A stretch of DNA of 34,088 nt, from the NCBI GenBank assembly GCA_900315605.1, contig OMZU01000015.1:1-34088 (forward strand), written 5' to 3'. A program made the position numbers and the translations under genes. A model generated the notes under the pieces. That model was not told where the DNA came from, did no database searches, and was given only the letters and a program-made list of their open reading frames with translations. This document shows, in pieces, positions 1 to 34,088 of the stretch. Source of the stretch: an uncultured Eubacteriales bacterium. GTDB taxonomy: Bacteria; Bacillota; Clostridia; Oscillospirales; Acutalibacteraceae. Numbering within the stretch: the first letter of the stretch is position 1; each line of letters starts with the position of its first letter.

Positions 1-112
1 ATAAAAGCCTGCCTTTCGGCTGCTTCACGCCAAATCTACACTGTCATTTTAAAGTTGTTCATCTTAGCGTACGCAAAATAAGTTTTTGCACAGTCTGAAA
101 GGATGATTATTT

Positions 113-535
113 ATGGAGCGTGATGTGCCTCCAAGCCGTAGTGATGATTATCACGTGAATTGTGATCCTAATTGTCCGGGTAACGGCTTTTTTATTTTTT
201 CAAATGCAAACTCTTTGTTGAGCGATAATTGCGGCAACGATAAAGAAATCAATAATAAGCCCGACAAGAAAATAAATCCTGCTTTAAGATTTAAAAGCAT
301 GGTTTTTTATCTTTTTTACGGTGCTGCTATTGCTTTTCTTGCTTTGTTTATTTTGGGTTGCGTTGCTTATTTTTTTATTAACCCCGCTGTCGCCTTTATT
401 GCTGTCGGTTCTTTTTTTCTTATTTTTACTTGTATTTTTATTGTATATTTTATTGGTCACAAAAATGATAAGCATATCATTATTGATAAGATCTTTGATA
501 TTATCAAGGGGTTGCTTAGCAAATTGGGTTTTTGA
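113..535 (+). CDS. Hypothetical small membrane protein with two TM segments
   Basis: Protein of 140 residues that I do not recognise. The first ~60 residues are hydrophilic and Asn/Asp-rich, with two cysteines close together (CDPNC). Two strongly hydrophobic segments follow (about residues 64-88 and 91-113), then a short amphipathic, Lys/Ile-rich C-terminal helix. This suggests a small inner-membrane protein with a soluble N-terminal tail. The start is supported by an AAAGGATG ribosome-binding site about 9 nt upstream of the ATG. A clear intrinsic terminator follows the stop, so it is probably a single-gene transcript. Codon use is T-rich compared with the neighbours. No function can be assigned. 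Confidence 0.6.
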   Translation: MERDVPPSRSDDYHVNCDPNCPGNGFFIFSNANSLLSDNCGNDKEINNKPDKKINPALRFKSMVFYLFYGAAIAFLALFILGCVAYFFINPAVAFIAVGSFFLIFTCIFIVYFIGHKNDKHIIIDKIFDIIKGLLSKLGF

Positions 536-551
536 TTTATAATTTTATTTT

Positions 552-582
552 GCCGTTTGATTTTTGTCAGACGGCTTTTTTT
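552..582 (+). terminator. Rho-independent terminator after the two-TM protein
   Basis: Stem GCCGTTTGA (552-560) pairs with TCAGACGGC (567-575) with one mismatch around a 6-nt loop, followed directly by seven T. It lies 16 nt after the stop codon of the preceding gene. Confidence 0.85.
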
Positions 583-845
583 AATTATATTTTTTTCGCT
601 GCGGCAGCGAAAGATATTTGCTCCGGGTCATCGCCCTGAAATACAAGTCACCCCTGTTCGGCAAGTCAGGCGGTAGATAACGGAAATATCGTACAAGAAT
701 ACACCCGCATTTTTTGCGGAGGTTTGTGGACAAGGTTGCTTTTTTCTGGTATCATAGATACAGATGATTTTTATAGGTTATAATTGTTAGGTGGTTTTAT
801 TATTGTTTATATTTTAATAGTGATTATATCTCGGAGGTGTCGAGC
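583..845 (+). other. Gene-free stretch with a small hairpin and a stop-free remnant
   Basis: No convincing gene. A GC-rich hairpin TTCGCTG-cgg-CAGCGAA lies at about 596-612. One plus-strand frame is open from about 636 to a TAA at 780-782, with protein-like composition but no start codon or ribosome-binding site, so it may be the 3' remnant of a lost gene. CGCA/TGCG short inverted arms occur at 708-720. The last ~60 bases are AT-rich and may hold the promoter of the next operon, but I see no good -35/-10 pair. Confidence 0.3.
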
Positions 846-1010
846 ATGAAACTCATACCGCTTAAAAAACAAAGTAAAAAAGCACAGAAGAAATACCATG
901 CTCTGAGGCGCAGGGACTGGAACGGCTTGAAGCCGACCACCGGAGTTGTTAAGAGCAAAAAGGTTTATGACAGAAAGAAACCGGGTAAGCCGGATAAAGA
1001 TTTTATTTGA
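846..1010 (+). CDS. Small basic protein, 54 aa
   Basis: A 54-codon gene starting at ATG 846 with a GGAGGT ribosome-binding site 7 nt upstream, ending at TGA 1008-1010. The product is very basic (many Lys/Arg), with a central WNGLKP segment and a YDRKKPGK tail. Small basic proteins of this pattern (KKxSKKAxKxYH...WNGxxPxT...YxRKK) recur in Clostridia, often in accessory regions; this recognition is from memory and the function is unknown. The charge suggests nucleic-acid or ribosome binding, but that is inference. The GNAT gene follows within a few nucleotides, so the two are probably co-transcribed. Confidence 0.65.
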   Translation: MKLIPLKKQSKKAQKKYHALRRRDWNGLKPTTGVVKSKKVYDRKKPGKPDKDFI

Positions 1011-1022
1011 TTGGTGAAAGTG

Positions 1023-1466
1023 ATGGATAGCTTTGAAGTGTTAAGAGCAGAAGAAACGTGGCAGTGTGCAGGAGCATACTCAGTCAGAGTTCAAGGAATG
1101 AACCGTCAGCATCATATCTCATTACAGGAGGAATTTGACGAGCATGACGGCGCAGAGAGCAAATACATCGTTCTGTTGGATGACACCTACCCGGTTGCTA
1201 CTTGCAGATTTTACGAACTGAACGCCGATTGTGTTCTGTTGGGACGCGTGGTTGTTCTTCCCGAATATAGGGGAAAACATCTCGGCGCAAGAGTTATCAA
1301 CGAAGCGGAGAAGTGGATCGCTGAGCTTGGCTATACCGAAATTTTTATAGACGCCAGATTGGAAGCGACAGGCTTTTATGAAAAACTCGGATATTCCAAA
1401 GCTGATGATAAAGTATTTAAAAGCTGGAAGTTTGACTGCAAAAGGATGCACAAAGCTGTGGAGTGA
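1023..1466 (+). CDS. GNAT-family N-acetyltransferase
   Basis: About 147 residues with the GNAT fold pattern. A substrate strand (YPVATCRFYEL) is followed by the core strand LLGRVVVLPEYRGKHLGARV, which carries the acetyl-CoA pyrophosphate-binding motif (R/Q-x-x-G-x-G/A, here YRGKHLGA). The C-terminal GFYEKLGYS motif is also typical. It should transfer acetyl from acetyl-CoA to an amine; the substrate is unknown. ATG 1023 is chosen because GGTGA lies 5 nt upstream; an in-frame TTG at 1011 is the alternative and would abut the preceding stop. The next gene starts 3 nt after this stop, indicating an operon. Confidence 0.85.
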   Translation: MDSFEVLRAEETWQCAGAYSVRVQGMNRQHHISLQEEFDEHDGAESKYIVLLDDTYPVATCRFYELNADCVLLGRVVVLPEYRGKHLGARVINEAEKWIAELGYTEIFIDARLEATGFYEKLGYSKADDKVFKSWKFDCKRMHKAVE

Positions 1467-1469
1467 AAT

Positions 1470-2156
1470 ATGATGTTCGGAAATTTTGTCATAAAAACAA
1501 AATCTGACCTGGTAAACGTGATCAACGAGTACGGATTTATTCCGTTCTTTGAAAACTCCATATCAGGTTTCTCAATTGAAGAACACATCTCGCCCGATTG
1601 CTGGTGGCACAGCGACACGGGGCAGTGGAGTGCGTGGGAATGGAAGGGACCCGTCATTAAGGAAACAGGCTGCGCCTACGGTAAATTCTTTGAGAAAAAG
1701 GCTTGCTATATCAGCCCTGAGTGGTTTCCTGATTTTGCAAACTACCGCCGTGACGGTTATGACTTTGACGCGCGGTATGATGACGGACTTGCGCCGTACC
1801 GAGATAAGCAGCTCTACGATTTAGTAGAAACCAACGCACCGATCATTTCAAAACAGCTAAAGCGGATCGGCAACTACAAAAAGGGCGGCAACAAAGGCTT
1901 TGATACTATCATCACACGCCTGCAGGCGCAGTGCTATGTGACTATCAGCGACTTTGTATATATGAAGGACAAATTTGGTAACCCATACGGCTGGGGAGTA
2001 GCGGAGTACTCCACGCCGGAGGTCTTTATGGGCGACGGCTTCAAGGATAAAGTCTATAGCTGTTCTCCCGAAGAATCCTATGAAAAGCTTTTGGAGCATT
2101 TTTGCAAATTGTTTCCAAATGAAGATATAAAGCATATCAAAAAAATTATAAAATAG
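1470..2156 (+). CDS. AlkZ-related family protein (putative)
   Basis: Protein of 228 residues, soluble and rich in aromatic residues. Its highly patterned stretches (WEWKGPVI, CAYGKFFEKKACYIS, EWFPDFANYRRDGYDFDARYDDG, YGWGVAEYSTPE) match my memory of a widespread Firmicutes family labelled AlkZ-related, after the DNA glycosylase AlkZ/YcaQ. A Q-A-Q triplet in ITRLQAQCYVTISDF recalls the catalytic Q-x-Q of AlkZ, but its position in the fold cannot be verified here. DNA repair is therefore only a suggestion. The ATG at 1470 follows GGAGTGA, which overlaps the end of the GNAT gene; ATG 1473 is equally possible. It is co-directional with the GNAT and PPOX genes and probably shares their transcript. 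Confidence 0.7.
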   Translation: MMFGNFVIKTKSDLVNVINEYGFIPFFENSISGFSIEEHISPDCWWHSDTGQWSAWEWKGPVIKETGCAYGKFFEKKACYISPEWFPDFANYRRDGYDFDARYDDGLAPYRDKQLYDLVETNAPIISKQLKRIGNYKKGGNKGFDTIITRLQAQCYVTISDFVYMKDKFGNPYGWGVAEYSTPEVFMGDGFKDKVYSCSPEESYEKLLEHFCKLFPNEDIKHIKKIIK

Positions 2157-2167
2157 GAGAGATTCAA

Positions 2168-2560
2168 ATGAGTAAAGTAAATGATTTTTTAAAAGAAACA
2201 GGCGTATTCTTTTTAGCAACAACGGATGGTAATCAACCCAAGCTCCGTCCTCTCGGCGCGCATATGGAGGTTGACGGCAAAATCATTTTCGGCGTAGGCG
2301 ATTTCAAGAATGTCTACAAGCAGATGCTTGCAAACCCTCTTGTTGAGATCGTTGCCTGCAAGCCTGACGGTCACTGGCTGCGCTACACAGGCAAGGCAGT
2401 TTTTGAAACCGATCACAGCTATGCCGAGCAAATAATTAAAGAGTCGGGACTTGAAGCTATTTACAACGAGCAGACAGGAAACAAGCTGATGACCTTCCAC
2501 TTGGAGGACGCGACGGCAGTGGATATCGCTGTTATGGGAGAGGGAGAGAATCTTCTGTAA
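2168..2560 (+). CDS. Pyridoxamine 5'-phosphate oxidase-family flavin-binding protein
   Basis: Protein of 130 residues with the split-barrel flavoprotein pattern of the small PPOX-like family. The N-terminal VNDFLKETGVFFLATTDGNQPKLRPLG contains the beta-hairpin and P-x-x-R-P-L-G FMN/substrate-contact region, followed by KIIFGVGDFKNVYKQMLANPLVEIVAC and WLRYTGKAVFE. Such proteins bind FMN or F420-like cofactors and often act as small reductases; the substrate is unknown. AGGAGA lies 7-12 nt before the ATG. It ends the small accessory operon. The frame remains open for 40 codons after its TAA (see the next entry). Confidence 0.85.
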   Translation: MSKVNDFLKETGVFFLATTDGNQPKLRPLGAHMEVDGKIIFGVGDFKNVYKQMLANPLVEIVACKPDGHWLRYTGKAVFETDHSYAEQIIKESGLEAIYNEQTGNKLMTFHLEDATAVDIAVMGEGENLL

Positions 2561-2683
2561 AACATAATCAAATACATAATAAAAGCCAATGGCGAAACAA
2601 TAATCTTCAGCGGCGATTTGTCTGAAATAAACGTTTCGCTCGAAGCCGAAGACAAGATCATTTTGTATACAGATTTTGTCTAA
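2561..2683 (+). pseudogene. In-frame open extension after the PPOX stop; probable gene remnant
   Basis: Directly after the TAA of the PPOX gene the same frame stays open for 40 codons to TAA 2681-2683. It encodes a protein-like, acidic and beta-rich segment (for example NGETIIFSGDLSEINVSL). There is no ATG/GTG/TTG start at its beginning and no ribosome-binding site. It may be the 3' end of a gene whose front is lost, or a C-terminal domain cut off by a nonsense change. A further short ATG frame (2710-2745) is too small to call. Confidence 0.3.
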
Positions 2684-2743
2684 GCTAAGGAGAACACGTA
2701 TCGCAGAAATGATTTACATACCCGAATTATGCGGTATTGCATA

Positions 2744-2784
2744 AAAAATCCACATGTCGGTTTGCTGCCGTCATGTGGATTTTT
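2744..2784. terminator. Bidirectional intrinsic terminator
   Basis: Perfect 13-bp inverted repeat AAAAATCCACATG (2744-2756) / CATGTGGATTTTT (2772-2784) with a 15-nt loop. It has A-rich and T-rich flanks, so it can terminate the plus-strand accessory operon and the minus-strand sstT transcript. The sequence just before it (about 2724-2740) matches half of a palindromic repeat also found near 23071 and 27920. Confidence 0.8.
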
Positions 2785-2892
2785 ATATTTAGTGAGCTAC
2801 AATAATTATAATAAAATCGGATCATTATTTATCCGGTCTGGAACTCACGTGTTTTTTTTTATTGATTTCTTCCCGACCAAAAATGTCCGGTG

Positions 2893-4167
2893 TCAATTGA
2901 AGTAAGTTTTTCCTGTTCCGCCGAGGAAGGTGGGGAGGCTTTTGCCTTCTTTTTTCCATTGGGCATATTCCGCTGTGGCGGTGAAGAGCACGTCGCCCGA
3001 GGAGTTTATCGCGGTTTCCATGCTGTCTTGGATAACGCCGATTATGAAGCCTACGCCTACGACCTGCATCGAGACTGAATCCGGGATCCCGAACAGCGAG
3101 CACGCCATTGGTATCAGCAGCAGCGAGCCGCCGGTCACGCCCGACGAGCCGCACGCCGCGAGCGACGAGATGAACGACAGCAGAAGAGCTGTGGGAAGCG
3201 AAACCTCGATTCCGAGGGTGTTGGCGGTGGCAAGGGTCATTATCGTGATTGTTACCGCCGCTCCGTCCATATTTATTGTTGAGCCGAGGGGGATCGAGAC
3301 CGAGTACATGTCGCGGTCAAGCCCGAGCTTTTCGCACAGGCTCATGTTTACCGGGATGTTTGCCGCCGAGCTTCGGGTGAAAAACGCAGTGAGTCCGCTT
3401 TCTCTCAGGCAGCGAAGCACAAGAGGATAGGGATTTGTTCTGAGGGTGAGGGCTACGATCAGCGGATTGAGCACCAGCGCGACTGTCAGCATTGTTCCCA
3501 CCAAGAGCAGCATGAGCCGTCCGTAGGTGACAAAGATATCAAAGCCGCTTTCATGGACTGCGGTGTATACCAGACCCATGATACCAAACGGCGCAAGGTT
3601 GATTATCCAGCGCACAACCTGGGTCACGGCGTCGGAGAGGTTGCGCGTCATTTCGCGTGTGGCTTCGGAGGCAAAGCGTTTGAGCGCGAGACCGATTATC
3701 ACAGCCCAAAAGAGTATGCCGAGATAGTTGCCGGTCGAGATCGCCTCGATTGGGTTTGCGATCACGCTTGTCAGCAGCCCGGTCACGATTTGGGAGAGCC
3801 CGTCGGGAGGGGTCGCCTGAGAGGTCGTCAGGGTCTCTGACAGAGTTATGGTCTGCGGAAACAAAAAGCTTGCCGACACCGCGGCAAAAGAGGCGAGGTA
3901 GGTTGAAAACAAATAGAGAAAAACCACCAGCGCGAATCGTCGGTCGAGCTGTGCGGATTTTTGGCACAGAGAGCTTGACACCAGCACCGCGACCAAAAGC
4001 GGCGCGATCGCCTTGAGTGCGCCCACAAAAAGTGTTCCGGGCATTGACAGCCATTCTGCCCCGGGAAAAATCAGCGCGAGTGCGGCTCCGAGGACGATAC
4101 CGATTATGATCCGCACGATCAAGCCGGTGTTGTTGTAGGTGTTGATTATTTTTTTGAAGATCGTCAT
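2893..4167 (-). CDS. sstT: Na+/serine-threonine symporter SstT
   Basis: Protein of 424 residues, close to the ~414 of E. coli SstT, of the dicarboxylate/amino acid:cation symporter (DAACS) family. It is a polytopic membrane protein with about eight TM segments and two re-entrant hairpins. Diagnostic stretches are the serine-rich hairpin FFTRSSAANIPVN, the SIPLGSTINMDGAA segment of the Na+/substrate site, and the second hairpin SLAACGSSGVTGGSLLL before IGVIQDSMETAINSSGD, all very typical of SstT. It imports L-serine and L-threonine with Na+. On the minus strand a GGAGGG ribosome-binding site precedes the ATG by about 6 nt, and an extended -10 promoter lies just upstream. It is a single gene ending at the shared bidirectional terminator. 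Confidence 0.93.
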   Translation of the reverse strand: MTIFKKIINTYNNTGLIVRIIIGIVLGAALALIFPGAEWLSMPGTLFVGALKAIAPLLVAVLVSSSLCQKSAQLDRRFALVVFLYLFSTYLASFAAVSASFLFPQTITLSETLTTSQATPPDGLSQIVTGLLTSVIANPIEAISTGNYLGILFWAVIIGLALKRFASEATREMTRNLSDAVTQVVRWIINLAPFGIMGLVYTAVHESGFDIFVTYGRLMLLLVGTMLTVALVLNPLIVALTLRTNPYPLVLRCLRESGLTAFFTRSSAANIPVNMSLCEKLGLDRDMYSVSIPLGSTINMDGAAVTITIMTLATANTLGIEVSLPTALLLSFISSLAACGSSGVTGGSLLLIPMACSLFGIPDSVSMQVVGVGFIIGVIQDSMETAINSSGDVLFTATAEYAQWKKEGKSLPTFLGGTGKTYFN

Positions 4168-4196
4168 ATTCTCCCTCCGAAACAGTCGATAAATGT

Positions 4197-4205
4197 ATTA
4201 TAGCA
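4197..4205 (-). promoter_or_regulatory. Extended -10 promoter element for sstT
   Basis: Reading the minus strand, TGC-TATAAT lies about 30 nt before the sstT start codon: a perfect -10 hexamer preceded by the TG of an extended -10. No good -35 hexamer is visible. Confidence 0.55.
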
Positions 4206-4333
4206 TACTTTTGAATATATGTATATAGGGCACCTCTAAAAATTCATAGCTGCCCATAGTCACAAATCTTTACGGCGTAGTTTTGCAGAGTGTTTTTATT
4301 GTGTTGCTGCGGCGTTTTGTGATGGCGCAAGGG

Positions 4334-4362
4334 TTGTCAAAGGCAGGGGGCGGTGCTATAAT
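4334..4362 (+). promoter_or_regulatory. SigA-type promoter of the NACHT operon
   Basis: TTGTCA (4334-4339), a 17-bp spacer and a perfect TATAAT (4357-4362) lie 34 nt before the ATG of the first NACHT gene. The layout suggests constitutive transcription. Confidence 0.7.
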
Positions 4363-4396
4363 TATAATGTTTTTGAAAAACAGAGGAGGAGAAAAG

Positions 4397-6277
4397 ATGA
4401 GCGAAAAGGATATTGCCGCGGTTGCGTATGAAAGCGGCGCGAAAAAGCTTGGGGAAGCTGCCGCTGACCGTGCGCTGAATTTTGTTATAGACAAGGTTCA
4501 GAAAAAATACGGCGAAAAGAAAATAGAGATCGGGACGGTTTTTGAACGATACCTTGAAAACGCGACTGAAAGGTTAAATCAGATCAAAACTATTGCGACC
4601 GGGATAAATCCCAGAAATATTATAGGAGAGAATGAGCTCTATATTAAAATTGGTGTGGATTTCAGGAACAATGAAATTGATACGTCGCGAGCGGAAAACC
4701 TGATCGAACACGGCAAGAATATAATGATCGTCGGCTCAGGCGGTGTGGGAAAGTCAATGCTCATGCGGTATTTATTCCTGAGAACTGCTTTTGACGGAGA
4801 TTATATCCCGGTTTTTGTTGAGCTCAGAAAGCTCAGCAGGCAGGAGGCAGGGAAAATATCAATTGAAAAGCTGATCGCGGACTGCATGGCTCAGTTTGAT
4901 GTTGAGCTTCCGGGAGACGAGTTTGTTTACAGCCTAAGGCTCGGAAAATATTTGTTTTTGTTCGACGGCTTTGACGAGATAAAAGAAACGCTTGCGCCGG
5001 AGTCTGCCGAAAAGCTTCAGGAGTTTTGCTCAAAATATCCTAACAACAGGTGCATTGTGACCTCGCGGCATGAGGAATTTTGTCATCCCTTGGAGACCTT
5101 TGTTGTTATGAAGTCAAAGCCTCTGAGTAAGGAGCAGGCGGTTGAGCTTGCTTCCAAATTCTGGGAAAAGGACGAGAAAACCGAGGAGTTTTGCAGGCAG
5201 CTTGAAACAGAGCTTTTTGAAAAGCACCAAAGCTTTGCCGAAAATCCGCTTTTGCTTTCGATGATGTTTTTGACATTTATGCGCAATCTCTCGATACCCG
5301 ATCACCTTGCGGATTTTTATAAAAAGGCGTATGAGGCATTATACAGTATTCACGATAATCATGACAAGGGCTTTTACCGCAGGGATTTTAAGTGCGAAAA
5401 GCTTGACGAGGAAGAATTCAGGCTTTTGTTCGCAAGATTTTGTTTTCAGACTTATTTTGATGATGAATATGAGTTTGAAGAATCAGAATTTGTTGATCTC
5501 ATAAAAAATAGCGCGGATTTCTTGGAGTTAGATATCAACCCGTGGGATTATCTTGAGGATTTGAAAAATGTGGTATGCTTGATCGTTAAGGACGGAAGCG
5601 TTTACAGATTTGCTCACCGTTCCTTTCAGACGTATTTTGCGGCAGTTTACACTGCGGAAAGGCTTGATGATGAAACGCAAAAGAGGGTTTTTAAGGATTT
5701 GCAGAGCGGAATAGGATCAGCTTTAGATTATAATAAAATTTTGATTAATTATTATGGTTACTTTGATTTGCTTAATCAAATTGAGCATGAGAAGTTTTTG
5801 AAGAACGCTTTTGAAGACAAACTCAGAAAATTCATGAAGGAAGCTTGCAACAGTGATGATCCGGATACATTCATACTAAAACAATGCTTTTGCGGTATTG
5901 GTATTGACCCTTATAATTTTACTTCTTTTTATCTTCTTACTGCCGGAGAGATATATACTTACTATTGTTACTTTATGCGGTATTATCTTAATAAAACAGT
6001 TTCAAAAACTGTTCTTTGTAAACCGGGCGTAAGCGAAATATGTAAAAGAATAGTAAAAGGAATGAAAAACGATAGAATCAAATTCTTACATATTGCTGAT
6101 TTTGATTATATAGATAATTCTGTTTATATTTCCGAATCGGAAAAGGAAGAACTGTATTCAAATATTGTTGAGTATATCGAAATACCTTTGTTTAGAGAAA
6201 AAGCTTTGGAGTGGTTGAAAAAGCTTGATGATGAACGGGCTGATTTGAAAAAGAAAGACTATAGAAAACGTCTTTGA
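4397..6277 (+). CDS. NACHT-family NTPase, copy A (bNACHT-like putative anti-phage protein)
   Basis: Protein of 626 residues. The N-terminal ~100 residues are helical and hydrophilic. Then comes a NACHT P-loop NTPase of the STAND class: Walker A GSGGVGKS (113-120), Walker B with the NACHT signature LFLFDGFDE (186-194), sensor VTSR (221-224), the AENPLLLSMM helix (281-290) and the winged-helix motif HRSFQTYFAAVY (407-418). The last ~190 residues have no recognised domain and would be the sensor. Bacterial NACHT proteins of this layout are known anti-phage NLR-like proteins that switch on NTP binding and oligomerisation; anti-phage action here is inference. ATG 4397 is preceded by GAGGAGG at 7 nt and aligns with the start of copy B; longer in-frame starts lack a ribosome-binding site. 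The last third of the gene is markedly AT-richer than the core, suggesting a swapped module. Copy B follows 22 nt later. Confidence 0.85.
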   Translation: MSEKDIAAVAYESGAKKLGEAAADRALNFVIDKVQKKYGEKKIEIGTVFERYLENATERLNQIKTIATGINPRNIIGENELYIKIGVDFRNNEIDTSRAENLIEHGKNIMIVGSGGVGKSMLMRYLFLRTAFDGDYIPVFVELRKLSRQEAGKISIEKLIADCMAQFDVELPGDEFVYSLRLGKYLFLFDGFDEIKETLAPESAEKLQEFCSKYPNNRCIVTSRHEEFCHPLETFVVMKSKPLSKEQAVELASKFWEKDEKTEEFCRQLETELFEKHQSFAENPLLLSMMFLTFMRNLSIPDHLADFYKKAYEALYSIHDNHDKGFYRRDFKCEKLDEEEFRLLFARFCFQTYFDDEYEFEESEFVDLIKNSADFLELDINPWDYLEDLKNVVCLIVKDGSVYRFAHRSFQTYFAAVYTAERLDDETQKRVFKDLQSGIGSALDYNKILINYYGYFDLLNQIEHEKFLKNAFEDKLRKFMKEACNSDDPDTFILKQCFCGIGIDPYNFTSFYLLTAGEIYTYYCYFMRYYLNKTVSKTVLCKPGVSEICKRIVKGMKNDRIKFLHIADFDYIDNSVYISESEKEELYSNIVEYIEIPLFREKALEWLKKLDDERADLKKKDYRKRL

Positions 6278-6299
6278 TTTTGTGAAAGGGGGAGTTTTG

Positions 6300-8189
6300 G
6301 TGAGCGAGGAGAAGAACGGAAAGGACTATTCTTCGGTCGCATTTGAGAGCGGCGCGAAAAAGCTTGGGGAGAATATTGCCAACCGTGCGCTTGATTATGT
6401 GGTCGATACGGTCAAAAAGCAGTTTCGCTTCAAAAAGGTTGAGCTGGGAACGGTGTTTTACAGATACCTTGAAAATGCCGCCGGGCGGTATAACAAGGTC
6501 AGGACGCTTGCGACCGGCAACGACCCAAGAAACATAATCGGCGAGAACGATATCTATGTCAAAATCGGCGTTGGCTACAACAAGCAGGAGCTTGACACCT
6601 CGTCGGTCGAGAACCTGACCGCGGTCAGCAAAAACATTGTGATAATCGGCACGGGCGGCGTCGGTAAGTCGATGCTCATGCGGTATTTGTTCCTAAACAC
6701 TGCGTATGAGGGCGGGCTTGTCCCGGTGCTGGTCGAGCTGAGAAAGGTCGGCTTGCAGAAAGCCGGGAGCGTTTCGGTCGAGCGGCTGATCGAGGACTGC
6801 ATGGCGCAGTTTGACATCACGCTTCCGGAGGACGAATTTATCTACAGCCTGAGGCTCGGAAAGTACCTGTTTTTGTTCGACGGCTTTGACGAGGTCAAGG
6901 AGGAGCTTGCGCCGGAGACTGCCGATAAGATACAGGAGTTTTGCTCAAAATATCCGAACAACAAATGCATTTTGACCTCGCGCCCGACGGAGGATCTTTC
7001 GCCGCTTGAGACCTTTACCCACATGAGGCTCAAGCATTTGAGCAAGGAGCAGGCGGTTGAGCTTGCCTCGAAAATCTGGAATAAGGACGAGAAAACCGAG
7101 GAGTTTTGCAGACAGCTTGACAGGGAGCTTTTTGAAAAGCACCAAAGCTTTGCCGAAAATCCGCTTTTGCTTTCGATGATGTTTTTGACGTTCATGCGCA
7201 ATCTTTCGATACCCGACCACCTTGCGGAGTTTTACGAAAAGGCGTACAGCGCGCTTTACAGCCTGCACGACAACCACGACAAGGGCTATTACCGCAGGGA
7301 TTTCAGGTGCGCGGGGCTGGACGAGCGGAGCTTTAAGCTGCTGTTTGCGCGGTTCTGCTTCCAGACCTGTTTGCATGAGGCTTATGAGTTCAGGGAAGCC
7401 GAGATCTTGGGGCTTTTGCGGAAATGCGCCGAGCATTTGGGCTGCGATATCGACGAGCGCGACTATTTGACGGACTTGAAAAAGGCGGTCTGTATGATCG
7501 TTGAGGACGGCAACGAGTACAAGTTCTCGCACCGTTCGTTCCAGTCATATTTCGCGGCGGTCTACGCCTCGGAAAGGCTAAGCGACGAGCAGCAGAAGAA
7601 GCTGTTCAAGGACTTGCTGAGCAACAGCGCGAACTATCATTACGAGAGCCTGTTTGATTTGCTGGATCAGATCGAGCACGAAAGGTTTACCGAAAACGCG
7701 CTGGAGGACGGGCTTAGAGAGCTGCAAAAGGTTGCAGACGCGCAAGACGAACCGGAAAAGTTCTTGCTTACTCAGATGTTCAAGGGGCTTTATCAAACGC
7801 TGTGGAACGAGGACGCGGTCATCCACTTTGAGATCAACAGGAAAAACGGGCGGTATAATTACGAGCTGCTTTATAATTTTATGCTTTACGCTTCGGACGA
7901 AAGGTATATCGACGAGGACGTTGATTTGACGTTGGTGGGGATTTTTATCAGGGAGCTGTCGCCCGAATACTGCGAGGGCTTTCCGCTGAAAAAGATCGCT
8001 GAGGGCTTGCAGTTTGAGGGCGTTGACCGCAGCGAGAAATTCTCGGTGGAACTGAAGAAGGAGTTTTATAACGCGCTGATAAAATACCGGGGTATCACGA
8101 AGCTGCGTGCGGATATACGCGGCTGGCTGGGAGAGCTGGACAGAAAGAGAGCGGAGCTTGCACAGCCGGATTTTATTGACAGCCTTTGA
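6300..8189 (+). CDS. NACHT-family NTPase, copy B (bNACHT-like paralog)
   Basis: Protein of 629 residues, paralogous to the preceding gene over about the first 425 residues: Walker A GTGGVGKS (117-124), Walker B FLFDGFDE, LTSR sensor, AENPLLLSMM and HRSFQSYFAAVY. The GTG start at 6300 is chosen because it aligns with the start of copy A and follows AAGGGGGAG at about 6 nt; an in-frame GTG at 6282 has no such site. After the winged-helix motif the two proteins diverge, apart from a short FDLLDQIEHE segment, so the C-terminal ~190 residues are probably an alternative ligand- or phage-sensing region. GC content is higher and more even than in copy A, implying separate histories or a unidirectional sequence exchange. 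It is co-transcribed with copy A and ends at a nested inverted repeat. Confidence 0.85.
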   Translation: MSEEKNGKDYSSVAFESGAKKLGENIANRALDYVVDTVKKQFRFKKVELGTVFYRYLENAAGRYNKVRTLATGNDPRNIIGENDIYVKIGVGYNKQELDTSSVENLTAVSKNIVIIGTGGVGKSMLMRYLFLNTAYEGGLVPVLVELRKVGLQKAGSVSVERLIEDCMAQFDITLPEDEFIYSLRLGKYLFLFDGFDEVKEELAPETADKIQEFCSKYPNNKCILTSRPTEDLSPLETFTHMRLKHLSKEQAVELASKIWNKDEKTEEFCRQLDRELFEKHQSFAENPLLLSMMFLTFMRNLSIPDHLAEFYEKAYSALYSLHDNHDKGYYRRDFRCAGLDERSFKLLFARFCFQTCLHEAYEFREAEILGLLRKCAEHLGCDIDERDYLTDLKKAVCMIVEDGNEYKFSHRSFQSYFAAVYASERLSDEQQKKLFKDLLSNSANYHYESLFDLLDQIEHERFTENALEDGLRELQKVADAQDEPEKFLLTQMFKGLYQTLWNEDAVIHFEINRKNGRYNYELLYNFMLYASDERYIDEDVDLTLVGIFIRELSPEYCEGFPLKKIAEGLQFEGVDRSEKFSVELKKEFYNALIKYRGITKLRADIRGWLGELDRKRAELAQPDFIDSL

Positions 8190-8198
8190 TAAAAAAAG

Positions 8199-8279
8199 AA
8201 AAACTATCAGAGAGCTTTTTCAATCAATCGTTTCGCTCTAAATGATTGATTGAGGATAGATATTTTCTTGATAGTTTTT
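8199..8279. terminator. Nested double inverted repeat, terminator-like
   Basis: Outer arms AAAAACTATCA (8199-8209) / TGATAGTTTTT (8269-8279), and a perfect 10-bp inner hairpin TCAATCAATC (8220-8229) / GATTGATTGA (8244-8253). T-runs follow the outer right arm and A-runs precede the left arm, so it could terminate in both directions. It lies 10 nt after the stop of NACHT copy B. Confidence 0.65.
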
Positions 8280-8348
8280 TCTGTATAGTTTCTTTAAGTA
8301 TAGATTGCGGCGGTTTTGTCGGATTCTGGACAGCGGAATTTTAGGCTT

Positions 8349-8417
8349 CTTGAATCCGATTTTTCCGTGTTCTTGATTCAGAAATTTCCGCAGTCTTGAA
8401 TCCGATATTTCTGTTGT
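8349..8417. repeat. Three tandem 23-bp units in non-coding DNA
   Basis: Three adjacent 23-nt units start at 8349, 8372 and 8395, each opening with CTTGA(A/T)TC. Units 1 and 3 share CTTGAATCCGAT exactly and the middle one is diverged. An inverted copy of the core, TCGGATTC, lies at 8319-8326. A minus-strand frame runs through them but shows no ribosome-binding site or family features. The surrounding 8280-8590 holds nothing else I can name. Confidence 0.6.
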
Positions 8418-8590
8418 CTGAGAATATTGATGTTGAAAAATGTTGAAAACCGGGGCTTTGGACAGACCGGGAACAATTGAATAATGCAAATCAATTACGC
8501 TTGGTGTGTGAACGACCTTTGAGTTGTTCGGCACCGGGCGTTTTTTTGATAATAAGGCTATATTGTACAATTCAAGGGAACATTTTTATA

Positions 8591-8887
8591 AGTGTGGAGT
8601 TTGGAGTGTGGAGTTATTGTCGTGAAGATAGAATTCATCTATAAAATACATTTGTTCCCGACTGTATTATTATTGATTTGATATTTTTTGCCATTAACCG
8701 TAGGGGCGCACCCATGTGTGCGCCCTACCTATAAGCCAATGTTTGTTCTAAGGACGCACACGCGGGTGCGCCCCTACGGGAAAATTATGACAAACAAATA
8801 TAAATATATTCGGGAATAAACGTATTTTTCAAACAAAACCTGTCTGCTCGACCGAAACTCCACACTTCAAACTCCAAACTCCACACT
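8591..8887. repeat. Dispersed palindromic element 1 (297 bp, MITE-like)
   Basis: Terminal inverted repeats are built from iterated AGTGTGGAGTTTGG-type units (left 8591-8615, right about 8855-8887). Inside are a degenerate TCGGGAA/TTCCCGA hairpin, an AT-rich spacer, and facing copies of GTAGGGGCGCACCC and GGGTGCGCCCCTAC around a short centre, then a further AT-rich arm. It encodes no protein. Related elements lie at 26394-26678 and 29962-30232, with a half copy near 17650-17740. Confidence 0.75.
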
Positions 8888-9038
8888 AAAAAAGCTCCGC
8901 ATTAAAAAAGCTTTCATTCATTGTGGTGCCGTTTTGCGGCATGGAGATTTAGTATAACTATTGACAAACTTATAATTTATTGAGATTTTGGTGTTGATTT
9001 GCGGATCAAATTGAAAAAAATTCGAGAGATTTTTTGGA

Positions 9039-9066
9039 ACTTGTATATTTTTATACAAGTTTTTTG
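9039..9066 (+). terminator. Terminator ahead of the phage cluster
   Basis: Perfect stem ACTTGTATA (9039-9047) / TATACAAGT (9052-9060) with a TTTT loop, followed by a T-run. No gene lies between element 1 and this hairpin, so it ends an unknown short transcript or serves as a regulated stop before the phage late operon. Confidence 0.7.
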
Positions 9067-9094
9067 TTTTTTGACGTATTAGTGGAGGGCAGCC

Positions 9095-9157
9095 TTGACG
9101 GTGCGACGGGGCAAGCTATCGCAAAATTTACGACTGCTTTCGGGAGGTGCGATTTGA
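9095..9157 (+). CDS. Possible 20-codon leader ORF before terS
   Basis: TTG 9095 preceded by GGAGGG (9084-9089) opens a 20-codon basic peptide ending at TGA 9155-9157, immediately next to the TTG start of the terminase small subunit. Its own ribosome-binding site and the exact abutment suggest a translational leader or the remnant of an upstream gene. The evidence is thin. Confidence 0.25.
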   Translation: MTVRRGKLSQNLRLLSGGAI

Positions 9158-9634
9158 TTGAACAGGCTTAGTGCCAGGGAACAGGCGTTCTGCGGATTTT
9201 ATTGCGAGCTTAGGGACGCCAGAGCCGCCGCCGAAAGAGCAGGCTTTAAAAATGCTGCGGCAAAGGGCGAGGCGTTGCTTGGCAGAGAAGAAATCGTTGA
9301 GGAGGTTGCGAGACTCTCGGCACTGAAAAACAGGGAAACCGGAGACATTGCCTCCGCCGGCTACAGGCGGCTTGCGTTTGGGGATATCTCGGACGCGGTG
9401 TCGCTGCTCTTTATGAATGAGCCGGGCGAGGAGGAGCTGAGAAACATGGACTTGTTTTTGGTGTCCGAAATCAAAAAGCCGAGGGATGGTAACATGGAGA
9501 TCAAATTTTTTGACAGGCTAAAGGCGTTGGAAAAGCTGGAGCAGCAGGTTGATTCCGACGGCGGAGCGCAGAGGCTGATCGAGGCTATTGAGCGCGGCGC
9601 AAGGTCGCTGGAGCGTGACGGCGGTGAAGATTGA
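9158..9634 (+). CDS. Terminase small subunit (XtmA-like, Terminase_2 family)
   Basis: Protein of 158 residues. The N-terminal LSAREQAFCGFYCELRDARAAAERAGFKNAAAKGEALL is the helix-turn-helix region typical of Terminase_2/XtmA proteins, followed by a helical oligomerisation region and a hydrophilic tail. It recognises the packaging site and hands DNA to the large subunit. The start is TTG 9158: GGAGGT lies 9 nt upstream and no ATG is available near the conserved N-terminus. It overlaps the large-subunit start by about 11 nt. Confidence 0.85.
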   Translation: MNRLSAREQAFCGFYCELRDARAAAERAGFKNAAAKGEALLGREEIVEEVARLSALKNRETGDIASAGYRRLAFGDISDAVSLLFMNEPGEEELRNMDLFLVSEIKKPRDGNMEIKFFDRLKALEKLEQQVDSDGGAQRLIEAIERGARSLERDGGED

Positions 9635-10880
9635 GAGCTTTTCTCAAAAGCAGCTTAGGGTGCTGAGCTGGTGGCACAAGGATTCGGAAGCAAGGGATTT
9701 TGACGCGATCATCTGCGACGGGGCGGTGAGAAGCGGCAAGACGCTTTGTATGTCGCTGTCGTTTGTGCTGTGGAGCTTTTGGGGACTTGGCGGCGGCGCG
9801 GACTTTGCGCTTTGCGGCAAAACGGTGCGCTCACTGAGAAGAAACATCGTTATCCCGCTTTTGCCGGTTTTGCGGAGCTTGGGATTTGAGTGCGAGGAAA
9901 AGGTCTCGCAGGGCGTGCTCCTGTTGAGAAGGGGCTCGGTTTTGAACAGGTACTATCTTTTTGGCGGCAAGGACGAGAGCTCAGCAGCGTTGATCCAGGG
10001 CATGACGCTTTCGGGGATCATGCTTGACGAGGTCGCGCTGATGCCAAGGTCGTTTGTGGAGCAGGCGTTGGCAAGGTGCTCGGTCGAGGGGGCGCGGTTT
10101 TGGTTCAACTGCAACCCGGAGTACCCGGAGCACTGGTTTTACCGCGAATGGATTTGCAGGGCGCAGGAGAAAAACGCGCTTTATCTGCACTTTACCATGG
10201 ACGACAATCCGTCGCTTTCGGACAGGGTGAAAAGGAGATATGAGAGCCTGTATTCCGGGGCGTTTTACGAGAGGTTCGTGAGGGGCAGGTGGGTCGCGGT
10301 TTGCGGCGCGGTGTATCCGTTTATGGCTGACGGCGAGATGTACTTTGACCCTCCGCAGGACTGCGACAGATTTGTGATCTCGTGCGACTACGGCACGGTG
10401 AACCCGGCTTCGTTCGGGCTGTGGGGCAGGAGCGGCGAGAGCTGGTACAGGCTTGACGAGTATTACTTTGATTCGCGCAAGGAGGGCTTTCAGAAAACCG
10501 ACGAGGAGCACTATGAGGGGCTTTGCCGGCTTGCCGGAGAGAGGAAGATTGAGCGCGTGATCGTTGACCCGTCGGCGGCGAGCTTTATTGAGGTGATTCG
10601 CAGGCACGGAAGGTTCAGGGCGGTTGCCGCAAAAAATGATGTGGCTGACGGGATCCGCAGGGTTTCGGGCGCGCTGAAGAGCGGCAAAATCAGGATCTGC
10701 CGGATTTGCCGCGCGACGCGAAGGGAGTTTTCGCTTTATAGGTGGGACGAGCGGCGAAGGGGCGACTTGCCGGTTAAGGAAAACGACCACGCGATGGACG
10801 ACATCAGATATTTTGTCGCCGCAATTTCGGACGGCGGCTCGGGCGTTTGTGCCGTTGCCGCCGCAAGACAGGAGGATTGA
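9624..10880 (+). CDS. Terminase large subunit (PBSX/XtmB-like packaging ATPase-nuclease)
   Basis: About 418 residues, close to the ~430 of PBSX XtmB. The ATPase half has Walker A GAVRSGKT (33-40) and a Walker B-like GIMLDEVAL with the catalytic Glu. The RNase H-like nuclease half shows acidic-site segments FVISCDYGTVNPAS, RVIVDPSAASF and NDHAMDDIRYF. It pumps DNA into the capsid and cuts it. The start is uncertain: GTG 9624 is favoured (GGAG 10 nt upstream); GTG 9615 and TTG 9588 are in frame. All motifs look intact. Confidence 0.9.
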   Translation: MKIESFSQKQLRVLSWWHKDSEARDFDAIICDGAVRSGKTLCMSLSFVLWSFWGLGGGADFALCGKTVRSLRRNIVIPLLPVLRSLGFECEEKVSQGVLLLRRGSVLNRYYLFGGKDESSAALIQGMTLSGIMLDEVALMPRSFVEQALARCSVEGARFWFNCNPEYPEHWFYREWICRAQEKNALYLHFTMDDNPSLSDRVKRRYESLYSGAFYERFVRGRWVAVCGAVYPFMADGEMYFDPPQDCDRFVISCDYGTVNPASFGLWGRSGESWYRLDEYYFDSRKEGFQKTDEEHYEGLCRLAGERKIERVIVDPSAASFIEVIRRHGRFRAVAAKNDVADGIRRVSGALKSGKIRICRICRATRREFSLYRWDERRRGDLPVKENDHAMDDIRYFVAAISDGGSGVCAVAAARQED

Positions 10881-10884
10881 CAGC

Positions 10885-12027
10885 TTGATATTCAAAAGAA
10901 ACAAACGCCGCGCTGCCTTGGCGGTGCAGACCGTTCCAAAGGAAAAGCAGGATATGAGCGCACTCGGCTTTTTGGGCTTTGAGGCGCAGTGCAGGGCGGA
11001 GCGTGAGCTGTATGACAGGCTCAGAGAGGGCGTGCCGGTGATCGACGCGGCGATATGCAAGCTTGTGAGGCTGATCGGAAGATTTAGGATAGAAGCCGGA
11101 AACGCGGCTGCTCAGAGGGCTGCGGACGAGTTTTGCAGAGAAGTTAAATTCAACGGCTCGTCGTTTGGGCTGGTGAATTTTATTTATGACTATCTTGACT
11201 CGCTGCTGACCTATGGCACGGCGGTGGGCGAGATGATCCCCGACGCGTGCGGAGAGGGCATTGCCGCGCTGTATCAGGCAAGCCTTGACGACGTTGAGAT
11301 CAGGGCGGACAAAACTCCGCTGGATCTGGTTGTGTGCGCAGGCACAGCCGGAAAAAGCGAGCCTGCAAAATATCAGTCGCTGATTTTGGCAAGCCTTTTG
11401 AAGCCCAAGCCCGGCACGGTGAGGGGCACTTCGCTTTTGAGCGGTCTGCCGTTTGTGTGCGGGATCTTGGAGAAGATTTTGGCTTCGCTGAAGCACAACT
11501 GGGAGCGCGCAGGAGACGTGAGGTTTGTTGTGACCTGCAATCCGCAGAACGGCGTTTTTGGTGAGGACGACGCGAGAAAAATCGCCGACGAATGGCGCGA
11601 GGCGGTGAGAAGCGACAGGGTCTGCGACTTTGTGTCGGTGGGCGACGTGAGCGTTAAGGTGATCGGCGCGGAGAGCGAAATGCCGGAATGCGAAACGCCT
11701 GTGAGGGTGGTTCTGGAGCAGATACTGGGTAAGCTGGGGATACCGCCGTTTTTGCTGGGGCTTTCTTGGTCGAGCACCGAGAGGATGAGTACTCAGCAGG
11801 CGGATATTCTGACAAGCGAGCTGGAGTATTACAGGGCTATCCTTGACCCGGTTATCCGCAGGATCGTGAGGATGCACCTGAGGCTTTTGGGGCTGGAGAG
11901 CAGCTTTAGGATCGTTTGGAACGACATTAATTTGCAGGATACTGTGGAGCTGGCTCAGGCAAGGCTTCATAATGCGCAGGCAGAGAAAATCGAACAGGAG
12001 ATCGGGGTGGAATACATTGACGAATAA
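10885..12027 (+). CDS. Phage portal protein
   Basis: About 380 residues, by position and sequence a portal protein, somewhat shorter than PBSX XkdE. It is a helical, charged protein with a central NFIYDYLDSLLTYGTAVGEMIPD segment, typical of the portal stem/wing, and the GLSWSSTERMSTQQADILTSELEYYRAILDPVIRRIVRMHL stretch common in portal C-termini. The dodecameric portal is the DNA entry channel and head-tail joint. Start TTG 10885 follows AGGAGGA (10870-10876) at 8 nt; the terL stop is within that spacer. Its 3' end overlaps the protease gene by 11 nt. Confidence 0.8.
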   Translation: MIFKRNKRRAALAVQTVPKEKQDMSALGFLGFEAQCRAERELYDRLREGVPVIDAAICKLVRLIGRFRIEAGNAAAQRAADEFCREVKFNGSSFGLVNFIYDYLDSLLTYGTAVGEMIPDACGEGIAALYQASLDDVEIRADKTPLDLVVCAGTAGKSEPAKYQSLILASLLKPKPGTVRGTSLLSGLPFVCGILEKILASLKHNWERAGDVRFVVTCNPQNGVFGEDDARKIADEWREAVRSDRVCDFVSVGDVSVKVIGAESEMPECETPVRVVLEQILGKLGIPPFLLGLSWSSTERMSTQQADILTSELEYYRAILDPVIRRIVRMHLRLLGLESSFRIVWNDINLQDTVELAQARLHNAQAEKIEQEIGVEYIDE

Positions 12028-13000
12028 GGACGGTATCAAAAAGCAGGCGGCGGAGACTGATTTGGTGACGGAGAAGGTGAGCGCGGAGGACCTGAGCCTT
12101 ATCAACGGCTATGCGCGGAGAGAGCTGAGCGCGGACGAGGTGTACGTTTTTTCGGTGATACTGTGCGACAACGACGTTGACAGAGACGGCGAGAGGTTTA
12201 CGGTGGAATCGCTGTTCGCGCTGGAAAAGCTTTTTGTGGGCAAGACCGGGATCTTTGACCACGAGCCGAGCGCGAAAAACCAGAGAGCCAGGATATTTGA
12301 GTGCAGGGTCGAGGCGGTCGAGGGCAAAAAAACCGCCACAGGCGACGATTATTTCAGGCTCAGGGCAAGGGCGTATATGCCGAGGTCTGAGGAAAACGAG
12401 GACTTGATCTTGGCAATCGACAGCGGGATCGTCAAGGAGGTCAGCGTGGGCTGCGCGGTGAAGAAAACGGCTTGCAGTGTGTGCGGAGAGGCGATAGGAC
12501 TGTGCGGACACAAAAAGGGCGAGAGCTACTCGGGCAAGCTTTGCTGCGGCGAGCTTTTGGAGCCGTTTGACGCTTATGAATGGAGCTTTGTGGCTGTTCC
12601 GGCTCAGAAAAACGCCGGGGTCACAAAGGGCTTTGACGGAAGGGGTTTTGAGATGGAAAATGTTTTGAAAAGGATCGAAAACGAAAAGGGCTTTTTGCTC
12701 AGCGACGGAGAATGCAGGAGCCTGAAGGCGTATATCGACGGGCTGAGACAGAGCGCGAAGGACGGAGTTTTTTACCGCGACAGCCTTACCACAGAGGTGC
12801 TCAGGCTTTCGGCTGCGGTTCAGCCGGATATTTCGCGCGAGACCATGGAGGCGGTCGTCAAGGGCATGAGCCTTGCGCAGCTCAGGGAATTTAAGACTGC
12901 GTTTGAGAGAACACGCAGCGAAAAGTTGGGCATCAAGCCTCAGCTTGGCTGTGAAAACAGAAAGCAGAACGCGCCGGACTACGGCGAATTCAGAATTTGA
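12017..13000 (+). CDS. Prohead maturation protease (XkdF/HK97 U35-like) with a Cys cluster
   Basis: About 327 residues. The N-terminal half resembles phage prohead serine proteases: SVILCDNDVDRDGERF, the FDHEPSAKNQRARI segment with the likely catalytic His, and the IVKEVSVGCAV segment with the likely catalytic Ser. A Cys/His-rich insert follows (about residues 150-180: C-x2-C, C-x-H, then C-C) and looks like a zinc knuckle. The C-terminal ~110 residues are helical and may serve as a fused scaffold. It cleaves scaffold and capsid precursors during head assembly. Start TTG 12017 has GGGGTGG 6 nt upstream and overlaps the portal stop. Confidence 0.75.
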   Translation: MTNKDGIKKQAAETDLVTEKVSAEDLSLINGYARRELSADEVYVFSVILCDNDVDRDGERFTVESLFALEKLFVGKTGIFDHEPSAKNQRARIFECRVEAVEGKKTATGDDYFRLRARAYMPRSEENEDLILAIDSGIVKEVSVGCAVKKTACSVCGEAIGLCGHKKGESYSGKLCCGELLEPFDAYEWSFVAVPAQKNAGVTKGFDGRGFEMENVLKRIENEKGFLLSDGECRSLKAYIDGLRQSAKDGVFYRDSLTTEVLRLSAAVQPDISRETMEAVVKGMSLAQLREFKTAFERTRSEKLGIKPQLGCENRKQNAPDYGEFRI

Positions 13001-13014
13001 CGGAGGAATAAAGT

Positions 13015-13353
13015 ATGAATGTTGATTTTAAGGGCTTTGGAGAAAACGTTGCGACCTTTGTTGCAGACACCGGTTTGACGGCTCCGGGAGTTGCCGTTAA
13101 GGTAACTGACGACGGAAAGGTTGCCAAGTGCAGCGCGAACGACAAGTTTTGCGGTATTTGTATCGCCGTGAAGGACGGCTATGCCACAGTTCAGCTCAGT
13201 GGCTACGCGGAGTTTAAGGCAGGCTCAAGGATAGCTCCGGGTTATCAGAAGCTTGCCGCTAACTCAAACGGCGGCGTTGCGATTAACGACAGTGCAGGCA
13301 GAGAGCTGCTTGTTGTGTGTTCGACAGTGAGCATGGCAGGAGTTATGCTGTAA
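13015..13353 (+). CDS. Capsid decoration/cement protein (putative)
   Basis: A 112-residue protein, mainly beta and Gly/Ala/Val-rich (LTAPGVAVKVTDDGKVAKCS, YATVQLSGYAEFKAG, IAPGYQKLAANSNGGV). This pattern and its place between protease and capsid genes match head-decoration proteins of the DUF2190-like type. It would bind the outside of the capsid shell. GGAGGAATAAAGT precedes ATG 13015. Confidence 0.65.
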   Translation: MNVDFKGFGENVATFVADTGLTAPGVAVKVTDDGKVAKCSANDKFCGICIAVKDGYATVQLSGYAEFKAGSRIAPGYQKLAANSNGGVAINDSAGRELLVVCSTVSMAGVML

Positions 13354-13372
13354 GCTTTTGGGAGGTTATAAT

Positions 13373-14380
13373 ATGGCAAATTTTGAGAATATTACTATTG
13401 AAAAAGGAATGTATCAGGTCAAGGGCGGATTGTCTCAGGCGTTGGAGCAGCTTGACCCGAGCGTGAACTACATGGGAACCGAGCTTGAGGGGCTTGACGC
13501 CTTTTCGCGCCAGCTCAAGCGTTTTGGCATCAAGGTGAGCGGAAGCTCAAGCGACTGCGTTGAAAAGTTCTTTCAGACCTCTAACTCAGCCGCGCTCTTT
13601 CCGGAATATGTGGGCAGAGCGGTCGCGCAGGGTATTGAAAGGGCAAACGTGCTGCCCGACATTGTGGCGACTGTGACCGACATTGAGGGCATGGATTACA
13701 GAAGCATCGCTTCGGAGCCGACTGACGACGAAAAGTCGCTCAAGATCGTGGGCGAGGGCGCGGCGATCCCGCAAACGGTGGTCAAGACGAGAGAAAACCT
13801 TGTTACGCTCAAAAAGCGCGGAAGAATGTTGGTTGCCTCTTATGAGGCACTCAGATTCCAGAGACTCGACCTGTTTACTGTCACGCTTAATCAGATCGGC
13901 GCATATATTGCAAGAGCGCAGCTTTCGGACGCTATTGACGTGCTCAAAAACGGCGACGGCAACAACAACTCAGCATTGAGTGTAAACGTTGACACCGCAG
14001 GCACTGTGACCTATGACGATTTGGTCAAGTTCTGGGCCGCGCTGGCTCCGTATGAGCTCAATACTATCCTTGCGCCGACGGCAGAGATGAAAAAGATCCT
14101 TTCGCTGAGTCAGATGCAGGATTCAAGAGCAGGGCTTGATTTTCACGGCACCGGAAACATGGTCACTCCGCTGGGCGCGTCGCTGATCCATGTTCCCGAA
14201 ATGACTTCGGGCTCTGTTATCGGTCTTGACAAGAGCTGCGCGCTCGAAAAGGTTCAGGCGGGCTCGGTTGTGACAGATTACGACAAGCTTATTGACCGTC
14301 AGCTTGAAAGAGCGGCGATCACCTGCACCGCCGGCTTCTCAAAAATCTTTAGAGACGCGGCAAAGACGCTTAACTGTTAA
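13373..14380 (+). CDS. Major capsid protein (HK97-fold, XkdG-like)
   Basis: A 335-residue protein in the major-capsid slot and of fitting size (XkdG is ~311). It includes a helical N-terminus, VLPDIVATVTDIEGMDYRS, EGAAIPQTVVKTRENLVTLKKRGRMLVASYEAL (typical E-loop/spine-helix region), and a C-terminal GSVIGLDKSCALEKV...VTDYDKLIDRQLERAAIT...GFSKIFRDA segment seen in phage capsid proteins of this class. Start ATG 13373 has GGGAGGT 7 nt upstream; an earlier in-frame ATG (13358) lacks one. It ends just before the connector gene. Confidence 0.85.
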   Translation: MANFENITIEKGMYQVKGGLSQALEQLDPSVNYMGTELEGLDAFSRQLKRFGIKVSGSSSDCVEKFFQTSNSAALFPEYVGRAVAQGIERANVLPDIVATVTDIEGMDYRSIASEPTDDEKSLKIVGEGAAIPQTVVKTRENLVTLKKRGRMLVASYEALRFQRLDLFTVTLNQIGAYIARAQLSDAIDVLKNGDGNNNSALSVNVDTAGTVTYDDLVKFWAALAPYELNTILAPTAEMKKILSLSQMQDSRAGLDFHGTGNMVTPLGASLIHVPEMTSGSVIGLDKSCALEKVQAGSVVTDYDKLIDRQLERAAITCTAGFSKIFRDAAKTLNC

Positions 14381-14393
14381 GGATGTGAGCGGC

Positions 14394-14747
14394 TTGGATA
14401 CTGCGGCGGTTTATGAAAGATTCAGGGAGCTTGCCGGGCTTGGCGAAGAAGAAACGCGGTTTGTGAGCCTTGCAAACGACGCTTGCAGATATATTGAGAG
14501 CATAAAAAGCAAGCGTGAGCTTTCGGAATCGGACGAAAAAAGACTTGAGCTGCTTGCCGCAGCTTATACCTTCAGGCTGTTTTCCATGTGCGGCTCAGAG
14601 GAGCTTCGCTCCTTTGTGGCGGGCGACGTTAGGATCACGTCGTCCGCCGGAGTGCGCGAAAAGGCAGAGTCGCTTTGGAACGCGCTGAGTGCGGAAAACT
14701 CGGATCTGATCGGCGGCAGCGGATTTTTGTTTGGCAGGGTGATGTGA
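14394..14747 (+). CDS. Head-tail connector protein (YqbG-like adaptor)
   Basis: About 117 residues, mainly helical (YERFRELAGLGEEETRFVSLANDACRYIESIK, ELLAAAYTFRLFSM), fitting the small head-completion adaptors that follow the capsid gene in PBSX/skin elements. The start is uncertain: TTG 14394 has AAGGA 10 nt upstream; GTG 14385 is the other candidate. The TGA stop overlaps the ATG of the next gene (ATGA). Confidence 0.6.
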   Translation: MDTAAVYERFRELAGLGEEETRFVSLANDACRYIESIKSKRELSESDEKRLELLAAAYTFRLFSMCGSEELRSFVAGDVRITSSAGVREKAESLWNALSAENSDLIGGSGFLFGRVM

Positions 14748-15103
14748 TGAATTTGTTTGGGGCTGTGGGCACTGCGATCGAAAAATACGGTGCGTCGGTG
14801 AGAATAGAAACCGACGGGGATTTGACAGAGGGCAAGGCGTTTGTTGAGCCGCTGAGATACAGGAACCGAATCTACATCGGCGGTCAGTACCGGCTTGCAG
14901 GCATGGACAGAAAGGAAAAGTACCTTTATGTCGGCACGGTGGAAAACGCGCTGACGGAGGATCGTTCGGTGGTTGAGGCAAACGGCGCAAGGTATATCGT
15001 AAAGCGCAGCGAGCTGTATTATGCCGGCGACGTTCCGGTGTATATTTGGGCGATCTTGCAGCCCTGCGGCGAGGCGTTGGAGGATGAATATGAAGCAGAT
15101 TGA
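14747..15103 (+). CDS. Head closure / minor structural protein (XkdH-like position)
   Basis: A 118-residue, beta-rich protein (LTEGKAFVEPLRYRNRIYIGGQYRLAG, KYLYVGTVENAL, ARYIVKRSELYYAGDVPVYIWAIL) in the slot of XkdH/YqbH head-closure proteins. The YIVKRSE...PVYIWAIL tail is typical of those proteins. ATG 14747 overlaps the previous stop by 1 nt, implying translational coupling. Confidence 0.6.
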   Translation: MNLFGAVGTAIEKYGASVRIETDGDLTEGKAFVEPLRYRNRIYIGGQYRLAGMDRKEKYLYVGTVENALTEDRSVVEANGARYIVKRSELYYAGDVPVYIWAILQPCGEALEDEYEAD

Positions 15104-15530
15104 AAAACAGGTTGACAGGATAATTGTGCGGCTAAAGCAGCTTGAGCCGCTCGGAGGTCTGAGGTTTGTCAGGGAGTACGGGACCCACAGGCTCGAAAGC
15201 CCGGTCAGGGGGCTCTTGGGCGTTGTTTCAATCAAGGAAGCCGTGCTTTCAAAGAGCTATATCGGCGGCGTGACCGAAGCCGGGCTAAAGGGCGACAAGT
15301 ATTCGGCGGTGATCTCGATCAAGGTCTATGCACCCAAAACCGAGAACGGCAGCGGACTTTCGGAGACCGTGGGCGAGCTTATGCTGGGGCTGAGAGAGGT
15401 TGACGACGAAAAAATAATCACCGACACCGGTGTGAGTGCGATCGAGTTTGACCAGGATATGAACGCGATCTGCCGCACGGTGAGCTTTGGCGTCGATTTT
15501 TGCTTGTGCGAGGAGGCGTCGGCGTTATGA
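15090..15530 (+). CDS. Tail terminator/completion-like protein (putative)
   Basis: A 146-residue protein. A helical N-terminus is followed by alternating strands (YSAVISIKVYAPKTENGSGLSETVGELMLGL, then VSAIEFDQDMNAICRTVSFGVDFCLCEE), a pattern seen in small tail-terminator proteins that cap the tail tube. Its position after the connectors agrees. ATG 15090 has GGAGG 6 nt upstream and overlaps the preceding gene by 14 nt. The assignment rests on context more than sequence. Confidence 0.5.
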   Translation: MKQIEKQVDRIIVRLKQLEPLGGLRFVREYGTHRLESPVRGLLGVVSIKEAVLSKSYIGGVTEAGLKGDKYSAVISIKVYAPKTENGSGLSETVGELMLGLREVDDEKIITDTGVSAIEFDQDMNAICRTVSFGVDFCLCEEASAL

Positions 15531-15919
15531 TACACGCAATACCCGAAAAGCGCGAGAGCGCGGTCATCAGGCTGAACGGCAAGGTTTTGGGCGGAGTTTT
15601 GAGCGCGGTGAGGATAGCCGAGAACAAGGGCGAGGGGATCTATGAGCTTTTGAGCGAAAAGCCCGTTGCCGTAATAAAAAACACTGAGTACAGAATTGAG
15701 CTGACGGCTGAGGGCGAGGCAAACCGCGCGTTTTTGCAGGGCGGCTATGAGCTGAGCATTGAGGACAAGGACAAATGCGTGAGGTACACCGGCTGCACCA
15801 CAAGGCGGCTTGAGGGCTGCCTCACGCCAAATAAGCGAGTTGGCTATAAGGCTGTGGTGGTTGCAAAGGAGAGGATCGAAGATGACGGAGAAAACGGAGA
15901 GGCTGACAGAGCTTGCTGA
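15527..15919 (+). CDS. Beta-rich phage structural protein, possible tail-tube-like protein
   Basis: A 130-residue protein that I cannot place firmly. Beta-rich pattern VIRLNGKVLGGVLSAVRIAENKGEGIYEL ... TEYRIELTAEGEA ... LSIEDKDKCVRYTGCTTRRLEGCL ... YKAVVVAKERIED. The layout, with an NG-K opening strand and a final strand ending in VVAKER, is reminiscent of tube/core proteins. If this is the tube, it is the only rigid tail component in the cluster, as no sheath precedes it. Its start overlaps the previous stop (ATGA) and AGGAGG lies 10 nt upstream. Confidence 0.45.
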   Translation: MIHAIPEKRESAVIRLNGKVLGGVLSAVRIAENKGEGIYELLSEKPVAVIKNTEYRIELTAEGEANRAFLQGGYELSIEDKDKCVRYTGCTTRRLEGCLTPNKRVGYKAVVVAKERIEDDGENGEADRAC

Positions 15920-16037
15920 GACTGCCGATCAGGGCAGCCCGGGCTTTGACGCCGAGGCTCTGAGCGAGGAGCTGGAACGCGAGAGCAGAAGATACAGCCG
16001 AGCCTTGGGTGAGGAAGAGGAGGCAAGGCTGAGATGA
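15882..16037 (+). CDS. Small acidic protein (51 aa) in the tail-chaperone slot
   Basis: A 51-residue, highly charged and probably helical protein (Glu-rich with scattered Arg). AGGAGAGG precedes ATG 15882. It overlaps the preceding gene by 38 nt and the next by 4 nt. In PBSX the chaperone XkdN lies here, just before the tape measure XkdO; this protein is far shorter than XkdN, and no tape measure follows. Confidence 0.6.
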   Translation: MTEKTERLTELAETADQGSPGFDAEALSEELERESRRYSRALGEEEEARLR

Positions 16038-16546
16038 AGCAGGCTCCCATGAGATTCAAGGGCTTTGAGTGGCGGCATAATCCGCGCGAAATCAGCCTTG
16101 AATGTGAAAAAAACACAGGCGAGCTGAACTTTCCGTACAATGGCTCAAGCCTGAGCGAAACCGGCAGAAAATGCCTTGTTATCCGCGGAAAGGGCGAGCT
16201 CTTCGGCGAGGACTGCCTTGAACAGCTTGACAGCCTTGTTGAGCTGTTCAGAGACAGCGGCGAGGGCTTGCTGACGCTTCCGGGAATGAAGCCGTTTTAC
16301 GCGGTGTTTGAGAACATAAGCGTGACCGGCTCGCCAAAGCCCGACGTGCTGGGCTACAGCTTTGTTTTTCGCGAATCGCCAAAAAATCCCAAAGCGACCG
16401 GGCTGACGCACTGCGTTACGAGCGGCGAGAATTTGTGGGATATTTCATACCGCTTTGATGTTCCGATAGACAGGCTAGTTGAGCTGAATCCGCAAATAAA
16501 GAGACCGGACGTTGTTGAGGATGGGAGCGTGATAAGGCTGTGCTGA
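16034..16546 (+). CDS. LysM-domain baseplate hub protein (XkdP-like)
   Basis: A 170-residue protein. The N-terminal ~115 residues (MRFKGFEWRHNPREISLECEK ... LLTLPGMKPFYAVFENISVTG ... YSFVFRES) match the hub region of XkdP/skin proteins. The C-terminal ~45 residues are a LysM domain (HCVTSGENLWDISYRFDVPIDRLVELNPQIKRPD...). In contractile-tail systems such LysM proteins join the tube start to the spike/hub. The ATG overlaps the 51-aa ORF stop (ATGA), leaving no room for a tape-measure gene. Its last ~12 codons are partly duplicated 80 bp downstream. Confidence 0.8.
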   Translation: MKQAPMRFKGFEWRHNPREISLECEKNTGELNFPYNGSSLSETGRKCLVIRGKGELFGEDCLEQLDSLVELFRDSGEGLLTLPGMKPFYAVFENISVTGSPKPDVLGYSFVFRESPKNPKATGLTHCVTSGENLWDISYRFDVPIDRLVELNPQIKRPDVVEDGSVIRLC

Positions 16547-16637
16547 GTTATGAGGTTGAATATAACGAAAAGAGGTATAAAAAACCTGATATAGTGGATG
16601 ACGGGAGCGTGATAAGGCTGTGCTGAGTTATGAGGTT
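16523..16637 (+). repeat. 80-bp-offset tandem duplication across the xkdP/xkdQ overlap
   Basis: A perfectly repeated 35-bp block (16523-16557 and 16603-16637) contains the last codons of the XkdP-like gene, its TGA and the overlapping GTG start of the XkdQ-like gene. Similarity extends a few bases on either side. Between the copies a 28-codon frame (GTG 16540 to TGA 16624-16626) begins like XkdQ and ends like XkdP (PDIVDDGSVIRLC), a chimeric mini-ORF made by the duplication. Confidence 0.85.
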
Positions 16638-17555
16638 ACATATAACGACAAAAGCACTTCGGCTTTGGAAAATGTGATTTCGGCAGAGCTTGACCGCGAG
16701 ATCGGAGTTCCTGCGGACAGCCTGAGGCTTGTTTGCGAGTTTGACCCAAGACTGCGAAATGCAGACATGATCCGCGCGTTCAGCGGCGACCGTGTGGTTT
16801 TTGAAGGACAGCTTGACGAAATCATCACAGAACAAAAAATCGGCTGCACGATAATGCGCTTGAATTTCAGGAACATTGCAGCAGCACTTTTGGACAACGA
16901 GGCGGAGCCGGTGATGTATGTCAACCCGTCCGCAGAGATGATATTCACAAGGCACCTAAAGCCCTTTGGAGTTAAGGATTACCGCGCGGACAGCCCCGCG
17001 CTTTTGGGCACGCTGAGAATAGTCAAGGGCATGACGCATTGGCAGGTGTTTGAGAACTATTGCAGAAACGCCTTTGGCGAGCCTCCCGGGATCGACAGCA
17101 ACGGCACGGCGTGGTTCGGCGGCTTGAAAAAGTCCAAAACAGTGTATTTTGGCGGCAACGGATTTCGTTATTATTCTCTGAAAGAAAAAATAGAGAGGTG
17201 CAAGCTGATATCGGCAGTCAGGGTAAAGCTAAGCGATTCGCCGCGATACACAGGGCTTATCGAGAACAAATCAAGGGCGGCGGAAAACATAACCAGAGTC
17301 AGGCTTGTTGACGCGGTCGCCGACAAAAGCAACATACAAACCGCAGACAGAATAATAGCGGCAGGCAACCGCGCAGCCCACAGCATTGAGCTGAGATGTA
17401 AAGGCTGCCAAACCGAGCTTTTGGGCTGCAAGGCGGAACTGGACGATAAGCTTCTTGGATCGCAAAAAAAGCTGACTGTCTGCAAGCTGAAATATCTCTT
17501 TGACTCCAAAGGCGAAAGAACCCATCTTTTACTCCGAGCAGAAAGCTCGGAGTAA
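16620..17555 (+). CDS. XkdQ/gpD-like baseplate hub protein
   Basis: A 311-residue protein of the phage late-control D / XkdQ type: LRLVCEFDPRLRNADMIRAFSGDRVVFEGQLDEI at the N-terminus, GMTHWQVFENYCRNAFG in the middle, and KCKLISAVRVKLSD-like and beta-rich parts near the C-terminus. It forms the central hub above the spike. The GTG start lies in the second copy of the 80-bp duplication. The last ~10 residues (HLLLRAESSE) are encoded by a 16-bp perfect palindrome of dispersed-repeat origin, so the natural C-terminus was probably replaced. Confidence 0.75.
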   Translation: MLSYEVTYNDKSTSALENVISAELDREIGVPADSLRLVCEFDPRLRNADMIRAFSGDRVVFEGQLDEIITEQKIGCTIMRLNFRNIAAALLDNEAEPVMYVNPSAEMIFTRHLKPFGVKDYRADSPALLGTLRIVKGMTHWQVFENYCRNAFGEPPGIDSNGTAWFGGLKKSKTVYFGGNGFRYYSLKEKIERCKLISAVRVKLSDSPRYTGLIENKSRAAENITRVRLVDAVADKSNIQTADRIIAAGNRAAHSIELRCKGCQTELLGCKAELDDKLLGSQKKLTVCKLKYLFDSKGERTHLLLRAESSE

Positions 17556-17560
17556 AAGAT
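17524..17560. repeat. Perfect 16-bp-stem palindrome containing the xkdQ stop codon
   Basis: Arms ATCTTTTACTCCGAGC (17524-17539) and GCTCGGAGTAAAAGAT (17545-17560) with loop AGAAA. The TAA stop of the XkdQ-like gene is at 17553-17555, inside the right arm. The left arm carries the same TTTACTCCG(A/G)GCAGA motif that opens the repeat units around vapBC. A hairpin this strong could attenuate transcription, though no U-run follows. Confidence 0.85.
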
Positions 17561-17827
17561 AAACCCGGTTGCCCGAAAACAGGCTGCATCTTTAGGTAAC
17601 GTTTTGGAAACGTTTGATTTATGATCCCTACTAAAAATAAATCCATACTAATACAGTCGGGAACAAAGGATTTTGTAGTAATTGTCCTTTCTGCCCGACC
17701 GAAATTTTACATTTTCCATTTTCAAATTTTCATTAGTTTTATCCAAGTGTACCAATAAAACAAACGTAATTTTCGGGCAACCGTTGCATGAATTAATACC
17801 GAGTTCTATCCTCGGAATAAAAGAGGT
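17561..17827. repeat. Repeat-filled gap inside the phage late operon
   Basis: About 270 bp without a gene, separating the XkdQ-like gene from the spike gene where neighbouring genes overlap. It includes a half copy of the dispersed element (about 17645-17740, with GTCGGGAACA ... CTGCCCGACC arms followed by an AT-rich end). CCCGGTTGCCCGAAAA near 17569 and TTCGGGCAACCG near 17774 face each other as an outer inverted pair, suggesting one inserted palindromic unit. Confidence 0.6.
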
Positions 17828-17833
17828 GTGATT

Positions 17834-18166
17834 ATGTGGTTGATGAATTATATGGCGAAAAAATCTATTAACACTCCGAACGCAGTCAAGGGAAGCGTCA
17901 AGGGCAATGACCTTAGCGGAACCTCGGTCGCTTCCTCGGGCGAGCACAAAATGCTAAAGAGCTGCCTTCCGTTCGGCGTGGTCAGCGTTCCGCCAAAGGG
18001 CGAACAGGCGGTCGTGCTTGCGCTCGACGGCAGCGAGGTCGGCTTGGGCGTGATCGCCGACGCTTCGGGACTTGAGGAAGGCGAGGTCATGCTCTATTCC
18101 AAGGGCGGCGCAAGTATTGTGCTCAAAAACAACGGCAGTGTAATGATTAACGGCAGGGAGTTTTGA
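17834..18166 (+). CDS. Baseplate spike/assembly protein V-like (gpV/gp45-like)
   Basis: About 110 residues. The OB-fold-like central part (CLPFGVVSVPPKGEQAVVLALDGSEVGLGVIAD) and the C-terminal beta repeat GEVMLYSKGGASIVLKNNGSVMINGREF are characteristic of phage baseplate assembly protein V / Mu gp45-type spikes. It would be the membrane-piercing tip. ATG 17834 is chosen with GAGGTG just upstream; GTG 17828 and ATG 17843 are alternatives. It is short for a spike, keeping only the minimal fold. It overlaps the next gene. Confidence 0.7.
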   Translation: MWLMNYMAKKSINTPNAVKGSVKGNDLSGTSVASSGEHKMLKSCLPFGVVSVPPKGEQAVVLALDGSEVGLGVIADASGLEEGEVMLYSKGGASIVLKNNGSVMINGREF

Positions 18167-18168
18167 TT

Positions 18169-18510
18169 TTGGTTGATGTAATGCTTAAAAACGGCGATAT
18201 TGAGCTTAACAGCATGGGCGGTGCTGTGATGCTCGGCGGCTTTGACGCTGCGGTGCAAAGAGCTTTGATTTGCCTGAACACTCGCCGCGGCTCGTTTATT
18301 TATGACAGAAGCCTCGGCGTGCCTCCGCTCAGCCCGGGCAGCGGCTGCCGAATCGACAGGCAGCGGCTTGAAATGCTTATTAACGAGGCTTTGGCGGACG
18401 AGGAGGATATATATGTTGAGGTCTTGTCGGCGGACGAGAGCCTCAAAATCAGGATAAATGCCGAAAACCAAAGCAGAATTGAGGAGGTGTTCCCCTTTGG
18501 AGACGTATGA
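18169..18510 (+). CDS. Baseplate wedge protein gp25/XkdS-like (DUF2634)
   Basis: About 113 residues. FDAAVQRALICLNTRRGSFIYDRSLGVPP is the gp25/DUF2634 core, including the conserved E/R-type wedge segment, followed by RLEMLINEALADEEDIYVEVLSA. It is part of the baseplate wedge that starts tube and sheath assembly in contractile tails. Start TTG 18169 has GGGAG 8 nt upstream; TTG 18163 and ATG 18181 are in frame. It overlaps the gpJ gene by about 14 nt. Confidence 0.75.
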   Translation: MVDVMLKNGDIELNSMGGAVMLGGFDAAVQRALICLNTRRGSFIYDRSLGVPPLSPGSGCRIDRQRLEMLINEALADEEDIYVEVLSADESLKIRINAENQSRIEEVFPFGDV

Positions 18511-19555
18511 TGAGATCTATCAGAGAATGAAAAGCAAATACATAGAAGAAAGCGGCAGCGAGTTTGACGAAAAAAGCGATATTGCGATCCGCCTCAGGGT
18601 TTTGGCAGGCGAGATCTACAACGCCGCAACAAGCATGGAATGGCTCAGGCGACAGATGTTCGTAACAACGGCTTCGGGTGAGTTTTTGGATGAGATCGCC
18701 GAGCAGCGCGGACTTGAGCGCAAGGGCTCAAGGGCTTCGTCCGGCAGCCTGACCTTTATTGTTTCGGAGCCTCTCGGCTACGACGTTGTGATACCCGAGG
18801 GCACAGTCGCCGCCACTCAGGATATTGTTCCGATCAGGTTTTATACAACCGAAACAGTTGTGCTCGGCGGTGCTCAAACATCTGTGAATGCGCAGGCGAG
18901 AGCGGAGCTTGACGGAGCCTTGGGCAACGTGAACGCCGACACAGTCACAGTGAGCGTCAGCGTGCCTCAGGAGATCGAAGAGATCACAAACCTTTTGCCG
19001 TTCACAGACGGCAGAGAGCCCGAGAGCGACAGCTCGCTCAGGGAGCGTATCCGCGATACCTACGTCAACCGCGCCAACGGCGCGAACAGCGCGTACTACC
19101 GGATGCTTGCAATGTCGGTTGAAGGCGTTGAAAAGGTCGGAATAATCCCCAGGCTCCACGGTGCGAACTCGGTTGGCGTTTATGTTTGCGGCAACAGCGG
19201 CGCGGTGTCGCAGTCGGTGCTTGACAGCGTAAGGGATCTTGTGACCCAAAAACGCGAGCTTCTTACGGATATAACGGTTGAAAACGCCGCGCTTGTGGCT
19301 TATGATTTGGACGTTACCATATCCCCGAAAATCGGCTACAGCATTGCCGAAGCCACGATCGCGTGCCGAAGCGCGTTTGAGGAATACATAAATTCGCTGC
19401 CGGCAGGGGCAAAGCTATATCTTTCCGCTTTGGGCAAAAGGCTGCTTGAAACCGGCACGATCGACAACTATGAGTTTGACGCGTTTATGGAGAATAGGCA
19501 GCTTGCAGGTTCACAGTGCTTCAAGCCGGGCAACATCACAATAAGGACGGAATGA
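18497..19555 (+). CDS. Baseplate J protein (gpJ/XkdT-like)
   Basis: A 352-residue protein, very close to the ~348 of XkdT. It has clear Baseplate_J features: RRQMFVTTASGEFLDEIAEQRGLERKGSRASSGSLTF at the N-terminus, IPEGTVAATQDIVPIRFYTTE, and the central DGREPESDSSLRERIRDTYVNRANGANSAYYRMLAMSVEGVEKV, then GIIPRLHGANSVGVYVCG. It is the main wedge subunit of contractile baseplates. Start TTG 18497 is supported by GAGGAGGTG 8 nt upstream. The 3' end is followed within 1 nt by the gpI-like gene. Confidence 0.9.
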   Translation: METYDEIYQRMKSKYIEESGSEFDEKSDIAIRLRVLAGEIYNAATSMEWLRRQMFVTTASGEFLDEIAEQRGLERKGSRASSGSLTFIVSEPLGYDVVIPEGTVAATQDIVPIRFYTTETVVLGGAQTSVNAQARAELDGALGNVNADTVTVSVSVPQEIEEITNLLPFTDGREPESDSSLRERIRDTYVNRANGANSAYYRMLAMSVEGVEKVGIIPRLHGANSVGVYVCGNSGAVSQSVLDSVRDLVTQKRELLTDITVENAALVAYDLDVTISPKIGYSIAEATIACRSAFEEYINSLPAGAKLYLSALGKRLLETGTIDNYEFDAFMENRQLAGSQCFKPGNITIRTE

Positions 19556-19556
19556 T

Positions 19557-20042
19557 ATGAGCAGCTTTTATTCTATGCGAGAAAAGCTTCTTCCGCTCGG
19601 CATATACACCGACGAGCCGGGAAGCGAGCTATACTGTGAACAACAGGCGTTTGCGGCAGGGCTTGACCTGCTTTTTGAGCAGCTTGAAGAAATGGAAGCC
19701 GAGCTGTTTATTTCTACGGCAGAGACCTACGGGCTCAGCGAGCGCGAAAAGCTGTTCGGCAGGGTCAGAGAGGATTTGACACTCTCTCAGCGGCGCGAGC
19801 TTTTGTGCAAAAGAGAGCTTATGAATTTTGAAGTCCTGACGCTCGAAGCCTTTGGGCGCGTTCTCGAAAGCTGGGGAGTGTCTGACTATTCTTTTGTTGA
19901 ATCTTTGACGAGAGCCAGACTGACAGTGAGAATTGCCGACGAGCTCGACGAAACGCAGCAGCGCGTTATTGAAGAAAGAGCAAACATAGAGATCCCTGCC
20001 CACGCGGAAGTAAGAATAACCTACGGAATCTCAGACGAATAA
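19557..20042 (+). CDS. gpI/XkdU-like tail protein (DUF2313)
   Basis: A 161-residue protein of the XkdU/DUF2313 type: it opens with LLPLGIYTDEPGSELYCEQQAFAAGLDLLFEQLEEMEAELFISTAETYGLSEREKLFG and ends with IPAHAEVRITYGIS, the usual hallmark. It completes the wedge and links tail fibres in PBSX, but no fibre gene follows here. The flanking repeat begins 1-2 nt after the stop codon. Confidence 0.85.
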   Translation: MSSFYSMREKLLPLGIYTDEPGSELYCEQQAFAAGLDLLFEQLEEMEAELFISTAETYGLSEREKLFGRVREDLTLSQRRELLCKRELMNFEVLTLEAFGRVLESWGVSDYSFVESLTRARLTVRIADELDETQQRVIEERANIEIPAHAEVRITYGISDE

Positions 20043-20043
20043 T

Positions 20044-20302
20044 TTTACTCCGTTTTTTACTCCGAGCAGAAAGGTCGGACTGAATGATATCGTCGGTAGC
20101 CCGGTAGAAAACCTTTATTTGATTTTTGAGTTTTTTGCTCCGGGCAGATAGGTTGGACTGAATGGTAATGTCAGTTGCCTGATAGAAGCCGTTATTTTAT
20201 ATTTGTCAAGATATTTATGTAAACGTACAAACCGATAAACAAAAATATAACAAGGTCGGGCAGAAGCGCGTTATTCTTAAAACGTTTCTGCCCGGCTTCT
20301 TT
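20044..20302. repeat. Left long direct repeat flanking vapBC
   Basis: Two ~80-bp units, each starting TTT(A/G)CTCCG(A/G)GCAGA, are followed by a ~130-bp tail (20172-20302). The tail matches 21221-21352 with only a few differences. The tail ends in a hairpin GTCGGGCAGAAGCG ... CGTTTCTGCCCGGC, which could terminate transcription. Confidence 0.85.
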
Positions 20303-20340
20303 GAATTGCTTTCATTGCTTTCTAATCTTTTTAATTTTCA

Positions 20341-20369
20341 TTGACATAATATATATCATGGTATATACT
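20341..20369 (+). promoter_or_regulatory. vapBC promoter with an overlapping palindromic operator
   Basis: TTGACA (20341-20346), a 17-bp spacer and TATACT (20364-20369). Inside lies the near-perfect palindrome TATATAT-CATG-GTATATA (20350-20367), covering spacer and -10. This is where a VapB or VapBC repressor would be expected to bind for autoregulation. Confidence 0.75.
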
Positions 20370-20408
20370 TAATGTATAAAGATAAAGCTTTAGAAAGGGG
20401 AATGTGCT

Positions 20409-20636
20409 ATGGACACAGCAAAGGTTTTTGAAAACGGAAGAAGTCAGGCGGTCAGACTGCCGAAAAAATACAGATTTCTTGCTGACGAGGTAGTTGTTCA
20501 GCGTTTGGGTGCTTCTTTGGTGCTCACTCCCAAGGATAAACTGTGGGATAGCTTTCTCAGCGGTATCAACGGCTTTACCGAGGATTTTATGGACGAGGGA
20601 AGAAGTGAAACGTCTGTCGAGAGGGAAGATCTATGA
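20409..20636 (+). CDS. vapB: VapB-type antitoxin (AbrB/MazE-like fold)
   Basis: A 75-residue protein. The N-terminal MDTAKVFENGRSQAVRLPKKYRFLADEVVVQRLG is the SpoVT/AbrB-type swapped-hairpin DNA-binding domain (the NGRSQAVRLPK motif is diagnostic of VapB/MazE). The C-terminal ~30 residues (LWDSFLSGINGFTEDFMDEG) would wrap into the toxin active site. It neutralises VapC and represses its own promoter. GAAAGGGG lies upstream of the ATG, and its TGA overlaps the vapC start. Confidence 0.9.
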   Translation: MDTAKVFENGRSQAVRLPKKYRFLADEVVVQRLGASLVLTPKDKLWDSFLSGINGFTEDFMDEGRSETSVEREDL

Positions 20637-21058
20637 AAATGCTCGATACAAATATCTGTATTTACACGATAAAGCAAAAACCTGCGGAAGTTTTAGACAG
20701 ATTTAAGCAGGAGCTTTCAAACGGACTTTGTATATCAGCCATCACTCTTGCCGAGCTGAAGCACGGTGTAGAGAAAAGCTCAAAGCCCGAGAGAAACGAG
20801 CTTGCGCTTGCTCAGTTTTTGACTGCACTGACCGTTATCCCTTTTGATGATTTGGCTGCCGTTGAGTACGGAAAGATTTGCGCCTACCTACAAAAACAAG
20901 GTAAACCTATTGGTACAATGGATATGCTGATAGCAGCCTCGGCTATTTCCTCGGATATGACACTTGTAACAAACAATACTCGCGAATTTGAAAGAATCCC
21001 AAACATATCTTTAGAAAACTGGGTTTTTTACTCCGAGTTTTTTACTCCGGGCAGATAG
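20633..21058 (+). CDS. vapC: VapC-type PIN-domain ribonuclease toxin
   Basis: A 141-residue PIN-domain protein with the acidic site in order: MLDTNICIYTIK (first Asp), ITLAELKHG (Glu), GTMDMLIAASAI (Asp) and TNNTREFERIP, the motif-4 segment. VapC toxins cleave tRNA or rRNA when VapB is degraded. ATG 20633 overlaps the vapB stop (ATGA), so the two are translationally coupled. The usual VapC end would be near LENW; here ~10 further residues (FYSEFFTPGR) are encoded by the first bases of the right-hand direct repeat, so the C-terminus is a repeat-derived fusion. Confidence 0.9.
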   Translation: MKMLDTNICIYTIKQKPAEVLDRFKQELSNGLCISAITLAELKHGVEKSSKPERNELALAQFLTALTVIPFDDLAAVEYGKICAYLQKQGKPIGTMDMLIAASAISSDMTLVTNNTREFERIPNISLENWVFYSEFFTPGR

Positions 21059-21352
21059 GTCGGATATAATGATATCGTCGGTAGCCCGGTAGAAAACTTT
21101 TATTTTTTTACTCCGGGCAGATAGGTCGGATTGAATGGTAAGGTCGGTAGCCCGGCAGAAAACTTTTATTTGATTTTTAAGTTTTTTACTCCGAGCAGAT
21201 AGGTCGGAAATAGTGATATCGTCAGTTGCCTGATAGAAGCCGTTATTTTATATTTGTCAAGATATTTATGTAAACGTACAAACAGATAAACAAAAATATA
21301 ACAAGGTCGGGCAGAAGCGCGTTATTCTTTAAACGCTTCTGCCTGGCTTCTT
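21027..21352. repeat. Right long direct repeat flanking vapBC
   Basis: Same organisation as the left copy but with three ~80-bp units (about 21040, 21105 and 21185) instead of two. The shared ~130-bp tail (21221-21352) again ends in the GTCGGGCAGAAGCG ... CGCTTCTGCCTGGC hairpin. Its first bases encode the end of vapC and its stop codon. CCGGGCAGATAGG ... GCCCGG arms within each unit could fold into small hairpins. Confidence 0.85.
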
Positions 21353-21494
21353 ATATAAGAAACTGTGTATCCCGCCGTTGAACGCGGTTATTATTTTCGA
21401 CGTAGTTTGGATAGGCGACTAGAGTGTCCACCGGCACATTTCAAAATGCCTTTCTCAGTAATTCAACATTTCACTATCAAAAAAAATCCGGCGA

Positions 21495-21502
21495 CATATA
21501 AT
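21495..21502 (+). promoter_or_regulatory. Possible sporulation-sigma -10 element upstream of dpaA
   Basis: CATATAAT lies 54 nt before the dpaA start and resembles the -10 of mother-cell sigma factors (sigma-E CATACAAT; sigma-K CATAnnnTA). I see no convincing -35 partner. dpaAB is normally a late mother-cell operon, which motivates the suggestion. The rest of 21353-21545 shows nothing I can name. Confidence 0.25.
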
Positions 21503-21555
21503 GTACCAAGGCGGTGAGCCGTATTTGATTTTCTTCCGATTGGCTGGTGCAAAAA

Positions 21556-22428
21556 ATGAAAAGCAATTCGTACAAATTCGCTGTTATCGGCGGTGACAAG
21601 CGGCAGTTGTTTTTGATTGCTTCGCTGTTGTCCGACGGCTATTCTGTTTTGGCAGGCGGCTTTGATTCACTTTCCGGCTCCGGCGATATTTCGTTTGTCA
21701 GCGTCGAACAGGCGATAGCGCACTCCGATATCATTATTCTTCCGCTTCCTGCGGTCTGCGCCGACGGCTCGCTTAACGCGCCCTTTAATTCGGAAAAAAT
21801 CATTTTCAGCGAGGATGTTCAGACCATGCTGCGCTCAAAGCTTGTTTTTGCCGGAATGAGCGACAGGCTTGTGCGCAGCTATCCGCAGCTTTCAGGCGCA
21901 AAAGTTTATGATTATTCTTTAAAAGAAGAATTTGCCGTGCTAAATTCCGTTCCGACCGCCGAGGGCGCGCTTGCACTTGCGATGCAAAAATCGGAACGCA
22001 CGATCTGGGGCAGCAAAATCATGATAATCGGCTATGGGCGGATCGGCAAGTCGCTTTCCCGACTTGCTTCTTCAATGGGCGCGGCAGTGACCGTTTGCGC
22101 ACGAGGCAGCGGCGACCGGGCGGCGGCACAAACGCTTGGATATGAGGTGCTCGACACAAGCTCATTGCACGAGCTTAGGGGCTTTGATTTTATCTTTAAC
22201 ACTGTTCCGGCAATGCTTCTTGACAAAAAGCTTCTGTCCTGCACCGACCAAAGCAGCATTGTGCTTGACCTTGCCTCGCTTCCGGGCGGAGTTGATTTTG
22301 AAGCTGCCAAAAGGCTTGGGATAGACGCCTTTCGCGCCCTTGCGCTGCCCGGAAAATACGCGCCGAAAACCGCCGCAGAGATTATAAAAAGCGTTGTTCT
22401 TGACATTTTGCGCGAGAACAAAGCATGA
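21556..22428 (+). CDS. dpaA: Dipicolinate synthase subunit A (DpaA/SpoVFA)
   Basis: About 290 residues, like B. subtilis SpoVFA (~297). The N-terminal FAVIGGDKRQLFLIASLLSDGYSVL is the DpaA start motif, followed by SDIIILPLPAVCADGSLNAPF and the Rossmann segment KIMIIGYGRIGKSLSRLASSMGAAVTVCAR (GxGxxG). Near the end are LDLASLPGGVDFEAAKRLGI and ALPGKYAPKTAAEII. With DpaB it makes dipicolinic acid from dihydrodipicolinate in the mother cell for spore core dehydration. ATG 21556 is preferred; GTG 21547 is in frame. dpaB follows 13 nt after the stop. Confidence 0.93.
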   Translation: MKSNSYKFAVIGGDKRQLFLIASLLSDGYSVLAGGFDSLSGSGDISFVSVEQAIAHSDIIILPLPAVCADGSLNAPFNSEKIIFSEDVQTMLRSKLVFAGMSDRLVRSYPQLSGAKVYDYSLKEEFAVLNSVPTAEGALALAMQKSERTIWGSKIMIIGYGRIGKSLSRLASSMGAAVTVCARGSGDRAAAQTLGYEVLDTSSLHELRGFDFIFNTVPAMLLDKKLLSCTDQSSIVLDLASLPGGVDFEAAKRLGIDAFRALALPGKYAPKTAAEIIKSVVLDILRENKA

Positions 22429-22441
22429 GGGAGGTCAACCG

Positions 22442-23014
22442 GTGAGAAAAGTAACCTTGGGATTTGCGCTGTGCGGTTCTTTTTGCACCTTTTCAAAGGC
22501 TTTGCCGGTCATGCGGCATTTGTCGGAGCTGGGCTATGACGTCCTGCCGATCATGAGCGAAAACGCCTATTCCACCGACACACGCTTTGGCAAGGCCCGG
22601 GATTTTGTAGGGGAAATCGAAGAAATCTGCGGCAAGTCGGTGATCCACACTATTGTCGGAGCCGAGCCTGTCGGACCGCAGAGGCTTTGCGATTTGCTGA
22701 TAATCGCGCCGTGTACCGGCAACACCCTTGCAAAGCTGTCGCTGGGCGTTACCGACACCTCGGTGACAATGGCGGCAAAGTCACATCTTAGGATACAAAG
22801 ACCTGTTCTGCTCTGCGTTGCAACAAACGACGCCCTCGGAGCGTCGGCGCAGAACATAGGCAGGCTTATGAATACCAAAAACATTTTCTTTGTACCGATG
22901 TCTCAGGACGATCCCGAGAACAAGCCGAATTCGCTTGTCGGGGATTTTGAAAAGCTGCCGCTGTGCGTGGAATACGCGCTGAAAAAACAGCAGGCTCAAA
23001 GAGTATTTTTCTGA
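22442..23014 (+). CDS. dpaB: Dipicolinate synthase subunit B (DpaB/SpoVFB)
   Basis: A 190-residue flavoprotein-fold protein: VTLGFALCGSFCTFSKALPVMRHL at the N-terminus, GEIEEICGKSVIHTIVGAEPVGP in the middle, then LLIIAPCTGNTLAKLSLGVTDTSVTMAAKSHLR (the flavoprotein/HFCD-type PCTGNT-AK motif) and VLCVATNDALGASAQNIG. It is the partner of DpaA in dipicolinate synthesis, which points to an endospore former. GTG 22442 is chosen because GGGAGGT lies 7 nt upstream. A terminator follows 12 nt after the stop. Confidence 0.93.
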   Translation: MRKVTLGFALCGSFCTFSKALPVMRHLSELGYDVLPIMSENAYSTDTRFGKARDFVGEIEEICGKSVIHTIVGAEPVGPQRLCDLLIIAPCTGNTLAKLSLGVTDTSVTMAAKSHLRIQRPVLLCVATNDALGASAQNIGRLMNTKNIFFVPMSQDDPENKPNSLVGDFEKLPLCVEYALKKQQAQRVFF

Positions 23015-23025
23015 TACAGAAATAT

Positions 23026-23051
23026 AAAGGAGACGCGTCGCCGTCTCCTTT
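23026..23051 (+). terminator. Terminator of dpaAB
   Basis: Stem AAAGGAGACG (23026-23035) / CGTCTCCTTT (23042-23051), 10 bp perfect, with a 6-nt loop and a T-rich right arm. A 23-bp copy of its right arm plus flank (23039-23061) recurs at 23136-23158. Confidence 0.75.
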
Positions 23052-23070
23052 TGCTTATGTTTACTAAAGA

Positions 23071-23158
23071 CAATACCGTATGATTCCGGTGTGCGGATTG
23101 CGCAGCCTGACGGAATAATATGCAAGCAAGCTGTGCGCCGTCTCCTTTTGCTTATGTT
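23071..23158. repeat. Degenerate palindromic repeat bracketed by a 23-bp direct repeat
   Basis: 23071-23100 (CAATACCGTATGATTCCGGT...) matches, in reverse orientation, the palindrome after dacF (27920-27956). A 23-bp direct repeat (23039-23061 and 23136-23158) flanks it, as if the element had inserted or been copied with a duplication of its target. Confidence 0.55.
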
Positions 23159-23259
23159 GCCTAAACTTAATCTCCAAAAATTAAGCCAAAACTATTGCTC
23201 TATTCGGTGTTTTGTGATAAAATGCTAGTTGAGAAAATGTTTTGAAAAGGAACTTTATT

Positions 23260-23766
23260 ATGAAGGTATGTAAATCCTGTTCCCATACTGTGGAAAATAA
23301 CGCGAACCGTTGCACGTTTTGCGGCGGCAAGCTTGCCGAAATAACCGACAAAAACACTCCGGTTTATCTGATCTCAGCCACCGGCTTTGAGGCTGACAGG
23401 ATCGTTGCCGCGCTTGAGGACAGCGGGATCCCGTGCTTCAAAAAAAGCAAGGTGATTTCAAATCACCCCAACCCAATGGGCATGGAAAACGGTCTTTGCG
23501 AGGTCATGGTGCCCTATTCCGCTTTTGACGACGCGCTAACGGTATGCAGGGGTATCGGCGCCGGAGTTTCCGAGGCTGAAATGGCAGAGGAGATCCCTGT
23601 TTCTGAGGAAGAAGCCGAAGCCATGCCAGAGCAAGAGGAAGAAATGAGCGAGAGCAAAAAGCGCGTCGTTAGGATCCTTTCCGCGATCGCGTTTATCATA
23701 ATCGTTGCGCTGGTGATCTACGGCACGGATTTTATAACAGGGTGGATAAAGGGGCTGTTCAGCTGA
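23260..23766 (+). CDS. Zinc-ribbon, DUF2007-like membrane-anchored protein
   Basis: A 168-residue protein. The N-terminal zinc ribbon has two CxxC knuckles (CKSC and CTFC, residues ~3-22). A ~70-residue domain follows (PVYLISATGFEADRIVAALEDSGIPCFKK ... CEVMVPYSAFDDALTVCRGI) that looks like the putative signal-transducing DUF2007 fold. Then comes an acidic Glu-rich linker (~residues 110-137) and a single C-terminal TM helix (ILSAIAFIIIVALVIYGT). It is probably tail-anchored with the domains in the cytoplasm. Function unknown. ATG 23260 has AAAAGG 9 nt upstream. Confidence 0.75.
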   Translation: MKVCKSCSHTVENNANRCTFCGGKLAEITDKNTPVYLISATGFEADRIVAALEDSGIPCFKKSKVISNHPNPMGMENGLCEVMVPYSAFDDALTVCRGIGAGVSEAEMAEEIPVSEEEAEAMPEQEEEMSESKKRVVRILSAIAFIIIVALVIYGTDFITGWIKGLFS

Positions 23767-23835
23767 GCAGCCTTTGGCGGAGCCCGATTTGGCTCAGTAA
23801 TATTTGGAATATGCAAACAGAAAGGATAGATTAAG

Positions 23836-25107
23836 ATGAAAGTTGAAACAAAATGTCTCCATTCCGGCTACGAGCCGGGCAACTCGGAGCCCAGACAGCT
23901 CCCGGTTTATCAGAGCACAACCTGGAAATACGCTTCCAGCGACGATATGGGCAAGCTCTTTGATTTGGAGGCAAGCGGATATTTTTATACCAGACTTCAA
24001 AACCCGACAAACGACGCTGTTGCGGCAAAGATCGCCGCTCTTGAGGGCGGAGTTGCCGGAATGCTGACCTCCAGCGGTCAGGCGGCAAATTTCTTCGCGC
24101 TCTTTAACATCTGCGAAACAGGCAGCCATATCGTTGCTTCCTCCGCGATTTACGGCGGAACCTATAACCTCCTCGGCGTGACCATGAAAAAGATGGGCAT
24201 AGACGTTACCTTTGTCGATCAGGATCTTCCCGAAGAGGAGCTTGCAAAATATTTTAAGGACAACACGCGCGCGGTGTTCGGCGAGACGATCACCAACCCC
24301 ACCGTTTCGGTGCTCGATATCGAAAAATTCGCACGTCTTGCACATTCTCACGGCGTTCCGCTGATCGTTGACAACACCTTTGCAACTCCGGTCAACTGCC
24401 GTCCGATCGAGTGGGGAGCAGACATTGTAACGCATTCAACAACCAAATATATGGACGGTCACGCGGTCGGGGTCGGCGGCGCGATCGTTGACAGCGGCAA
24501 CTTTGACTGGATGGCTCACGCAGACAAATATCCGGGCATGACAACTCCCGACGAGAGCTATCACGGCTTGGTTTACGCCGAAAAATTCGGAAAGCTTGGC
24601 TACATAACCAAGGCGACCTCTCAGCTTATGAGAGATTTGGGCTCGATCCAGTCTCCGCAGAACGCCTTTTATCTTAACAACGGTCTTGAATCGCTTCACG
24701 TAAGAATGGAAAGACACTGCAAAAATGCACTTGCGGTCGCCGAATTTCTCAAATCAAGCGACAAGGTCGCATGGATCCATTATCCCGACCTTGAGGGTGA
24801 CGAGTACAAGGAGCTTGCGCAAAAATATCTGCCAAACGGCTCCTGCGGCGTAATGGCGTTTGCGGTCAAGGGCGGCAGAGCCAAGGCGATCGAGTTTATG
24901 GACAGCCTCGGACTTGCGACCATTGCGACCCACGTTGCCGACGCAAGGACCTGTCTGCTTCATCCGGCGAGCCACACTCACCGCCAGCTCAGCGACGAAC
25001 AGCTTGCAGAGGCAGGGATCGCACCCGACCTCATCAGACTTTCGGTAGGACTCGAAAATGTTGACGATCTGCTTGAGGATCTTAAGCAGGCATTGGATAA
25101 AATCTAG
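23836..25107 (+). CDS. metY: O-acetylhomoserine sulfhydrylase (MetY-like, PLP-dependent)
   Basis: A 423-residue member of the Cys/Met-metabolism PLP enzymes. The PLP-binding lysine is K204 in VTHSTTKYMDGHAVGVGG; SSGQAANFFAL and the Y-x-R segment (FYTRLQNPTND) contact the cofactor, and IVDNTFATP includes the Asp for the pyridine nitrogen. The long form and the ATHVADARTCLLHPASHTHRQLSDEQLAEAGI segment are typical of O-acetylhomoserine sulfhydrylases rather than cystathionine gamma-synthase or methionine gamma-lyase, though those cannot be fully excluded. It makes homocysteine from O-acetylhomoserine and sulfide in methionine synthesis. AAAGGATAG precedes the ATG. It appears to be a single gene. 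Confidence 0.88.
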   Translation: MKVETKCLHSGYEPGNSEPRQLPVYQSTTWKYASSDDMGKLFDLEASGYFYTRLQNPTNDAVAAKIAALEGGVAGMLTSSGQAANFFALFNICETGSHIVASSAIYGGTYNLLGVTMKKMGIDVTFVDQDLPEEELAKYFKDNTRAVFGETITNPTVSVLDIEKFARLAHSHGVPLIVDNTFATPVNCRPIEWGADIVTHSTTKYMDGHAVGVGGAIVDSGNFDWMAHADKYPGMTTPDESYHGLVYAEKFGKLGYITKATSQLMRDLGSIQSPQNAFYLNNGLESLHVRMERHCKNALAVAEFLKSSDKVAWIHYPDLEGDEYKELAQKYLPNGSCGVMAFAVKGGRAKAIEFMDSLGLATIATHVADARTCLLHPASHTHRQLSDEQLAEAGIAPDLIRLSVGLENVDDLLEDLKQALDKI

Positions 25108-25129
25108 TTAAAACAGTGGGGGGTAGAGT

Positions 25130-25825
25130 ATGTCAAAATTTGTTTCTGCAATAATCGTTGCAGCCGGCGACTCTTTAAGAATGGGCGTTGAGGACAGCAA
25201 GCAGTTTATTCCTCTGCTCGGCAAGCCGGCGATCGAATACACGATCGGCGCGTTTCAAAAATGCAGCCTGATAAGCGAGATAGTGATCGTTTGCCGCGAA
25301 CAGGACAAGGACAGGATCAAGGTTCTTGTTCAGGCGTGCGGCTTCAGCAAGGTCTGCGCCATTGTTGAGGGCGGCGATTCGAGAGCTCAAAGCGTCAAAA
25401 ACGGCATCGGAGCCGCCTCGGGCGACTGCGAATTTTTTGCCATCCACGACGGAGCGCGTCCTTTGGTTTCGGTTGACGAGATCGAGCGCGTTATCAGCGC
25501 GGCGTTTGAGATCGGCGCGGCTTCTCTTGGCACCTTGGTTACAGATACCATAAAAACAGTGGACGACTCCAATATCATAATAAGCACACCTGCGCGTTCC
25601 GGGCTCAGGGCTGTGCAGACGCCTCAGGTGTTTGAAAAGGAGCTTTACCGTCTGGCAATCGACGAGGCACGCGGCGACCTGTCTGAATTTACCGACGACT
25701 GCGCGCTTATCGAAAACCTGGGCGGCGAGGTCGAGATCGTTGAGGGCAGCAGCGAGAACATCAAGCTGACCACCCCGATCGACATTGTTATCGCCGAAAG
25801 CATACTCAAAAACAGACTGGGCTGA
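25130..25825 (+). CDS. ispD: 2-C-methyl-D-erythritol 4-phosphate cytidylyltransferase
   Basis: A 231-residue protein, the usual IspD length. The nucleotide-binding loop is VAAGDSLRMGVEDSKQFIPLLGKP (the canonical AAGxGxRMG...KQ, here with AAGDSLRMG). Also present are EGGDSRAQSVKNGI, FFAIHDGARPLVS (the DGARP motif) and AVQTPQVFEKELY (the QTPQ motif), with FTDDCALIE near the end. It joins CTP to MEP in the non-mevalonate isoprenoid pathway. GGGGGG precedes the ATG at 22 nt from metY, so the ispD-ispF pair may be co-transcribed with it. Confidence 0.95.
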   Translation: MSKFVSAIIVAAGDSLRMGVEDSKQFIPLLGKPAIEYTIGAFQKCSLISEIVIVCREQDKDRIKVLVQACGFSKVCAIVEGGDSRAQSVKNGIGAASGDCEFFAIHDGARPLVSVDEIERVISAAFEIGAASLGTLVTDTIKTVDDSNIIISTPARSGLRAVQTPQVFEKELYRLAIDEARGDLSEFTDDCALIENLGGEVEIVEGSSENIKLTTPIDIVIAESILKNRLG

Positions 25826-25858
25826 TCCATCGCTTGCCCTGCAAAGGAGAGTTGGTTT

Positions 25859-26326
25859 ATGAGAATCGGTCACGGCTACGACGTTCACAGATTTTCCGAA
25901 AACAGAAAGCTTATCATCGGCGGCGAGGAGATCGATTTTGAGCTCGGCTTGCTCGGCCATTCCGACGCCGACGTGCTGACCCACGCTGTTATGGACGCGC
26001 TCTTGGGCGCGGCTGCGCTGGGCGACATCGGCAAGCTTTTTCCCGACAGCGACCCCGAATTTGAGGGCGCAGACAGCATCGCGCTGCTCAGGCACGTTTG
26101 CAAGGTCCTCGCGCAAAACGGCTATTCTATCGGCAACATAGATTCAACTGTGATCGCTCAAAAGCCCAAGCTTGCGCCGCATATTGAAAACATGCGCAAA
26201 AACCTTGCCAAAGCCTGCGGCATAGATATTTCGTGCGTCAGCGTAAAGGCGACCACCGAGGAACGCCTCGGCTTCACCGGCAGGCTTGAGGGGATTTCCG
26301 CCCACGCGGTCTGCGTTTTGATCTGA
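25859..26326 (+). CDS. ispF: 2-C-methyl-D-erythritol 2,4-cyclodiphosphate synthase
   Basis: A 155-residue protein with all IspF hallmarks: [12 protein letters not shown] (the DVH metal site), [34 protein letters not shown] (second metal His and active-site loop), and the C-terminal [13 protein letters not shown]. It cyclises CDP-ME-2-phosphate to MEcPP. AAGGAGAG precedes the ATG, 33 nt after ispD. The gene ends at a hairpin of the TCGGGCAGA type. Confidence 0.96.
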
Positions 26327-26341
26327 AATTCTATAAGTTTG

Positions 26342-26385
26342 GTCGGGCAGACAGGTTTTGTTTGGAAAAAGCCTTTCTGCCTGAC
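26342..26385 (+). terminator. Hairpin after ispF (TCGGGCAGA-type)
   Basis: GTCGGGCAGA (26342-26351) pairs with TCTGCCTGAC (26376-26385) with one G-T pair. The next pairs AGG/CC(T) extend the stem toward the loop. TTTAATTTAA follows, a weak U-tract. The same hairpin design ends both repeats around vapBC. Confidence 0.65.
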
Positions 26386-26393
26386 TTTAATTT

Positions 26394-26678
26394 AATTGAC
26401 AATGGACAATTGACAATGGACAATTTTGGTCGGGAAGAAATATTTTATTTAAAAAATACGTTTATTCCCGACTGTATTAGTATATATTTAGCAATATTTA
26501 ACCTTTAATGTGTAGGGGCGCACCCGCGTGTGCGCCCTACCTAAAAATCCATTGCTTCCGAGGGCGCACACATGGGTGCGCCCCTACAGTAAAATTATGC
26601 CAAACAAATATAAATACAGTCGGGAAGAAAGGTTTATCATAGTTTACTTCCCGACATTAATTGTCCATTGTCCATTGA
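26394..26678. repeat. Dispersed palindromic element 2 (285 bp)
   Basis: The left end is iterated ATTGACAATGGACA units (26394-26424) and the right end is their inverse, ATTGTCCATTGTCCATTG (26660-26677). Inside are two TCGGGAA/TTCCCGA hairpins and, in the middle, facing GTAGGGGCGCACCC / GGGTGCGCCCCTAC arms. No protein is encoded. The core is the same as element 1 but the ends differ. Confidence 0.75.
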
Positions 26679-26753
26679 ATCAAATTCGGGAACAAACGTT
26701 TTTTCAAAACAAAACCTATATTCAAGAACAAAACGAATAGTCTAAATCTAACC

Positions 26754-26786
26754 CCTCGTTCATAGATTTGAGCGAGGTGTTTTTTT
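26754..26786 (+). promoter_or_regulatory. Hairpin that includes the dacF ribosome-binding site
   Basis: CCTCGTTCA (26754-26762) pairs with TGAGCGAGG (26769-26777) with one T-G pair and a 6-nt loop, followed by TGTTTTTTT and then the ATG. The right arm contains the GAGG of the only Shine-Dalgarno sequence, so the hairpin would hide it. It also looks like an intrinsic terminator placed directly before the start codon. Confidence 0.55.
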
Positions 26787-27920
26787 ATGAAAAAATTGAT
26801 TTCGGGTATTTTGGCTTCACTGTTTTTGCTTTCGCTTCCGTGCTCCGCGCTCGCGCTGGAGGACGACAGTGTTTCCGCTCCATCGGCAGTGCTCATGGAG
26901 ACGACTACCGGCAAGGTGGTCTTTGAAAAAAATCCGCACGAACGCCGCCCCTGTGCTTCGATCACAAAGGTCATGACGCTTTTGCTGGTATTTGAGGCGA
27001 TCGACGGCGGCAAGCTCAGCCTTGACGACACGATCACAGCCAGCGAGCACGCGGCGTCAATGGGCGGCAGCGATATTTGGCTCGAACCGGGCGAGGAGAT
27101 GTCGGCTGACGATATGATAAAGGCGACCGTTGTTGCCTCGGCAAACGACGCGGCGGTTGCTTTGGCTGAGAAAATCAGCGGCAGCGAGGAGGCGTTTGTC
27201 GCTCAGATGAACACTCGCGCGGCGGAGCTTGGAATGAACGATACTGAGTTCAAAAACTGCAACGGGCTCGACGAGGAGGGTCACTTGACCTCTGCCTACG
27301 ACGTCGCGCTGATGAGCCGCGAGCTGATGAAGCACGAGCAGATTTTTGACTATACTTCGATTTGGCTTGACAATCTCAGGGGCGGCGAAACTCAGATCGT
27401 CAACACAAACAAGCTGCTCAAAACCTACAACGGCATAACCGGGCTCAAAACCGGAACCACCGACGACGCCGGCTGCTGCATGGCTGCAAGCGCGCAGCGC
27501 GACGGAGTAAACATGCTTTCGGTGGTGCTCGGCTGCGCAACCGGCAAGGAACGCTTTGCCGACGCTGCCGCGCTGCTGGACTACGGCTTCGCTAATTATT
27601 CTGTAAAAGAATTAACAGCTCCCTCGGATATCCCTGCCGAGCTGCCCCTAAAAAACGGAATGGCAAAGTCGGTCGCGATTGAGTGTGAGGTAAACGGCGG
27701 CGTTTTGGTCGGCAAAGGCTCCGAGGAGGAAATAACCTCGGAAATAACCGTTCCGGATGAGCTTGAGGCTCCGGTGGAAGCAGGTCAGTGTGTTGGCAAG
27801 CTGACCTTTACCGCAGCGGACGAAACACTCGAATTTGACATAACCGCAGCCGAAACGGTTGAAAAGGCAAGCTTTGGCTCGGTTCTTGCATACACGCTTT
27901 CCGCGCTGTTGAAGCTCTAG
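26787..27920 (+). CDS. dacF: D-alanyl-D-alanine carboxypeptidase (PBP5/DacF-like)
   Basis: A 377-residue class-C-type low-mass penicillin-binding protein. An N-terminal signal peptide (about residues 1-23, cleaved near ALA-LE) precedes the peptidase S11 domain with the serine motif S58-I-T-K61, the SAN motif (ASANDAAVAL) and the KTG motif (LKTGTTDDAG). A C-terminal beta-rich domain (~residues 290-350) and a hydrophobic C-terminal helix anchor follow. It trims the terminal D-Ala of peptidoglycan pentapeptides outside the cell. The gene-symbol level (dacF versus dacA/dacB) is inferred; several paralogs share this layout. GAGGTG lies 7 nt before the ATG inside a hairpin. The stop codon overlaps a palindrome. 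Confidence 0.9.
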   Translation: MKKLISGILASLFLLSLPCSALALEDDSVSAPSAVLMETTTGKVVFEKNPHERRPCASITKVMTLLLVFEAIDGGKLSLDDTITASEHAASMGGSDIWLEPGEEMSADDMIKATVVASANDAAVALAEKISGSEEAFVAQMNTRAAELGMNDTEFKNCNGLDEEGHLTSAYDVALMSRELMKHEQIFDYTSIWLDNLRGGETQIVNTNKLLKTYNGITGLKTGTTDDAGCCMAASAQRDGVNMLSVVLGCATGKERFADAAALLDYGFANYSVKELTAPSDIPAELPLKNGMAKSVAIECEVNGGVLVGKGSEEEITSEITVPDELEAPVEAGQCVGKLTFTAADETLEFDITAAETVEKASFGSVLAYTLSALLKL

Positions 27921-27956
27921 GGCAACACCGCACACCTGAATCATGCGGTATTGCCC
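27920..27956. repeat. REP-like 37-bp palindrome at the dacF stop
   Basis: GGGCAACACCGCA (27920-27932) / TGCGGTATTGCCC (27944-27956), 12 of 13 pairs, with an 11-nt loop. The first base is the last base of the dacF TAG. There is no U-run on the plus strand. Related sequences lie at 23071-23100 and, as a half copy, at about 2724-2740. Confidence 0.8.
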
Positions 27957-28108
27957 GGTAAAAAAGGATAGTGACTTTTGGAAAATTATATTGTATAATA
28001 TATAAAGGAAACTCTAAAGGGAACCTCTAAAGAAATATTTTGAAAATTTTTTAAAAAAATCCTGTTTTGTAATACTTCTGTCATAGTCGTTATGCTAAGA
28101 TAATATTG

Positions 28109-28186
28109 CAAAACAAAAACAAACAAAAAACAAACAAAACAAACAAATCAAAACAAGAAAAGCAAAACAATAAGCAAAAACAAAAC
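28109..28186 (+). promoter_or_regulatory. A/C-only leader upstream of the ABC operon
   Basis: In these 78 bases almost every nucleotide is A or C (only about five are G or T), mostly CAAA and AAAC iterations. It ends 1 nt before the GAGGAGG ribosome-binding site (28187-28193), with the ATG at 28201. The RNA would be single-stranded and highly accessible. Upstream, 27961-28108 is AT-rich with a possible -10 (about 28095-28105); a firm promoter cannot be called. Confidence 0.6.
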
Positions 28187-28200
28187 GAGGAGGAAATTTC

Positions 28201-29094
28201 ATGAATTACATTCTGACAACCCAAAACCTCACCAAAACCTACGGCAAAAAGGACGCGGCAAAGGATATCAATATCCACGTTCGCGAGGGTGAGATCTACG
28301 GTCTGATCGGGCGCAACGGAGCGGGCAAAACCACAGTAATGCGCGTTATCAGTGGACTTTCAAAGGCAACAAGCGGCAGCTATCAGCTCCACGGTGAAAA
28401 CAAATTCGGCGTTGGCGTGCTGATAGAAAGCCCCGGTATCTACCCCAACATGTCGGCTGAGGAAAACCTTCGCCTCAAATGCATCGCAATGGGCTGCAAC
28501 AAGCAGTCCTATATAGACAAGCTTCTCAAAACCGTTGGGCTTGAAAACACAGGCAAGAAAAACGCCGGCTCCTTTTCGCTGGGTATGCGCCAGCGTTTGG
28601 GCATCGCGCTCGCGCTTGTGGGCGACCCAAAGATGATCGTGCTCGACGAGCCGATCAACGGCCTTGACCCTCAGGGCATCGTTGAGGTAAGACACACGCT
28701 TGAGCAGCTCAAAAAGGAAAAGGGGATCACTATCATGATCTCCAGCCACATTCTTGACGAGCTCAACAAGCTTGCCGATTCCTATGGGATCATCCACGAG
28801 GGCAGACTCGTTGACGAGTTCACCACCGAGGAGCTTTCCGACCGCTGCGGACAGTATGTAACTATCAAAACCGACGACAACGAGCGTGCGGCTTCTATCG
28901 TTAAAAAGCTGGGCTACTCAGATGTCAGCATCGACGAAGAGGGCTTTGTAAGAGTTGAAAACGCGATCCACAAAACCGCAGAAATCAACAAAGAACTGGT
29001 AAACAACAATATTTCTGTAACAGAATTATTTATTAAAAACGTCTCGCTTGAGGACTACTACCTCAGCGTAACAGGAGGTGAGCATAATGGTTAA
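28201..29094 (+). CDS. ABC transporter ATP-binding protein (BcrA-like)
   Basis: A 297-residue single nucleotide-binding domain: Walker A GRNGAGKTT, Q-loop region GVLIESPGIYPNMSAEENL, signature FSLGMRQRLGIA, Walker B MIVLDEPINGLDP and H-loop SSHILDEL. A ~75-residue C-terminal extension follows. The SPGIYPNMSAEENL and LGMRQRLGIALAL pattern is that of bacitracin/lantibiotic-resistance ATPases (BcrA/LanF group). It powers the membrane partner encoded next (8-nt overlap). The substrate is unknown; peptide-antibiotic export or self-protection is a family-based guess. Strong GAGGAGG at 7 nt. Confidence 0.9.
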   Translation: MNYILTTQNLTKTYGKKDAAKDINIHVREGEIYGLIGRNGAGKTTVMRVISGLSKATSGSYQLHGENKFGVGVLIESPGIYPNMSAEENLRLKCIAMGCNKQSYIDKLLKTVGLENTGKKNAGSFSLGMRQRLGIALALVGDPKMIVLDEPINGLDPQGIVEVRHTLEQLKKEKGITIMISSHILDELNKLADSYGIIHEGRLVDEFTTEELSDRCGQYVTIKTDDNERAASIVKKLGYSDVSIDEEGFVRVENAIHKTAEINKELVNNNISVTELFIKNVSLEDYYLSVTGGEHNG

Positions 29095-29875
29095 TCTGAT
29101 AAAAATGGATACCAGACGACTGTTTCATTCCAATGTATTCCTGATCTCTCTTTCTGTTGTTGCCTTGTTCAACATCGTGCTCAACATAGCAATCACGATC
29201 GCAGGCAATTTCTTTATGGGCGGCAAAGGTTATCCCCAAAACTTTGATATATGCAACGCGATCACCGGTCCGTTCTATATTTCATTGTTCATCGCTCTGA
29301 TGTTTATTTCAATGGTCAGCTTTTCCTACGCTGATATCTCAAACGGATATATCAAAAATATAGCAGGACAGCTTCCCAGAAAAACCGACCTGATTTTCTC
29401 AAAATTCATCGTGATCGGGATCCACAATCTTGTGTTCCTGGTTGCAGCGGCAATTTCAAATATACTCGGATATTTGGTTCTTTCGGCTATCGGTTTGGTT
29501 CATATCACTTCCGACGGACTCATCCTTGCGGCACTATTGACCCTCCTGCTCAAATGGATGCTCAGCATGGCGATCTGCTCGATCCTCCTGTTTATAACAA
29601 TGGGTATCAAGAACAAGAACGTCGCAAGCATTGTGGCTGCGATTTTCGGAACAGGCGCACTCGGACTTGCCTATATGGGACTTAACCAGGCGATCAACGG
29701 TGTTTTCCACACAAGCAGCTTTGATTTGGGAGAATATATGCCCGACACGCTCATAAACGTGGTAAACGCAGGCGCGAACACAGCGGTTATCAATACGGTC
29801 ATCGTATCGGTAGTATGCTCGGCGATCTTCCTTGGGCTGACCTACAAGGTATACGGCAGCCGCGACGTAAAATAA
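29087..29875 (+). CDS. ABC transporter permease (BcrB-like, six TM)
   Basis: A 262-residue membrane protein with about six TM segments (near residues 18-40, 58-80, 105-130, 140-165, 175-195 and 230-252), the usual topology of ABC-2-type exporter permeases paired with BcrA-like ATPases. It begins VNLIKMDTRRLFHSNVF, a typical cytoplasmic lead-in. AGGAGGTG inside the ATPase gene lies 6 nt before ATG 29087, and the coding regions overlap by 8 nt. It ends the transporter pair; a hairpin (29904-29930) follows. Confidence 0.85.
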   Translation: MVNLIKMDTRRLFHSNVFLISLSVVALFNIVLNIAITIAGNFFMGGKGYPQNFDICNAITGPFYISLFIALMFISMVSFSYADISNGYIKNIAGQLPRKTDLIFSKFIVIGIHNLVFLVAAAISNILGYLVLSAIGLVHITSDGLILAALLTLLLKWMLSMAICSILLFITMGIKNKNVASIVAAIFGTGALGLAYMGLNQAINGVFHTSSFDLGEYMPDTLINVVNAGANTAVINTVIVSVVCSAIFLGLTYKVYGSRDVK

Positions 29876-29903
29876 CGGCGATACAAATATAAATCAAACT
29901 ATT

Positions 29904-29930
29904 TGGCGGAGCCTTTTCGGGTTTCCGCCA
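29904..29930 (+). terminator. Weak terminator-like hairpin after the ABC operon
   Basis: TGGCGGA (29904-29910) / TCCGCCA (29924-29930) with an inner GCC-TTTTC-GGG pairing. No U-run follows, so termination is uncertain. Confidence 0.45.
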
Positions 29931-29961
29931 TATGACGTTTAAGGCAACACCATTCTTTATT

Positions 29962-30232
29962 AGTGTGGAGTTTGGAGTGTGGAGTGTGGAGTTTTGGTCG
30001 GGAAGATAGAATTCATATATGATACATGTTTATTCCCGATTGTATTTATATTTGTTTGTCATAATTTTTCCGTAGGGGCGCACCCGCGTGTGCGTCCTTG
30101 GAACAAACGTTGGCTACGGTTAATAGAAAAAATATCAAATCAATAATAATACAGTCGGGAACGAACGTTTCTATTATATAAAATGTTTCTCCCCGACCAA
30201 AATTGTCAATTGTCAATTGTCCATTGTCAATT
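29962..30232. repeat. Dispersed element 3, hybrid ends (271 bp)
   Basis: The left end is AGTGTGGAGTTTGGAG-type (as element 1), while the right end is AATTGTCAATTGTCC-type (as element 2). Inside are TCGGGAAGATAGAATTCAT ... TTCCCGA, one GTAGGGGCGCACCC block, and GTCGGGAACGAACG ... CCCCGACC. Just downstream (30241-30285) is a lone GTCGGG ... CCCGAC hairpin module. No gene is encoded. Confidence 0.75.
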
Positions 30233-30316
30233 TAGTTAAAGTCGGGATCGAACGTATTTTCCGAATTGATTTTTCCTGCCCGACCGAAACTCTAAAAAAA
30301 GAAATGACGTGAAACT

Positions 30317-32326
30317 ATGATAAAAAAGCTTCAAAGTAAAAAACTGGCCATTGCGGTCATGGCTTTGGTGTCGCTGAGCGCGATAGCCTTGGCTGTTTTT
30401 GCAGGACACTATTTTTTAAACATGGATTTTACCATGCAAATGCCCATTTGTATCGACGGAGTGTATTCGATCGACGGCGGCGAGTGGAAGCCGGTCAACG
30501 CAAACGGAGATATCAAGGATACTTTTCACAAGGCTGTGGTAAAGGGTACTCTCAAGGAAGAAGCCTTTTATATGAAAACTATCACAATAACCTCCAAAAA
30601 CGTTTGGTATACGCTTAAAAAAGCCGACGGTACTACTTTTGTAGAATACAAGAATTATTCTCCTGAAGAAATATATAATGAATATTTGAAATGGACTACT
30701 GAGGAAAACTTCAACGAAGAGGTTTTGTCCTTTGATGAATATTTGTCCGATATCATGGGCTTTGATAACTATGTTTCCTGCGGAGGCAACTCTCCCGGCT
30801 ATTATGTTTGTCAGTTTGAAATAAATACGTATGACTGGAACAAAATCGAAGCAGACGAGGAGTTCATTCTTGAGGTTGAATATCCCTACGATCTGCCCAA
30901 GGCGGAGCTGGGCGACTGCCTAAGCTGTCTGATAAGCGAATCAAACGGAAACTACATGCAGTTTTTCTACAAGCTGCCTTGGGTGTTCATGTTTGTGCTG
31001 ATATGCTTCTTCGGCTTGTTTTTCTTTCCCATAGCCGGCTTTATCATGGGAAAGATCGACTACAGCTACTTTGCCTTTGGAGCGGTCTGCTTTTTCTGGG
31101 GACTGTTTATGCTCGTCGGAAGCGTGAGCAGCTTTATGAATTTGTGGATAATGAACTCGGTTGCCTGTTTGATAATTGAAAAAATGACGAACTATTTCTT
31201 TATAATTTCAATTATCTTCTATCTAAAATCCAACCTGACCAATTATGTTTCACGCATGATAGGCAATCTGCTCGGCATGGTTTTCTTTTTGCTGATGATT
31301 ACCTTTGTCACTCTGCATTTCTGCGGGATATCAGATCTTCACGCCACCTCGATGTATATGTTTTTGTATACCGCGCTCTGCACGGTAATAATGGCTGTGC
31401 TGCTGTGCATCGAGGTTTGCACAAAGCATATCGACTACGGACTTTTGCTCTCGTGGATACCTCTTGCGATCTGTGTAATAATCGACGCGCTGAATCATTA
31501 TTTCCAGTTTACGATTATAGATTTTTATTACTTCGGAATAGCGATAACAATGATATATCAGCTTGTGCGCTCGGTGAACAGGCTCAGAAAGCAGTACGAG
31601 GCTTCGATACGCTATCAAAAGCTGCAAAAGGAGCTCTACGAGGCTGAGGTAAGAGTAATGGTCAGCCAGATCCGGCCGCATTTTATGTACAACGCGCTTT
31701 CGTCAATAGCAATGCTGTGCAAGCTCGATCCCGAAACGGCGTATAAGGCGACCATAACCTTTTCGCAATATCTGCGCAGCAACATGGATTCGCTCAAGCA
31801 AAAGGAGCCTGTTCCGTTTGAGCAGGAGCTTGAGCATCTAAAGAAGTATCTCTATATCGAAAAGCTTCGCTTCGGCAAAAAGCTGAACATAGTTTATGAC
31901 ATACAAACCACCGATTTTGTGCTTCCTCAGCTCAGCATCCAGCCGCTTGCCGAAAACGCGGTCAAGCACGGTATCAGCAAAAAGCGCGGCGGCGGCACGC
32001 TGACGATCGCCACGCGCGAGACCGACAAATTCTATGAGGTCATCGTTTCGGACGACGGAACGGGCTTTTACGTAAACGAGGTCAAAAACGACGGCAGATC
32101 ACATATCGGCATGGAAAACATCCGCACAAGGCTAAAGGAAATGTGCAACGCCGAGGTTGAGATCAACAGCGTTATCGGCGAGGGAACAGTCGCAACGGTA
32201 AGGCTCCCAAAGGCCGACAATAAAAAAATCGGCTCCGAAACCGAATCGATCCAGGACAGCTTTGAAAAGAAGAAAAAGCTGTTTGGTTCAAAGCATAACA
32301 ACAATCAAAAACAGGAGGAAAAATAA
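30317..32326 (+). CDS. Sensor histidine kinase, LytS/His_kinase type
   Basis: A 669-residue protein. An N-terminal TM helix (~10-30) is followed by an extracellular domain of about 180 residues (rich in Tyr/Glu and acidic) and a block of about seven TM helices (~215-400). A coiled linker (~405-440) leads to the kinase core: VRVMVSQIRPHFMYNALSSIA with phospho-acceptor H455 (PF06580 type), then the HATPase LSIQPLAENAVKHGI (N box), VSDDGTGF (G1) and SHIGMENIRTRL (G2). The C-terminal ~40 residues are Lys-rich. It phosphorylates the response regulator encoded next (stop/start TAATG overlap). No strong ribosome-binding site precedes ATG 30317. The ligand is unknown. Confidence 0.9.
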   Translation: MIKKLQSKKLAIAVMALVSLSAIALAVFAGHYFLNMDFTMQMPICIDGVYSIDGGEWKPVNANGDIKDTFHKAVVKGTLKEEAFYMKTITITSKNVWYTLKKADGTTFVEYKNYSPEEIYNEYLKWTTEENFNEEVLSFDEYLSDIMGFDNYVSCGGNSPGYYVCQFEINTYDWNKIEADEEFILEVEYPYDLPKAELGDCLSCLISESNGNYMQFFYKLPWVFMFVLICFFGLFFFPIAGFIMGKIDYSYFAFGAVCFFWGLFMLVGSVSSFMNLWIMNSVACLIIEKMTNYFFIISIIFYLKSNLTNYVSRMIGNLLGMVFFLLMITFVTLHFCGISDLHATSMYMFLYTALCTVIMAVLLCIEVCTKHIDYGLLLSWIPLAICVIIDALNHYFQFTIIDFYYFGIAITMIYQLVRSVNRLRKQYEASIRYQKLQKELYEAEVRVMVSQIRPHFMYNALSSIAMLCKLDPETAYKATITFSQYLRSNMDSLKQKEPVPFEQELEHLKKYLYIEKLRFGKKLNIVYDIQTTDFVLPQLSIQPLAENAVKHGISKKRGGGTLTIATRETDKFYEVIVSDDGTGFYVNEVKNDGRSHIGMENIRTRLKEMCNAEVEINSVIGEGTVATVRLPKADNKKIGSETESIQDSFEKKKKLFGSKHNNNQKQEEK

Positions 32327-33108
32327 TGAAAATTTTGTGTGTAGACGACGAGCCTCTCATGCTGAAAATGCTGGAGATGGCGGTAAGCGAGGCAAAGCCC
32401 GACGCCGAAATCGAGGGCTTTGAGGACCCCGAGGACTTGCTTGAGGCAGCCAAAAAGAACGGCTGCGACGTTGCTTTTCTTGATATACATATGAGCACAA
32501 TGACGGGAGTTGAGCTTGCCAAGGAGCTCAAGGGAGTGAATCCCAAGATGAATATAATTTTTGTCACGGGCTTTTCGGAATATATGGGCGACGCAATGCA
32601 GCTTCGCGCAAGCGGATATATTATGAAGCCTGTCACCAAGGAGGCGGTCGAGGAGGAGCTGAGCGTGCTCAGGTTCCCGATCGTTCCCAAAAAGAATGTT
32701 TTGCTCAGGGTGCAGTGCTTCGGCAATTTTGACGTTTTTACTCCCGACGGCAAGCCGCTTCATTTTGACAGAAGCAAGAGCAAGGAGCTCTTTGCATATC
32801 TGGTTCACCGCCACGGAAGCTCCTGCACGATCAAGGAGATCGCCGCCGCGCTCTTTGAGGACGAGCCCTACGACAAAAAGCAGCAGGGCTATTTGCAGCA
32901 GCTGACAAGCTCAATGATGCGCGCGCTCAAAAAGGTGGGCGCAGAGGGCGCGGTGAACAAAAGCTACAACAGCATTTCGGTCAATGTCGATACGCTCGAC
33001 TGTGACTACTACCGCTTTGCCGAGCTTGACGCAGGCGCGGTAAACGCCTACGCAAACGAATATATGAGCCAGTATTACTGGGCAGATTTCCTTTTTAATG
33101 ATTTTTAG
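32326..33108 (+). CDS. Response regulator with SARP/OmpR-like output domain
   Basis: A 260-residue protein. Receiver domain residues 1-118: acidic pocket D7-D8, phospho-acceptor D53 (VAFLDIHMS), a Thr/Ser switch in FVTGFSEY, and the Lys of the IMKPVT loop. Residues ~123-215 are a winged-helix region, starting VLLRVQCFGNFDVFTPDGKPLHFDRSKSKELFAYLVHRHG, which resembles SARP-type DNA-binding domains; a short helical tail follows. SARP-like receivers paired with LytS-type kinases occur in Clostridia, though LytTR outputs are more usual. It likely binds promoters; targets are unknown, and the ABC operon next door is a candidate. GGAGG lies about 8 nt before the ATG. Confidence 0.88.
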   Translation: MKILCVDDEPLMLKMLEMAVSEAKPDAEIEGFEDPEDLLEAAKKNGCDVAFLDIHMSTMTGVELAKELKGVNPKMNIIFVTGFSEYMGDAMQLRASGYIMKPVTKEAVEEELSVLRFPIVPKKNVLLRVQCFGNFDVFTPDGKPLHFDRSKSKELFAYLVHRHGSSCTIKEIAAALFEDEPYDKKQQGYLQQLTSSMMRALKKVGAEGAVNKSYNSISVNVDTLDCDYYRFAELDAGAVNAYANEYMSQYYWADFLFNDF

Positions 33109-33421
33109 AGTTTTTTGGCTTTGCCTATACTCTATACGTAAAGCTGTGTTATTTTGCTTTACAAAAAACAAACAATATAATATTATAAAAAATCGTCCGC
33201 GCCGGATCTGTAACAGCAATTCGGCGCGGATTTATGCTGCTTGTAAAAGATAAACAGTTTTATTGCGACATATTAAACAATATGAGTGTATATTTGACGA
33301 TATTGCAAAATTTCATGTGTTTTTATTGACAAAAAAAGAATACTCCTGTAATATTTAGTTTGAGATATTGCATGATTTTTGGAGTAATCTCAAAAATACA
33401 ACAAAAGAAAGGGCATGAGAC
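33109..33421 (+). other. Intergenic stretch before the LRR gene
   Basis: No gene. It contains a hairpin TCCGCGCCG (33196-33204) / CGGCGCGGA (33222-33230), 9 bp perfect, with a weak T tail that may end the two-component operon. The promoter below and a second small inverted repeat TTTGAGAT (33359-33366) / ATCTCAAA (33387-33394) lie in the leader. ATATTGCA recurs near 33300 and 33364. Confidence 0.5.
33326..33354 (+). promoter_or_regulatory. SigA-type promoter of the LRR gene
   Basis: TTGACA (33326-33331), a 17-bp spacer and TAATAT (33349-33354) lie about 68 nt before the ATG. A short inverted repeat lies in the 5' leader and could modulate expression. Confidence 0.75.
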
Positions 33422-34088
33422 ATGAAAAAAACACTCAAAAGGTCGATTTCCTTTGTGCTTGCTTTCATGATCGTGTTCAGTATGCTGACCGTACTGCCGA
33501 GTGAGCTTTTCCACTCGACATATGTTCATGCGGCTGAGGCGATCGCGGAGCTGGCAGGCGCAGACCCGGAAATCTACGAAAACGACGACTTTACGTATAC
33601 TCTCACCGACGAGTATACCAAGGTCAGGATCATGAGCTGCAAGCTCGATTCCGACGAGATAGTTATCCCGGATACCATCGACGGTAAAAAGGTAACCTCA
33701 ATCGGACCGAATGCTTTCCAGGGCAGCTCGATCACATCCGTAATAATGGGCAAAAACATCGAGACGATCTGCGAATATGCGTTCGCTTATTGCGACTTGC
33801 TTCAAAATGTTGATTTTGTTCAATCAAAAATCAAGACCATAGGAGAACGAGCTTTTGTAAGATCCTCAATTACAGAGCTGGTATTTCCGGACAGTCTTGA
33901 AAGCATCGGATATCATGCGTTTTCTCCTTACGGATATTCAACATGGGGAGACTATCATGAAAGTCAGCTACAGAAAGTAACTTTCGGTTCTAACCTAAAA
34001 ACAATCGGAGATAATGCATTTTATAATTGCGACAAGCTTTCAGAAATCAATTTTACCGGAGATAAGCTTGAAAGGATCGGCGGCAGTG
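33422..34088 (+). CDS. Secreted leucine-rich-repeat protein, BspA-type (partial)
   Basis: At least 222 residues, cut by the window end. The N-terminal signal peptide (KKTLKRSISFVLAFMIVFSM, cleavage likely near HAAEA) is followed by an acidic lead and then LRR_5/BspA-type repeats of about 22-24 residues: KKVTSIGPNAFQGSSITSVIMG, IETICEYAFAYCDLLQNVDF, IKTIGERAFVRSSITELVFP, LESIGYHAFSP and LKTIGDNAFYNCDKLSEINF. Such proteins are surface or secreted adhesins of gut anaerobes; the full length and anchor cannot be seen. AAAGGG precedes the ATG and a good promoter lies upstream. Confidence 0.88.
   Translation, partial: MKKTLKRSISFVLAFMIVFSMLTVLPSELFHSTYVHAAEAIAELAGADPEIYENDDFTYTLTDEYTKVRIMSCKLDSDEIVIPDTIDGKKVTSIGPNAFQGSSITSVIMGKNIETICEYAFAYCDLLQNVDFVQSKIKTIGERAFVRSSITELVFPDSLESIGYHAFSPYGYSTWGDYHESQLQKVTFGSNLKTIGDNAFYNCDKLSEINFTGDKLERIGGS

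What the first reader, a model, noticed from the sequence alone, without database searches (positions are those of the whole stretch)
9158..20042. PBSX-type particle cluster with head and baseplate but no sheath or tape measure
Seen: an ordered, intact run of terS, terL, portal, protease, decoration, capsid, two connectors, a terminator-like protein, one beta-rich protein, a 51-aa protein, LysM hub, XkdQ-like, spike, gp25, gpJ and gpI. No frame long enough or of the right type for a sheath (about 450 aa) or tape measure exists. The expected tape-measure position, between the 51-aa gene and the LysM gene, is an ATGA overlap, so there is no deletion scar. No fibre, lysis, integrase or repressor gene is present. 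Known: gpJ/gp25 wedges belong to sheathed contractile tails. Inference: a stable minimal or domesticated particle (gene-transfer-agent-like, or a short-tailed device) or a core that uses proteins supplied elsewhere. This is the best candidate here for an undescribed system.
Basis: partly seen in the sequence, partly recalled or inferred. Interest (0 to 1): 0.75.

Follow-up and report, generated by a model that had tools for sequence, protein, structure and literature searches.

The report
Sheathless gene-transfer-agent-like particle in Ruminococcus
Most species of the Ruminococcus bromii group carry one conserved set of phage-derived genes that should build a DNA-filled capsid with a tail shrunk to about one ring, probably an old system for moving DNA between cells, similar in kind to one reported from Faecalibacterium in 2026.

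Summary
In detail: 9158-20042 is an intact 17-gene head-plus-baseplate operon without sheath or long tape measure. It is no lone remnant: 149 of 161 genus genomes (79 of 81 high-quality) encode its capsid gene, all but two once; gene order is the same in 76 of 76 comparable loci; dN/dS is 0.04-0.17. Related clusters occur in three families of the order and largely follow the ribosomal-protein tree (28 of 39 splits). In sheathed relatives a sheath gene lies exactly between terminator and tube, so the sheath was lost, but anciently and family-wide. The remaining tube-fold protein is fused to the terminator or stopper in several relatives, implying a single tube ring: nothing for a sheath to wrap or a tape measure to span. 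The 51-aa gene appears to be a truncated relative of the protein at the tape-measure position in sheathed kin. Best reading: a domesticated, vertically inherited gene-transfer-agent-like particle with a collapsed, podovirus-like tail. Packaging and transfer were not tested. FpGTA of Faecalibacterium (PMC12946183) is the closest published case.

The parts
9158..9634 (+). TerS, terminase small subunit
   Evidence: PF03592 1.4e-9; phrog_2606 6.7e-13
9588..10880 (+). TerL, terminase large subunit (Walker A, Walker B and three nuclease acidic motifs look intact by eye; motif definitions recalled)
   Evidence: PF03237 9.3e-11; phrog_2 1.2e-42; sequence
10813..12027 (+). Portal
   Evidence: phrog_30703 3.4e-106; PF04860 8.4e-6, below cut-off
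11972..13000 (+). Putative head-maturation protease/scaffold
   Evidence: phrog_16951 2e-98, function unknown; phrog_4523 major head and protease 0.0028
13015..13353 (+). Capsid cement/decoration protein
   Evidence: phrog_4588 1.3e-15; PF22758 0.0047, below cut-off
13358..14380 (+). Major capsid protein (likely start ATG 13373)
   Evidence: PF25209 2.4e-17; phrog_3922 1.5e-95
14292..14747 (+). Connector 1 (adaptor-like)
   Evidence: position; phrog_541 head-tail adaptor only 0.19; conserved in 77 of 77 full loci
14747..15103 (+). Connector 2 (stopper-like by position); fused to the tube protein in L038, L039, L041, L202, L208
   Evidence: no significant family hit
15090..15530 (+). Tail terminator (lambda gpU-like fold, inferred through homologue L125); the open frame starts at 15021
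   Evidence: phrog_37 tail terminator only 0.2
15527..15919 (+). Tail-tube-fold protein; fused to the terminator in six genus relatives
   Evidence: AlphaFold2 pLDDT 83.6, pTM 0.74; Foldseek to tail-tube and neck proteins; fusions
15882..16037 (+). 51-aa protein at the tape-measure position, with a C-terminal E-S-R-R-Y motif
16034..16546 (+). XkdP-like hub/LysM protein
   Evidence: PF01476 4.6e-7, PF07157 3.5e-4
16620..17555 (+). XkdQ-like baseplate hub
   Evidence: phrog_177 3.5e-5
17563..17790 (.). MITE-like insert (approximate bounds) with perfect 14-bp terminal inverted repeats, between hub and spike genes
   Evidence: 17566-17579 +, 17770-17783 -; hub-to-spike start distance 1208 here against a median of 929, range 896-1001, in 76 loci
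17828..18166 (+). Spike-like (Mu gp45-like) protein
   Evidence: PF06890 1.4e-4, below cut-off; phrog_25991 3.2e-11, unknown function
18163..18510 (+). gp25/sheath-initiator-like wedge
   Evidence: PF10934 4.8e-5, below cut-off; phrog_120 6.1e-6
18458..19555 (+). Baseplate J wedge
   Evidence: PF04865 2.7e-41
19557..20042 (+). gpI/XkdU-like baseplate protein
   Evidence: phrog_521 5.9e-12, phrog_203 2.8e-5

Best explanation
It is a domesticated, vertically inherited, gene-transfer-agent-like particle. SHOWN by comparison: the operon is near-universal, almost always single-copy and collinear in the genus, under purifying selection, present in several families of the order, and derived from an ancestor with a contractile tail whose sheath gene is missing from every own-family locus examined. 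SHOWN by prediction only: the 139-aa protein has a tail-tube-type fold, and the protein before it (through its homologue L125) a tail-terminator fold. INFERRED: the terminase fills a capsid with host DNA; portal, two connectors, terminator and a single ring of tube protein form the neck; that ring sits directly on the LysM/hub/spike/wedge baseplate. With only one ring, no sheath can be wrapped, no tape measure has a length to set, and the protein at the tape-measure position has shrunk to an anchoring motif. The result is a podovirus-like particle made from myovirus parts, released by lysis genes held elsewhere, that delivers short pieces of host DNA to related cells.
For: Genus: capsid in 149 of 161 genomes, 79 of 81 high-quality ones, one match each except G082 and G134 with two. 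Collinearity 76 of 76; no unmatched coding-strand frame of 250 aa or more inside except in L119 and L125, which are terminator-tube fusions. Of 77 full loci, eleven genes are in 77, and terS 72, cement 76, terminator 74, tube 75, 51-aa type 76, gpI 74 after removing three false hits. dN/dS 0.11 for window against L021 over 13 genes and 0.036-0.173 in eight other, partly overlapping pairs. Particle tree against ribosomal-protein tree, 42 genomes: 28 of 39 splits shared, Mantel r 0.68, 0 of 999 permutations as high. Sheath at the terminator/tube junction in 8 of 9 f14 loci, 6 of 7 closer f24 loci and the f7 outgroup; four changes of sheath state on the ribosomal tree with a sheathed root. No sheath in 35 of 35 own-family genomes (its controls match by construction). 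Tube fold; terminator and tube folds in one chain. Fusions: terminator+tube in L107, L111, L117, L118, L119, L125; stopper+tube in L038, L039, L041 and L202, L208. C-terminal motif shared by the 51-aa type gene and the 159-215-aa f14 proteins: 8 of 8 f14, 58 of 87 genus copies, about 1% or less in shuffles. No integrase, repressor or replication family stands out among hits to the 17 proteins (one excisionase/regulator PHROG at 0.13 for the spike is taken as chance). Published precedent FpGTA (PMC12946183).
Against: No particle, packaged DNA or transfer was observed. Lysis genes were not searched for and none was recognised among the 17 genes (the LysM protein has weak endolysin PHROG hits through its LysM domain); no fibre gene of the known type is in the own genome. 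The particle tree does not recover the own family as one clade, and its root state for the sheath is undecided with five changes; 11 of 39 splits differ. Head and tail genes differ strongly in synonymous divergence in L069/L071 and L127/L128, which suggests module recombination. Between window and L021 the 51-aa gene shows two non-synonymous and no synonymous differences. Twelve of 161 genus genomes have no capsid hit; ten are under 90% complete (one of them, G006, has the LysM gene at a contig end), two are high-quality. The motif of the 51-aa gene, read strictly, is found in 0 of 4 closer f24 proteins tested. A single tube ring is inferred from fusions and gene loss, not seen; TM-scores of the tube model are moderate (mostly 0.5-0.6). 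The insert in the window copy could weaken expression of the last genes.
Confidence: 0.7

Rival explanations
1. A PBSX-like killer particle: it packages host DNA but serves to kill relatives by wall damage (LysM, spike) and does not deliver DNA.
For: Gene order is PBSX-like (order recalled); LysM, hub and spike are retained. The FpGTA authors leave the same possibility open for FpGTA.
Against: No sheath found, so no contractile punching. Head, cement and terminase genes are kept under constraint, which a killer alone would not need.
Confidence: 0.15
2. Capsids that package DNA but are not meant for injection (DNA export, storage, or a by-product of lysis); the baseplate serves only to close or dock the head.
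For: Tail parts are lost repeatedly: no room for a tube gene in L200, L201, L207; terminator-LysM fusion in L179; the L199 cluster stops after the terminator.
Against: Hub, spike, gp25 and gpJ genes are present in 77 of 77 full loci of the genus-type set and gpI in 74, and are constrained in the pairs measured.
Confidence: 0.1
3. A complete contractile particle whose sheath and tape measure are supplied from another locus.
For: FpGTA uses two separated operons, so split loci occur in this kind of system.
Against: Sheath profile A5: 0 of 35 own-family genomes, single-contig ones (G039, G043, G300) included. PF04984: 3 of 88 genus genomes, on other contigs, and none in the own genome. Terminator-tube and stopper-tube fusions leave no room for a repeated tube. 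A tape measure in trans was not searched for.
Confidence: 0.04
4. A decaying prophage remnant that lost its sheath and tape measure.
For: The sheath was indeed lost in evolution; the window copy has a MITE-like insert and a tandem duplication.
Against: Open frames throughout the window cluster, dN/dS about 0.1, 76 of 76 collinear, near-universal in the genus.
Confidence: 0.03
5. A phage satellite or helper-dependent mobile element that uses another phage's tail.
For: Incomplete tail gene set; IMG/VR holds 4-15 kb contigs of it as viruses (L021-L047) and GenBank five unannotated records.
Against: No integrase or repressor among the 17 genes; flanks in several loci look like ordinary chromosomal genes (names recalled); the tree largely follows the host.
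Confidence: 0.03

Closest known systems
FpGTA of Faecalibacterium (Borodovich et al., Nat Commun 2026, PMC12946183; abstract, passages and sections 9, 10, 26, 28 seen, not the whole text or supplements)
   Same: Gut Clostridia; about 10-kb operon encoding TerS, TerL, portal, scaffold, capsid and further phage-like proteins; [quoted passage not shown] judged most likely podovirus-like, no identifiable tail; 8.4-8.9 kb host DNA in about 40-nm capsids.
   Different: FpGTA I is described with ten ORFs, and baseplate, fibre and lysis genes lie in a second operon. Here the baseplate genes are in the same operon, 17 genes. FpGTA sequences could not be reached, so homology is inferred only from unnamed f24 loci (L186-L196) that fit its description.
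PBSX of Bacillus subtilis (recalled)
   Same: Gene order head, connectors, [sheath], tube, LysM (XkdP), XkdQ, spike-like, gp25 (XkdS), gpJ (XkdT), XkdU.
   Different: PBSX keeps sheath and tape measure, lysis and regulatory genes; none of these was recognised in this operon.
RcGTA and other alphaproteobacterial gene transfer agents (recalled; an RcGTA virion chain, 6tba, matches the tube model)
   Same: Vertically inherited structural and packaging genes; tube-type fold match.
   Different: Those have siphovirus-like tails with a tape measure; this one derives from a contractile tail.
Sheathed relatives in the order: L170-L177, L180-L185, L197
   Same: Same head lineage and, where the contig reaches, the same baseplate genes and order (L171 has a rearranged head module).
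   Different: They keep a sheath (about 320-355 aa; L197 cut by the contig end), and those inspected also a 112-215-aa protein before LysM and often a chaperone-like gene.

Membership tests
Gene transfer agent | Cluster of phage head, packaging and tail genes without integration or replication genes | tested here: met
   hits to the 17 proteins
Gene transfer agent | Stable vertical inheritance in the host lineage | tested here: met
   149 of 161 genus genomes; 28 of 39 splits shared with ribosomal proteins; 11 splits differ and the own family is not one clade in the particle tree
Gene transfer agent | Purifying selection on structural genes | tested here: met
   dN/dS 0.036-0.173 over nine pairs, partly overlapping; the lowest rests on the capsid gene alone
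Gene transfer agent | Particles package random host DNA | not testable with these tools
   no particle data. Unannotated GenBank scaffolds from human faeces hold the cluster, at least two of the four fetched with chromosomal-looking flanks, but how they were prepared could not be confirmed
Gene transfer agent | Transfer of DNA to recipient cells | not testable with these tools
   needs experiment
PBSX-type contractile particle | Sheath gene between terminator and tube | tested here: not met
   absent in window, own genome, 35 own-family genomes
PBSX-type contractile particle | Long tape measure between tube and LysM protein | tested here: not met
   only 51 aa here; tube-to-51-aa and 51-aa-to-LysM start distances are 331-353 and 140-153 nt in the loci where both were hit (25 and 34), and no unmatched frame of 250 aa or more occurs in 76 loci other than two fusions
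PBSX-type contractile particle | LysM, XkdQ-like, gp25, gpJ and gpI baseplate block in order | tested here: met
   PBSX order recalled
FpGTA | Sequence homology of capsid, TerL and portal to FpGTA I | not testable with these tools
   no named Faecalibacterium genome could be reached; unnamed f24 loci with about nine-gene operons are homologous to this cluster
FpGTA | Second operon with fibre, holin and endolysin | tested here: inconclusive
   a fibre-like gene is present in 13 of 29 genus genomes and not in the own genome; lysis genes not searched

The most novel reading that the evidence does not exclude
A single ancient gene-transfer-agent lineage has been inherited through much of the bacterial order that holds R. 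bromii and its kin, and its contractile tail has been dismantled independently about four times, down to one tube ring fused to the terminator or stopper. FpGTA and the R. bromii-group particle would be two end-points of the same process, and this lineage would underlie much of the short-fragment host-DNA packaging reported from human gut viromes.
Probability: 0.45. Interest if true: 0.88.

Novelty: new variant of a known kind. Interest (0 to 1): 0.73.

Why it matters
It would show, with living intermediates, how a contractile phage tail can be reduced to a one-ring podovirus-like neck, and the natural terminator-tube and stopper-tube fusions make tail-length control testable. It would also put a near-universal DNA-packaging system in the R. 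bromii group, a keystone starch degrader (recalled), and offer a gene-level candidate for the GTA-like packaging that PMC12946183 reports from Ruminococcaceae and Oscillospiraceae, where genes were identified only for Faecalibacterium.

Tried and rejected
Tried and set aside. (1) Sequence searches of the PDB with profiles of tube, terminator, connector 2 and capsid gave nothing usable (the 0.001 hit of A3 to an LDL-receptor adaptor is taken as chance); fold search did better. (3) PADLOC on the neighbouring NACHT-type and toxin-antitoxin genes: only a Cas10 match of 6.6e-4 to the PIN protein, taken as chance. (4) Rfam on 8000-21600: none at gathering score. Promoter/terminator scan: more matches than in shuffles (17 against 7.2; 24 against 14.6) but nothing used. 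(5) Linking GenBank MT83xxxx scaffolds to a virus-like-particle study: PMC8361208 is a plausible source, but its text holds neither accession prefix searched (passages only), so it is not used as evidence of packaging. (6) L026 (bases 1-7300) against annotated phages found only matches covering about 1% of the query in the eight rows listed of 127 records, some at tRNA genes.

Rows dropped and corrections. One search uses 76 of 119 loci; of the 43 left out 32 are cut by a contig or locus end, the other 11 are L026 and ten distant phage contigs. The gpI profile drifted onto the start of gpJ in L023, L060, L077, L087 and probably in several loci, so gpI is 74, not 77, of 77. Of the hits I fetched 9 of 28 in f14, 19 of 20 in f24, the one in f7 and 10 of 46 own-family genomes of other genera; L198, L205 and L206 (divergent, lone or cut capsid genes) are left out of the sheath counts, and G321, G409 and G474 out of the trees. 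Two frames with an RPGVY/RPGIF motif in L183 and L193 lie upstream of the cluster and are not counted as sheaths (not tested further). In one search the printed f1 line wrongly took in f14; one search gives the right test. The script stopped with an error after L205; one search covers part of the rest.


Full report
WHAT IS THERE. The window lies in an unnamed draft genome of 2.42 Mb in 93 contigs. So this is the R. bromii genus. The 17 genes from 9158 to 20042 are open and in the order stated.

IT IS NEAR-UNIVERSAL IN THE GENUS. The capsid protein finds 149 of 161 genus genomes and 79 of 81 genomes at least 90% complete and at most 5% contaminated; two genomes have two matches, the rest one. 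The LysM protein finds 21 of 24 same-genus genomes, the own included. Of 119 relatives fetched from viral and genome collections, the 76 that contain terL, capsid and gpJ are all collinear and on one strand; terL to gpJ spans 7.6-9.0 kb, median 8.48 kb. Of the 43 others, 32 are cut by a contig or locus end and 11 are L026 and ten distant phage contigs. Iterated profiles give, in 77 full loci with the window, terS 72, cement 76, terminator 74, tube 75, 51-aa type 76, gpI 74 (corrected) and the other eleven 77. The only unmatched long coding-strand frames are in L119 and L125 and are fusions of terminator and tube. Substitution rates: window against L021, 64.5 synonymous and 24.5 non-synonymous differences over 13 genes, dN/dS 0.11; eight other pairs 0.036-0.173. 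Single genes reach higher (cement 0.56 in L093/L106), and the 51-aa gene has two non-synonymous and no synonymous differences between window and L021.

IT IS OLD. The capsid profile hits 101 of 395 genomes drawn from the order, in 52 of 172 genera: 51 of 60 in the own family (5 of 5 own genus, 46 of 55 others, counted from the rows), 28 in family f14, 20 in f24, one each in f7 and f15. In a class-wide draw it hits 16 of 392, four of them outside the order. For 42 genomes I compared a tree of TerL+portal+protease+capsid (1298 columns) with one of seven ribosomal proteins (1158 columns): 28 of 39 splits are shared, Mantel r 0.68, 0 of 999 permutations as high. Against this: 11 splits differ, and the own family is one clade (support 96) only in the ribosomal tree. 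Conserved flanking genes differ among subclades, so location has changed.

THE SHEATH WAS LOST, LONG AGO. In f14 and closer f24 loci the gap between terminator and tube holds a frame of about 320-355 aa with an RPGVY/RPGVF start and, where tested, sheath-family matches (L172 phrog_279 1.5e-48 and PF17482 5.1e-15; L180 6.2e-28; L182 4.3e-26; L184 only PF17482 0.047). By position and motif it is present in 8 of 9 f14 loci, 6 of 7 closer f24 loci, and in outgroup L197, where the frame runs off the contig. It was not found in L178, L179, the 11 divergent f24 loci, or the own-family loci examined (other genera by motif; genus by spacing). Parsimony gives four changes on the ribosomal tree with a sheathed root, five on the particle tree with an undecided root. 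A sheath profile (A5) finds 0 of 35 own-family genomes (29 of the genus, 6 others); the 6 of 6 controls are genomes that gave the profile its sequences, so they only show that the search works. PF04984 finds 3 of 88 genus genomes, on other contigs, none the own. So a sheath of this lineage is not supplied from elsewhere in the genomes searched, and the loss is not a local deletion.

WHY THE TAIL IS PROBABLY ONE RING. The 139-aa product is predicted with good confidence (130 residues folded; pLDDT 83.6, pTM 0.74). Its Foldseek matches are neck proteins of phage 812 (E 3e-7), the siphophage R4C tube protein (1.7e-4), an RcGTA virion chain (2.4e-4), the monocin tube (2.8e-4), Mu and phiCD508 tail chains and Hcp, with TM-scores mostly of 0.5-0.6. 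Six genus relatives (L107, L111, L117, L118, L119, L125) encode terminator and tube as one protein, by two separate profile hits in one frame. The L125 fusion is predicted at pLDDT 87.9, pTM 0.59, so domain packing is unsure; its matches include lambda gpU, the tail terminator (3fzb, target TM-score 0.64), and tube proteins. L038, L039 and L041 fuse stopper and tube and have no separate terminator hit; L202 and L208 in other genera do the same. A terminator or stopper forms one ring (recalled); a tube protein fused to it can form only one ring too (inference). Further reduction occurs: no room for a tube gene in L200, L201 and L207, a terminator-LysM fusion in L179, and nothing of the cluster after the terminator in L199.

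THE 51-AA GENE. In f14 the gene just before LysM encodes 159-215 aa and ends in D-A/S-R-R-Y/F plus seven residues, 8 of 8. The genus 51-aa-type genes (median 42 aa) carry a motif of this kind in 58 of 87, the window as ESRRY; shuffles give about 1%. Four closer f24 proteins (112-130 aa) do not match it strictly, 0 of 4; the 51-aa profile does hit at this place in L176 (3e-3) and L185 (2e-5). I read the 51-aa gene as the anchoring end of a former short tape-measure-like protein. None of the sheathed loci listed shows a classical long tape measure at this place.

THE FIBRE. A 153-aa protein with a fibre-like N-terminal motif (recalled; its PHROG hit, 7.3e-6, has no known function) sits 50-158 nt after gpI in 23 fetched loci. 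A profile finds it in 13 of 29 genus genomes and, near the cluster, in 5 of 9 other genomes (G277 has two weak hits on another contig), but not in the own genome nor in 5AMG, YE282 or FMBCY1. It seems ancestral and lost or replaced in the window's clade. Lysis genes were not searched for.

WHAT IT MOST LIKELY DOES. Conserved terminase, portal and capsid, vertical inheritance, absence of replication and integration genes among the 17, and the published FpGTA case point to packaging of host DNA and release as a gene-transfer-agent-like particle. FpGTA (PMC12946183; abstract, passages and sections 9, 10, 26, 28 seen) has a 10.5-kb operon of ten ORFs plus a second operon, about 40-nm heads and 8.4-8.9 kb DNA, and is judged podovirus-like. 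The same paper reports GTA-like packaging in other Ruminococcaceae, in Oscillospiraceae and Christensenellaceae, and gives gene clusters only for Faecalibacterium; 'bromii' does not occur in its main text (supplements not seen). The divergent f24 loci here (L186-L196), homologous to this cluster and, where inspected (L188, L190, L195), ending after the hub, fit the FpGTA I description. I could not name those genomes, so FpGTA's membership in this lineage stays inference.

LITERATURE. Searches: R. bromii with prophage (30 papers, 15 listed), gene transfer agent with Ruminococcus (12), R. bromii with phage-like particles (0), FpGTA (1), gene transfer agent with Clostridia and Oscillospir- (2), and three wider ones (6, 3 and 0 papers). 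From titles and abstract starts none but PMC12946183 bears on this cluster; only that paper and passages of PMC8361208 were opened. The library lacks most subscription papers and all bioRxiv preprints.

VERDICT. A real, conserved, unusual feature; a new variant of a known kind (GTA-like particles), with a tail architecture for which I found no description in those searches. Function is inferred.

Noticed in passing
L026:7346-8369 (IMG/VR 2878477910_000001): A 10-kb contig with an integrase, a DHH phosphoesterase and a tRNA-His guanylyltransferase gene carries, of this cluster, only the capsid gene, 98.3% identical over exactly 1024 nt to R. bromii 5AMG. It looks like capture of the particle's capsid gene by a phage or mobile element, or else an assembly chimera.
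   Followed up: partly
L205:9570-10499 (G403); G474: A second, lone and divergent capsid gene in G403, and two 59-residue capsid fragments in G474, one of them at a contig end.
   Followed up: partly
window 17563-17790: MITE-like insert with perfect 14-bp terminal inverted repeats between hub and spike genes; spacing about 280 nt longer than the median of relatives. Copies elsewhere in the genome were not searched.
   Followed up: partly
window 16520-16653: Tandem duplication spanning the LysM/XkdQ junction, which separates the two genes.
   Followed up: partly
L069 against L071; L127 against L128: Synonymous divergence jumps from about 0.2 in head genes to about 1 from connector 1 (L069/L071) or from the terminator (L127/L128) onward, as if head and tail modules recombine between species.
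   Followed up: no
window 4283-6277 and 6282-8189: Two tandem genes with similar N-terminal halves; the second is a NACHT NTPase (PF05729 1.1e-12), possibly NLR-like defence; no PADLOC model matches either at 0.001.
   Followed up: partly
window 20409-21058: MazE-like antitoxin (PF04014 6.7e-6) and PIN-domain toxin (PF01850 1.4e-19) pair directly downstream of the cluster, on the side where other relatives carry the fibre-like gene.
   Followed up: no
L171, L186, L188, L191: Rearranged head modules: capsid before portal and protease (L171) or before protease (L186, L188, L191).
   Followed up: no
L289-L292 (GenBank MT836604, MT835508, MT835952, MT835769): Unannotated 'Bacteriophage sp.' scaffolds from human faeces in Mexico contain clusters of this lineage (L292 with sheath-type spacing); L290 and L291 carry chromosomal-looking flanks such as RpoA-like and GerA-like genes (names recalled). 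Either host DNA in particles or bacterial carry-over.
   Followed up: partly
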